64,000 bases of DNA from Sternotherus odoratus (taxonomy: Eukaryota > Chordata > Testudines > Kinosternidae). Positions 1 through 64,000 of the stretch are shown here, one piece after another. The translations under genes were made by a program, and so were the position numbers. A model generated the notes under the pieces. That model worked only from the letters and a program-made list of their open reading frames with translations, did no database searches and was not told the DNA's origin. The first letter of the stretch is position 1; every line of letters begins with the position of its first letter. Location of the stretch: the NCBI GenBank assembly GCA_032164245.1, contig JAVMKO010000209.1:62001-126000 (forward strand), given 5' to 3'.

Positions 1-97
1 AACAATGCACAAAGTGATCACAGAATCACATAACACTACCCAGAACAGAGTCCTCTGCTTAAATGACAGGGAATAACTCTGTCTTTTTCCATTTCAG

Positions 98-118
98 ACA
101 AAGTGGTCAGAGAGCTAA
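98..118 (+). CDS. BTN-like gene A, 21-nt cytoplasmic stalk exon
   Basis: A 21-nt exon lies between a pyrimidine-rich acceptor (ccatttcag) and a good donor (gtaaga). Read in phase 1 it gives KVVREL, and its last base joins the next exon to make Ser. Butyrophilin and B-G genes carry strings of 21- or 27-nt exons between the membrane exon and B30.2, encoding a helical juxtamembrane stalk. The phase, size and position immediately before a 27-nt exon and a B30.2 exon all fit. The earlier exons of this gene (signal peptide, Ig domains, membrane segment) must lie to the left of the window. An exon this short cannot be proven without a transcript. Confidence 0.6.
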   Translation, partial: TKWSES

Positions 119-248
119 GTAAGAGGCTGTGTTGTCATGTCGCATTTTATATTGCCAATGACCACTCTCCCAGAATGGCATCACCCATGGGAGCGAGTTC
201 CCTGCATTGGCCATGCCCTTGACCATGTTTGTTCCTCTTCCTTTGCAG

Positions 249-275
249 GTTTCTGGAGGGCTCGGAACTACATGG
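249..275 (+). CDS. BTN-like gene A, 27-nt cytoplasmic stalk exon
   Basis: A 27-nt exon between acceptor (tttgcag) and donor (gtgagt), phase 1 on both sides. It reads FWRARNYM, and its last G joins TC of the next exon to give Val, so the product runs FWRARNYM-V-CVTLDPD. This matches the usual butyrophilin layout, in which a short basic Trp/Arg-rich segment leads straight into the PRY motif LDPDTAHP. Frame and phase agree with the 21-nt exon upstream and the B30.2 exon 1.1 kb downstream. A CR1 LINE fragment lies in the intron that follows. Confidence 0.7.
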
Positions 276-689
276 GTGAGTGAGGCTGGGAGGGGCTGAG
301 CAGATGCTGTGCTGGGGTTAGTGGTATAGGTGTTGTATAGCTGAGCTGTCAGAGCTGTGGGGTCCCCAGGGAGCAGGAGGAGTGGGGCGTGTGCTGGCTG
401 CAGAGCCGTGGGCTGGATGCCACGAATGATCTTGAACACGCTGCCCTGAGCTATAAGTCCCCCGGGCAACTCCCTCACAATCCTACTCCTTATTCCAAAT
501 GCCCTCTCTCCATTTCCCATTGGCCATTCCGCGATGATCCATCCCTACTCCGTCAGCTCTCACTACAGCCACACTCAGCCTACAGCCTGCAGCCTGCAGA
601 GTCTTCACTCCTGAGACACAATCCATGGGCCCCCAGGAGCAATGTTCCCTCTAATGTTTCACATCCTTGTGTGGATTTTGTTATGTGCC

Positions 690-1088
690 CCATAGAATCA
701 TAGAAACATCCAGGTTGGAAGGGTCCTCAGGAGATCATCTAGTCTAACCCCCTGCTCAAAGCAGGATTAACCCCAACTAAATCATCCCAGCCAGGGCTTT
801 GTAGTGTAGGGCCCCAAACTGGACACAGTACTCCATATGAGGCCTCACCAATGTCGAATACAGGGGAATGATCACACCCCTCGATCTGCTGGCAATGCCC
901 CTACTTATACAACCCAAAATGCCATTAGCCTTCTTGGCAACAAGGGCACACTGTTGACTCATATCCAGCTTCTCATCAACTGTAACCCCTAGGTCCTTTT
1001 CTGCAGAACCACTGCCTAGCCACTCGGTCCCTAGTCTGTAGCAGTGCATGGGATTCTTCCATCCTCAGTGCAAGACTCTGCACTTGTC
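690..1088 (-). mobile_element. CR1 LINE, 3' fragment
   Basis: The plus strand starts with catagaatcatagaaacatc, the reverse complement of a CR1 3' end. The minus-strand reading frame (777-1049) shows the C-terminal part of CR1 reverse transcriptase: [27 protein letters not shown] and [11 protein letters not shown]. It is 5'-truncated, sits in the last intron of gene A, and is not a host gene. Confidence 0.9.
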
Positions 1089-1417
1089 CTTGTTGAAGGA
1101 CAATTATGGAGATGATGCCTCCATATTTGTCACCAATATGGAGGTGATATCTGGAGGGGGTGGGGCTGAGGGTCTCGGCATGTGGGAGGGACAGAGGGTT
1201 GGGTTGTGGGGGGGTGAAGACTCTGGCTGGGGGTACAGCCCTGGAGCTCCGCGGAGTCCAAGGCTGGATCCAGGCTGGGGGTGCCAGTCCCACTAGTCAC
1301 CTCAACCCTTAGGCTGCCCTTCGCTCCAGCTGTGCTGGCTGGAATCTCTCTCCTGTTGACTTGTGGGGTCCCCAACTGACCCATGGCTAATGGAGTTATT
1401 CTGGTTTCTCTCCCCAG

Positions 1418-2307
1418 TCTGTGTCACCCTGGATCCAGATTGCAAACACCCGGAGCTCACCGTCTCTAAGGATGGCCGAAGAATCCAACACAACCCTACT
1501 TCCCAAGGGCAGTTTGCTCCCACTGGGGCGTTGGTCGCTGTGGGGAAGGAGGGATTTGTGTCCAGGAAGGATCATGATGTGATGAGGGGGGCTTGCCAGG
1601 GGTACTGGGAGGTGGAGGTGGGGGACAGCCTAGACTGGGAACTAGGGGTGCTCAGTGAGTCTGTGAGGGACAGAGTGAAACAGGAGAGGCTGGAGAGACT
1701 CCCTGAGGGGGGGTGCTGGGCTCTGAGGAGATCTGAGGGGCAGTATCACCCCAAGGAGGCTGACACTGTGATCCAGAACTTGGGTGTGATGCCAACAGTT
1801 ATTGGGGTGTATGTAGAAAGGGGGCATCTCTCATTTTATAGTGTCAATTCAATGACCCGTATCCTGGAGATTGCTGTGGAAAGTTCCGAGAGATTTTTCC
1901 CGTTCCTTTGCCCTGGTCTTTCTGCAGGGCAGAACCAGGGGAAACCCCTCAGCATCTGCCCCCTCAGCTACTGGGATTTCCTCCAGAAATTAAGAGTTAG
2001 TGGGCCTGGTAGTGAGGGAGATTCCATAGCCCCTGCACAGACCCCTGGCCCCACTGACAGGAAAGAAGCAGGAAACCACACAGAGTCACCTGCCACAGGA
2101 AAAACAGCCCCATCACCTGGAGAGCACCCAGATCCTGGAGAAAAGGAAGTGAAAAAAACTGGGACAAGGTCATCTGTGGAAAGATTTTTCCAAAAGCTCC
2201 TGCCGAAGAGCAGCAGGACGGGGGATAAAGCAGAGCAGGATCATCAACAACTGGAAACACTGCCTCAAAAGAAGGGGGAAAAGAACAGACAAAATTCCCA
2301 GGTCTGA
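1418..2307 (+). CDS. BTN-like gene A, terminal B30.2 (PRY-SPRY) exon
   Basis: The last coding exon starts after the acceptor ctctccccag at 1417 and runs open to TGA at 2305-2307. It encodes about 190 residues of PRY-SPRY followed by a tail of about 105 residues. Visible motifs are LDPDCKHPELTVS (PRY), GYWEVEVGDSLDWELGVLSE (the SPRY core, with the conserved Trp intact), a WALRRS-like segment, and FPFLCPG near the domain end. In butyrophilins and TRIM proteins this cytosolic domain binds protein or phosphoantigen ligands. The tail is rich in Glu, Lys, Ser, Thr and Pro and has no motif I recognise. Nearest families are BTN/BTNL and ERMAP; a TRIM cannot be excluded from this exon alone, but the small stalk exons favour BTN. 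No stop or frameshift is seen. The ATG at 1363 is intronic and not a real start. Confidence 0.88.
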
Positions 2308-2717
2308 AACCCACCTACTGAACCCCTCCCATGGAGCAAAGGGAATCATGAAAGAAAAACACTGAGAACTTGACTCCAGAGGGGTCTCTGGAGCTGACTC
2401 TTCTTCCCTGTATACCAGGACCAGGAAATACGTTGGGGGAATCAGGCCCAATTGCTGACACCTGGGAAAGAACCTTGCCCCACTGGGAAAGTGGGGAAAT
2501 GGGGACAGGTCAGATGTTTCCTCCCCACCCCAAACTCAAAAGAGAACCACAGCACTTCATGATAATGATTTAAACCAATCCCCCTGTTAGATTGGAATGT
2601 GCTAATTGGTTGGAACTGTGTTAATGTGACTGTTAAATGTAGGACATTCAATACACACCAGTCGGGGGTTAAAGAGGGGAAGGGTCTCGCAGTGGCACTG
2701 ACTCACTCCCATTGCAG

Positions 2718-2835
<118 letters not shown>

Positions 2836-3208
2836 CTCCTGTCAGCCTCAGGCCGAGACTGTGTGAGTGGGTGACAGGATCAGGCCCTCTCTGTATCAGA
2901 CTGGATTGTGGTAGCCTCACTCTGAGCAGCACCCTGAGGGCTGAACCCCCGACCCTCACCTGAGCCCTCCTCAGTGCTCTGGCAGGGCTGGCTGGTCTCA
3001 CAAGTCAGCCACGACGATAAACGATGCTGCAGAACCTTCTCGTGGAACAATGACCTGGGGAATTCAGACCTGGCTGGAAATTGTAGTGAGGGCTGTGGGA
3101 TGCAGGAGGGGAACAGGCTGCCAGCTGCAGCATTGCCAAGTCCCATGGTAAAGCCCCAGCTCCTGGAGTCCTGTGATTGTGGGAGAATCTCAGCTTTGGT
3201 TAAAAACT

Positions 3209-3214
3209 AATAAA
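3209..3214 (+). promoter_or_regulatory. Probable poly(A) signal of gene A
   Basis: AATAAA lies 0.9 kb after the stop codon of the B30.2 exon, followed by GT-rich sequence (tgtgtctgtggtctgg). It is the first canonical signal seen downstream, so the 3' UTR would hold the long CA microsatellite at 2719-2830. Confidence 0.55.
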
Positions 3215-3457
3215 AGTATGTTTCTAACCTGTGTCTGTGGTCTGGACCTGTGAAATGTGACCCTAATGTCTCTGTGTGCTGTGTCTGGCTTTGCTGCTCA
3301 GTGTGCTGCATTTAAACCCTACCATATCTAGTTGTTGGTTTAGTGCAGGTCATGATGGGACCCAGCAATGAATAGGGAGCAGGGAGCCCAGGGCAGCACT
3401 GCCCACAGAAGCTGAATCTATACTAGATGCAGGGTGTGTGTGTGCATGGGTGTGGTG

Positions 3458-7126
<3,669 letters not shown>

Positions 7127-7317
7127 CTAGATGGTTCCTCCACTTCCAGCCCCTTTACCCTCCATGATGCTGATGCTACCCCTATGAGTCTTCTCCAGCC
7201 CTGTGGGATCAGGCAGGCCCTGTTTCTTCAGCACGAAGGTGATGACAGGTGCAGAGAACAAGAGGAGCAGGACCAGGGCACAGCGGGCAGCCCAGATGGC
7301 GAAGGACATGACCAGCT
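7127..7317 (-). CDS. Gene B, transmembrane and short cytoplasmic exon
   Basis: After the acceptor (catgttgcag) the exon reads ELVMSFAIWAARCALVLLLL and continues FSAPVITFVLKK, a single membrane segment followed by basic residues. The phase fits: the final G of each Ig exon plus AG gives Glu. An Arg lies inside the hydrophobic stretch. In LRC and Fc-receptor families such a residue pairs with an acidic residue of an ITAM adaptor (FcR gamma or DAP12), so an activating role is inferred. The remaining tail is about 30 residues to a TAG at 7127-7129 and has no ITIM or ITAM. An alternative donor (gtaaag) at 7157-7158 would end the exon at 7159 and lead to a further exon that I cannot find. The exon is 2.6 kb from the last Ig exon. 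Confidence 0.7.
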
Positions 7318-9963
7318 CTGCAACATGGAGAGACGTGGTGACAGCCATCTGCAAAGCAGCGTGTGGGACTGCAGTGCCAGCACTAGACACAGAGCAGCCA
7401 TGTGAGCTCCCGGAGGCCTAGATCTAAGGGGGGATCATGCTGCAGAGGGGCACGTTCCTTGTACGGGAGGCCTAAGTGATGGAGGCTTCTGGGGAGGCTT
7501 CTCCCTTTGCCCAGCACAGCCCTGAGGGGTCGGAGGAGCAGGGAATGGCCCAGGGTTGTTCAGGTTGCACTGGGACTCTGTGCAAAGGCCTCACAAGAGC
7601 CAGCAACAGATGCAGCAGCCCAGACCCTGTCACCCCTCTTCAGTGTGACCCCACCCTGGGCAGAGGGGCAGAATGAGGTGTTGGCACCAATTGTATGTTC
7701 AGGCGATGGTGGACGTGGGATGGAAACGATGCCAGGGGCTGGGGGCTGTGCTGCTCCTCTGCTCTGGGGGAATTGCACCAGCAGAGCCCATCCCATCCAG
7801 GGTGACTGTGCTGCAGACCAAGGAGTTACCCACCCCGGGGTGAGCTTGGCCCAGACTTTATGTCCTGAGGTCGGAGTTGGGGGCACAGAGCCGGGCTCTG
7901 ATAATCAGGGTGTGACAGAGCAATAGCCCGTTACCTGGGCGGGTCGTCTCCTCCCCTCCTCCGCTGCTGCTCGCACTGCCTGTGGGACAAGGGCAAAGAG
8001 AATCGCACCGTGTGGGAGAGACGCCTGCAGCCTCCCCAGGGACCCGCCTCCCAGGGACAGACAGAGCGGTTCTGACAGCCACTGGGGCCAGATCCCCACC
8101 GGGTGTAAATTGTCGTCCTTCCATTGGAGTCCACAGGGCTCTGCCAGTTTACACCAGCTGAGGGGCTGGTCCCGGGACTCTCTCTTGCTTTGAGTGTCAC
8201 ACTGAGTTTCCCCACTGCAGACTCTGTGAGGACATCACTGTCCCTTTAACAAACCCTCATGTCACTGATCCCTGGCCCCTGACACTGAGGTTGAAGCTCT
8301 GCGGGGGTGAAAATGCCCCAGGATTAGGGTTGCGAAGTGTCCAATTTCTGACTAGAACATCTGGTCAAAAGGAAAACTGGGGGCTCCAGTCAGCACTGCT
8401 GATTTGCGGCTGTTAAAAGTCCAGTCAGTGGCATGGCGGGGCTAAGACAGGTCCCCATGACTCCAGGTGGCTCCCAGAATCAGAGGCATGTCCCACCTCT
8501 GGCTCCTATGTGAAGAGTCAGCCAGGGGGCTCCACACACTGCCCCAGCCCAAGAACCTCCACATAGGAGCCAAAGGGGAGACATGCCGCTGCTTCTAGGA
8601 GCTGTCTGAGGTAAGCGCCACCTGGAGACTGCACCCCCTCCCTTTTCCCAACCCCTGCCCTGATCCCCCTCCTGCCCCATGGGCCCCTTGATCCCAGAGC
8701 ACCGTCCTGCATCCCAAACTCCTCATCCCCATCCTCACCTCACAGCCCCCAATTGGAGCCCTCGCCCCCTCTCACACACCAACCCCCCCTAGCCAGCCCT
8801 GTGAAAATGAGCAAGTGAGTGAGCATGGGGAAAGCGAGCGAGGGACAGAGGAGGGGATGGAGTGAGTGGGGGGCGGAGCTTCAGAGAAGGGGCAGGGCAG
8901 GGCGTTCTCTTTTTGTGCAAGTAGAAAGTTGGCAACTCTACCCAGGATCTCCCTGCCCCCGCTCCCAAATCAGATGCTCTCCTCTGTGGAGCACCCTCGG
9001 GGAACTGAATGTGCGGGAGACCCCTGCACCCTGCAGACAGGCTGGGGTTCGCCTGGGGGGCAGGGCGGGGTGTGTGACAGGCTTTGAGCTCAGGTGACTT
9101 TCCCCAGCTGCCCTGTACCTGGGGCTGCACCAGGCCTAGGCCCTGCTCACCCACCAGTGCTGAGGGTGGAGGGGAGTTACGTGCTGCCTGGCCCTGGGGC
9201 TGGCCCCCTGCATAGGCCGGGTTCACTGCAGAGAGCTGGGTCTCCCCCTGGGGTAAGTGCTGCAGGCAGAGGATTTACCCCAGGGGTGAGTTTGGCCCAA
9301 AGTCTCCATGCAGCGAGGGGAGAGCTGGGGGGACAGAGCCGGGCTCAGATCCCGGGGTCTGGCCCAAGAGCGTCTCCGTGAGCTGAGAGGTCTGACTCCT
9401 CCCCACTGCCGCTCGCCTGCCCTGTGCAATGGGGACGAGGAGAATCTGTGCCCCCTACACCAGTCAAAAGGGACATGACTCCTCCCCAAAGATCAGTGAA
9501 TAGCTCTGTGAGTTCTCCCAAATGTTATGCACATCACCGGCATTTGGCAGCCCTGTCGCCCTGTGCAGAAGTTGTGTGTGTGGGCATGGGTTCCCCACAA
9601 AGCGCCTTGGAGTTGTCAGATAGTCCCAAACGATGGGCCGAGAGACCCTGTGCTCTAGGCCCAGCCCTTCCAATCAGGGCTGTTAACTTCTCTCTCTTCT
9701 TCAAGCCCCAAGTATGAGCGAGGTGTTCATGCCCCTCAAGTACAGTTAACAGATGTCATTCACCCTTGGAATGGATAACGAAGGGTTGCATAAGGAAACT
9801 GGAGGTAGAGTTAATTATACGAAGGAGGTTCATAGTTTGGCAAACCCAGTCTCATCCACCTAATTCTTCTGCTCATCACCACTGTCACTCGGCTATCTGC
9901 ATCTGGACTCTCTTTCTGACAGGGCATGGATGATTTACTCGCTTTGCCACTCACCCCTCTTAC

Positions 9964-10257
9964 CAGTAACGCTGAGGTGCTGGGCAGAGCTGAGCTTGGA
10001 TCTGGTCACCCCTTTATCACTCTCCCTGATCTCATATCCGCAGGAGTAATTCCCAGAGCTGCCCATGGACACTGCATGGTCATAGGTGTAGGAAACATTC
10101 TTCTCCAGCTCTGTCCAGAAGTAAACCTCCTCTCCATCCTTACAAAAGACGACGCGGGTGACTGGGGCCTGGGAGACCACAGAGCACTTGAGCCGCACAA
10201 AGTCCCCCTGTCGAGCGGACGTCTGGTTCAGGTGGAGGATGGGGGCATGGAGAGCAC
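9964..10257 (-). CDS. Gene B, Ig-domain exon 4 (membrane-proximal)
   Basis: A 294-nt exon in phase 1, with acceptor ccttcccag and donor gtaaga. It encodes one C2-type Ig domain. Motifs include ALHAPILHLNQTSARQGDF at the start, the first cysteine in RLKCSV, VVFCKDGEEV, and SSGNYSCGYEI with the second cysteine. Extra cysteines in FCKDG and a possible glycosylation site NVSY are present. It is highly similar to the exons at 12623 and 15471 and less similar to 17564. It is preceded by its own mini-exon at 10819-10857. The next exon in the gene is the membrane exon. The frame is intact. Confidence 0.8.
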
Positions 10258-10818
10258 CTGGGAAGGGGAATGGGTCAAGGGGTCAATGGGGCCTTCAGTG
10301 GCCCCTGTTTCATGGGGATCCCAGGAAGCTATTTGCCAAAGGAAGTGAGTTGCTGTGGAAGCAGCTGCTAAGGGTATGTCTATTGTGTAGTTAAAAACCC
10401 TCTGCTGGACCATGCCAGATGAGTCAGGCTTCCAGGGCTTGGACTACAGGGCTGTTTACATATCACGGGCCAGCCATAGGCATCTAATTGTAGTGTGGAT
10501 GTACTCTGCCTGCTCAGGATCTCTGGGGCATGCACAATGTCTCTGGAGCAGACTCTTATTTCAGCACAGCTGGGTACTGGGTGAAGTGTCAGATCTGAGA
10601 CTGTCAGCTCTTCGGGGGCAAGGACCAGAGCGTATCGGTGGGCAGCACCTGTCATGATGGTGCCTTGATCCCTGAGAGGGGCATCCGGGGCCACAGTAAT
10701 AATAATAATACTTAATCTTCTGTAACTGGAAGCCTTTTCTACTAGTACAAACCCCTCTGTCGAGATAGATAGCTGGAGGGGTGTGTGTGTCTGGGCACAG
10801 ACAGACAGACGGACTCAC

Positions 10819-10857
10819 CGGGAGCTGAGCAGATATCCTGGCTGCTGGGACTCAGCG
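10819..10857 (-). CDS. Gene B, mini-exon of block 4
   Basis: A 39-nt exon in phase 1 with acceptor ctgttcccag and donor gtgagt, reading ALSPSSQDICSAP. It is nearly identical to the mini-exons at 13488, 16241 and 18338. The copy nearest the start exon would complete the signal peptide, as the short second exon does in LRC receptors. In this position it could serve only as a 13-residue linker with one Cys, or be skipped. Confidence 0.6.
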
Positions 10858-11001
10858 CTGGGAACAGAAAGGAGACCTGTCATTAGTGCTGGAGATAAAA
10901 ACTCCCCCTTTTATGATGTCCCTCTTCAGGGAGAAAAACTGCCTCACTCTTGATCTTGGTTGTAAGTGCTGGTGACAGAGGAGTTACCCCAGAGGTTAGA
11001 T

Positions 11002-11820
11002 CAGGGGTGGGCAAACTTTTTGGCCCGAGGGCCACATTGGGGTTCAAAATTGTGTGGAGGGCCAGGTAGGGAAGGCTGTGCCTCGCCAAATAGCCTGCCC
11101 CCCCCCATCTGACTCCCACTCACCTCCCACCCCCTGACTGCCCCCTCAGAGCTCCCAAGACATCCAGCCCCCCCGCTCCTTGTCCGATTGCCCCCTCCAG
11201 AGATCCCCCCCCTCCCTAACTTCCCCCCGCAGGACCCTACCCCGTACCTAAGCCCTCCTGCTCCTTGTCCCCTGATTGGCCCCTTCCAGCAACCCCCCAC
11301 TCTAACTGCCCCCCAGAATCCCCAATCTAAGCCCCCTGCACTTAGTTCCCTGACTGCCCTCTCCCGAGACCCCCCCACCCTAACCACCACCCAAGCCCCC
11401 CTGAGCGCCCCTCACCCCCGTTCTTGCTTACTTTGCTCAACCGGGCATGGCCCCACGGCTTGCTGCTCTCATCTGGCTCCTCGCCTGGCCCCGGCAGCTC
11501 AGCCCGGCACCCCCGGGCGGGAGCGCGGCGCCCCTCACCGCGCTGCTCGGCCCCTGGGCACGGAGGAGGGGGCCACTGGCACCACTCCCCTGCCGAGAGC
11601 TCGCAGGCCGGATAAAATTAAAGTGAAATAAAGAGAAATACGCGCCACTCCAACAACGGTCAATGTGTTTTGAGTGCGCCATCTATTGGGGAAACGTGGG
11701 CATTGCAGGGAAAGGGGAAAAAAAGCAGGTTTTTACTATAATTTGGACAAGTTCGGCGGGCCGGATTAAAAAGCCTAACGGGCCGTATGTGGCCCGCGGG
11801 CCGTAGTTTGCCCATGTCTG
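11002..11820. mobile_element. hAT-type non-autonomous DNA transposon
   Basis: Termini are CAGGGGTGGGCAAACTTTTT at the left and agtttgcccatgtctg at the right, inverted repeats of hAT type (CAGGGGT...). An exact 8-bp target duplication, GGTTAGAT, flanks it at 10994-11001 and 11821-11828. The middle is C-rich and non-coding. It lies in the gene B intron between blocks 3 and 4. A related copy is at 38906-39765. Confidence 0.93.
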
Positions 11821-12622
11821 GGTTAGATTGTCCCAAAGTCCCTCTGTATCAAGGAGAGACCTGTGGGGACAGAGCTGGTCTCAGATCCCAAGCATCTGGC
11901 CCAAGAGTGTCTCCATGAGCTGTGGGGTCTGACTCCTCGCCTGGCCTGTGCAATTTGGATGAGGAGACTCAAAGGGTGTGTGTGTCAGGGCCTCAAGTGA
12001 CCCTCAGTGTGTGAGAAACACGGCTGCGATGGCTGCGCCCAGCCCCCTGCACCAGTCAAATGGGACACGACTGTTCCTCAAATGGAAACTTCCCAGAAAG
12101 GAACAATATGAGTGGCTCAGTCAGGCCAGCTAAATGTCCTGGATTCCCCAGTCAGCGGTGGAATTCAGCTACTGGCCAGGACACGCTGTGCTCTAGGTCC
12201 AGCTCTTCCATACAATGTTAGTAACTCCTCTCACACTTCACAGCTCATGCAGCTATGTTATAGGTGCCAGGTGTCATTCACACAGCACACCCCGGTCAAA
12301 ACAACTGTTTCTTCGTACATTTAAGAGGAAATGTGCCAGATTTACAAGCATGGTTAGGCTGCCTCTAATATTAACCACTATCGGCTTCCAGATCTAAAAA
12401 GAGAACCCAGGAGTCCTGGGAACTAACATCCCTCTGCTGTCTCACTAACATGTGTGTGACCCACCAACAACATGGGTGTCATGTCTTCATCTATGGGCTG
12501 ATGCAAATGGAGGATAACAACCCAATTCTGCTCATCACCACTGTCACTCAGCTATCTGCATCTGGATTCTCTTTCTGCAAGGGCAAGGATGATTTACTTG
12601 CTTTGCCACTCACCCCTCCTGC

Positions 12623-12916
12623 CAGTAATGCTGAGGTGCTGGGCAGGGCTGAGCTGGGATCTTGTCACTGGCTTATCGCTCTCCTTGATCTCGTACCCAC
12701 AGGAGTAATTCCCGGAGCTGCCCATGGACACCCCATGGTCATAGTTGTAGGTGACCTTCTTCTCCAACCCTTCCTGGGAGAAAACCTCCTCCCCGTCCTT
12801 ACAGAAGACAACACGGGTGGCTGTGGCCTGGGAGACCACAGAGCACTTGAGCCGCACGGAGTCCCCCTGTCGAGCGGATGTCTGGTTCAGGTAGATGGTG
12901 GGGGCACGGAGAGCAC
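12623..12916 (-). CDS. Gene B, Ig-domain exon 3
   Basis: A 294-nt phase-1 exon encoding a C2-type Ig domain (RLKCSVVSQATATRVVFC; EEVFSQEGLEKKVTYNYD; SSGNYSCGYEIKESD). The acceptor is normal. The donor differs from the other three Ig exons: the usual TG|GTAAGA is TG|GCAGGA here, because GT has become GC. A strong GTGAGT nine bases further would extend the exon to 12614 and add three in-frame residues. So exon 3 may use a GC donor, the shifted donor, or be skipped, and all three keep the frame. Its sequence is otherwise intact and very close to exons 2 and 4. Confidence 0.75.
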
Positions 12917-13487
12917 CTGGGAAGGGGAATGGGTCAAGGGGTCAATGGGGCCTTCAGTGGACCATTTCATGGGGATCCCAGGAAGCTATTTGTCAAAGGA
13001 AGTGAGTTGCTGTGGAAGCAGCTGCTAAGGGTATGTCTATTGTGTAGTTAAAAACCCTCTGCTGGACCATGCCAGATGAGTTGCGCTTCCAGGGCTTGGA
13101 CTACAGGGCTGTTTACATATCATGGGCCAGCCGTAGGCATCTAAGTGCAGTGTGGACGTACTCAGCCCGCTCAGGATCTGTGGGGCATGCACAATGTCTC
13201 TGGAGCAGACTCTTATTTCAGCACAGCTGGGTACTGGCGGGGGGATAATGTCAGATCCAAGACTGTCAGCTCTTCGGGGGCAGGGACCAGAGCTTCACAT
13301 AGGGGTGCGCAGCACCAGACGCAATGGGCCCCTGATCCCTGAGAGGCGGTCTGGGGGCCACAGTACTACTACTAATAATAATAATCTTCTGTAGCTGGAA
13401 GCCTTTTCTACTAGTACAAACCCCTCTGGTGAGATAGATAGCCGGAGGGGTGTGTGTGTCTGAGCACAAGTAGACAGACAGACTAAC

Positions 13488-13526
13488 CTGGAGCTGAGCA
13501 GATCTCTTGGCTGTTGGGACTCATAA
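13488..13526 (-). CDS. Gene B, mini-exon of block 3
   Basis: A 39-nt phase-1 exon, acceptor ctgtccccag, donor gttagt (weaker than the gtgagt of its sisters). It reads VMSPNSQEICSAP after joining a preceding G. It is the most diverged of the four mini-exons at its 5' end but keeps length, phase and the Cys. Confidence 0.55.
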
Positions 13527-13698
13527 CTGGGGACAGAAACGTGACATGTGGTTAGAGCTGGAAATAAAATCTTTGTCTTTTCTAAGGTCCCTCTTCAGGG
13601 AGAAAAACTGCCTCACTCTCACAGTTGGCCTCACTCACTTGGTTGAGCTGAGTTTCCCTCTGGTGTAAGTGCTGCTGGCAGAGGAGTTACGCTAGATG

Positions 13699-14303
13699 CA
13701 GGGGTGAAAGTAACTTAACTTTCTTACCGGTATGGGGGATTGGCTGGGGCCAACTCTGGCCCCCGGAAGGGGTGTGGCCTCGGGAGGAAGGGATGGGGTT
13801 GGGGGGGTCAGAGCCAGCCCCAGCCCAGCCCCCGTATCAGTAAGGAGCCTCTTCCCCCCCCCACTCCCTTCTTCAGCCCCAACCCCCCCCCCCCCGGGGC
13901 CTCCGGCGGCAGTTTAAAGGGCCCGGGGTGGTAGCGGGTTCTTTAAATATCTATCGGAGCCCCGTCGCCGCTTCCCTAGGTTTCCGGCAACAGGGCTCCC
14001 GTCCCCGTGGAGCCCTGGGGAGGCTGCGGCAGGGCTCCGATAGCTATTTAAAGAGCCCAGTGCTGGGCTGTCGCTTCTGCTACTGCCCGGACCCTTTAAA
14101 CTGCTGCCATAGCCATGCCGCAGCTTCCCATGGGCTCCCACAGCGGGGGCTCTGGCAGCAATTTAAAGGGCCTGGGGCTACAGCTGCTGCTGGGAGCCCC
14201 AGGCCCTTTAAATTGCACCTGGGGAAGCCGATCCGCCCCGGTACGATGCATGGACTCTTGCCGGTACACTGTACCGGGGCATACCAGATTACTTTCACCT
14301 CTG
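13699..14303. mobile_element. hAT-type non-autonomous DNA transposon
   Basis: Inverted termini CAGGGGTGAAAGTAA and ttactttcacctctg, with near-identical 8-bp flanks (GCTAGATG and CCTAGATG). The interior is GC-rich with repeated 'gggctccgatagctatttaa'-like motifs and no convincing coding frame. It sits in the gene B intron upstream of mini-exon 3. Confidence 0.88.
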
Positions 14304-14770
14304 CCTAGATGTCAGTTTGGCCCAGTCTCTCTGCAGCGAGGGGAGAGATGGGGGGACAGAGTTGGGCTCAGATCCCAATCATCTGGCCTAAGAGCGTCTC
14401 CGTGAGCTGTGGGGTCTGACTCTCCAGTGCTGCTCACCTGGCCTGTGCAAGGGGAACAAGGAGAATCTGGGCCTGTCAGAGCCTCTGGATGACACTCAGT
14501 GTGTGAGAAACGTGGCTGCGATGGCTGAGCCCAGCCCCCTGCACCAGTCAAATGGGACACGACTGTTCCCTGAATGGAAAATTCCCCAAAGGAGCTCCCA
14601 GAGGGCCTCAATCAGCCCAGATAAATGTCATGCATTCCTCATACAGAGTCGTGGAGCCTGGGAGTGGCATTCAGCTACTGGCCAGGACACCCTGTGCTCT
14701 AGATCCAGCTCTCCCACTCAGTGTTAGTAACTCCTCTCACACTTCACAGCCGCTAGCTCATGCCACTATG

Positions 14771-15063
14771 ACCTCGTTTTCACTACGTGCGGGAAGGATC
14801 AATCTTCTGGTGATCGATTTATCACGTCTCATTAAGACGCGATAAATCAATCGCCAGCGGCTCCCCCGTCGACTCCGGAAGTCCAGCTCCTCAAGAGGCG
14901 CAAACTGGAGTTGATGGGGGACCATGCCGCTGACCACCGCCGCAGTGAGGACGAGAGGTAAATCGTCTGTAGAGACGTTGATTTCAGCTACGTTATTAAC
15001 GTAGCTGAAATTGTGTATCTACAGCCGATTCCCCCCCTTCCCCCCCCCAGTGGAGACCAGGCC
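14771..15063. mobile_element. Amniote MITE with internal palindromes
   Basis: It contains gatcgatttatcacgtctca and agacgcgataaatcaatcgc as facing arms, and ttcagctacgttattaacgt followed by agctgaaatt. These are features of a MITE I know from turtle and crocodile genomes. It ends in agtggagaccaggcc. Borders are approximate. Confidence 0.65.
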
Positions 15064-15470
15064 ACAGTTATAGATGCCAGATTGCACAAGGTCACTTGAG
15101 GCTGTGCTGGAATAGAAGGGAGGTTTTCACACAGCAAACCCCAGTCAAATCTACTGTTCCTTCATACATTTAAGAGGGAAAGTGCCAGATTTATGTGTAT
15201 GGCTATCCTGCCTTTAACACTAACCACAGTCTGCTCCCAGATCTAAGAAGAGAACACAGGAGTCCTGGGAACTAACATCCCTCTACTGTCTCCTTAACAT
15301 TTGCATGACCCACCAACAACATGGGTGTCATGTCTTCATCTAAACCTAAGAGCTGATGCAAATGGAAGATAACAGCCCAATTATTCTGCTCATCACCACT
15401 ACCTGCATCTGGATTCTCTTTATGCCCGGGGATTGGATAATTCATTCACTTTTTTGTTCACCTCTCTTAC

Positions 15471-15764
15471 CAGTAATGCTGAGGTGCTTAGAAGGGCTGA
15501 GCTGGGATCTGGTCACCCGCTTGTCGCTCTCTTTGATCTCGTAACCGCAGGAGTAATTCCCGGAGCTGCCCATGGACACCCCATGGTCATAGCTGTATGT
15601 GACCTTCTTCTCCAACCCTTCCTGGGAGAAAACCTCCTCCCTGTCCTTACAGAAGACAACACGGGTGGCTGTGGCCTGGGAGACCACAGAGCACTTGAGC
15701 CGCACAAAGTCCCCCTGTCGAGCGGATGTCTGGTTCAGGTAGATGGTGGGGGCACGGAGAGCAC
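15471..15764 (-). CDS. Gene B, Ig-domain exon 2
   Basis: A 294-nt phase-1 exon with consensus acceptor (ccttcccag) and donor (gtaaga). It encodes one C2-type Ig domain with cysteines in RLKCSV and GNYSCGY, and the shared segments RVVFCKDREEVFSQ and ESDKRVTRSQLSP. The start contains NQTS, a possible N-glycosylation site shared with exons 3 and 4 but not exon 1. The frame is intact. Its mini-exon partner is 16241-16279. Confidence 0.8.
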
Positions 15765-16240
15765 CTGGGAAGGGGAATGGGTCAAGGGGTCAATGGGGCT
15801 TTCAGTGGCCCCTGTTTCATGGGGATCTCAGGAAGCAGTTTGCCAAAGGAAGTGGGTTGCCATGGAAGCAGCTGCCAAGGAAATCTAAGTGCAGTGTGGA
15901 CGTACTCTGCCTGCTCAGGAGCTGCGGGCTGTGTTCATCATCTCTGGAGCAGGCTCTTATTTCAGCACAGCTGGGTACCAGGTGTGTAATGTCAGATCTG
16001 AGACTGTCAGCTCTTCGGGGGCAGGGAGCAGAGCTTCACATAGGCATGTGCAGCACCTGACACGATGGGGCCCTGATCCCTGAGAGGGGCATATTGGGGC
16101 CACAGTAATAGTACTAATAATACTTAATAATTATTTTCTGTACCTGGAAGCCTTTTCTACTAGTACAATTCCCTCTGGCATGATAGATAGACAGAGGGGT
16201 GAGTGTGTCTGGGCACAAAACGACAGACAGATGGACTCAC

Positions 16241-16279
16241 CGGGAGCTGAGCAGATCTCCTGGCTGTTGGGGCTTAGCG
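16241..16279 (-). CDS. Gene B, mini-exon of block 2
   Basis: A 39-nt phase-1 exon, acceptor ctgttcccag, donor gtgagt, reading ALSPNSQEICSAP. It has the same borders and nearly the same sequence as the mini-exons of blocks 1 and 4. Confidence 0.6.
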
Positions 16280-17563
16280 CTGGGAACAGAAAGGAGACAC
16301 GTGGTTAGTGCTGGAGATAAAATCTTTGTCTTTTCCAAGGTCCCTCTTCCGGGCTGAAAACTGTCTCACTCACACAGACCTTGGTTGAGCTCAGTCTCCC
16401 TTTGATGTAACTGTTGCTGGGAGAAGAGTTTGACCCAAAGTCTCTATGCAGCAAGGGGAGAGCTGGGGGGACAGAGCCAGGCTCGGATCCCCAGGGTCTG
16501 ACCCAAAAGCATCTCCGTGAGTTGTGGGGTCTGACTCCTCCCCACTGCTGCTCGCCTGGCTTGTGCAATGGGGATGAAGAGAATCTGGGCTGGTCAGAGC
16601 CTCCAGGTGACCCTCAGTGTGTGAGAAACGCGGCTGGGATCGCTGCAGCCAGCCCCATACACCAGTCAAACGGGACACGACTGTTCCCTGAATGGAAACC
16701 TCCCCAAAGGTGCTCCCTGAGTGGCTCAATCAGCCCACCCAAATGTCATGAATTCCTCACACAGAGTCCTGGAGCCTGGGGGGGCTCTTAGCTACAAGAC
16801 AGGACACCCCGTGCTTTAGGTCCAACTCTTCCCCTCAGTGTTAGTAACTCTTCTCGTACTTCACAGCCACTAGCTCATGCCGCTATGTTATAGGTGCCAG
16901 GTGTCATTCAGCCCTTGTAGGATAATGAAGAGTTGTACAAGGTCACTTGAGGCTGTGCTGGAATAGAAGGGAGGTTTTCACACAGCAAACCCCAGTCAAA
17001 TGTACTGTTCCTTCGTACATTTAAGAGGGAATTTGCCAGATTTATGTGCATGGCTATGCTGCTTCTAAACTAATCACAGTCTGCTCACAGAGCGAACAAG
17101 AGAACCCAAGAGTTCTGGGAATCAACATCCCTCTGCTGTCTCACTAACATTTGTGTGACCCACTGGCAACATGGGTGTCAGGTCTTCATCTAAGGGCTGA
17201 TGCAAATGGTGGATTGTAGTAGTTGTATCATGCAAGCACGGTACTAAGAAACTTCAACAGGGCTATATTTAACAACAGTGAAACCTCTTTACAGAGCTAC
17301 TGCTACACCCCTCTGTAGCTGTCACTCAGGCTTGGTTCAACTTCTCCCCCTCCTTCCTGTTTCCTGTCCTATAGACTCCCAATAGCCAGTGCTCCGAGTT
17401 CTAATAATTACATGCAGCCTGTAAAACACCACAATAGTAGAATTTTATGAGTAAACAACCCAGTTATTCTGCTCATCACCACTGTCACTCAGCTATCTGC
17501 ATCTGGATTGTCTTTCTGCCAGGACATGGATGATTTCTTCACTTTGCCATTCATCCCTCTTAC

Positions 17564-17857
17564 CAGTAATGCTGAGGTGCTTGGCAGGGCTTAGCTGGGA
17601 TCCATTCACCTGGTCGTCACTGTCCTTGATCTCATACCCGCAGGAGTAATTTCCAGAGCTGCCCATGGACATTTCATGACTGTAGCTGTAGGTGATCTTC
17701 TTCTCCAACCCTGTCTGGGAGAAAACCTCCTCCCCATCCTTACAGAAGATGACACGGGTGGCCTGGGCCTGGGAGATCACAGAGCACTGGAGCAGCACAA
17801 AGTCCCCTTCCTGGGCAGACCTCTGGCTCATGTAGAGGGTGGGTGCAGGGAGAACAC
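17564..17857 (-). CDS. Gene B, Ig-domain exon 1 (membrane-distal)
   Basis: A 294-nt phase-1 exon with acceptor ccttcccag and donor gtaaga, encoding VLPAPTLYMSQRSAQEGDF, then LLQCSVISQAQATRVIFCKD, and later SSGNYSCGYEIKDSDDQ. The first-domain start PAPTLYMSQ resembles the start of LRC/Fc-receptor domains. It is the most diverged of the four Ig exons, as expected if it is the original distal domain and the other three arose later. The open frame continues upstream into intron sequence, which should not be counted as coding. Confidence 0.82.
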
Positions 17858-18337
17858 CTGGGAAGGCCAATTGGTCAGAGACATCAGATGAGGTCACAGG
17901 GGGCAGACCAGGGAGCAGTTTGCTAAAGGAAGTTGATTGCCATTGAAGCAGCTCGCAGTTGCTAAGGGTCTGTTTCATCTCACCACAGCAATTATAAACC
18001 AACTGCTGGGCAGTGCCAGGTGACTCAGGCTTCCAGGGCTCAGGTTATAGGACTGTTTACATGGCATAGGCCAGCCACATGTGTCTAATTGCAGTGTAGA
18101 TTAATTCTGCCTGCACAAGGGATGCATGGTATGTGCAAGGTCTCTGGGCCAGGATCTTATTTCAGCATGACTGGCTATCAGGAGGATAATTTCAGATATG
18201 AGATTGTCAGCTCTTCGGGGACCACAGTAATAATAATAATAATAATTAATAATAATCTTTTGCAACTGAAACCCTTTCTATTAGTACAAGCCCCTTTTGA
18301 AAAAATAGATAGATAGAAGGGTGACAGACAGACTCAC

Positions 18338-18376
18338 CGGGAGCTGAGCAGATCTCCTGGCTGCTGGGACTCAGCG
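18338..18376 (-). CDS. Gene B, mini-exon of block 1 (signal peptide, second part)
   Basis: A 39-nt phase-1 exon with acceptor ctgttcccag and donor gtgagt, encoding ALSPSSQEICSAP. Joined to the start exon it gives MILSLCLLLL-ALSPSSQEICSAP-G, a plausible signal peptide, matching the two-exon signal peptides of LRC receptors. This is the mini-exon most likely to be used in every transcript. Confidence 0.65.
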
Positions 18377-18619
18377 CTGGGAACAGAAAGGGGCCGTGTT
18401 GTTAGTGTTGGATATAAAATCCCCGCCCCCCCCCCCCCCTGTTCTTAGGTCCTGATTCAGGGACAAAATCTCCCATTAGTAGGCAGGAAAATAAATTCTT
18501 GATTCCTGTTTCGGTGAAGAAGCAAACCAGGCAGGACGTTAGATCTGGAGCATGGCAGGTTCATCATGCACACAGATCTTGTGTGAGCTGGGACTTCTTT
18601 TCCCTTCACCTCTCTAGAC

Positions 18620-19010
18620 CAGTGGCGTTTAGCCTTTCCAGAATACTGTCCCACTTTCCAGAGTCTGATTTGTTTTGCATACTCCAAGTTTCACCTCACT
18701 TAAAAAGGACTTGTTTACAAAATCAGACATCGAAATACATGTGTCAGCCACAAGATTGCTGAAAAATTACTTCCTTTCTCAATTTTACTATATAATTATA
18801 AAAGAAGTCAATTGGAAGATAAATATTGTACTTACATTTCAGTGTATGTTATATAGAGCAAAATAAACAAGTCATTAGTTTGTACTGATTTCATTAGTGA
18901 TTTTTATGTAGCCTGTCATAAAACTCGGCAAATATCTAGATGTTGGTGTACCCCCTGGAGGACCTTTCTGTGTCCGGATGAGTACGCAGACCCCTAGTTG
19001 AGAACCACTG
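18620..19010. mobile_element. hAT-type DNA transposon remnant with exact TSD
   Basis: It begins CAGTGGCGTTTAGCC and ends agttgagaaccactg, diverged inverted termini of hAT type. Both sides carry the same 8-bp duplication CTCTAGAC (18612-18619 and 19011-19018). It is in the first intron of gene B. The interior is AT-rich and non-coding. Confidence 0.93.
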
Positions 19011-19280
19011 CTCTAGACAGCCAGATCCTCAGCTGATGTAAACAGGGATTGAGTCCAATGGAGCTACACTGAGATACACCAGCTGTGGATATGCCCCAAT
19101 TTACTCCAGTGGAGTGATACCAGTACACTCTGGGGATCGGGCCCAGTAACTCTCATACTCCATATTTCTGCTGGTTCCCAATTCTCTCCCACTGAAGAGG
19201 ATTTGCCAACAGTCTGGGCCAGCGGCTGCTCTCGGTTCTGTTTCCCCCAAACGTGTTATGAATTAGCACAGGATACTCAC

Positions 19281-19311
19281 CAAGAAGCAAAAGGCACAGA
19301 GACAGGATCAT
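19281..19311 (-). CDS. Gene B, start exon (signal peptide, first part)
   Basis: From ATG at 19311-19309 the minus strand reads MILSLCLLLL and stops at the donor G|gtgagt in phase 1. The hydrophobic run without charge suits a signal peptide. No other in-frame ATG is visible just upstream, and no copy of this exon is seen near blocks 2-4, supporting a single transcription start for the whole array. The true 5' end and promoter are not visible to me. Confidence 0.65.
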
Positions 19312-21643
19312 CAGGACAGTGGGGGGAACCAAGTGGGATGGAAACAGCCCAGTGGTTTTAGCTCCTGATGGGACCTGAAGGGGACAATCCTCAGTTGCTC
19401 CCTGCTCTCACCTTCCCCCTGTGCCCTGTCTGATTTCAGCAGAAGGGACGTTCAGGTCTCTTTTCCAATCTGCTCCGTCTGATCCTCAGGGTTGGATGCA
19501 TCAGCCAGTCCCTCTCCCTGTTCCCAGGCCTTCTGGGGTTTGTAGGGCTCAGACAGCAGAAACTCTGCAGCCTCTCTGACCTGCTCTGTCCCCTCCTCAG
19601 GTCTGATGTTCATCACCACTCCCTGTTTCCTGCCCCATGCCACCCCCCCTTCTGTGCTCCGGCCACAGCATCTCTATTTAGGGTGGGAGGATTGAGAACT
19701 GAAAGGGCCTGGTTTGCTTGTTTAAGTCTAAACATAGCATGGAGGAAACCTTCCTGTCCCATCTCACTGCCTGGGGACTGAGACAGCCCCCTGGCTAAAG
19801 GCACAGCTGGGCCAGGATGAAAGGTCACTGGGTGATTGGGGGGGATCTGGGATGTTGGATGAGCCTGAACCTTTTGCCTCCACCCTGGTCTCCTGTCCCT
19901 CATGAGAAGGATCCAGCTCCCCCAGGGAGTAATTCATCCTCTGGACTTATGTGGGACATAAATGGGGCCTGGGCCTCATGTAGGAACCTCTGTATAGAGG
20001 TGAATTCTCCCCCTTTCCCAGAGGATACTTACCACTGGACTGCACTGGCTTCCCCACCCTTCTTAGTACCCCCCCCCCCCGGCCTGTCCTCCATCTCCAG
20101 CCACTTCTGCCCATCCTGACCTGGCTGCCCCTGCTCCCCATTCTTGGCTCCTGAAGAGTCTGCTGTCCCTTTTGAGAGATGGGCACCAGGTCCCTTCAGC
20201 CTATCCTGGTTCCTTCTGCAGCCCTGCTCATTCTGCCGTCCCTGCTGAGAGATGGGTACCAGGGCACTGTTGGATGGGGAAGAACACAAGGCAGTTGGAA
20301 AGAAGCATCCAGAAGTGACCTCTGAGCAGGTGAGGAGCTGGAATCAGTGTGACTAAGCAAGTGGGGAAACCAGGGTAACAGGCCAAAGACATGTGGGAAA
20401 GTCTTGTGAACAGATGTTAACACTCTTATGGGAAGCCAAACAGCTCAGGGCCTCAAGGGAAATGTGTCAGGAATACAAGGCAGAACTGTTTTTCAGAGCT
20501 TTTTTTGCAGCGTAATTGATGCAGAAGTGGATGGTCCTGGGATGGTGGCTGGGCACATTCCACCACTGGGATGGAATCAGCTCTGCAGAGCAGCTGGACG
20601 CGGGTGTCTGGATGAGGTCAGAGGAGCACAGTTTGAGATTCCCAGTTATAAGCAGTGCCCAGAAGATGACAGGGTGAAAAAGGGGAAATATTTGTTGTAA
20701 TTTTTTAAAAATCATTGTTTCAAAACCTTTTGTGAAAAATATTTGTTTTGACATTCCCCTCCCATCTTTTAGAAAAATGGGAAAAAGGGAGGATGGGGAA
20801 ATCCCAAATCTCTCAAAAGTTGATTTTTATACATGAAAATGATCATTTTTAAATTAAATTTTTTTAAAAAATTCAAGGACACTTGTTTTTTTCCTTCAGA
20901 AAAATGGAAACTTTTGAAAAACTGAAAATGTTTGACAATAACTCTCACTTTAAAAAAGAAGGTCATTTTTAGATGAGAACATTTTGGCGGGTCAGCCCAG
21001 AGTGATCCCCGAGGCTGAGGTTCTGCTGGCACCCTTGGTTGGCAGCTGGGCACTGCTTGTAGCTCAGACAGTGGTACCCAGAAAGGGCCTGATCCAAAGC
21101 CCCTTGGTGTCAATGGAAAGACTCCACTGACTGCACTGGCCTGGGGATCAGGCCCCTGTGTAAGAGGGTCGGTTCTCTTGTGACAGAGAAATGGCTCCGG
21201 AGCTTTCACTTGGAGTGACCCCAACCCAGGCCCACCACAGGAACAGGAACAGGGAAAGTCTCCACCATGGGAGGGTGAAGGGGAGGTTGATGACAGGATC
21301 ATGAACAGCGCATAGCAAGATGTGAAGAAGGGGAACTTAGCCCGTCCCCCAGAGTTGCAAATGCAGATATGTGAAGCAAGAGCAGCCGCAGACTGAGTTC
21401 CTCCTTCCCTACAGATCCTGCAGCTGCCTCACTGCACAGACCCTAAAAGAAGCGACGAAACAGTTCCACACTTCAGATGTCTCTATGCTAAGGCTTTAAC
21501 AGAGACTTGAAGGAGTTAGGTTCACACAGACTGCAATAAAGAGAGAGACTGATAGATCATTGGATAGAGAGATGGCTATGAATGGGGATAGAGAAACAGA
21601 GGATGTATATGAGGATAGACAGATACAATATCATTTTTAAATA
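19312..21643. other. Upstream region of gene B
   Basis: Apart from the weak open segments at 19452-20289 I recognise no gene. The stretch at 20690-20980 is AT-rich with poly-A/T runs. The promoter of gene B should lie in the first part, but no element is clear enough to mark. Confidence 0.4.
19452..20289 (-). other. Possible exons of unknown gene (weak)
   Basis: Two minus-strand open segments look compositionally protein-like. One at 20029-20289 is rich in Gly, Gln, Lys, holds two imperfect copies of a motif like ISQQGRQNEQG / LSKGTADSSG, and meets a good donor (gtaagt) near 20033. Another ends in a stop at 19452 and holds RPEEGTEQVREAA and NPEDQTEQIGKET as an imperfect repeat. They could be 5' exons of gene B, exons of another gene, or chance. 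I found no strong acceptor for either, and I cannot assign a function. Confidence 0.2.
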
Positions 21644-22646
21644 CAGTAAAACCTCCATTTAACGGACTAATTTGGGCGAGGGGGTGTCCGTTAAATCAGA
21701 AAGTCCGTTATTTAATAAAAAAAAAACCCGAGCTGTCGGAGCAGCAGTCCGCCAGCCACAGGGCCGGGGCGGCAGCTCCGCAGACCGCCCGCTGCCGGGA
21801 CCCGGGCAGCAGCCGGGAGCCATCAGCCAGCCCACCCAGGTCCCAGCTGCTGGGACCAAGGCGGCAGCCAGGAGCCGGGAGCCAGCCCGCCCGGGTCCTG
21901 GCTGCTGGGACCCGGGCGGCAGATGGGAACCGTCAGCCAGCCCGCCCACTGGTGGGACTCGGTCGGGACCCGGCAGCCAGCCAGCCCGCCCGCAGGTGGG
22001 ACCCGGGCGGGACCCGGCAGCCAGCCCGCCCGCTGGCGGGACTCGGTGGGAGCCGGGAACTGGCAGCCCGCCCGCTGGCAGGACTCAGGCGGGAACTGGC
22101 AGCCCACCCACAGGCGGGAGCCGGGCAGGAGCTGGCAGCCAGCCCGCCCACGGGTGGGAGCCGGGAGCTGGCAGCCCGGACCCGGGCGGGAGCCGGCAGC
22201 CAGCCCGCCCGCAGGCGGGAGCCAGGAGCCAGCCCGCACGGGGCCCGGCTCCCGGGACCCGCCAGCCAGCCCGCCCACTGTGGGGAGCCAGGCGGCAGCC
22301 GGGAGCCGGCAGTTAGCCCGCACGGGTCCCAGCTCCCGGGACCCGCCAGCCAGTCCGCTTGCTGCTGGGAGCCGGGCGGCAGCCGGGAGCCGGCAGCCAG
22401 CCCGCCCATGGCTGGAACCCCAGCAGCAACCAGGAGCCAGCAGTCAGCCCGCACGGGTCCCGGCTCCCGGGACCTGCCAGCCAGCCCGCCCGCTGCCGGG
22501 AGCCGGCAGCCAGCCCGCCCGCTGCCTGGACCTCGAAAAATGGATTTTGGATGCATCAGACTTGCTTAAAAATTTTGTCCGTTGCATCCGAAGTCCGCTA
22601 AATCGAGGTCCGTTAAATCGAGGTCCGTTAAATTGAGGTTTTACTG
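21644..22646. mobile_element. Tigger/pogo-like DNA transposon with internal GC-rich minisatellite
   Basis: Termini CAGTAAAACCTCCATTTAAC and ttaaattgaggttttactg are inverted repeats of Tc1/mariner (Tigger) type, bounded by TA on each side. The middle (about 21780-22540) is a GC-rich tandem repeat with a core like agccagcccgcccgctg. Long open frames of Pro/Ala/Gly/Arg in all frames come from this repeat and are not genes. No transposase is present. Confidence 0.85.
21780..22540. repeat. GC-rich minisatellite inside Tigger-like element
   Basis: An imperfect tandem array of variants of ggcagccagcccgcccgctg with gggagccgg between them, roughly 40-60 bp per unit. A related array occurs inside the second Tigger-like element at about 34090-34695. 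Confidence 0.9.
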
Positions 22647-23189
22647 TACTGTGCTTGGTTTAGCACATGGTTAAGCACAGAGACCAAGACTTTCAAAAAC
22701 AATTAGGAATTTGGGGGCTCCATTTAAGCCACCTTAAAGGGGCTGATTTCCAGCACGTGGGGCTCAGTGCAGTTTGTCTATCACCCCTTAAACTGTCTCA
22801 TCCTGTGCTCTGAAAATCACTGGTGATTTTGGAAGGTTTGGCCAGAAGCGCTTGTGCCAATTGTACAGGTGCCAAATCTGTGTGTGAGACCAGCTGTAGG
22901 GGTGCTAGGGGCTGTGTCCCCATGGCCCATTCTAGCCTTGGCCCTCAGGGAGACTGCAATAGAGGCAGCTGTGTGAAAGCTGTGGGGACCCTGACATGTT
23001 CCCAATGCAGCTGGACTCAACCCAGCCCCTGCCCCCATGAAGTATGCAGCCCCTGCCACTATTATACTGCCCAGGAAGTTATCTACTATCAGCTAAGGGG
23101 TGAATTTATACCACTCCAGTTATACCAGTGTAAGTCCCTGTGCACTCATGGGTCTGGTTTCTCTTATCTTGTTTTGGAAGCAATATAAA

Positions 23190-23430
23190 CTATACAGTGC
23201 ACTCTTTTTTTAATGGTGAGGATAATTCACCATGCGGAAAACTTACCAAGGGTGGTGGTGTATTCTCCATTACCAGCAATTTTTAAATCAAACGGGGATG
23301 TTTTTTTCTCAAAGAGATACTGTAGTTCAAACAGGAGTTATTTTGGGGCAGTTCTCTGGCCTGTGATATACAGGAAGTCAGACTATGTGATCACAGTGGT
23401 CCCTTCTGGCCTTAGAATCTGTAAATAAAC
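23190..23430 (+). mobile_element. CR1 LINE, 3' end fragment
   Basis: The last 45 bases (gtgatcacagtggtcccttc, then tggccttagaatctgtaaat) match the end of the CR1 3' region, in plus orientation. It is an old, short fragment. Confidence 0.75.
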
Positions 23431-24354
23431 CCGACAAAGGCCCTGATTGGAGATACGAGTGTCTCCATGAGAGTTACATCAGCAAAGCTAGAGCCCTTTA
23501 ATTTTACTGGTAAATTTCCCTGTGTATACAGATGCCCTGAGATACACAGCTCTTCCCATCAATGCTCTCCCTCCACATCCCCTGTCACTGGAGTATGTGA
23601 GCCACTCACAATCATTAATTGGTTTTATTCTTACACACCCTGACTGGTAGGGATGTAGTTCACCCTCAATTTACATATGGGGAAACTGAGGCAAAGAGCA
23701 AAATAATAATTCCTCTCCACAGTCTCCAGCTCTCCCAAAAGCCTGGGTGACAATGACCAGCCTTGTACAAAAGGTATTTCAGCCAAAGAGGGGAAAAGCC
23801 TGGATAGGACGGGATTGGGATATAGGGAAAATGTCAGAGACAGAAGCTGGAAAATCTCTCATCAGGGATTTAATTGATCCCACAGAGTGTCCCACCTCCT
23901 ATTGCTTCTGGGCTAGATCCTGCCTCATTTACCTCCATCCCAAACCCCAGGGCAGCCAGGGCAGAATTAGACCTGTCTTCCCCACTCTGCAGGGGATATT
24001 GATGGACCCAGACTCTGCAGGACTACAGAGTGACTGGCTGCTGCTCAGAAGAGGGAAGGGAGAGGAGAATTGGTGCTGTGAGCAGCGGCTCCTGCTCAGT
24101 GACTGCACACAGAGACCAGCTGCTCTGTGCAGCGAGGGAACCACAGGACAAGTCGACAGCGCCCTGAGCATCTGCAGAGTCTCCTGTCCAGACATCACTT
24201 CCCCCACCCAGCAGTGAGCTCTCCTGGGCTGACCCCAAGCTCACAGCAGGGCTGGGGTGTACCACATGCTGTGATGTGGGATTGAAGAACCTGCTATCAC
24301 AATGTTATTTTTGTCCTCACACATTAACCTTCCTCATTCTCTCTCTCTCTCCAG

Positions 24355-25905
24355 TTAGTCTGTTCTCATGGCGATCGGGGGAGGTCCCGGATGACTGGAA
24401 AAAGGCTAATGTAGTGCCCAACTTTAAAAAAGGGAAGAAGGAGGATCCAGGGAACTACAGGCCAGTCAGCCTCACCTCAGTCCCTGGAAAAGTCATGGAG
24501 CAGGTTCTCAAGGAATCAATCCTGAAGCACTTAGAGGAGAGGAAAGAGATCAGGAACAGGCACCATGGATTCACCAGGGCAAGTCATGCCTGGCTAACCT
24601 AATTGCCTTCTACGATGATATAACTGGCTCTGTGGATGAGGGGAAAGCAGTGGATGTGATATTCCTTTACTTTAGCAAAGCTTTTGATACGGTCTACCAC
24701 AGTATTCTTGCCAGCAAGTTAAAGAAGTATTGGCTGGATGAATGGACCATAAGGTGGATAGAAAGCTGGCTGGATCATCAGGCTCAACAGGTAGTGATCA
24801 ATGGCTCCATGTCTAGTTTGCAGCCGGTATCAAGCAGAGTGCCCCAAGGGTCTGTCCTGGGGCCGGTTTTCTCCAATCTTTTTATCAATGATCTGGAGGA
24901 TGGTGTGGACTGCACCCTCAGCAAGTTTTCAAATGATACTAAACTGGGAGGAGTGGTAGATATGACGGCAGCAATATGGGGGTAGGGATAGCTCAGTGGT
25001 TTGAGCATTGGCCTGTGAAACCCAGCGTTATGAGTTCAGTCCCTGAGTGGCCCATTTAGGGATATGGGAGAAACAAATAGGGCTTGGTCCTGCTTTAAGG
25101 TCCCTTCTAGCTCTGAAATTCTATGATCCTATGGAGGGTAGGGATGGATGCAGAAGGACTTAGACAAATTAGAGGATTGGGCCAAAAGAAATTTGATGAG
25201 GTTGGACAAGTGCAGAGTCCTGCATTTAGGATGGAAAAATCCCATGCCCGGCTAGGAAGTGGCTCTGCAGAAAAGGACCTAGGGGTTACAGTGGATGAAA
25301 AACTGCATGTGAGTCAAGAGCATGCCTTTGTTAAAAAGAAGGCTAATGGCATTTTGGGCTGTATAAGTAGGGGCATTGCCAGCAGATCAAGGGACGTGAT
25401 CGTTCCCCTCTATTTGACATTGGTGAGGCTTCACCTGGAGTGTTGTGTCCAGTTTTCGGGCCCACACTGCAAGAAGGAGGTGTAAAAATTGAGTCCAGAG
25501 GAGGGCAACAAAAATGATTAGTGGCCTGGAGCACATGACTTATGAGGAGAGACTGAGAGAACTGGGATTGTTTAGTCTACAGAAGAGAAGACTGAGGGGA
25601 GATTTGATAGCTGCTTTCAACTCCCTGAAAGGGGGTTCCAAAGAGGATGGATCTAGCGGTACCGACTGACAGAACAAGGAGTAATGGTCTCAAGTTGCAG
25701 TGGGGAAGGTTTAGGTTGGATATTAGGAAAAATCTTATTCACTAGGAAGGTGGTGAAGCATTGGAATAGGTTACCTAGGGAGGTGGTAGAATCTCCTTCC
25801 TTACAGGTTTTCAAGGTCAGGCTTGATAAAGCGCTGTCTGGGATGATTTAGTTGGGGATTGGTCCTGCTTTGAGCAGGGGGTTGGACTAGATGACCTCCT
25901 GAGGT
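24355..25905 (+). mobile_element. CR1 LINE, reverse transcriptase part, degraded
   Basis: Plus-strand frames show CR1 reverse transcriptase in order: KKANVVPNFKKGKKEDPGNY, RPVSLTSVPGKVMEQVL, VFSNLFINDLEDGVDCTLSK (the next motif reads FSNDTKL instead of FADDTKL), and [19 protein letters not shown]. Several frame changes and the altered catalytic motif (Asn in place of the first Asp) show it is dead. A SINE at 24979-25136 splits it. The end carries the 3' region (ggttggactagatgacctcc). Confidence 0.92.
24979..25136 (+). mobile_element. tRNA-derived turtle SINE (Cry type)
   Basis: The segment gggatagctcagtggtttga, then gcattggcctgtgaaaccca and gagttcagtcc, shows the A and B boxes of a tRNA-derived Pol III promoter. 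The tail (ggtcccttctagctctgaaa) is the usual 3' part. This SINE family is a marker of cryptodiran turtles. It is inserted in a CR1 copy. Confidence 0.88.
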
Positions 25906-26089
25906 TTAGATTTAGAGAGGCTTCTTCATAAAGGACTTTATTAGGTGATAGGAATTCTGACCCATGCCTGGTGGCAGGATGGAGAGCTCAGTGTAGCTGT
26001 GCGCAGCAGTTCACAACAGACAGTCTGTAGTTTGTTTTTAAGAGACATTTTATTCCGTTCTCATTTACTGGTTTGTTCTTTAATGAACC

Positions 26090-27330
26090 CCAATATCATT
26101 TCATGGCGTGAGAAGTGCTGAATGAGAAGGAACTGTAGTCAGTTTGAGGTTAACTCCTGTGTTTGAAACTGAAAGCAGAGGAGCACAGGGAGCAGCAGGT
26201 AGAGAAGAACCACAAGCTTATGTATATATTTTATGAACACAATGGTTCCTTAACTAGTTTTAAAAGTGAAGAAAGCCATAAATGGATGTGTCACTGTCAT
26301 GGAGTGCCTGGGCGATGGTCTGGAACTTGCTCCCTAGGAAGCCAGACAGAACTTCAGGTGAAGTGTCCCCTCTCCATACACAGCCTGTTTCCAAGGCTAG
26401 GAACGTCACGGGTACCCACTTCAACCTTCCTGGGTCTGCCCTCGGAGCATTCAGCGCCTTCTGCCCCTCCATGAGCTTCCCCCAGTGAGCCCGCCTGGGC
26501 AGGGTTCTGAGGGAGCCCATGGATTCTGCACCCCAAATCCACAGTCAAATGAGACTCTCAGGCAGCCAGTAAAACAGAGGTTTATTCGATGACCTCTATC
26601 TGGTCTAACCCAGACCATGCAGCGAGCGTGAGCCCTCAGCTGGATCCATTTTGGGGGCCAGAGAGTGAGATAGCTTCTCTGCCCTCCCTGCCTGACTCCA
26701 GCCAGCTTCAGACTCCCAAACCTTTCTCCAGCCCCTCCTCCCCCCTGGATCAGCCAGGTCAGGTGACCTCCCTCCCCCACTTGGGGTCAGATTACTGCTC
26801 AGGTATGGACACCAGCAGAGAAGCTCTGTTTTGCATCAGCTACACATCCTTATCCCTTCACATAGACGCTCAAGAAATGCATAGGGGAAACTGAGGCACA
26901 CACACAGTATTCCTACTCCGTCACAGTCACCAGCTGCACCCAGTCTGCGAGTGTCAGGCAATGTTCCAGAGAACTGAAAGAAATTCCAAGAGAGACTTGA
27001 ATTGTATTCATCAGTTATAAGGGCAGAGGAGAAAAACAATAAAGTAAAATTAATGTTTGTGCATGTTTTGGGGGAGGAAGCATTGGCTATTTATAACAAC
27101 TATACATTTGAAGAAGGTGAAATGTGAAGTTTAGTCAAATTCTGACTAAATTTGAGGAACACTGTAGATGAAAAAAGAACGAGACCATTGAGAGAGACAA
27201 TTTTTTTTACAAGCATGTAAAAAATGGACACCACAGAGCAATATGTTACAGAGCTAGGGAGACTCAGTGAAACCTGTGACTTTGGTGAGTTACCAGAGTC
27301 TCTGGTCAGTACTGAGTTTACAATGGTCCA
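26090..27330 (+). mobile_element. Ty3/gypsy-like gag remnant, interrupted by a solo LTR
   Basis: Both sides of the LTR at 26295-26925 belong to one older element. The left side shares sequence with the minus-strand copy at 63.2-63.7 kb (gtgtttgaaactgaaagcag). The right side has a gag-like plus-strand segment, EQYVTELGRLSETCDFGELP, at about 27230-27300. In-frame stops show it is non-functional. Borders are approximate. Confidence 0.65.
26295..26925 (-). mobile_element. Solo LTR with exact 5-bp target duplication
   Basis: The 631-bp unit starts TGTCATGG and ends CCGTCACA on the plus strand and is flanked on both sides by GTCAC (26290-26294 and 26926-26930). TG...CA ends and a 5-bp duplication are the mark of a retroviral-type LTR. 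A poly(A) signal on the minus strand (tttatt at 26581-26586) suggests minus orientation. No internal retroviral genes are attached. Confidence 0.9.
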
Positions 27331-28506
27331 CTCAGGTACACACAGTGGCACTAGGCCATAAATGATTTGTGCCTTCCTATACTGGGGGGACATAGTGTAA
27401 AGGAGAGGAAATGTGACTGTCCTACATTTCTCTTCTGCTTAGCAACACGCCCCCACACATGCTCAGCCCAGGACCTCCACACTCTCCCCACCCCACTTTA
27501 CCTGTGGTTGGGGGTTTTGGTTTTCTCCTGCTGCACCATCCCATGCTCCCCCGACACTTTCGGCCACTCTCCCTGACTGCCAGGCTTGGATGCGGAGAAG
27601 AAAGGAGCCACTTTTTGCATGGCTGAAGCTGGCCACTCAGGGTCCCTGCTCCATGGCCTCCCCTACTGGCTGCCAGAGACAGGGTCTGAGCGAGCTGGAA
27701 ATGTGCCAGGAGGGAGAGGGGGTTCTGGATCACTCAGCCTATGTTCCCAGCAGCCGGGCTAGGGCAGGGACCCAGAGTGGCCGGTGCAAGAAGTACCTGA
27801 TCCCATGGCCTCTGCTCCCCACCCAGCCTGACTGCCAGGCACTGGGGCCAAGTGTGCTGGGGGCAGTCACATTGGGAGGACAGAGCCCTTCCCTATCCAG
27901 CAGGCCATTCTGGAGGGGGGAACAAAGATGGACGAACTTGATCCCCACATGCCCCTCCACGTGTTGCCTCTGCACAGGGCCTCACTCAGGAAGGGCTCCA
28001 TAATCTTTATCATTACTACTGATGGCTCTGCCTGGGATTGGGAGGTAGGAGGGGATGGTCAGACAGGGTGTGTGGTGAGGGCAGCAGAGGAGAGGCTGAG
28101 GGGAGCCTGGCGATGTCTGTCTGTGTCTCAGCTGAAGGTGGAGCAAGTCAGCACCTCCTACCAGCTGAAGGGCTCAAGGCAGCATAGCGGCCCCACCATG
28201 CCAGGCTTGAGCTGTGCCGAGGCAGTTAGCAGTGTCGAGACCCAATTCTCCCCAGCGGCTAGGCAGCGTGTGGGGTGGTGGAGCTTGGCAGGCTCCGGTC
28301 AGGGTTTTCTGGCTGCCATGTTGATGGCTGGGCTCCTTTGTTGCACCCACATGCAGTTCGCGTGCCTCCCACCTCGTTCCTGGGCTCTCCGGACCCTGCT
28401 GGGTCTGTGGCAGTGCTGGCTGGAGTGTGCTGCGCATGCAGCTTCCTCGCCCCCTGCAGTCCGCCCAGGCCCTGCCATTATTCAAATGAGGAGGCTGAAC
28501 CAGGTG
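27331..28506. other. Intergenic stretch, nothing recognised
   Basis: Moderately GC-rich single-copy-looking DNA. Open frames on both strands overlap each other and lack recognisable domains or convincing splice sites. Confidence 0.4.
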
Positions 28507-31500
28507 CAGGGCCGGCTCTAGCTTTTTTGATGCCCCAAGCAAAAAAAAACCCAAAAAACAAACATAAGAACATAAGAACATAAGAACGGCCATACTGGGT
28601 CAGACCAAAGGTCCATCTAGCCCAGCATCCTGTCTACCGACAGTGGCCAATGCCAGGTGCACCGGAGTGAGTGAACCTAACAGGTATGATCGAGCGATCT
28701 CTCTCCTGCCATCCATCACCCCCCTCTGACAGACAGAGGCTAGGGACACCATTCATTACCCATCCCGGCTAATAGCCATTTATGGACTCAGCCTCCATGA
28801 ATTTATCCAGCTCTCTTTTAAACCCTGTTATAGTCCTAGCCTTCACAGCCTCCTCAGGTAAGGAGTTCCACAGGTTGACTGTGCGCTGTGTGAAGAAGAA
28901 CTTCCTTTTATTTGTTTTAAACCTGCTGCATGCCAATTTCATTGAATGGCCCCTAGTTCTTCTATTTTGGGAACAAGTAAATAACTTTTCCTTATTCACT
29001 TCCTCCACACCACTCATAATTTTATATACCTCTATCATATCCCCCCTTAGTCTCCTCTTTTCCAAGCTAAAAAGTCCTAGCCTCCTTAATCTCTCTTCAT
29101 ATGGGACCCGTTCCAAACCCCTAATCATTTTAGTTGCCCTTCTCTGAACCTTTTCTAGTGCCAGTATATCCTTTTTGAGATGAGGAGACCACATTTGTAC
29201 GCAGTATTCAAGATGTGGGCGCACCATGGATTTGTATAAGGGCAATAAGATATTCTCCGACTTATTCTCTATCCCTTTTTTAATGATTCCTAACATCCTG
29301 TTTGCTTTTTTGACTGCCGCTGCACACTGCGTGGATGCCTTCAGAGAACTATCCACAATGACTCCCAGGTCTTTTTCCTGATTGGTTGTAGCTAAATTAG
29401 CCCCCATCATATTGTATGTATAGTTGGGGTTATTTTTTCCAATGTGCATTACTTTACATTTATCCACATTAAATTTCATTTGCCATTTTGTTGCCCAATC
29501 ACTTAGTTTAGTGAGATCTTTTTGAAGTTCTTCACAGTCTGCTTTGGTCCTTACTACTTTGAGCAGTTTAGTATCATCTGCAAACTTTGCCACATCACTG
29601 TTTACCCCTTCCTCCAAATCATTTATAAATAAGTTGAATAGGATCGGCCCCAGGACTGACCCTTGGGGAACACCACTAGTTACCCCTCCCCATTCTGAAA
29701 AAGTTCCATTTATCCCTACCCTTTGTTCCCTGTCTTTTAACCAGTTTTCAATCCATGAGAGGATCTTCCCTCTTATCCCATGGCAGCTTAATTTACGTAA
29801 GAGCCTTTGGTGAGGGACCTTGTCAAAGGCTTTCTGGAAATCTAAGTACACTATGTCCACCGGATCCCCCTTGTCCACATGTTTGCTGACCCCTTCAAAG
29901 AACTCTAATAGATTAGTAAGACACGATTTCCCTTTGCAGAAACCATGTTGACTTTTGCCCAACAATTTATGCTCTTCTATGTGTCTGACAATTTTATTCT
30001 TTACTATTGTTTCAACTAATTTTCCCGGTACGGACGTTAGACTGACTGGTCTGTAATTGCCAGGATCACCTCTAGAGCCCTTTTTAAATATTGGCGTTAC
30101 ATTAGCTATCTTCCAGTCACTGGGCACAGTAGCCGATTTAAAGGATAGGTTACAAACCCTCGTTAATAGTGCCGCAATTTCACATTTGAGTTCTTTCAGA
30201 ACTCTTGGGTGAATGCCATCTGGTCCCGGTGACTTGTTACAGTTAAGTTTATCAATGAGTTCCAGAACCTCCTCTACTGATACTTCAATTTGTGACAATA
30301 CCTCAGATTCGTCACCTACAAAAGACAGCTCAGGTTTAGGAATCTCCCTAACGTCCTCAGCCGTGAAGACTGAAGCAAAGAATTCATTTAGTTTCTCTGC
30401 AATGACTCTGTCATCTTTAAGTGCTCCTTTTATATCTCTGTCATCCAGGGGCCCCACTGGTTGTTTAGCAGGCTTCCTGCTTCTGACATATTTAAAAAAC
30501 ATTTTGTTATTACCTTTTGAGTTTTTGGCTAGCTGCTCTTCAAACTCCATTTTAGCTTTTCTTATTACATTCTTACACTTTATTTGGCAGTGCTTATGCT
30601 CCTTTCTATTTACCTCACTAGGATTAGACTTCCACTTTTTAAAAGATGCCTTTTTCTCTCTCACTGCTTCTTTTACTTGGCTGTTAAGCCACGGTGACTC
30701 TTTTTTAGTTTTCTGGCGTTGTTTTTTAATTTGGGGTATACATTTGAGTTGGGCCTTTATTATGGTATCTTTGAAGAGAGTCCATGCAGCTTGCAGGGAT
30801 TTCACTTTAGTCACTTTACCTTTTAATTTCCGTTTAACTAACCCCCTCATTCTTTCATAGTTCCCCTTTTTGAAATTAAATGCCCCAGTGTTGGGCTTCT
30901 GAGGTGTTATTCCCACCATAGGAATGTTAAATGTTATTATATTATGGTCACTATTTCCCAGCGGTCCTTTTATAGTTACCTCTTGAACCAGATCCTGCGC
31001 TCCACTCAGGACTAAATCCAGAGTTGCCTCTCCCCTTGTGGGTTCCTGTACCAGCTGCTCCAAGAAGCAGTCATTTAAAGTATCAAGAAATTTCATCTCT
31101 GCATTTCGTCCCGAGGTGACATGTACCCAGTCAATGTTGGGATAATTGAAGTCTCCCACTATTATTGGGTTCTTTATTTTGACAGCCTCTCTAATCTCCC
31201 TTAGCATTTCGTCATCCCTATCACTGTCCTGATCAGGTGGTCGATAATAGAGCCCTATTGTTATGTTCTTATTAGAGCATGAAATTACTATCCATAGTGA
31301 TTCTATGGAACATGTGGATTCATTTAAGATTTTTACTTCATTTGATTCTACACTATCTTTTACATAAAGTGCCACTCCCCCGCCCCCACGACCTATTCTG
31401 TCCTTCCGATATATTTTATACCCTGGAATGATTGTGTCCCATTGATTGTCCTCGGTCCACCATGTTTCTGTGATACCTATTATGTCAATATCCTCCTCTA

Positions 31501-31920
31501 ACACGAGGCACTCTAGTTGACCCATCTTATTATTTAGACTTCTGGCATTTGTGTACAAGCACTTTAAAAACTGGTCACTGTTCATCTGTCTGCTCTTCCC
31601 TGGTGTGTCAGATTCTTTATGTGAAAATTTCTCATCTGATCTGGCCCCTCCTTTATCCTTTTCCATCCTTTCCTGTCTAGAACCTAGAGAATCTTTAACA
31701 ACAGACCCTCCTGTAAGAGAAGTCTCTATCCGATCCACGTGCTCCTCTGCAGCAATCGGCTTTCCCCCAAACAAACAAACAAAAACAAACCAAGGAGGCC
31801 GGAGTGGCCAAACAAACAAACAAAATAAAGTGTGTGGACATGCTTGGACAGATCGCCGCCCCTTTATAATCTGCCACCCCAACTGCCAACTTGCTCGGCT
31901 GGTGCCTGGAGCCAGCCCTG
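28507..31920. mobile_element. hAT-like element split by a CR1 insertion
   Basis: The left part (28507 to about 28563) begins CAGGGCCGGCTCTAGC and the right part (about 31770-31920) ends ggagccagccctg, inverted termini of a common reptile hAT-like MITE whose sequence includes 'gccccaagc' and 'aatctgccacccc'. The outer 8-bp flanks match only 5 of 8 bases. The CR1 copy entered the A-rich part of this element. Related copies lie near 46722-46925. Confidence 0.65.
28564..31770 (-). mobile_element. CR1-family LINE with an intact ORF2
   Basis: An uninterrupted minus-strand frame (28769-31993, 1074 codons) encodes a full endonuclease-reverse transcriptase. Endonuclease motifs: TNARSLNNK near residue 148, ITETWW, GDFNYPNIDW, and LGNSDHN. 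RT motifs: IFKKGSRGDPGNYRPVSLTS, then QKAFDKVPH, GVPQGSVLGP, and FADDTKLL near residue 804. The first 78 or so residues are encoded by the flanking hAT-like element, so the LINE's own frame begins near AAEEHVDRIE. The 3' end has three ATAAGAAC-type repeats. ORF1 and the 5' UTR are missing, so the copy could not move alone, but the lack of any stop suggests recent insertion. Older relatives lie at 34899 and 40104. Confidence 0.95.
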
Positions 31921-32599
31921 GCCTGATGGCAGGGAGCATGGGGGGTCTTGGACCATACTGGACAGGAGGTGGCAGCACCTGATGGGCATGCACTGCAACC
32001 AGTGGGTGCTTGTTGTACTAGGTAGCCCCCTCTTGTCCTGGGCCCTGCGGGGCTGCTGGAGCCCCAATGCCCCATTCTCCCATCAGTGCCCCTGGGGGAG
32101 AATGAACTTCTGTCAGTGCCCCTGGCCCCATTTCCCCACCAGGGTTCCCAGGGGAGACTGGACCTCCCCCAGCATCATACCCCCACCAGTACCCATGGGG
32201 TGATGTGAGTGTCCTGCCCCCTCCCCCCACCTGTGCTCCAGGTCCAGCAGGGAGCTATACCTGGCCAAGCTGCAGCCAGGTGAGGCCTGGCCTGAGTTGG
32301 AGGAGAAGTGGGGCAGCTCGACAGAAGTGGTGGCTCTGGAGCAGGGTTCCTGAGAGTGGTCTGGTTGGGAATGCAGGGGGGTCCAGTTCAGGAACAGAGG
32401 TTCAGGAGGAGCCCTGTTCTGGTAGGCAATGGAGACGTTCGGGTAGAGAGGGCTAAGTTCATACAGGGGTCTGGTCTGGTTCAGGCTGGAAGAGGGTCTG
32501 GTCCCATTTGGGGTTTTTGGTTTGAGGAAGAATGTGGGTCCGGTCCTGTTTGGAGTGGGGGTCATTCTGGTAAGGGATGTGGGTCTGATCTGCTTTGGT

Positions 32600-32726
32600 C
32601 TGGGGACAGATTTGGGTTGATCCGGTTTGGGGGTGGGGTCATTCTCAAAATGAATGTTGGTGGTGGGGACAGATTTGGGTTGATCCGGTTTGGGGGTGGG
32701 GTCATTCTCAAAATGAATGTTGGTTT
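32600..32726. repeat. Tandem duplication of about 62 bp
   Basis: Two adjacent, nearly identical copies of a unit containing gacagatttgggttgatccg and attctcaaaatgaatgttgg. The surrounding minus-strand frame is Pro/Asn/Thr-rich and low in complexity. The flanking DNA (32000-32940) has weak related repeats of 'ggtctggtttggt' type. Confidence 0.85.
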
Positions 32727-33504
32727 GGTCTGATTTGGAGGGTTGACCTGTTTTTCTGGGGACACATCTGGTCCTGAAGCTATTCTCTTGCCTCTCTGCC
32801 TGTAGGGGACGACAAGCAAAGCTAATATGAATAATGTGTGTGAGATAGTGTGATGGTTCCCTATTAGTGGGAGCAGTGTAGCCTTTGTTATTATCATTGC
32901 TAATGTAGCTCAGTGGACTAGCTTGCCCATACTGCATTGCATTATATTCTGCTTTGCCTTGTATTCACCAACAATGCAAGTACCCTACAGGCCTGCATCC
33001 TATAAGACTTTAGCTTCAATAAGTTTGCATAAGCATTGAGGCCTATGAATTTTGAACAGATAAACTTTGCACAAATAAATGGCCCAATGGAAAACCTCAA
33101 GTATTTGGGGAGCTGAAAATAGAGGTTAAGGGGAAGTTCTGACCACAGGTACATGAGTCAACCACAGAAGTGTCCAAGCAACGAACTGACGTACATAACA
33201 GTACATGGGATACATCTAAGGCTAGCCTGTTTGCTTGCCAACATCTTTCTTATGAGTTTCTTATGGGTTTGATTATTTGTTATCTTATAGGTTTATAGGT
33301 CTATATTGGAGTATATTTTGTCTGTAACACATGGGACTTGCAGGCCATCTCCTGTATGTTGAGCTAAGGCAAGGTTAGCATACATATGTTTGGGACCTTG
33401 ATACATGCCAATGAGCTAAAGCATAAGGTCCATATATGTCTGCAACCTTTAACAAAGAGGATGCATTGAAGTAGGTTGGCATAGCAGGCTTTCTTATATT
33501 CATA

Positions 33505-33695
33505 GGGGGGGAGGGATAGCTCAGTGGTTTGAGCATTGGCCTGCTAAACCCAGGGTTATGAGTTCAATCCTTGAGGGGGCCATTTGGGGCAAGAAAATCT
33601 GTCAGGGGACAGTACTCGATCCTGCTAGTGTAGGCAGGGTACTGGACTCAATGACCTTCAAGGTCTTTCCAGTTCTAGGAGATTGGTATATCTCC
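33505..33695 (+). mobile_element. tRNA-derived turtle SINE (Cry type), near full length
   Basis: It begins gggggagggatagctcagtg, with gcattggcctgctaaaccca and gagttcaatcc as A/B-box parts, and continues through gtactggactcaatgacctt to caaggtctttccagttctag. It is better preserved than the copy at 24979. Confidence 0.9.
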
Positions 33696-34008
33696 ATTTA
33701 TATTATATACATACTCTTTTAAACTTAACAGGTACATCACAACTTAAGAATGAACAGAAATAACCAGTGAGGAGAGAAATAACAAATGTGATACCTAATC
33801 ACAAAAGAGACATGGTAAGGATTTGACATATATGATAATAGGTTGAGATCATTGATATGATAATAAGTTGAGATCATTGATATGCTAACCTATAGAAAAA
33901 AAGACACTCCAACATTAGTAAGGTGAGGAAATACAAAAAAGGGGGAAATTCCCTACTGAATATACATCGAACATAATGGCATCAGAGTAATATACTATAT
34001 ATTATTAT

Positions 34009-34859
34009 CAGTAAAACCCTGATTTAACGGACTTCGGATGCAACGGACAAAATTTATGAGCAAGTCCGATGCATCCAAAATCCGTTTTTTCGGGGGCTGG
34101 CTGCCGGCGCCCGGCTGCCGCCCGGATCCAGGCAGCGGGCGGGCTGCCTGCCGGCTCCCCGCTGCCTCCCCGGTCCAGGCAGCGGGCAGGCTGGCTGCCG
34201 GCTCCCCGCTGCCGCCCAGGTCCAGGCAGCTGGCGGGGCTGACTGCCGGCTCCCCGCTGCCGCCCGTGTCCAGGCAGCCGGCGGGCTGACTGCCAACTCC
34301 CCGCTGCCGCCCGGGTCCAGGCAGCTGGCGGGCTGACTGCCGGCTCCCCGCTGCCTCTCGGGTCCAGGCAGCGGGCGGGCTGCCTGCCGGCTGCCCGCTG
34401 CCAGCCCGCCCGGGTCCCGGCTGCTGGCTGCCGCCCGGATCCCAGCAGCGGGGACCTAGGTGGGCAGGCGGGCTGACAGCTCCCGCCCGGTTCCCAGCAG
34501 CCGGGGACCCGGGCGGGCGGGCGAGCTGCTAGCTGCCGCCCGGGTCCCAGCAGCCGGGACCCGGGCGGGCAGGCTGACAGCTCCCGCCCCGGTCCCAGCA
34601 GCCGGGGACCCGGGCGGGCAGGCAGGCTGACGGCTCCTGCCTGGGTCCCAGCAGCCGGGACCCAGGCGGGCGGGCTGACAGCTCCCGGCTGCCGTGATAA
34701 GTAAAACCTCGATATAATGCACTAATTCAGGTGAGGGGGTGTCCGTTAAAGCCGAAAGTCCTGTTATTTAATAATTTAAAAAAAATATTAAATAGCGGAC
34801 TTTCGGCTTTAATGGACACCCCCTCGCCCGAATTAGTCTGTTATATCGAGGTTTTACTG
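34009..34859. mobile_element. Tigger-like element with minisatellite and terminal palindrome
   Basis: It starts CAGTAAAACCCTGATTTAAC and ends cgaggttttactg. The middle (34090-34695) is a GC-rich array with repeats of ctgccgcccgggtccaggca. The right end is a long hairpin (34700-34858). No transposase is seen. It is related to the element at 21644-22646. Confidence 0.8.
34700..34858. repeat. Long imperfect palindrome (about 2 x 75 bp)
   Basis: The left arm starts agtaaaacctcgatataatg and the right arm, reversed and complemented, starts agtaaaacctcgatataaca. Arms also share gagggggtgtccgttaaagc and gccgaaagtcc with few mismatches, around a short AT-rich centre near 34779. It could fold into a long hairpin. 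Confidence 0.92.
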
Positions 34860-34898
34860 TATATAAAAGTGGCATCTTGGCCTAAGGGCAGTAAGAGA

Positions 34899-35862
34899 GA
34901 ACATAAGAACAGCCATACTGGGTCAGACCAGAGGGAATGAACAGAACAGGTAATCATTAAGTGAACAATTCCCTGTCACTCATTCCCAGCTTCGGGCAAA
35001 GAGACACTAGAGACACCATCCCTGCACATCCTGGCTATAGCCATTGACGGACTGATCCTCCATGAATTTATCTAGTTCTTTTTAAAACCTTGTTTTAGCC
35101 TTGGCCTTCACAGCCTCCTCAGATAAGGAGTTCCACAGGTTGACTGTGTGTTTTATGAAAAAATAGTTCCTTTTGTTTGTTTTAAACCTGATACTTATTA
35201 ATTTCATTTGGTGACCTCTAATGTTTGTCTTATGAGAAAGAGTAAATAATACTTCCTTGTTTACTTTCTCCACACCAGTCATGATTTTGTAGACCTCTAT
35301 CATACCCCGCCTTAATCGTCTTATTTCGAAGCTAAAACGTTCCAGTCTCATTAATGTCTCACCAAGTCCTAATCATTTTTGTTGCCATTTTCTGAACCTT
35401 TTTCAAATCCAATATATCTTTTGAGATGGGGTGATACCTCATCTGCACACAGTACTCAAGATGTCGGTGTATTGTGGATTTATATAGAGGCAATATGGTA
35501 TTTTCTGTCCTATTAGCTATCCCTTTCTTAATGATGTCCAATTTTTTTATTATTTTTTTGACTGTCACTGCACATTGAGTGGATGTTTTCTGAGAACTAT
35601 TCACAATGACTCCAAGTTATTTTCCTTTAGTTGTAACTAATATAGACCCCATCATTTTATACATATATTTGGGATTATGTTTTCCAATGTGCATTACTTT
35701 GCATTTATCAACATTACATTTCAGCTGCCATTTTGTTGCCCAGTCACCTGGTTTTGAGAGATCCTTTTGTATCATCTGCAAATTTTCCCACCTCACTGTT
35801 TACCCCTTTTTTCCAGATAATTTATAAATATGTTGACTAGGACTAGTCCCAGAACAGACCCC
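34899..35862 (-). mobile_element. CR1-family LINE, 3' part, decayed
   Basis: The plus strand begins agaacataagaacagccata, the reverse complement of the 3' end of the same LINE family as 28564-31770. Minus-strand frames carry [20 protein letters not shown] and KIIKKLDIIKKGIANRTEN. Multiple stops; 5'-truncated. Confidence 0.88.
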
Positions 35863-38055
35863 TGGGGTCACCACTATTAACCTCAGTAAGCCTGGGAGGG
35901 AGGAGAAGCAGAGTGGTGGCTGCATGCTCAGGGGAGAATGCAGAGGTGGAAGAAAGCTGGGAAGTGGGGAGGGGGGCAGGGAGCTGCTGATGGGTACAGA
36001 GCACCCACCAATTTTTCCAGAGCTGGAGCACCAACCGGGAGCACCCATGGAGTCGGTGTCTATGATGCTTTGTGCTCCATTCCTGGAACAGAAGTATCAC
36101 AAACAGCAAGTGGGAAAACCCCTCATTCAGGAACCTCAGCCCTGCATCAGTTCCCAGCTCAATTCCCAGATGTAGGAGAAAAGACTCTGACCTCTGCTTG
36201 TATGAGGAGGTGATCAGATCAGGAGAGTGGTTCACTGGGGACAACTCAGATTTCTAGTCTCACACTGAAACTAGGATTCACCATTGTCTGGGGTCATGTG
36301 TAGGTCCAGAGACTTTCTGGGAGAGTCCCGTATGACACAGGAGATGAATACCATGGCGCCATTTGTATTGTGTAAATAAAGCTGGCTGTCCCCGAGGACA
36401 AGGAATATGGGGGATTCCACTGCTGTGCTAGGTGGCAGATCTGTGAGTCCCTCCTGGAGGTAACAAAGTCCTGTGGCACCTTAAAGACTAACTATAAAGT
36501 TTTGAAGCATAAGCTTTCGTGGGCTAATACCCACTTCGTTGGATGCAAGCAGTGGAAGTTACCTCTGCTATTCCAGACTAACACGGCTACCTCTCTGATT
36601 CTTGACCTCCTGGAGGGCTATACACCATTTGGAGGGCTATATACTATTATGAGACTCTCAGCATTATCCTGCAGATCATATGGATGCAGTCACATGTTTG
36701 TCTCTTCAGACATGTTGACATCACCCACCACTGGTGGAGGTGTGTAGTGCGCATGTAGCTACATGCCACAGTGACATGCACACCACATCCAGAATACACT
36801 GTGTAGCTACAAGTTAGAAAAAGGCTCTGGCAATGGAAAAAGACTTCACCCTTTAGGTGTGACTAAGTCATGCCTCACTAGCTATACTGCTATTTATACC
36901 TGTTCTAGGGGGACTAGGTGTGTCTGTACAGGACATAATGCAGAAATAAGGGGGAAGTGTAGACACATCCATAGTTCAGGCATCCCCTATATCAGAAGGG
37001 GAACAAGATGTCCACCCCACCTCTTCTGTGCTGCACTTACCAGTGAAGTGTGAAATTGCTTTCACAGCCTCCTGACTGCTGCTGGCGGTAGCTGAGCTCC
37101 TGTTATCCCTGCTGGCAGGGGGTGAGGTGTACACAGAGAGATTAAATCAGTTGAATATAGACCCAGATTATAGTTATTAATGATAAATAAATCTGGTCCA
37201 TTTATTGTAGAGGAATATATTGAAATTAAATTAGTATTAAACTTGATGTTATTTTGTTTCCAAGGACAACGTTAATCAATGATGGTATGAGACAGTGCTG
37301 TGTTTTCCTCAGTAAAATCCTCAAAGTCTGTGTTAGAAAGTTCATTTATTTAATGGCTATACAGATATCAGTATTTGCCAAGAGGCTGAACACTTATTTT
37401 ATGAAAAACATACAAATAAAATGGCACAACAAACAGTAACCAGCTCATCTTTTGTTTCTTCCCCAAAGATGCATCCTTATAAATTGGCACTGATCAACAT
37501 AAATTAATATTATGAGATGTCAAATAACTAAGCTTGATGAAATTTTATTAATCAAAAAATATTAATCAAAGATTAACACAGAAAGGAAAAGTCAATTTAT
37601 TCCCAACCCATCCTGAAGACAGCAGTGCAACTGCTCAAATTTTATCAAGCGTGTGTTCCTTCCCCACTTATATTTATACTTGACTCAAAGATTAGTTGTA
37701 CAATTCAGCACAGATCCATTAGCATAATATATTATTCACTTATTCTTAGCTGCTAATATACCCTATCCAGATAAACCAGTAGTTAGCAATAAATAAAAAA
37801 AAATAGTTTCTAGCTCTGTTTGCGAGAGCTCAGTTGTAGATTCTAGGACAGCTCCATCTTTTACATGGGGAGACACCCCTGCACCATTGGCAATGTATGT
37901 AACTACAATTTCACAAGCAATATTTTTCCACTTTGTCTTTCTTCTGGCTGCAAAGCATTGTCATTTTGGTTCAGTTCGGTCAACAGTGCTATAATGTGTT
38001 AGGAGGCTTTAAATTAGTCTGGTCAACAAAACTGAACCTCACCGCCATTATAGAT
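35863..38055. other. Region downstream of gene C, repeats only
   Basis: It holds a short MITE at 36465-36600 and some AT-rich DNA at 37140-37830. No exon recognised. The poly(A) signal of gene C would be expected here on the minus strand, in the AT-rich part. Confidence 0.4.
36465..36600. mobile_element. Reptile MITE
   Basis: The segments aacaaagtcctgtggcacct, taaagactaac, cataagctttcgtgggctaa and tacccacttcgttggatgca belong to a common turtle/crocodile repeat. A second copy is at 62936-63041. Confidence 0.75.
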
Positions 38056-38585
38056 TTATTTCTCTTCAATTGAACAAATTCTCATTGATGTTTCTTTCTG
38101 GGAATTTTTAAAGAACGGATAAACCTCTTCTGAGAATGAACATTTCTTAAATTTGAACAACACAGACTTGTCAGTTACATTGAAAAATGTCACCTGCCCG
38201 TCTTCGTAATTAATGTTAACTCCAATTTTCTCTGGCTTTTTCTGCACCATGACCCAGGTCCATGGATCTGTTTTTGCCCAATAATCTCCCCCATTCAGAC
38301 CCAGAGCCCAGAATCCCCCATTAGGGGTCAGGGAAAGTTTTTCTTCTCTCTGTATGGATTTTCTGGCCACTCCCAAGTCCCAGTCAGTGCTGCTCGCAAC
38401 ATCCACGGCCTAAGAGTGCCCTCCAAAGGAGAATCCTTCAGAGCCCAGCACACAGACAGTCGAATCAAACCTCTCTGGAGTTGGTGGAACTTTTTGAGGT
38501 TGGGGTTCATGAATAAATTCCTTCTTATCCTCAGAAATGGAGAGGTTGGGGTGGGCTGTGTCTGGATTAAGAGTGATGTTGTCAT
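38056..38585 (-). pseudogene. Gene C, B30.2 exon with in-frame TAG
   Basis: After the acceptor ctttgcag the exon reads DDNITLNPDTAHPNLSISED (PRY) and continues in one frame through VLGSEGFSFGGHS, TAG, AVDVASSTDWDLGVARKS, TPNGGFWALGLNGGDYWA, GVNINYEDGQVTFFNVTD, and VYPFFKN to a TAA at 38056-38058. The TAG at 38410-38412 falls where other family members have the Trp of YWEV (here HS*AVDV), one base from TGG. There is no frameshift, and the sequence after the stop still looks well conserved. So the stop may be recent, polymorphic, or a sequencing error. Translation would end 58 codons into the exon, without SPRY. The tail after SPRY is short, unlike gene A. Confidence 0.85.
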
Positions 38586-38905
38586 CTGCAAAGAGAAATT
38601 GGTTTTCAAAAGCATTGGTCTAATGTCAGTCTGAGTGGGAATAAGGAGATGTTGATAGTGTGGGCTCCGTCCTACACTCCCTTCAGGGTGGGAGCTTTGC
38701 CTGATTGAAGTCTGCCTTCCAATGTTTTTGTCCTATGGAAATATTTCCGATATATGAGAGTTGTGTGAGGTTCACACAAAACTGAAAGTGATTCTGAAAC
38801 AGGATTCAGAAACAAGGTGCTCCCCTGCCTAACCTCTATGGGCTGATGCATAGACGAGCACTGACTCTGATCTCACATCTGTGTAAATTAGGAGAGACTC
38901 TACAT

Positions 38906-39765
38906 CAGGGGTAGGCAAACTATGGCCTGTGGGCCACATCTGGCCCTCGGCACTGTCCTGTCTGGCCCCTGAGCTGCTGGCTTTGGAGGCTACCCCTGGC
39001 CCCTCCCTCGCTGTCCCCCCTCTCCTGCAGCCAGGCCGCCACGTGGGCAGTGCTCTAAGGAGCAGGGTTCATGCTCCTGGGGATCAGCATGGCAGCGTGT
39101 CTAGCTCTGGCTGGACATGCTGCTCTTAAAGGCGTGGTAAGGGGGCTGGGGCCAGGGGGCTGGATGAGTGGCAGAGGGTCTTGGGGGGTGATCCAGGGAT
39201 AGGGAACAGTGGGGTGTTGAACAGGGGCCGGGGCAGTCAGGGGACAGGGAGCAGAGCAGTTGGATAGGGGGTGGAGTCCTGTGGAAAGATTAGGTTGGGG
39301 GAGTTCTGGGGGCCTGTTAGGGGGTGGGGGTGTAGATAGGGGTCAGGGCAGTCAGGGGACAGGAAGCAGAGGGGTTGGATGGGGGTGGAGTCCTGTGGGA
39401 AGATTGGGCTGGGCGGGGTCTCGGGAGGAGGCAGTCAGGGAGATAAGGAGCGGGGTGATTAGGAAGGGATAGGTATTCTGAGCGGGGGGAGTCGGGACAT
39501 GGAGCAGGAGGGCTGGATAAGTGGTTTGGTCCCGGGGAGGTGGTTAGGGGCAGGGGTCCTGGGACGGGATGGTCAGGGGACAAGGGGCAGCGGGGTTTAA
39601 TGGGTTAAGAGGTCTGAGGGGAGCAGTTAGAGGACGGGAAGTGGGAGGGGGTAGATAGGGGATGAGGGATAGGCTGTTTGCGGAGGCACAGCCTTTCCTA
39701 CCTGGCCCTCCATACAGTTTTGTAACCCCGATGTGGCCCTCGGGCCAAAAGTTTGTCCACCCCTG
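38906..39765. mobile_element. hAT-type non-autonomous DNA transposon
   Basis: It starts CAGGGGTAGGCAAACTATGG and ends aaaagtttgtccacccctg. Flanking 8-bp sequences are CTCTACAT and CTTTACAT (7 of 8 match). It is the same family as 11002-11820, with a G-rich interior. It lies in the gene C intron before B30.2. Confidence 0.9.
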
Positions 39766-39850
39766 CTTTACATAGATCTATGAACTTACACTGGTGTGAA
39801 ATTGGTATGTGGACAGCATGAGTTCTTGGAAGAAAAGTGGCGTTTGTTAC

Positions 39851-39877
39851 CTTTTTCATTGAGAGCCGTTCTCCATT
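39851..39877 (-). CDS. Gene C, 27-nt stalk exon 6
   Basis: Acceptor tgattccag, donor gtaaca, phase 1, 27 nt. It reads WRTALNEK and joins the B30.2 exon as Asp (G+AT), giving WRTALNEK-D-DNITLNPD. It is the counterpart of the FWRARNYM exon of gene A. Confidence 0.65.
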
Positions 39878-40103
39878 CTGGAATCAGAGTGAGAGAAAAC
39901 AGACATTGATTTAAAAGAAACTCATATTAAAGATTTCTGTGAATCTGGAAATTCAATATTAAAATGAACACAAAAATGCTCCGTACACTACATGTCCATG
40001 TGGGCTTTGCTGAACTCCTATGATTAGAACCAGAATAGGAATCTTGGTTTGCCTAAGAACTGCTTTGTCTGTCTTGCACCTCAAGCCAATGTCTCATCAC
40101 ATC

Positions 40104-41890
40104 ATAAGAACATAAGAAAGGCCGTACTGGGTCAGACCAAAGGTCCATCTAGTCCAGTATCCTGTCTACTGACAGTGGCCAATGCCAGGTGCCCCGGTGT
40201 GAGTGAACCTAACAGGTAATGATCAAGTGATCTCTCTCCTGCCATCCATCACCCCCCTCTGACAAACAGAGGCTAGGGACACCATTTCTTACCCATCCTG
40301 CCTAATATCCATTAATGGACTTAACCTCCATGAATTTATCCAGTTCTCTTTTTAACCCTGTTATAGTCCTAGCCTTCACAGCCTCCTCAAGCAAGGAGTT
40401 CCACAGGTTGACTGTGCGGTGTGTAAAGAACTTCCTTTTATTTGTTTTAAACCTGCTGCCCACTAATTTCATTGGGTGGCCCCTAGTTCTTCTATTATGG
40501 AAACAAGAAAATAACTTTTCCTTATTCACTTCCTCCACACCACTCATAATTTTATATACCTCTATCATATCCCCCCTTAGTCTCCTCTTTACCAAGCTAA
40601 AAAGTCCTAGCCTCTTTAATCTCTCCTTATATGGGACCCATTACAAACCCCTAATCATTTTAGTTGCCCTTCTCTGAACCTTTTCTAATGACAATGAGAT
40701 GAGGAGACGACATTTGTACACAATATTCAAGATGTGGGTGCACCATGGATTTGTATAAGGGCAATAAGATATTCTCCATCTTATTCTCTACCCCTTTTAT
40801 AATGATTCCTAACATCCTGTTTGCTGTTTTGACTGCAGCTGCACACTGTTTGGATGTCTTCAGAAAACTATCCATGATGAATCCAAGATCTTTTTTCCTG
40901 ATTAGTTGTAGCTAAACTAGCCTCCATCATATTGTATGTATAGCTGGGGTTATTTTTTCCAATATGCATTACTTTACATTTATCCACATGAAATTTCATT
41001 TGCCATTTTGTTGCCCAATCATTTAGTTTTGTGAGACCTTTTTGAAGTTCTTTACAGTCTGCTTGGGTCTTAACTATTTTGAGAAGTTTAGTATCATCTG
41101 AAAACTTTGCCACCTCACTGTTTACCCCTTCCTCCAAATCATTTATGAATAAGTTGAATAGGATTGGTCCTAGGACTGACTCTTGGGGAACACCACTAGT
41201 TACCCCTCTCAATTCAGAAAATTTACCATTTATTCCTACCCTTTGTCCCCTGTCTTTTAATCAGTTCTCAATCCATGAAAGGATCTTCCCTCTTCTCCCA
41301 TTGCAACTTAATTTACATAAGAGCCTTTGATGAGGGACCTTGTCAAAGGCTTTCTGGAAATCTAAGTACACTATGTCCACTGGATCCCCCTTGTCCACAT
41401 GTTTGTTGGCCCCTTCAAAGAACACTAAAATATTAGTAAGACATGATTTCCCTTTGCAGAAACCATGTTGACTTTTTCCCAATAATTTATGTTCTTCTAT
41501 GTGCCTGACAATTTTATTCTTTACTATTGTTTCAACTAATTTTCCCGGTACGGACGTTAGACTGACTGGTCTGTAATTGCCGGGATCACCTCTAGAGCCC
41601 TTTTTAAATATTGGCGTTACATTAGCTATCTTCCAGTCACTGGGTTCAGAAGTCGATTTAAAGGACAGGTTACAAACCATAGTTCCACAATTTCACATTT
41701 GAGTTCTTTCAGAACTCTTGGGTGAATGCCGTCTGGACCCAGTGACTTGTTATAGTTAAGTTTATCAATTAGTTCCAAACCCTCCTCTAGTGACACTTCA
41801 ATCTGTGACAATTCCTCAGATTTGTCACCTACAAAAGACGGTTCAGGTTTGGGAATCTCCCTAACGTCCTCAGCCGTGAAGACTGAACCT
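40104..41890 (-). mobile_element. CR1-family LINE, 5'-truncated, mutated
   Basis: The same family as 28564-31770. Minus-strand frames include RGDPGNYRPVSLTSVPGKL, QKAFDKVPHQRLL, FSDDTKLLKIV (a changed FADD motif) and RTITGLKRELDKFME. Frameshifts and stops show it is inactive. It sits in the gene C intron between the 44072 and 39851 exons. Confidence 0.93.
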
Positions 41891-41904
41891 GCTCTTTTTT
41901 GGGT

Positions 41905-42650
41905 GTGACTCATACACTTTGCGGTCAGAAGGGACCATCGTGGTCATCTACTCTGACCTCCTGCACATCACAGGCCACAGAACCTCACCCACCCACTCCT
42001 GTAATAGACCCCGAACCTCTGGCTGAGTCACGGAAGTCCTAAAATCATGGGTTAAAATATTCAAGTTACAGATAATCCACCATTTACATTAGTTTAAAAG
42101 GGCAAGTGATCCCATTGCCAGGCCCCATACTGCATAGGAAATTGGGGGGAGCCCAAGAAAACAAAAAAGAGGGTCTCTGCCTATCTGATCTGGGCATAAG
42201 TTGTTTCCCAACCCCAAATATGTCAATCCATTAGATCCTGAGCATGGGGCAAGACCCACCAGCCAGACACCTGGGAAAGAATTCTGTGTAGTAACACAGA
42301 GCCCTCCCCGTCTAGTGATAACTGACTGTTGGAGATAGTTGCAATGACCAGGTAAAGATCACCTGCATGTTATCAAAGATAGTCTCGTCATGCCATCCCC
42401 TCCATAAACTTATCAAGCTCAATATAGAAGTCAGTTAAGATTTTTTACACCTACTGCTTCCCTGGGAAGATTGCTCCAGAGCTTCATACCTCTGATACTT
42501 AGAAACCTTCATCTAATTACACATCTGAACTTGCTGATGGCCAGTTTATATCCATTTTTCCTTGTGTCCATACAGGTGCTTAACTTAAAAAAATTATTCA
42601 CCCTCCCCAGTTGTCAAAGGCAAGGTGACACCTGTCTGTCTATACAGACA
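41905..42650 (-). mobile_element. CR1-like LINE fragment, other subfamily
   Basis: The plus strand has gcggtcagaagggaccatcg and tggtcatctactctgacctc, the reverse complement of a CR1-type 3' region. It abuts the 5' end of the preceding CR1 copy. It is old and non-coding. Confidence 0.65.
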
Positions 42651-42659
42651 TAAGAGCTG

Positions 42660-43260
42660 ATAAAGTTACTGACCTTTCGTAACTCTTGTTCTTCAATATT
42701 TGTTGCACATGTGCATTCCACACTTGGTACATGCATGCACAGCGCAAGAGTTACTGGACAATTTCCCCTAAGTGATACCCACTGGGGAGACTTGAGTACC
42801 CTCTACTGCCACATGCTGGTAGCTCTGGTATAAAGCATCCAGTCGACCCCAGACCCTCTTACACAGGGTTTCTCAAACTGGGGGTCGCAACCCCCCCGGG
42901 GAGGGGGTCACCGAGCGCTCCCCAGGGGGTCGCGAGCCCCTGCTGCTGCCGAAAAGCCGCCAAATGAATTATTTCCATTTTTGGTGGCTTTTCGGTGGAC
43001 ATACCGAGCACTCTCGGAAGCGGTCAGCATGTCCACCGAAAATAGCCGCCGAATGCGGAAGTATTCAATTCAGCGGCTTTTCGGCGGACATGCAAGGGTC
43101 ACGCTGCGCCGCCGGAGAAGCAAAAAAGGTTGCGGTCTCAAGAAGTTTGAGAACCGCTACTCTTATAACAAACTCTGAGGTGGAGGGCTCCAAAGGCAGG
43201 TCATGGAATGTCCATGTGCAACACGTCTCAAAGAACAAAAGTTACAAAAGATCAGTGTCC
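42660..43260. mobile_element. Old MITE with inverted arms, split by a hAT insertion
   Basis: Left arm (gttactgacctttcgtaact, tcttcaatatttgttgcaca) and right arm (agaacaaaagttacaaaaga tcagt) are roughly complementary. The hAT element 42864-43159 is inserted between them. The arms are diverged, so borders are approximate. Confidence 0.55.
42864..43159. mobile_element. hAT-type MITE
   Basis: Termini CAGGGTTTCTCAAACTGGGG and agtttgagaaccgcta are inverted repeats; flanks CTCTTACA and CTCTTATA are an 8-bp duplication with one mismatch. The inner part has repeated ccgccgaa / ttcggcgg motifs. Confidence 0.88.
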
Positions 43261-44071
43261 TTTCTTTCTTCTATGATTGCTTGCACATGTGAATTGCACT
43301 TTTGGTGACATCCAAGTGGTAATAAAGATGGAGTGATTGGACTTCACGTACATATAGACAGACTATAGTACAGCTCAATCACATCTGGCATTGTACCTAG
43401 AATAATGGGTGATTACCTAGTGGGAGGAGAAAGTGTGCTCCAATGACAAGGTTGCTGCTTTACAAATGTCTTGGATAGGAATTTGTGCTAAAAACATTAT
43501 TTAGGATGTTTGGTATCTTGTGGAATGAGCTGTCAGGTTCCTTGGTGGAAAAATACCTACCTGTTCATAACAAGCATGGAAACATGAAGTTAGCTAAGCT
43601 AGTCATTTTACTACTATTAACTATTTACAATACATAAAGGACTAAGTCCACTGAAAGAACTTGTGAAGGCAAGGAGAGCAGTTCCAGTGAATGTCACAGG
43701 TGGTAAGAAGGAACTGAGGGGACGTGGGGTTGGCTGGGTGGCTGATACCAGCGTTACCAGTGTGTGGTAGCAGATGGTGCTTGAGCTGACCCAAAGGGTA
43801 CCAGTGAGGGGAAAATGGCTGGAGACTGTTGGTGGGGTATCCACACACCAGGAGTGGAATGCACATGAGCAAGCACTTGAAGAAGAACCCCAGGCTGCTG
43901 TAAAGAGTTTGCAGTGCTGCGATGGGACTGGGGTGACTAATGTGATTCTGATTTCAGCCCAAACAGTTCACTCAGCCCTGCCCTGCAGTGTTGGTGCCTC
44001 TGAGTCTGCTCAGCACCATGTGTGGTTGGAAACCTCTGCCCAGGGGCTTAACTGGAGGTGGATAAACTTAC

Positions 44072-44098
44072 TGAGCTTGTGGTCCAACTGGTTCCGTT
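44072..44098 (-). CDS. Gene C, 27-nt stalk exon 5
   Basis: Acceptor ctccctag, donor gtaagt, phase 1, 27 nt, encoding RNQLDHKL with a leading Glu from the junction. It is hydrophilic and helix-prone like its sister exons. Surrounding intron DNA (cagcccaaacagttcactca) is repeated around the other short exons, so it arose by tandem duplication. Confidence 0.6.
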
Positions 44099-44177
44099 CT
44101 AGGGAGAGAAGAAAAGGAGATCATCATGGGTTCAGAGCGGTTCTGAGAAAAGTGATGTGAAGCTGTTCCAATCTATG

Positions 44178-44467
44178 GGTTGGAATCACTGCAGCTTGGA
44201 GCAACCTCCCCAGTTTGGCCAAAACAGACAAGTGCAAGCTCTGCTCAAGCAAGTGCACTAAGAGAGGCAGGGTAGCCAGGGGTAGCACATGCAGTGGCCT
44301 AATCTAGCTACTCAATGACAAACCCACTCAGACTCCCTGGGTATGTACTCGGGCAGCTACCTTGAGCCACTGCCCCTGCTACTCCAGCCACACTGCTATT
44401 GTTAGTGCAAAATGTGTCTGGCTACCCCAGCTGGGAAGCTCCTTCCAGCTGCAGTGTAGACGTACCC
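44178..44467. mobile_element. Diverged MITE copy
   Basis: It resembles 50354-50657 over most of its length and ends in agtgtagacgtaccc. The left terminus is eroded. Probably part of the duplicated intron block. Confidence 0.5.
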
Positions 44468-45624
44468 AATGAGCCAAGGGTCTCAGAACTGACAGGCTAT
44501 GTCAGTCAAAACTGTTATTAATGAACAAAGACAAGGTCCCAGATCAGCCCTTAAACAGAGCCCGAATTTGACCTTGGGGCAGCACCCGCAGCTGCTGGCA
44601 CTGCGAGAAAGAAGCGGAGGGAGTGTCACACCAGAACATGTATCACACAGAGAGAGACCTGCTCTGCTGTAGTCTGGCACCAGGCCTCCGACCTCCCATT
44701 TCTGTTCCATGCAATCACTTTGTGGTGCTGATCTGCAAAACAGTGTAACTCTAGGGTCAGTTGTTGAAAGAAGCTTAACTGGGGAAGGGCTCCGTGGGAC
44801 TATGTGGCCCTGGATTTATTGTTCACGCTCAGAGATGTGGCATCATCTCCTGTCCTGGCTCTTACAATGTGGCCTAGACTAGAAGGGCGGCCAGGGGAGG
44901 AAGATCAATGGACAGTGAGCTCTGGGCGGGGATAACAGGGATTTTACATGTCAGAATTGAGATATAGCCACAGAATTGCATGGGAAAAGTTTGTCCAGAC
45001 CCTCATTATGTCCCATTAATCCATATGCACTAAATTCACTCTCTGTCATTAAGGATGATACTGAAATGTGAGATGCAAACACTGCATGGGATTTGCAAAA
45101 CATCCAACCTTGATGGAAGACACGGGTCTGGTTCCTGATACAGCTCAGAGATATTCAAACCTTCTTCTAAGGAGAATTCTTGTTTTGTGTTACTAACAGT
45201 CATTTGGAGCATCCAAGCTACTCCCCCCAGTTACAACAAGGGGTTGGATGTGCAGATGATTAGGGCTCACATCTGGGATCTGACTTTGGCAACAAAGCAC
45301 GGAAACGTGAGCCATGTTCTGGGAAGTGGGCCAAAAGAGCCTGCACTCTAGCAAGCAGTAATCTAGGAGAAAGCATCTGACTCCTCCTGCTGCATCAGAA
45401 CAATGCAATTGGCATTGGATTGTCAAAGGATTGACTGTCAATGTAGACATACGAGCTGGTAACTCTGCTTCTTCTGCAGAGAGCTCAGTGCTGCAGGGGG
45501 ACCTGTAGTGACCTTCATTGACTCTGATTATGGCCCAAACCGTTCACTCAGCCATGCTCTGCTGTGCTTTTGTATCTAGTCGGCACTCCGGTCAGGGGCT
45601 GTAATGGGGAGGTGATGATCTTAC

Positions 45625-45651
45625 CATTCTTTTGTCGCTGGACCTGGCATT
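45625..45651 (-). CDS. Gene C, 27-nt stalk exon 4
   Basis: Acceptor ctcttcctag, donor gtaaga, phase 1, 27 nt, encoding CQVQRQKN after a junction Glu. It is the only stalk exon with a Cys. A related intron block at about 45990-46180 lacks a usable short exon. Confidence 0.6.
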
Positions 45652-46721
45652 CTAGGAAGAGAAGACAAGGAGATCAGCAAGGATCATTCCAATCAGAGTG
45701 ACATGGGGCTTTTCCACACTTTGGGGACATCAGCACTACAGCTGGGAGTGAGCTTCCCAGTTTGGGCAGACAGACATGAAAATGGAAGCCGGAGTCCAGT
45801 CTCTTGCTCATTTCTGCATTCGGTGAAATGGTCCAGAAGAGCCTGCACTCCAGTGGTCACCTAAGACAATGTCTGGCCCCCTTTTACCACATCAGAACAA
45901 TGTGATCGGCATTGGAGTGTCAAAGGCCAGGTGACCTTGTCTGTCTATCCAGATATGAGAGCAGGTCACCCAGTGTCTGTTGCAGACAGCTCACAGTTCT
46001 GCACTGGGACTGGGGCGATTTTAACTGACTCAGATCTTGGCTTCAGAGTCAGTCCGCCCTGCCCTGTGGTTTCACTTTTTCTGCATTTGCTCAGGTCCGT
46101 GTGTGTGTCTGGGATCCTCTGTCCAGGGGCGCTTATGGGAGGAGACAACACAGAGAGGACAGTTGATAGAGTGAGCATTAGGAACCTCATGTACCTGATA
46201 TATTTGTTGAGGTCACATTGAGAATGGGCCTTAGCCTTCCCTTGAATTTGGGCACCAGAAAATACTGGGAATAGAAACACTGACAGTGGTGGTCCAGCAG
46301 AGCCTCCTGCAACACCCCAAACACCAGCAGAGAGCAAACCTGCTCGAGAAGCAGTCTATGGTGAGAGGGGTCCCGGAAGAGGGACGGGTAGGGATGGAAT
46401 GGACCTGGATGGTATAACTTGATCTGGTGGTGCTTAGGACCCAGTTGTTGGTGGTGATTGGGCCCCTAGCAGTGCAGCAAGCATGTGCCTGGAGCGGCAA
46501 ATGGCAGGGGGCAGCATTCTGTTCGCTGCCAGGGCGGCTGTCAGTCAGGCGGTCTTTGGCACCACACCTGCGGCAGGTCCACCAGTCCGGCGGACCTCCC
46601 ACAGATGTGCCACCAAAGCCATGGTACCAGCGGACCTCCTGCAAGTGTGCCGCTGAAGGCCGCCTGACTGCCATCCTGACAGTGCTTGGGGTAGCAAAAA
46701 ACATAGAGCTGCTCCTGCAGG

Positions 46722-46925
46722 GGGAGAAGGGCTGGCTCCAGGTACCAGCCGAGGAAGGTTGTGCTTGGGGTGGCAGATTCCAAGGGGCAGCATTCTGTCC
46801 AATCCTAGGGCAGCATGGCCACTCTGGATTTTTGTGTGTGTGTGTGTGTTTCGCCTCTCCGGCTGCCCTCCTGTTTTTTGTGGGTTTTTTTTCCTTGAGA
46901 CGGCAAAAAAGCTAGAGTCAGCCCT
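46722..46925. mobile_element. hAT-like MITE, related to 28507-31920
   Basis: It starts ggctggctccaggtaccagc and ends gctagagtcagccctgag, with ggcagcattctgtcc in between. It is the same family as the element that hosts the intact CR1 copy. A further partial copy precedes it (about 46460-46720). Confidence 0.6.
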
Positions 46926-47189
46926 GAGGGGGAGAGAGCAAGACCTTCTCATGGTCATTGCCAATGCCTCCACTCTCGCAGAAGAATCCATGACATCCAG
47001 CCCGTACTGCAAAGAAGTATTAGCTACCAAACAGACTTCAGTGAGATATGCTTCAAATTCCTCCCTCTAAGCTTCAGGTAGATGGTCCATGGATTTAGAC
47101 ATAGCTGTCTAGTTGACAAAGTCATACTTGGACAATAGTGCCTGATGACTGGCAATTCACAACTGTAAGGAGGAGGAGGTGTAGATCTT

Positions 47190-47890
47190 CCTTCCCATTG
47201 TGATTCTCTATAAAAATCACTAATACACTAATGCAGTCAACATGTGTGCAAAGTTGCAATAAATCTTATATAAAATATGTCATGTAAGTTATCACTAGAA
47301 TAGTTATGAATTGATAAGTCTGATTATCTTGTTTATATGAATGTATCATCTTCGTATCTGAAGTTATGAATATTTTGTAAGTATTTGTATCTCAAACTCG
47401 TGTTTTGATCTTGAGTGACACCCTCCAGATGGGTGATGGCCCATCAAAGACTCTCCATTCTCACTCTCACAATTGGCCATTGAAGAAACCCACAGGCCTT
47501 TCCTGTGGATGCCTCAGGTAGTGAGGTCCAATGGCCACCCACTATGATTCAGCAAAACATGTAGGGGCATGTGATATGCTCTTGTGACCCTAGACACAAT
47601 CTTTGGCCAGTAACTTTCCACGTACAGGGGCTGTGGGCTTTATCTGGGACAGTACATTTCCATGCACATGGAAGAGGATATAAAAGTTATCTGAGACATC
47701 TCCATTTTGTCCTCTCTTCTGCTCCAATTCTCTGGAATGTAGATTTATATATATAAAAAAGGAGTATCCTGAACTATGGACTGAGGACCTTCCAATCATT
47801 TGGAAGTTACCAGAGCCAGATCTTACTCCAGGACTGATGGGCCCAGATAGGATGTCTCTGGAGGCTCCTTGAGGGGAAGGCTCACTGGTA
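47190..47890 (+). mobile_element. LTR fragment, same family as 61897-63205
   Basis: Shared segments include aataaatcttatata, tgtatcatcttcgtatctga, gtgacaccctccagatgg and gaggatataaaag (a TATA-like box). The 3' part is missing; the duplicated gene C intron sequence resumes near 47890. Confidence 0.65.
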
Positions 47891-48255
47891 CCTGGACCTG
47901 CAGTGGATTGATGGGGCATCAAGGGGGCCCAGCAGAGCTGTGTGCATGTAGGGGGCTCAGCACTGGGATAGCAGGGATTTTAAAGGTCAGAATTGAAATA
48001 GAGCCACAGAATTACATAGAGGAAGTTTTTCCAGCTCCTGATTAATTCCAGCTAATCCATATGCACTAAATTTACTCTCCATTAGTAAGGATGGTACTGA
48101 AATGTTAGCTAAAAACACTGCAATGTTTGTACATTTTTCGGGGAAGAGGATATAATCATGAAGTTGACTTAAGTCCATATATTCTGTGTGGTAATTTTCT
48201 TATCTTGTTATAGCGTGAAAGAACAGACACAGTTTACTATCAATTGTCCAATTAC

Positions 48256-48291
48256 CTGACATCAGGACCTGCTTCTGTTTCTCTGCAGTCA
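48256..48291 (-). CDS. Gene C, short stalk exon 3 (36 or 27 nt)
   Basis: With the acceptor catttcag it is 36 nt and reads TAEKQKQVLMS. With a second acceptor nine bases in (ctgcag, exon 48256-48282) it is 27 nt and reads KQKQVLMS. Both keep phase 1; the donor is gtaatt. The related exon at 52077 uses the equivalent of the first acceptor, so this copy may have gained nine bases. Confidence 0.55.
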
Positions 48292-48312
48292 CTGAAATGG
48301 GGATGAGAAAAG

Positions 48313-49590
48313 AATAATAGCATCACAGAGTCGTAGGACTGGAAGGAACCTTAAGATGTCATCTAGTCCAGTCCTCTGCACTTATGACAGGACAAAGTAT
48401 TATCTAGACCACCCCGACAGGTGTTTTTCTAACCTGCTCTTACACATCTTGAATGATGGAGATTCCACAACCTCCCTAGACAAGTTATTTCAGGACTTAA
48501 CCACACTGACACTTAGGAATGTCACTAAGAATGACACTAATGTCAGAGGTTCCGGAGAACAATTCTGCTCCCTCCTCCATGTAAACACGGTTGTCATGTC
48601 ACCTCTCAGTCTCCTCTTTTCCATATTAAATAACCCCATTTTTTCAATCGTCCCTCACAGGTCATGTTTTCTAGATCTTTAATCATTTTAGTTGCTCTTC
48701 TCTGGATTTTCTCCAATTTGCCCACATCTTTCCTGAAATGTGGTGCCCAGAACTGGACACAATACTTCAGTTGAGGCGTAATCTGCATGGAGTAGAGTGG
48801 AAGACTTACTTCTCGTGTCTTGCTTACAATACTCCTGCTAATACATCCCAGAATGATGTTTGCTTTTTTGGAACAGTGTTACACTGTTGACTCATATTTA
48901 TTTAGCTTGTGATCCACGATGACCCCCAGATCCTTTTCTGCAGTAATTCTTCCTAGGCAGTCATTTCCCATTTTGTTGCATGCAACTGATTGTTCCTTCC
49001 TTAGTGGAATACTTTGTATTTGTCCTTACTGAATTTCATCCTATTTACTTCAGACAATTTCTCCAGTTTGTTCAGATCATTTTGAATTTTAATTCTATTC
49101 TCCAAAGCATTTTCAGTTCCTCCCAGATTATTTTGGTTCCATATTTTATGTGTACTCTCTATGCCTTTATCTAAATCAGTGATGAAGATATTGAACAGAA
49201 CCGGACTCAGAACTAATCCCCGGAGACCTACTCAATATGCCCTTCCAGTTTTATTGTGAACAGCTGATAACTACTCTCTGGGATGGTTTTCCAACCAGTT
49301 ATGCACGCACCTTATAGTATCTCCATCTAGGTTGTATTTCCCTAGTTTATTTGTGAGGCATTCATGTGAGACAGTATCAAAAGCCTTACTCAAGTCAAGA
49401 TCCACTGCATTTAATGCTTAGTCCCTTCTCCTGCAACAAGGCTTGCTACCCTGTCAAATAAAGCTATCAGGTTGGTTTCAAATGATTTATTCTTGACAAA
49501 TCCATGATGACTTTAATTTATCACTTTATTATTTTCTAGGTGTTTGCAGATTGATTATTTGCTCTATTATCTTTCTGGGCACTCAAGGTA
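48313..49590 (-). mobile_element. CR1 LINE, degraded
   Basis: The plus strand begins cacagagtcgtaggactgga, reverse complement of a CR1 3' end. Minus-strand peptides include KYCVQFWAPHFRKDVGKLEK and RRATKMIKDLENMTCEGRL. The rest follows RT sequence with many stops. Confidence 0.85.
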
Positions 49591-50245
49591 AGCGGACTGG
49601 TCGTCAGACTCCCCAGAGCCACACTCTGAGCCCCCATGTAACAGCCAGCAGCTTGGATAGGATCAGGGTTGGCTGTTAGTGACTTGTACCAACACACAGG
49701 AGCCCTGGGACTTGCAAAGCATCTAATCTAATGTGGGTCTGGATCCCGATACAGCTCTGACATTCTCAACCCTTCTGTCTCAGGGTAATTCCTTTTCTGT
49801 GTTACTAACAGCCCATCAAAGCTACGCACTCCAGGGGTACCCAGGGTATGGACATGCATATGATCAGGACTCACATCTGAGTGAGCAACAAAGCATGGAA
49901 ATGTGAGCCTGAGTCAGGTCTCTTGCTCATCTCCACATTCACAGAAATAACCCAGAAGAGCCTGCACTGCAGCAGCCATCTATAGAAAGCAGCTCTCCCC
50001 CTTCTCCTGCATCAGAACAATGTGATTGTCATTGGATTGTCAAAGGCCAGGTGACACCTGTCTGTCTATCCAGACAAGAAAGCAAAGAGCTCACAGTGCT
50101 GCTGTGGGACTGGGGTGACTCAGATTTTGGCCCAAACTGTTCACTCAGCCCTGCCCTGTGATGTCACTGATTCTATATCTGCTCAGCACCATGTGCAGCT
50201 GGAAGCCTCTCCCCAGGGGCTCTAATGGGAGGTGGATGAACTTAC

Positions 50246-50272
50246 CAAGCTTCTCACGTAGCTCCTGGCGCT
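50246..50272 (-). CDS. Gene C, 27-nt stalk exon 2
   Basis: Acceptor ctgtccccag, donor gtaagt, phase 1, 27 nt, encoding RQELREKL after a junction Glu. It is the best-looking coiled-coil-like segment in the stalk. Its intron context matches that of the 44072 exon. Confidence 0.62.
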
Positions 50273-50353
50273 CTGGGGACAGAAGAAAAGGAGTCCATGA
50301 TGGGTTCAGTGTTGTTATTCCAAGCACAGTGATGTGGAGTTATTCCAAAGTTT

Positions 50354-50657
50354 GGGTACATCTACACTGCAGCTGAGAGGGTGATACCACTTTGGGCAGG
50401 CAGACGAGTGCTAGCTCTGCTCAGGCTAGTGCACTAAAAGTAGCTGGGTAGCCTGGGGTAGCACGTTCAGTGGCCTGCACTAGCTATTCAAGTAAAAACC
50501 CACTCAGACCATCTGAGTACATAGTTGGGCAGCTACCCTGAGCCACTGCCCCTGCTCCTCCAGCCACACTGGTATTTTTAGCACACAAGCTCAGTCTAAC
50601 ATGTGTCTGGCTACCTGAGTTGGGAAGCTCACTCCCAGCTGCAATGTAGACATACCC
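50354..50657. mobile_element. Amniote MITE
   Basis: Inverted termini GGGTACATCTACACTGCAGC and gctgcaatgtagacataccc, typical of a widespread reptile/bird MITE. Shorter degenerate relatives lie in the gene B blocks (for example 10374-10520). Confidence 0.8.
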
Positions 50658-51539
50658 ATGAGCCAAGGGTCTCAGAGCTGACAGAACATGTTAAACAAAA
50701 CTGGTGTTAATGAACAACAGACACAGTCCCAGACCAACCCCTAAACAGAGCCCACAAATTTCCCTGAGAGCAGCAACTCCAGCTGATGGCACCTCCAGGA
50801 ATAGGGGGAGGGAGCGTCACAGCAGAACATGTGTCATGCAGAGAGAGGCCTGCACTGCTGCAGCCTGTCCGCAGACCAGTTTCTGTATTGGGCAATCCCT
50901 ATGTGGTGCTGAGCTGCACAAGTGTGTAACTCTAGGGTCAGTGGTTGGCAGGAGCTTAGCTGGGGAAGGATCCATGGGGGTGCTTGTCACTGGATTTACT
51001 GTCAACCTGTAGAGCTGTGAGATCAGGTTCTGTTCTGGCTCTTGTGAGAATACGGGGGGGGGGGGGAGATAAGAGTGGACCTCACAAAGGTTTGGGGGCT
51101 TTGCTCATTCAAGTGCCAGGCCTAGACTAGGAATAGCAGAAACAGGACAAGACTGAGGAGCTGAGGACTGGGATAGCTGGGAAGCTGTGGGTGGGGACTG
51201 AGGGATGCCAACAGAACTGGGGCTGGAGGAGAAACCCAAGCCCTGGGATAACAGAGGGCTGCAGGCAGTGGGACCCCTGCACAGCTCAGGTCCAGGTCCC
51301 CTACCAGCAACCTGACATGTATGTTGTGTGTGAGGGTGGGTGGGTAACAGGACTGGATAGGTCTGTGGTGCTCAACTCTGTATAACAGGGTGGCACTGGT
51401 TGGGGACTGAGGGGCAGTGGCAGAGCCGTGTGCAAGGGGGAGCCCAGCATTGGCATAGCAGGGATTTTGCAGGTCCGAACTGAGATGTATCCACAGACCT
51501 GCAGTGGAGGAAGTTTGCCCAGACCCTGACTTGGGGCTT

Positions 51540-51865
51540 GTCTAACCAGCTTCATAGTTTGGCCTATGGGGATGTGATTTGCTTTACTCACCAAAGTGCT
51601 GCAGAGACGCTGCCCACTAAATGGTACCTAGTTCAGCCTGAGGGGGTGTAGTTGCCCCACATATATGCTGCTGGTACACACTAAATGGCACCTAGATCAC
51701 ACTGGCATAGTCCTCTTCACATAGGACTATATAAATATAAATTAAGAAGCTTTCAATTCACACCCACAGCATCCACACAGGATTGTTTCAGCGCAGCACT
51801 TTGGTGTGTGCTGCTATTCACACCCCTTTAATCCGAACCATTGGGCAGTGTAGACATAGCCTAAA
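51540..51865. mobile_element. MITE with short inverted ends
   Basis: It starts ggggcttgtctaaccagctt and ends gggcagtgtagacatagcc. The interior repeats ctgccc/cactaaatgg(t/c)acctag twice. Part of a gene C intron. Confidence 0.6.
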
Positions 51866-52076
51866 TCCCACCATTACAGATGCATTATATGTACTATCTG
51901 TTGTTAAGGACAATACTGAAATGTGAGCTACAAATGCCGCCATGTTTGCTTATTTCCAGGACAGGAGAAGATGATGATGAAAGCAACTGAAGTCCCTACA
52001 AGTGTGTGAAGTGATTTTTCTATCCCATTATAGTGTGAAAAGAGAGACATACATTTATTAGGGTTTTGCTAAGTAC

Positions 52077-52103
52077 CTGCTTCCCAGGCCTTCTTCTCGG
52101 TCT
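52077..52103 (-). CDS. Gene C, 27-nt stalk exon 1
   Basis: Acceptor catttcag, donor gtactt, phase 1, 27 nt, encoding TEKKAWEA after a junction Glu. It follows the 57-nt exon and starts the run of nine-residue repeats. Confidence 0.6.
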
Positions 52104-52737
52104 CTGAAATGGGGAAGAGAAAAGAGTCAGACCCAGAGACACACACTGTTTAGTGCTATTAGAAACTGGGGTTAGTCACAGACATCCTACACCCGCACTC
52201 CCAGACCCAGTGCAGGCGCCAGCAAGTTTAACTGGAGCAGGGCTAGCAGTCAGTGATACACAGAACACCTGGGGAGTTTTTCACTCCTTATCCCTTGTCA
52301 ACACACAAACATGAACCAGTTTAACTAATTAGGTTACAAAACACACTTTGAGTTAAACGGGTGCAGAGTTGTGTTAGTGCAGGACTTGGGCTGGTGTGGC
52401 AGGGCTAATAGAACCTTTGGGATGGGGTTAGTTACTCCACAGTGACCCCTCTGGCTGGTTAAAGAACAGCACTGATTGCTAGGGGAACCCCATCCAGCCT
52501 ATCTCAGCTGGAGGAATGGTGGCCACAAGGGGGCATGGCAGAGGGCAAAGGAAATCAAAGAGGAGGATTCTCGGGAATCTTCTTTATTGTGATTGCTGGG
52601 AGAACCCCAGCCACCGTGCTGACCTGTCGTATCCATTGTCTGCAAATGTCATCTGTATTTCCCTGCGGGTGTGCACAGTGCTAGCAGAATGGGTCAGCAC
52701 CACTCAGCACCATCACAATACATGTCTCAAGAGAGTG

Positions 52738-52860
52738 AGTGTCATAGATTCACAGAGTTTCAGGACAGAAGGGACCATTAGATCATCTAATTCAACCTGC
52801 TGTGTAACACAGGCCAGAAGTGAGGAACCACTAGACAGAGACCCCTTGGCTCCATTAATT
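52738..52860 (-). mobile_element. CR1 LINE, 3' end fragment
   Basis: gtcatagattcacagagttt and ggacagaagggaccattaga on the plus strand are the reverse complement of a CR1 3' end. Short and old. Confidence 0.8.
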
Positions 52861-52949
52861 TAATTGCATTGAGACCACCAATAATACTAAGCAGTCACAG
52901 AGCTCACAGATCTCAACAGACATTGCAAGAGATAGAGCAGGAGACCTAC

Positions 52950-53006
52950 CATGAATGAGTGGATCCTCCTCGTTAGAGGTTTTCTTCTTAGGGGCCTTTT
53001 CTTCCC
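52950..53006 (-). CDS. Gene C, 57-nt cytoplasmic exon
   Basis: Acceptor gtctcacag, donor gtaggt, phase 1, 57 nt. It encodes EEKAPKKKTSNEEDPLIH, a charged segment directly after the membrane exon. The Lys cluster fits a cytosolic juxtamembrane position. No known signalling motif is visible. Confidence 0.6.
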
Positions 53007-53038
53007 CTGTGAGACAGAGAATCACACATCACAGTGAG

Positions 53039-54276
53039 TAGGCTGACCAGATAGCAAGTGTGAAAAATTGGGATTTGGGTGGGGGATAATAGGAGCTTGT
53101 GACGGTGTACCCCATAAGGCTTTATGGGGGGTGCCTGTAAATATATGTATGATACTGGAATATGGTTTTGCTAAAAAGTTATATCTCTGTGAAGGCAACA
53201 ATCCACTGGATCTGTTCATCCTATTTGTATGTATATTTCTGTTTTGTATTCAGAGTTATGAATATTGGCTCTGTGCTTGGTTTGTTGTATGTGGACTTTG
53301 GAAAGAAGCAGAGCAGCTCTCTGGGAGAAGACTATTCTCAGTTAAGCCCACTGAGAACCAATCAAGCAAACAATGAACTTTGAAATAGCCCGTCCACACC
53401 CGAGCTTCCTCAGGAATGCAGCCTGACTGGTAATGAGCAGAGTCTGGTTTAAACCTGGGACTGGGCCATGTGCTCTGAGAGGCCATGTGGACTCTGCATA
53501 GGAAGGAGGAGGGGCTCTCCACCCACAGGAGGAAGTCTATATAAACCTGGGAGAGACCTCTCCATTTTGTTCTCCGCTGGCTCAAAGAACAGCCCTCCAC
53601 CCCCCCAAGGATACCTGGAAGAAAGGGGAACAGAGGACTGTGACTGCAGGGGACGGGGTGTGTGTGTGTGTGCGAGTGATTGCTGGATCCAGGCTAACGG
53701 AGTTTAGCCTGAAAGAAGGAATTCACGGAGGGTGAGGTGTTTTGCTGTAATAGTGTTAGATTTGCGTGTTCTGTTTATTTTGTTTGGTAATTCACTTTAT
53801 TCTGTCTGTTACTACTTTGAACCACTTAAATCCTATTTCCTGTCTTTATTAAAATCACTTTTTACTTATTAATTAACCTGGAGTACGTGTTGGTACCGGG
53901 GGGGGGGGGGGGGGGGCAAACAGCTGTGCATCTCTCTATCATTGTTATAGAGGGTGAACAATCTATGAGTTTGGGCAAACAAATTTTATTCAGGGTTTGA
54001 CCCCATTGGGAGTTGAGCATCTGAGTGCCAGAGGTAAGAATACCTCCTGCCTGTTTCCAGGAAAGCCCACAGCTGTTAGGGGACGTGGCTCAGACCAGAT
54101 AGGGTACTGAGGTCCTAAGCTGTTGGGGCAGGAAAACTGAGCCAGGAGTAGCCTTGGCACTTCGGGTGGCAGCTCCTAAGGGGTTTCTGTGATCCCAACC
54201 CGTCACAGAGCCTATATAAGAGAAAGCTCCAAATATCAGGACTGTCCCTATAAAATCAGGACATCTGGTCACCCTA
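53039..54276. mobile_element. hAT-type MITE split by an LTR
   Basis: The outer parts (53039-53097 and 54213-54276) form one MITE with ends TAGGCTGACCAGA and tctggtcacccta, flanked by ACAGTGAG and GCAGTGAG. An intact relative is at 62510-62638, which shows the missing middle is only the LTR. It is in the gene C intron after the membrane exon. Confidence 0.9.
53098..54207 (+). mobile_element. Solo LTR (about 1.1 kb)
   Basis: It starts TGTGACGGTG and ends CCCGTCACA. Flanks are GAGCT and GAGCC, a 5-bp duplication with one mismatch, and the intact MITE has GAGCC at that point. A TATA-like box (tctatataaacc) near 53537 and ATTAAA near 53849 suggest plus orientation. It includes a run of about 20 G near 53900. 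No internal retroviral genes. Confidence 0.9.
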
Positions 54277-54476
54277 GCAGTGAGACAAGGAAGGAAGGGG
54301 AAATTGAGCAATACGCTAATACAAGTGGGGCCTTGGATCCCAGTGTGTTTGTTAGTTTAGTTTATTTCCTAAAATCAACCCAAGGTCAATATCTGAACAA
54401 TAAGACACTCCAAGGCCCCAGCCCAGTGCCCTCTAGGGCCAGGCTCTAAAACATGCAAATAACACATTCCCATTAC

Positions 54477-54578
54477 CTGTGTATCCAAGATATACACAAG
54501 CTCCAACAGCAATGAGAACCAGAGCGAACAATACCCAGAATGCAGCCAGCCAGGGAGAAACCCGGGGGAAGACGTCAC
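54477..54578 (-). CDS. Gene C, transmembrane exon
   Basis: A 102-nt phase-1 exon, acceptor tttgccag, donor gtaatg. It reads DVFPRVSPWLAAFWVLF, then ALVLIAVGACVYLGYT. The short F-P-x-V-SPW motif before the hydrophobic run is typical of the butyrophilin connecting peptide, and the hydrophobic stretch of about 24 residues has no charge. It places the Ig domains outside the cell and the stalk inside. Confidence 0.85.
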
Positions 54579-54994
54579 CTGGCAAACAGAGAGTGAAGAG
54601 TGTGAGGAGCATGGTCCCATCCTGGAGCTAGGGAATGGGGTTTGCCACTAGGGTTGGCAGCTGAGTCCTGGCCCACAGACTCCAGAAAATCATAGGAATG
54701 TAGGGAATATCCTGTCCACACTAAAATCACATCCACATATGGAGCCATTGAAACCGGAGAAGCCAACGCAGCATCAGTTCCAAGAACCAGGACTCTGTTC
54801 TGCCCAAATCTCTCCCACTGATACAAATCAACAGCAAGTGGCTCCATGCCCAGCCTGTCTGGCCCTGCCTGCATCTGGTGCCTGCTTGGACGGTCACTGT
54901 CACGCACCTCCTAATTCTCAGTCACCACATCCAGTCCAGATAAGTTCAGCAGAGAACAATGGTTTTCCTAGCTGGCCCCAGTGTGTTATGAGTT

Positions 54995-56450
54995 GATGGA
55001 TTCATAGATGTTAAGACCAGAAGGGGCCATTATGACCATCTAGTTCAACCTCCTGTATAGCCAGGCCAGAGATCCTCCCTCTATGATTCCTGCATCCAGC
55101 CCAGAACTTCTGGTCCAGCCAGAGCAGATCTTATAGAAAGACGCCCAGTTTGGGTTGAAGATTCCTAGTGATGGAGAATCCACCATGTCCCTAGGTTACT
55201 TCTTCCAATGGTTAATTCCCTTCACTGTTAAAATCTGCACCTTATTTCTAGTCTGAATTTGTCTAGCTTCAACTGTCTGAGCACTTTCCAATATGTCAAC
55301 ATCCTGTTTGAAAGTGTGGACACAGGAACTGGACACAGTATCCAGCAGTGGTCTGACATCTTATACAGAGGAAATGTCACCTCCTTTCTGCTGCTAGATA
55401 TTCTCATTTACACTTAACTAGAGGTGCTGACTTTCTGCGTTCCCGGGGGGTGTTTGACCCCCAAGGCCCTGCCCCCACTCCATCCCTTCCCCTAAGCCCC
55501 CACCCTTGTCCCACCCCTCCCGTGCCTCTTCCTGCCACTGCTCCTCCCCCTCCCCCCAAGTACCTCCTGCATGCTGCTGAACAGCTGATCACTGGTGGGC
55601 AGGAGGTGCTGGGGGTAGGGGGAGGAGCTGTTCCATGGGGCTGCCGGTGGATGCTGAGCACCCACTGTCTTTTCCCATGGGTGCTTCAGCCCCATAGCAC
55701 CCACAGAGTCCGTGCCTGTTCATTAAAGTGTTGTGTCTTAGCTGCAGCACCATCCTGGGAGCTCATGCTCAAGTCCTTTCCAAAGTCACTGCTTTTCAGG
55801 ATACAGTCTCCCATCCTGTAACTGTGACCTACACTCTTTGTTTGTAGCGGTGTGATCTTGCATTTGACCATGTTGAAATTCATATTTGACAAAGTGGGAA
55901 TGTTTGTAATATTTTTATGAAAGCTATGTGTGCTTCAGTTTCCCTTACATGTTGTATTGTTACTTATTGGGGGGGGGGATCTACTCTCTGGGCAGGCTAA
56001 AACATAGGTATGAATCTGGGGCCCTAAGTCTGATATCCATGGAGAATCTGAGAAGACATTTGCAAATCCAGTCACTGGGCTTTGATACCCTAGCAACCAC
56101 TAACCACTGCTGGCCCACTGCTTGGCAGGAAGCCAAGCAGTGTTTTCCCTGCTGGGGATCAAAGGACTGGACTGTGTGAGGTGGAAGTTAAGTGTGGGCT
56201 TCAGGAAGCAGCCAGGACACATTGAACTGTGACAGGGTGGTCAGAGGTCCAGCTCACTGATTAAGCTATTGAATAACATTGGCCCAGAACAGATCCCAGT
56301 GGGACCCCACTAGAAATGTCCCCTGTGGAGGCTGATTCCCTATTACAATTGCTTTGAGAGTTATCAGTTAGCCTGTTTTTAATCCATATAGTGTGGACTA
56401 TATTGATTTTGTAGTTAATTTTCCATCCGAGTTTCATGAAGGATGAAAAC
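54995..56450 (-). mobile_element. CR1 LINE, degraded, with a DNA-element insertion
   Basis: The plus strand begins gatggattcatagatgttaa, reverse complement of a CR1 3' end. The far part encodes, on the minus strand, SSGVPLGSVLGQCYS, an RT motif. A C-rich insertion at about 55420-55720 (ggtgctgactttctgcgttc to gcacccacagagtccgtgcc) is a DNA-type repeat; a related fragment is at about 35990-36060. Confidence 0.75.
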
Positions 56451-56996
56451 AAAACCCTTTCAGAGTCTGAGACCTGATCTACAGTACAGAGTTAGCTTGG
56501 TTTAATTGATTCACTCAGAGATGTGAAAAATTCCATGTCCTCTGCAATGTATTTAAGATAAATTAACCCCACTGAAGATACCACTAGGTCAATGAAAGAA
56601 TTCTTCTGTCATTCTAGCAACCAACTCCCAGAGAGGTGAATTTACCATCTCACAGAAGAACCCATTATGTCCCGTTAGTAAGTGTTTAAACCACAGCATC
56701 GCAGCTATAGCATTTCTAGTGTATTCACAACCCTGAGTCTATTACACCAGCCCAGTTACTTTTATCAACCAATTGCATCATCTCCTCAAAGAATGATATT
56801 GAGTTCATTTCACAAGATTCAGCCCAGCTCCTGACAGGCAGTTTGTCCAGATCACAGTAACCTCCGTGGCCCCCAAATCACGTAAGAAGGATATTTCTTG
56901 TCTCAGTACCAGAAACATGTCCTATCGGAGCGAAACTCCCAAGTGACCCAGCTGCCCTCCACTCCCATGGTGACCCCTTCTGCATGGGGGACTCAC

Positions 56997-57281
56997 CTGA
57001 GAGGTGAATGGCAGATCGTTGCTCAATCTCCAACTGGCCATTCCGCACTATGCAGCTGATGTCTCCATTGTCTTCTCCTTCTGTGACAGTGACGTGACTC
57101 ACAACACTATACAGGTTCTCCCTGTCTTGAGTCACATCGGTCACAATCTCCACCGCGAGGTTCTGCCCGTTCTTTCCAACCCACTGGAGTTCAGGTTTGG
57201 GGAACCAGCCTGAGGATCTACAGGTCAGCCCGATCCCCTGGCCCTGGGGGCCCAGCACATCAATGAACACTGGAGCTACAG
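56997..57281 (-). CDS. Gene C, Ig constant-like exon
   Basis: A 285-nt phase-1 exon, acceptor ctccctgcag, donor gtgagt. It encodes AVAPVFIDVLGPQGQGIGL, the first Cys in LTCRSSGWFPKPELQW with the core Trp, HVTVTEGEDNGDISC with the second Cys, and ends in AIHLS. The motif SSGWFPKPxxxW is a hallmark of the butyrophilin/B7 IgC domain. The frame is intact. Confidence 0.9.
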
Positions 57282-58387
57282 CTGCAGGGAGAGACCATGA
57301 GTGTGAGTATCAGGAAATCATGTCAGGAAATCACCCATGTGGTTCCTCAGCTACCGGTGGATATAGGGTGACTGTGACTGGAAAGCTCCTTTCCCGTACA
57401 TTCAAAGCCTGTCTGGGATCCCTTATCCTGACAACTGAGGAAATTAAATAATACCATCTTGTATTTCTATAGAGCACTTAGCACTGAAGTCTCACTGAGG
57501 AATGTGCAGAGTGAAACTGCTACACAGAGATCACTGCACTTGCAGCTGAAATGCAGCCACTTCTGGGGTGAAACCAAATAGTTGTCAGTATCTTCAGCAC
57601 AGAGCAGGAGGTGAGGGTTGGTGACCCTACCTACATCACTTCTCCCACATCTCCTGCGCCACCTTCCTAAATACCTTCCCTTGTGGTGTCCTTCTCCCAC
57701 TCTGGTAAAGGTGCCCCAGACCATACCACCACGCATGCTTGGATTTCCCTCTCCCTGTGTTTCATACAATCACCCTCCCCTCACTTCAATCTCGCCCTAA
57801 AAGCAGATATCTCCTGTGGAGCCTTTGCACTAGGAGCCACCAAAGATGGAAGATGATTTAAAACAACCTCAATGCTCTGCATTGTCACAGGATGGCCCCT
57901 CACCTGGGGTTTGATGTTTCTGAACTGTATTGTCTGAGGCTACGTTTCACAGAGAGCTTAATGGGCAGAGACCATCCCTTCCACTGTACTTGTTCAGCAC
58001 CCAGGGAATAACAAATAATATCCCAGCCCTTGGACACTGTAGGGGGAGTTTCAGGGACACAAAACATAATTATAATTTATCACCTGAGCTGGGATCTGGG
58101 CAGAACATGGGGGTAAAGGTCCCACTCCCTCAAACAGCATCACCATGAGCATGAGAGCTGAGGACAGTAGCTTTACATCTCATTGAAAGGAGGTTGTTTA
58201 ATGCAGCACTGACCTTGCGAGCACCCCAGTGGGGTCAGTTCTGAGTGTGAGGGGAGAGCGCCCCCTACTGAGTCCTTCACATCACTCCCTGCAGCATAGG
58301 ACCCTGCTGCCATGCTGGCTCATTGTTGTGGTACCCCCCAGAAGGCTTTGGCTGCCAGGCACAGCGCTTCCTTCTGCAGCACGTTAC

Positions 58388-58735
58388 CTGCAATCTGTAG
58401 CTCAGTGGTGGCTTCCTGGCTCCATTCTTGGTTCCTCACAAAGCAAAGATAAGTCCCAGCATCTGTCTCTTGGAGTCGTTTCAGTTTCAGGGAGACATTC
58501 CCACGGCTGAACTCCTGCAGGAACAGCTCCGTCCGGGTCTGGTAACCCTCCCCCGGCAGGTCCCGGCTACCCTCATCCATGTACTCATGAAGTGGGATAA
58601 ATCCTGATCCAGTTTTCCTCCACAGCACGTCCATACTGGGCAGCCGGGCCGGGGGTGAGAGCTGGCAGGGTAACACCACATCCTGACCAACTACTCCCAC
58701 CACAGGGTGTGGGGAGCCACTCAGGGAGAACGTCT
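58388..58735 (-). CDS. Gene C, Ig variable-like exon
   Basis: A 348-nt phase-1 exon, acceptor tgttccag, donor gtaacg. It encodes ETFSLSGSPHPVVGVVGQD, the first Cys in VVLPCQLSPP, VLWRKTGSG with the core Trp, LKLKRLQETDAGTYLCFV with the DAGxYxC motif, and ends TTELQIAG. This is the membrane-distal IgV domain of butyrophilins, which carries ligand contacts in the family. The frame is intact. Confidence 0.9.
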
Positions 58736-60634
58736 CTGGAACAAACACACCCAAGAGCAGATTCAATGTGAGCAAAGAGGAGAGGGCATCTGTCATGGGG
58801 TATACCTGCTCTGCAATGGGCAGGAAGAGGTTAACCCCATACTGTGGGCTGAGGAAGCCACACACACCCCACCCCTGCTGGGCATGCTCCAACTTGAACC
58901 ACAGTATAAAATGGAGCAGTGCAGCTCACTTTGCCATGACTGATGAGGAGAGAGGATGAGTGTTAGTATAATGAGAAAGAGATAAGAAACGGAGCACAGC
59001 TAAAGTGTTACAGGGCATTGCGGGAGTGTAATATACTGGGAGGCTGCCTGGCTCCTCTCTCAAGCCAAGGTCAAGGGATGGGAAGGGAAGGAACAAGAAA
59101 CACAAAAAGCCAAAGAAAAGTCCAGCATTGGTCAGTACACAACTTTACCTCTTAACCCTGCCATGGGATACAAAAGAGATGGGATGACGACCCCCAGACT
59201 CACGACCCCCCAAAACGGAACATGACCATAAGTTACAAGGGGGAACAAGGGCTGTGCACTGTAGATTCATTTGGGTCTGCTAAGAAGTAGGGGAACCAGA
59301 CATTGATCCACTTGTGGAGCCAGGAACAGAGTCAGCTTGTTTTGACTCGGTTGTGCATAGCTCATAGCAGAAGGTTCATGAGGATGATTCTTGTGTAGCT
59401 CAATTGAGTTACTCTCAGTGTGGGTGCAGGGCAATACAGCCACACACAGCTGACACAAGCTAGTGCTCCAGTGCATAGCCCTGTGGTACCCAGTTACAAG
59501 TTCTTTCCACTGCAAGCAATGCTTTAATAAGAGAGTTTCAGATCCAAGTAGACCCACAATGTCTTCTGAGAGCCAACCTCAGAAGGGTTCTGCCTGGCCT
59601 GAGGGTACTGAGTCTTTGATAGACCTTTGGGCACGTCCCTTCCATGGATTCAAAACCCCAAACAGAAACTGACTCAGATGGGGATTCATTGTTCTGGTGA
59701 TCGGTGTCTGCAGGAAATTAAGCATCTGAAGGTGAGATACGTCTGTGGAATAATTGTCTGAAGGGTCTTCAGGCTCATCCACCCCACCATGGGGCATGTA
59801 GAGCAATTACTGCCAAGTTGCAGCATCTGACACTCAGTGTCGCTACAGGTAGGGAGGGAAAAGGGTCAGATTTTCAAAGCCAACAAGGAGATTTTGATCC
59901 CAGTGTAGCCAGCTCCTGGGCAACCTTGTGTTATTCATAAAGCCCCAACTCCCGGAGCCACGTGATTCTGTGAGAATGTCAGCTTCATTTCAAAAGAAAA
60001 AAGTCAGTATCTAGCTCTAGTGATTGAAGAGAAAAGCTTGAAAATGTGACCTGAGTGTAACGAAAACCTCAGAAACAAGAGAAACAAGACCTTGAAAGGA
60101 GATTTTGGTTTGGTTTTAAAATCTGATGGATTTTTTAGCCAATCTCCTGATTTTTGAGGCCTGACTAATGGTGGTTGAAAACTTGTGGTTGGTGACACTT
60201 CAGCTTCCATTCATTGTCATGGGAACTCGGCACCCCCATCCCTCAGGCAGCTGGGAAGATCTCAGCCTTGCAGGCCATGAGAATCCAGGTCCCCAGTGGG
60301 GCAGGTCTAGCAGCATGTTGCCTTTAGCTCCCATGGCAGGACAGGAAGGGATCAGTGTCGGGGGCTCTGAGAGCCTCTGTCAAGGGTAGCAGGAGCTGGG
60401 TGACTTGCTGCAAGATTTGACAGTCCTGTCACCCAGAGCGAGGACACGCCCTGGTCACCCCAATGTCATTCCTGTCCCACAGACTCCTGGGCCTGACCCT
60501 TTTATTCTGCAGGACTCAGGATGTGTAGGGATGGGGGAAGGGTCATTGGGCCACAGATGCCCCTACCCAGCCCTGCAGGGGGCAGGGTACATGGGGGACA
60601 GGGAGGGAAATAATGGGGATTTGAACGTTTTTAC

Positions 60635-60725
60635 CAGAGAGAGAACACGGCGCCAGGAGGAGGATCCCCAGGCTGCACACACAGAGCCACCACCATGTCG
60701 CCATGGGAACAGCCCGGGCAGGGAC
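60635..60725 (-). CDS. Gene C, signal-peptide exon with short 5' UTR
   Basis: From ATG at 60704-60702 it reads MATWWWLCVCSLGILLLAPC, then SLS and a phase-1 donor (gtaaaa). The 21 bases before the ATG follow an acceptor (ctccttacag), so a non-coding first exon should lie further upstream. The hydrophobic core followed by small residues suits a cleaved signal peptide. The next exon adds ETFSLSG. Confidence 0.82.
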
Positions 60726-61359
60726 CTGTAAGGAGAGAGCAGGGATGGTTAACACTCCCCAGACTGCGTGAGTGGCTGGCAGTGCAGGGAACACGCCCCA
60801 TCCATCATCTGACCTGACCCACTCTGCTCCCAGGGACAGGAGAGTATTTCACCCTCCCAGGATGCCCTGCTGCCTGCCCAGGCCTGGCACTAGCAATTTC
60901 CACTCCCAGGCAGAGCTGTGTATCCACCCCCATTTCCTCCCCTTGTCAGTTCTCTGACCAGCCACTGGTGCAGGTGCCCCCCAATACCAGTGCAGGGTGA
61001 GGCTGCAGCAGAGCAGGGCCACTTCCAAGGTAACTCCAGTGGTACGGTACCCACACCGCTGTCCCCCTGCAGAAGGGGTCTAGCTCTGTGCCTGTCTCCA
61101 CCTGGGACAACACAGAAGATGCCTGACCCAGGGCTTTCCACAGCTCATGGCTTGAGGCTCTACAGCGTGAGCTAAAGCTAAAGCTGGGGCTGTGACAGAC
61201 TCACGTGCTGTGTGGATCCGGCCCAGAGGGGACCCGTCTCACACCCTGGCCAGTGGGTGACATCTGGGCACCTTTCTACTGTGTCAGCTTGGCCAGAAGT
61301 CACCCACCGTGGTAAGTGATACTACCAAGTGACAGGGATGGGGTTGGTGGTGACTGTGA
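60726..61359. other. Upstream region of gene C
   Basis: It should contain the non-coding first exon and promoter of gene C on the minus strand. I see no TATA box or other element that I can place with confidence, and no repeats. Confidence 0.4.
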
Positions 61360-62509
61360 CAGGCAGTATCATAGGCAGTATCCAGTCCCTCTCATCAAGT
61401 TTGCTTTATCCCAGCACATCTCTTCAACAAGGTTGTCTTCAACTGCAGGCACTTGACTTTTCTGCCTTTGGGATCTGCAGCATTTTGCAAAATCTGTGTC
61501 AAAGTTTCCCAAAGTCAAATACTGTTTGATGCCAGGCTGTGATCCACACTTTCCACAAAACCATCTGTACCCTAGCTCCCCACTAGCAGATGTTTTCATA
61601 GTGAGTGGTTGTACTGTTTGTTTTGACCTATTCTGGCTGTATTCTTTTGTACTTAGTACATGGATAGCTCCTTCTGGTGAATTCAGCTATATCTGGCTTG
61701 TGCTTTCACAGTTTCTGTTGCCCTGCAGATCTGTAGAGCTTTTTCTAAAGTTAAATCAGCTTCATGGTGTAGGCTGTCTCTTAATAGAATCATTTGTGGC
61801 ATTAAAGATGATTCTATCTGTGACCAAAGATTCTGTCAGTGTGATACTGTGGTTAAGAAAGGTGACCATTTCTATCACTATTGTAACCATTGTCACACAA
61901 TTTCCATAAATCTTATATAGAGTATATCATGGAAGGTGTCAATGGAAAACTTATGATTCACTAACTATGATTATCCTGTTTATATTCATGTATCATCTTT
62001 GTATCTGAAGATGTGAATTTTGGCCATGTATTCAAATCTGTTCTTGGGGTGACACCTTCCAGATGGATTTACATCAGGGCTAGACAGCTCTGAGTTGACG
62101 GCCCATTGTGGACACTCCACTCTCACAATGGGCCATAGAAGAAACTCATCTTATCCAGACAGCTCTTCCTGAGCGTGCCTCAGAGAGCGAGGAGGCAGTG
62201 GTCACCCCCTGTGGGTCAGCAAACCATATAAGGAGATGAGCTGCACTCATGTGACCTTGGATTCCATCTTGGGCCAGTAACTTTCCACAGAAAGGAGCTG
62301 TGGTCCTTGTTTGGGACAGTAATTTTCCATGCAAATGGCAGAGGATATAAAAGACACTTAAGACATTTGTTTTGTCTCTTTCCTGCCCTAATTCTCTGGA
62401 CTGTGGATTTACAACTAAAAGGAGCATCTTGAACTAAGGACTGAGGGCCTTCCAATCTTTTGGAAGTTACCAGAGGGACTTTACAAGCCAGCAACTTGTT
62501 CCATCACTG

Positions 62510-62638
62510 TAGGGTGACCAGACAGCAAATGTAAAAAATTGGGCCGGGGGGGGTGTGTGTGTGTAATAGGAGCCTGTCTAAGAAAACGACTCAAAAATCG
62601 GGACTCTCCCTATAAAATTAGGACATCTGGTCACCCTA
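62510..62638. mobile_element. hAT-type MITE, complete, with exact 8-bp TSD
   Basis: Ends TAGGGTGACCAGA and tctggtcacccta, perfect inverted repeats. CATCACTG flanks both sides (62502-62509 and 62639-62646). It is nested in the LTR. It is the intact relative of the split copy at 53039-54276. Confidence 0.95.
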
Positions 62639-62935
62639 CATCACTGCTACAAACCTGATATAAAGACTCTGCAACATTTGCATGTGTATGATCTAGTGAC
62701 TATGTATAACTCCCTTCTTGTCTTTTATTAGTAAATCTTTAGTTGGTTTACTGAGGACTGGCTGACAGCGTGATATTTGGGTAAGAGCTGAAATATGTAT
62801 TGACCCAAGTGTATGTGTCTGTCTTCTGGAATTAGTCAGAACCTCACATATAGTGAACTAGGTTTTCAATAACCCCTCACCATATGAGACATGGTTAATT
62901 GGATGGGAGTCAAGGGCTGGAATATCTAAGGAGGA

Positions 62936-63041
62936 CTGTAACAAAGAGTCCTGTGGTACCTTAAAGACTAACTAAAGTATTGAAGCATAAGCTTTTGTGG
63001 GCTAATACCCACTTCGTCGGATGCAAGCAGTGGAAGTGAGG
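62936..63041. mobile_element. Reptile MITE
   Basis: gagtcctgtggtaccttaaa, gcataagcttttgtgggcta and acccacttcgtcggatgcaa match the copy at 36465-36600. Confidence 0.75.
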
Positions 63042-64000
63042 ACTGTGTTTGGCTTCTGGCTAACCAGTGGGGTACTGCAGAAGCTATTTTGTAACTGACT
63101 TGGCGAAGCTAATTATACAATAAACCCCAGTTTTGGGGATTGTCTCCCTATTTCTTGCTGTCTGCCATGTGTGGTATTTTCGGTGTGACTCATCCCAGCC
63201 ACACAGTCACAATCAGCTCACCAAAGTCACAGGTTTTACTGACTCTCCTTAATTCTCTGACATGTTGCTCTAGAGTGTCATCATTTTTTGCATGCATGTA
63301 AAAATGTTGTATCTGTCAAAGGTCTCCATTTTTTGTCATGCAATGTTCCTCAAATTTAGTCAGTATTTTACTTAACTTCATGCTTTCATCTTCTTCAAAC
63401 TGAAAGTTGTTATAATTATCTAATACTTCCTCCCCAAGAACATGAAAAAGGACGGATGATTTCACTTTCTCATTTTTCTCTTCTACCCTGTGATTGGTAA
63501 AATACTATTCAAATTTCTGTTGGAATTTCTTCCAGTTCTGTGCAACACTGTGTGACAATGGCTTTCCATCCATGTTTGGCTTTCTTCCTTTCTTAAGCTA
63601 GTCAAGCTACTATTGTGCTCATAAAATAAATACTAAAGCTTTTGTTTGTTTCTGGTAAATGCTCTGCCTGTTCCCCTGGTCTCTGCTTTCAGTTTCAAAC
63701 ACAGGAATTAAGCTCAAAATGGCTGTCAGTCTCTTTCTCATTCAGTCCTTCTGACACAATGGAATAATCTTGGGGTTCATTTAACAACAAATCAGTGAGT
63801 GAGAGAGGAATCAAACTTTTAATTATAAACTAACTAGAGAGCATCTGTGGTGAACTGCCATGCACAGCTACATGGTATTATCCAGTTTTGTTTCCAAGGT
63901 GCAGCTCAAAATTCCTGTAGTCATAATACCACCCTTTTGAAGGAGCCTGTCTACATTATAATCTTGTACAAATGTATCTCTACAACTGACACCGCACTGC

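Follow-up and report, generated by a model that had tools for sequence, protein, structure and literature searches.

Chicken CHIR and turkey TILR genes, which resemble the turtle gene analysed here in being sauropsid families of the leukocyte receptor complex (LRC) with activating and inhibitory members, consist of a split signal-peptide exon followed by one exon per Ig domain; the portion of the source used here assigns them one or two Ig domains and makes no mention of an internal signal-peptide exon (PMC3601082). Xenopus FcR-like (XFL) genes share with the turtle gene a two-exon signal peptide and the phase 1 rule, and one domain type is repeated up to seven times per XFL protein, but the corresponding portion of that source is silent on any signal-peptide exon lying between Ig exons; it gives NxxR as the membrane motif for FcRgamma pairing in activating receptors (PMC2413239). 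A full-text literature search, covering few subscription journals, returned no paper on internal signal-peptide exons in turtle receptors, as judged from titles and the opening lines of abstracts.

We analysed a stretch of 64,000 nucleotides from Sternotherus odoratus (contig JAVMKO010000209.1, here C209), referred to as the window, which carries on its minus strand a receptor gene with four tandem blocks. The start exon (19281..19311; 31 nt, MILSLCLLLL, donor GTGAGT) ends in phase 1 and is followed by a 39-nt mini-exon representing signal-peptide exon 2 (18338..18376; ALSPSSQEICSAP) and a 294-nt Ig exon (17564..17857), which together form block 1. Each further block repeats this pair, with internal mini-exons at 16241..16279 (block 2; ALSPNSQEICSAP), 13488..13526 (block 3; VMSPNSQEICSAP) and 10819..10857 (block 4; ALSPSSQDICSAP) and Ig exons at 15471..15764, 12623..12916 and 9964..10257, respectively. 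A 45-nt phase 1 stem exon (7935..7979) and a membrane exon (7127..7317), which encodes a membrane segment with an Arg, a short tail and the stop codon, complete the gene. The first-pass annotation had described four blocks of a 39-nt mini-exon and a 294-nt Ig exon, all open, all phase 1 and in frame whether the internal mini-exons are used or skipped, and conceptual splicing bore this out: the product is uninterrupted over 532 residues with all mini-exons spliced in, and the frame is preserved without the internal ones. The span it had given, 9964 to 18376, is exact, starting at the lowest coordinate of the last Ig exon and ending at the highest coordinate of the first mini-exon. The window contains four matches to the mini-exon (E 1.4e-5 to 1.3e-4); as the fifth best match had an E value of 0.58, a chance origin of the four was rejected.

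The annotation had also seen only one start exon and one membrane exon for the four blocks, and both observations held. A filtered minus-strand scan yielded five start-exon candidates in the 64 kb. Of the two that fall between 7 and 20 kb, one is the start exon given above; the other (8497-8584) was poorer and lies downstream of the blocks. Separate genes with their own start exons were rejected, as no second start exon inside the blocks passed the filters, and the window yielded a single membrane exon. The membrane segment reads IWAARC, with an Arg present and no Asn three residues before it (i.e., WAAR rather than an exact NxxR). This Arg would recruit an ITAM adaptor, through which we infer that the receptor signals.

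The gene is a variant of the LILR/KIR-like receptors, set apart by the repetition of signal-peptide exon 2. It has the LRC-type arrangement of a signal peptide on two exons (31 + 39 nt) followed by a 294-nt phase 1 exon per Ig domain, and its domains have the C2-type Ig fold of the LILR/KIR kind; of blocks 1 and 4, which were scanned against Pfam Ig_2 (gathering cut-off 27), the block 4 Ig exon scored 33.8 bits and that of block 1, at 25.4, fell just below the cut-off. Arg-type membrane exons and membrane exons of a second type, which in turtle homologues encode tails with EYASV and TYATI, both occur on C209 and on a further contig, C43, pointing to a cluster in which activating and inhibitory members would be paired. 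To our knowledge, mammals and birds as a rule carry signal-peptide exon 2 only once, at the 5' end. The window gene has four copies, and 12 internal copies are present in our genomic set. The turtle gene thus differs from activating receptors of the LILR/PIR-A/KIR-S/NKp46/FcalphaRI type in placing signal-peptide exon 2 before every Ig exon, and it adds a candidate Cys pair formed by the mini-exon Cys and a Cys in strand C of the Ig domain.

All four Ig exons are under purifying selection. Compared with a near-copy of the array on C43 in the same genome, they showed dN of 0.020 and dS of 0.088 (dN/dS 0.23), and dN/dS between the window blocks ranged from 0.19 to 0.58; the start exon is identical to its C43 copy (0/31 differences). 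The stretches of C209 and C43 that were compared follow each other in opposite orders and for the most part match at 90-99.5%, which would fit either two haplotypes or a duplication.

The layout is not confined to this gene. In genomic match lists filtered by length and identity cut-offs, the same genome contained another gene with four blocks, one with five and others with two, and the mini-exon peptide lies within the ectodomain in gene models from seven named turtle genera, with 30 internal copies in 16 models (picked for carrying the peptide, several of them overlapping or isoforms of one locus). Protein searching centred on the junction gave nine gene models or fragments, all predictions rather than RNA evidence (P0059, with source tag 'lgn', was left uncounted as such evidence). 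The predicted turtle proteins P0001, P0002, P0003, P0004, P0005, P0011, P0112 and P0113 carry the same linker peptide between Ig domains and differ in having two to four of these; no membrane segment was seen in P0003, and P0113 has the stem peptide between domains as well. The arrangement, which the annotation had expected to be unusual for an Ig receptor, is not peculiar to this gene and recurs in a turtle family. Structure models of P0011 and P0020, compared for domain geometry with and without the linker, gave similar values, both aligning to LRC pairs mostly at an rmsd of about 13 with the two domains not superposing together.

We consider it likely that the window holds one activating receptor gene of the LILR/KIR type, grown by cassettes, in which every mini-exon is part of the product and each mini-exon forms one folding unit with its Ig exon. 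The ectodomain would have grown by tandem copying of a cassette of mini-exon, Ig exon and stem exon. Decayed copies of the stem exon are found inside the blocks, which indicates that whole cassettes were copied: at 16522..16560 in block 1 (neither AG nor GT left) and 9383..9421 in block 4 (GT lost), with limits set by eye, and at 14407..14442 in block 2 and 11920..11945 in block 3 (shortened), where by eye CT stands for GT and limits are approximate; all are on the minus strand, and the donor is lost in 4/4. As exon 1 has no acceptor, the mini-exon (exon 2) would be the first spliceable exon in a copied or read-through arrangement and would for that reason automatically precede every newly added Ig exon, joining phase 1 to phase 1.

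In the likeliest product all mini-exons would be included. The first-pass annotation had read the mini-exon as the second half of the signal peptide and its internal copies as linkers or skipped exons. The mini-exon normally is signal-peptide exon 2, but this reading needs widening: within SQEIC the residues S, Q, E and C, and at the end of the peptide P and G, are at least 90% conserved among 22 paralogues, birds included, so that this end of the mini-exon is probably kept in the mature protein. At the N-terminus, the mini-exon would close the signal peptide and open the mature chain as a Cys-bearing cap, and each internal copy would supply a 13-residue segment, which probably now serves its domain as an integral spacer or brace.

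The alternative that the internal mini-exons are mostly skipped, giving an ordinary four-Ig protein whose domains are linked by short connections, while the mini-exons survive as passive leftovers by chance or gene conversion, we regard as unlikely. Skipping would leave the frame intact, and some models, e.g. P0008 and P0010, join Ig to Ig directly. Between the window and C43 arrays, moreover, the three internal mini-exons differ at 7/117 positions, the same as the intron rate (518/9365), with four of the seven changes altering the amino acid, and the block 3 mini-exon shows no extra conservation against blocks 2 and 4 (7/39 differences; 40/258 and 37/242 in the flanks). However, 12/12 internal mini-exons in the genomic set (11 of 39 nt and one of 36 nt, six of them from the window and its near-copy) retain both splice dinucleotides (AG and GT), the Cys and an open reading frame, as compared to 0/4 intact stem copies in the window; even the 36-nt copy, in the fifth block of the C43:4305000 gene, has CAG on its acceptor side and the donor GTGAGT. 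Overall, internal mini-exons are also less diverged than the flanking intron (0.16 vs 0.27; pN/pS 0.46; 11 of 12 copies), a comparison that, like the simulation, omits the 36-nt mini-exon and the damaged first mini-exon of the C43:4305000 gene. A rough neutral simulation gave about 1e-6 for 8/8 mini-exons staying intact, a value whose significance is overstated by the use of a star phylogeny with the consensus as ancestor; the three C43:5594000 near-copies were omitted. Together with the gene models of the seven turtle genera, which include the mini-exons, and an Ig Cys that tracks them, these data favor inclusion over skipping in the mRNA, as we infer from the sequences.

Every Ig exon in the window has a third Cys, which the annotation had overlooked, as it had the decayed stem copies and the recurrence of the layout in this genome and in other turtles. 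In the genomic set, this extra strand-C Cys (FCKDGEE) was present in 12/12 later Ig exons with a mini-exon and in 0/5 without one (P = 1.6e-4, Fisher's exact test, if exons are taken as independent); on the tree, the association comes down to between one and three independent changes, a number too small to support a test. The mini-exon Cys probably bonds with the strand-C Cys of the following Ig domain, a candidate disulfide that would make every pair of mini-exon and Ig exon one folding unit. The five-block gene has a damaged first block, in which the Ig Cys is kept and the mini-exon Cys lost, and for the Ig exon C43_6046, which has the extra Cys, the 4.5 kb of upstream sequence yielded no mini-exon. 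Among the gene models (20/176 domains removed as duplicates), 13 later domains, from P0006, P0007, P0008, P0010, P0021, P0022, P0030 and P0111, carry the Cys without an upstream Cys segment, which fits skipping as well as model error.

Quite improbable, in our judgement, is that alternative splicing sets the domain number, with whole cassettes, above all block 3, taken in or left out to give two to four domains. All exons being phase 1, any block can be removed in frame (the product without block 3 stays open), and isoform models X3 and X4 of Pelodiscus LOC102449859 differ in domain make-up. The weakened block 3 donor reported by the annotation is real and in fact doubled: the Ig exon has GC in place of GT (PWM score 2.7 vs 5.3 for the other three) and the mini-exon has GTTAGT (4.5 vs 5.9), the frequencies in the PWM being set by hand and the GT position unscored. 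These donors are weak in both arrays, which is compatible with omission of the cassette. However, a good in-frame GTGAGT (score 4.9) lies 9 nt downstream of the Ig exon and on paper could substitute for the GC donor, extending the exon to 12614-12916 and adding three residues, and purifying selection acts on the block 3 Ig exon as it does on the other three (dN 0.018 and dS 0.095 against C43). Alternative splicing of blocks would in any case be compatible with, rather than opposed to, a single cassette-grown gene. That the blocks are instead separate genes or fragments lacking exon 1 and the membrane exon, with only block 4 or block 1 in a working gene, fits whole-cassette copying and the large, fragment-bearing tandem clusters of this receptor family (e.g. 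the C43:5676000 stretch, with one block, a stem and a membrane exon but no start exon seen), but is very improbable given that all four Ig exons are constrained, that no block has a frameshift or stop and that the first and last domains group with the first and last domains of same-layout models in other turtles.

In the Ig tree, which covers three of the four domains in each of P0002 and P0112 and a single one of the two in P0013, and which does not contain the last Pelodiscus domain, the block 1 Ig domain groups with the first domain of the Dermochelys and Natator models and that of block 4 with the last Ig domain of the Dermochelys, Mauremys, Gopherus and Chelonoidis models (97/93). As the last-block Ig domain is orthologous across Dermochelys, tortoises and Mauremys, the mini-exon before it would be old. 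Extending the single-gene reading across turtles, we tentatively suggest, as a possibility somewhat short of an even chance, that the signal-peptide exon and the Ig exon together may form a Cys-stapled unit of receptor growth predating the split of sea and pond turtles and perhaps that of softshells; we hold this less firmly on account of the damage to block 1 of the five-block gene, the C43_6046 exon and the absence of the Pelodiscus domain from the tree. If true, this would clearly exemplify the conversion of a signal-peptide exon to an inter-domain module, and it would suggest a rule by which, for want of an acceptor on exon 1, exon 2 serves as the joint in any fusion of cassettes or adjacent genes, a route for domain gain by immune receptors. 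On this reading, predicted turtle receptors with the mini-exon peptide between domains need not reflect annotation errors, and the proposal yields a concrete, testable cysteine pairing.

Within the window, Rfam gave no match at gathering score and a bacterial-code scan detected no tRNA; a SPRY/PRY butyrophilin-like exon is also present.

The receptor gene spans 19311 down to 7127 on the minus strand of the window and consists, in transcription order, of a start exon (19281-19311; MILSLCLLLL), four blocks, each with a mini-exon and an Ig exon (block 1, 18338-18376 and 17564-17857; block 2, 16241-16279 and 15471-15764; block 3, 13488-13526 and 12623-12916; block 4, 10819-10857 and 9964-10257), a stem exon (7935-7979) and a membrane exon (7127-7317). 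The coding introns are phase 1 at both ends. Splicing of all exons leaves the frame open up to the stop, consistent with the first-pass annotation, which placed the four blocks in one receptor gene with one visible start exon. The frame is also open to the stop when the internal mini-exons together with the stem, or block 3, are left out; as had been claimed, it is kept whether or not the internal mini-exons are used. Five start-exon candidates were found on the minus strand of the 64 kb window, one of which, lying upstream of the blocks, combines a strongly hydrophobic core with a good donor; a search for a near-copy of the start exon within the window turned up none.

The internal mini-exon arrangement is real and recurrent. 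The window sits on contig C209 of the 1.76 Gb assembly, and a collinear array of the same exons is present on contig C43 (5.594-5.610 Mb), with six collinear aligned pieces that are 90-96% identical and with 20/20 splice dinucleotides identical (of the 22 tabulated, the outermost pair does not represent splice sites). C43 also carries a five-block gene at 4.305 Mb that has a single start exon and a single membrane exon, and two-block genes with a stem at 4.34 and 4.38 Mb, for which no membrane exons of their own were found within the examined stretch. Among the genomic set from this genome (14 stretches plus two more), 12 of 12 internal mini-exons were intact and carried the Cys (6 of these represent the window and its near-copy), while five genes had two Ig exons with no mini-exon found between them. 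The first block of the five-block gene (C43, ~4.322 Mb, locus L014) is apparently damaged, as its mini-exon Cys is lost and its Ig exon match is partial. Stretches of C209 match C43 in reverse order and are mostly 90-99.5% alike, and membrane-exon matches on a further contig, C142, score the same as those of C43; C209, C142 and C43 may represent alternative, unusually divergent haplotypes of an immune cluster.

Between the window and C43 arrays, 518 of 9365 intron sites differ and Ig exons show dN of 0.020 and dS of 0.088. The three internal mini-exons differ at 7/117 sites, which is the intron rate and thus argues against constraint at this depth. Among 11 internal copies (non-independent pairs), mini-exon divergence was 0.16 as compared to 0.27 in the flanks, and pN/pS was 0.46, as compared to 0.36 among 11 front copies; the window block 3 mini-exon, when compared with those of blocks 2 and 4, showed no excess conservation. 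A star simulation gave 8e-7 for 8/8 mini-exons remaining intact, a value good to an order of magnitude at best. The internal mini-exons are probably used. The weakened donor noted for block 3 is present in both arrays, where the Ig exon ends in GC rather than GT and the mini-exon donor is GTTAGT; a GTGAGT located 9 nt downstream of the Ig donor would keep frame and phase and add three residues. We take block 3 to be used, as its Ig exon remains constrained (dN 0.018, dS 0.095, window versus C43 copy).

Every Ig exon of the window gene encodes, beyond the usual pair, a third Cys in strand C (FCKDGEE or FCKDREE). Across 22 aligned paralogues, bird proteins included, this Cys shows no variation, and the mini-exon Cys is conserved at 90% or more. 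Within the genome, the strand-C Cys was found in 12/12 later Ig exons with a mini-exon and in all 14 scored first Ig exons with one, whereas 5/5 later Ig exons without a mini-exon have Tyr or Phe. Against this rule, the damaged first Ig exon of the five-block gene (unscored) shows FC although its mini-exon Cys is lost. FC also occurs in both Ig exons of unknown mini-exon status; for one of these two, C43_6046, no mini-exon was found in 4.5 kb upstream. Among predicted proteins, 28 of 29 later domains with an upstream Cys segment have the strand-C Cys, as compared to 13 of 25 without, with a few non-mini Cys counted as upstream by the automatic call. A tree with the Cys column masked required three changes, one forced by strong branches; the association therefore represents one to three independent events, which precludes a formal test. 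We infer that the mini-exon Cys and the strand-C Cys would form a disulfide. In the structure model of P0011, a predicted turtle homologue, a short helix lies at the linker (126-132; ten-residue mean pLDDT 66 and 89). The central idea that the mini-exon serves as a linker holds, but not as a bare linker, as the exon is more a part of each domain's module.

Three protein searches yielded the predicted homologues P0001-P0126, the first giving 104 at E 0.001 or better, almost all turtle with few from birds. Sixteen gene models selected for carrying the motif, some of them overlapping or one-locus isoforms, contained 30 internal copies (Gopherus, Chelonoidis, Mauremys, Dermochelys, Natator, Pelodiscus and Chrysemys); the internal copy of P0049 has no Ig after it. 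In a domain tree, window block 1 joined the first Dermochelys and Natator domains (99/92). Window block 4 joined the last domains of the Dermochelys, Mauremys, Gopherus and Chelonoidis models (97/93), and in every one of these models the linker peptide precedes that domain. The Natator model P0005 contributed no domain to the last-domain group, and three Pelodiscus domains (the script picked up 3/4) clustered together. Dermochelys belongs to Americhelydia, within Durocryptodira, and Pelodiscus to Trionychia; the corresponding splits date back more than roughly 90 and 120 million years, respectively. Models P0001, P0011, P0004, P0112 and P0002 (Gopherus, Chelonoidis, Mauremys, Pelodiscus) have V(M/I)NPSSQ(N/K)IC in the front copy and keep SQEIC, SKEIC or SPEIC in internal copies; this difference hints that the two diverged before the softshell split. 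The closest folds to the model are LILRB4, KIR, NKp46 and PirB, and these together with the split signal peptide (excerpts of PMC3601082 and PMC2413239) fit a receptor of the leukocyte receptor complex kind. The 35 putative NK Ig-like receptors of painted turtle, 14 with membrane segments, given in an excerpt of PMC4054807 are consistent with a large turtle family.

The repeat units in the window are spaced 2.1-2.8 kb apart and each carries a stem-exon copy, which indicates that a mini-exon, Ig and stem cassette was copied. The stem donor is lost in 4/4 units (two read by eye in poor alignment), and the block 1 copy has lost its acceptor as well. The mini-exon and Ig exon were kept intact while the stem decayed; stem loss may have been a single event preceding block copying. 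In other members the stem is retained, as predicted proteins P0113, P0025 and P0026 show the order Ig, stem, mini-exon, Ig. A C43 two-block gene has an intact stem and, downstream, the start and mini-exon of the next gene; no membrane exon of its own was found. As exon 1 has no acceptor, exon 2 is the first exon that any upstream donor meets in the next unit, and read-through could thus splice an upstream donor to exon 2. On C43 at ~4.334-4.346 Mb (loci L015, L029 and L030 of assembly G000), a two-block gene with stem, for which no membrane exon was found, is followed by a complete one-Ig gene, and this pair is a read-through candidate for a fused receptor. In turtle models P0047, P0118 and P0120, an Ig domain of this receptor family is joined to SRCR scavenger-receptor domains, and in P0047 the family's membrane segment is joined as well, reflecting either fusion or model error.

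Between blocks 3 and 4, an insert (~10998-11824) whose ends resemble, by eye, mutual inverted copies (GGGCAAACTTTTTGGCCC / GGGCCGTAGTTTGCCC) is probably a DNA transposon. Elsewhere in the window, a long LINE, presumably CR1-like, is represented by a stop-free frame of 1082 codons (28772-32017, minus strand) that encodes endonuclease and reverse transcriptase domains; a second reverse transcriptase fragment lies at 24428-24982 (plus strand), and GC-rich tandem repeats with units of 40-142 nt occur at 21791-22506 and 34093-34687. Adjoining the receptor gene is a butyrophilin-like open frame (1360-2304, plus strand) with SPRY and PRY domains, the latter slightly under cut-off, and the open frame at 58323-58925 (minus strand), which encodes a V-set Ig domain (50 bits), is perhaps another butyrophilin-like gene.
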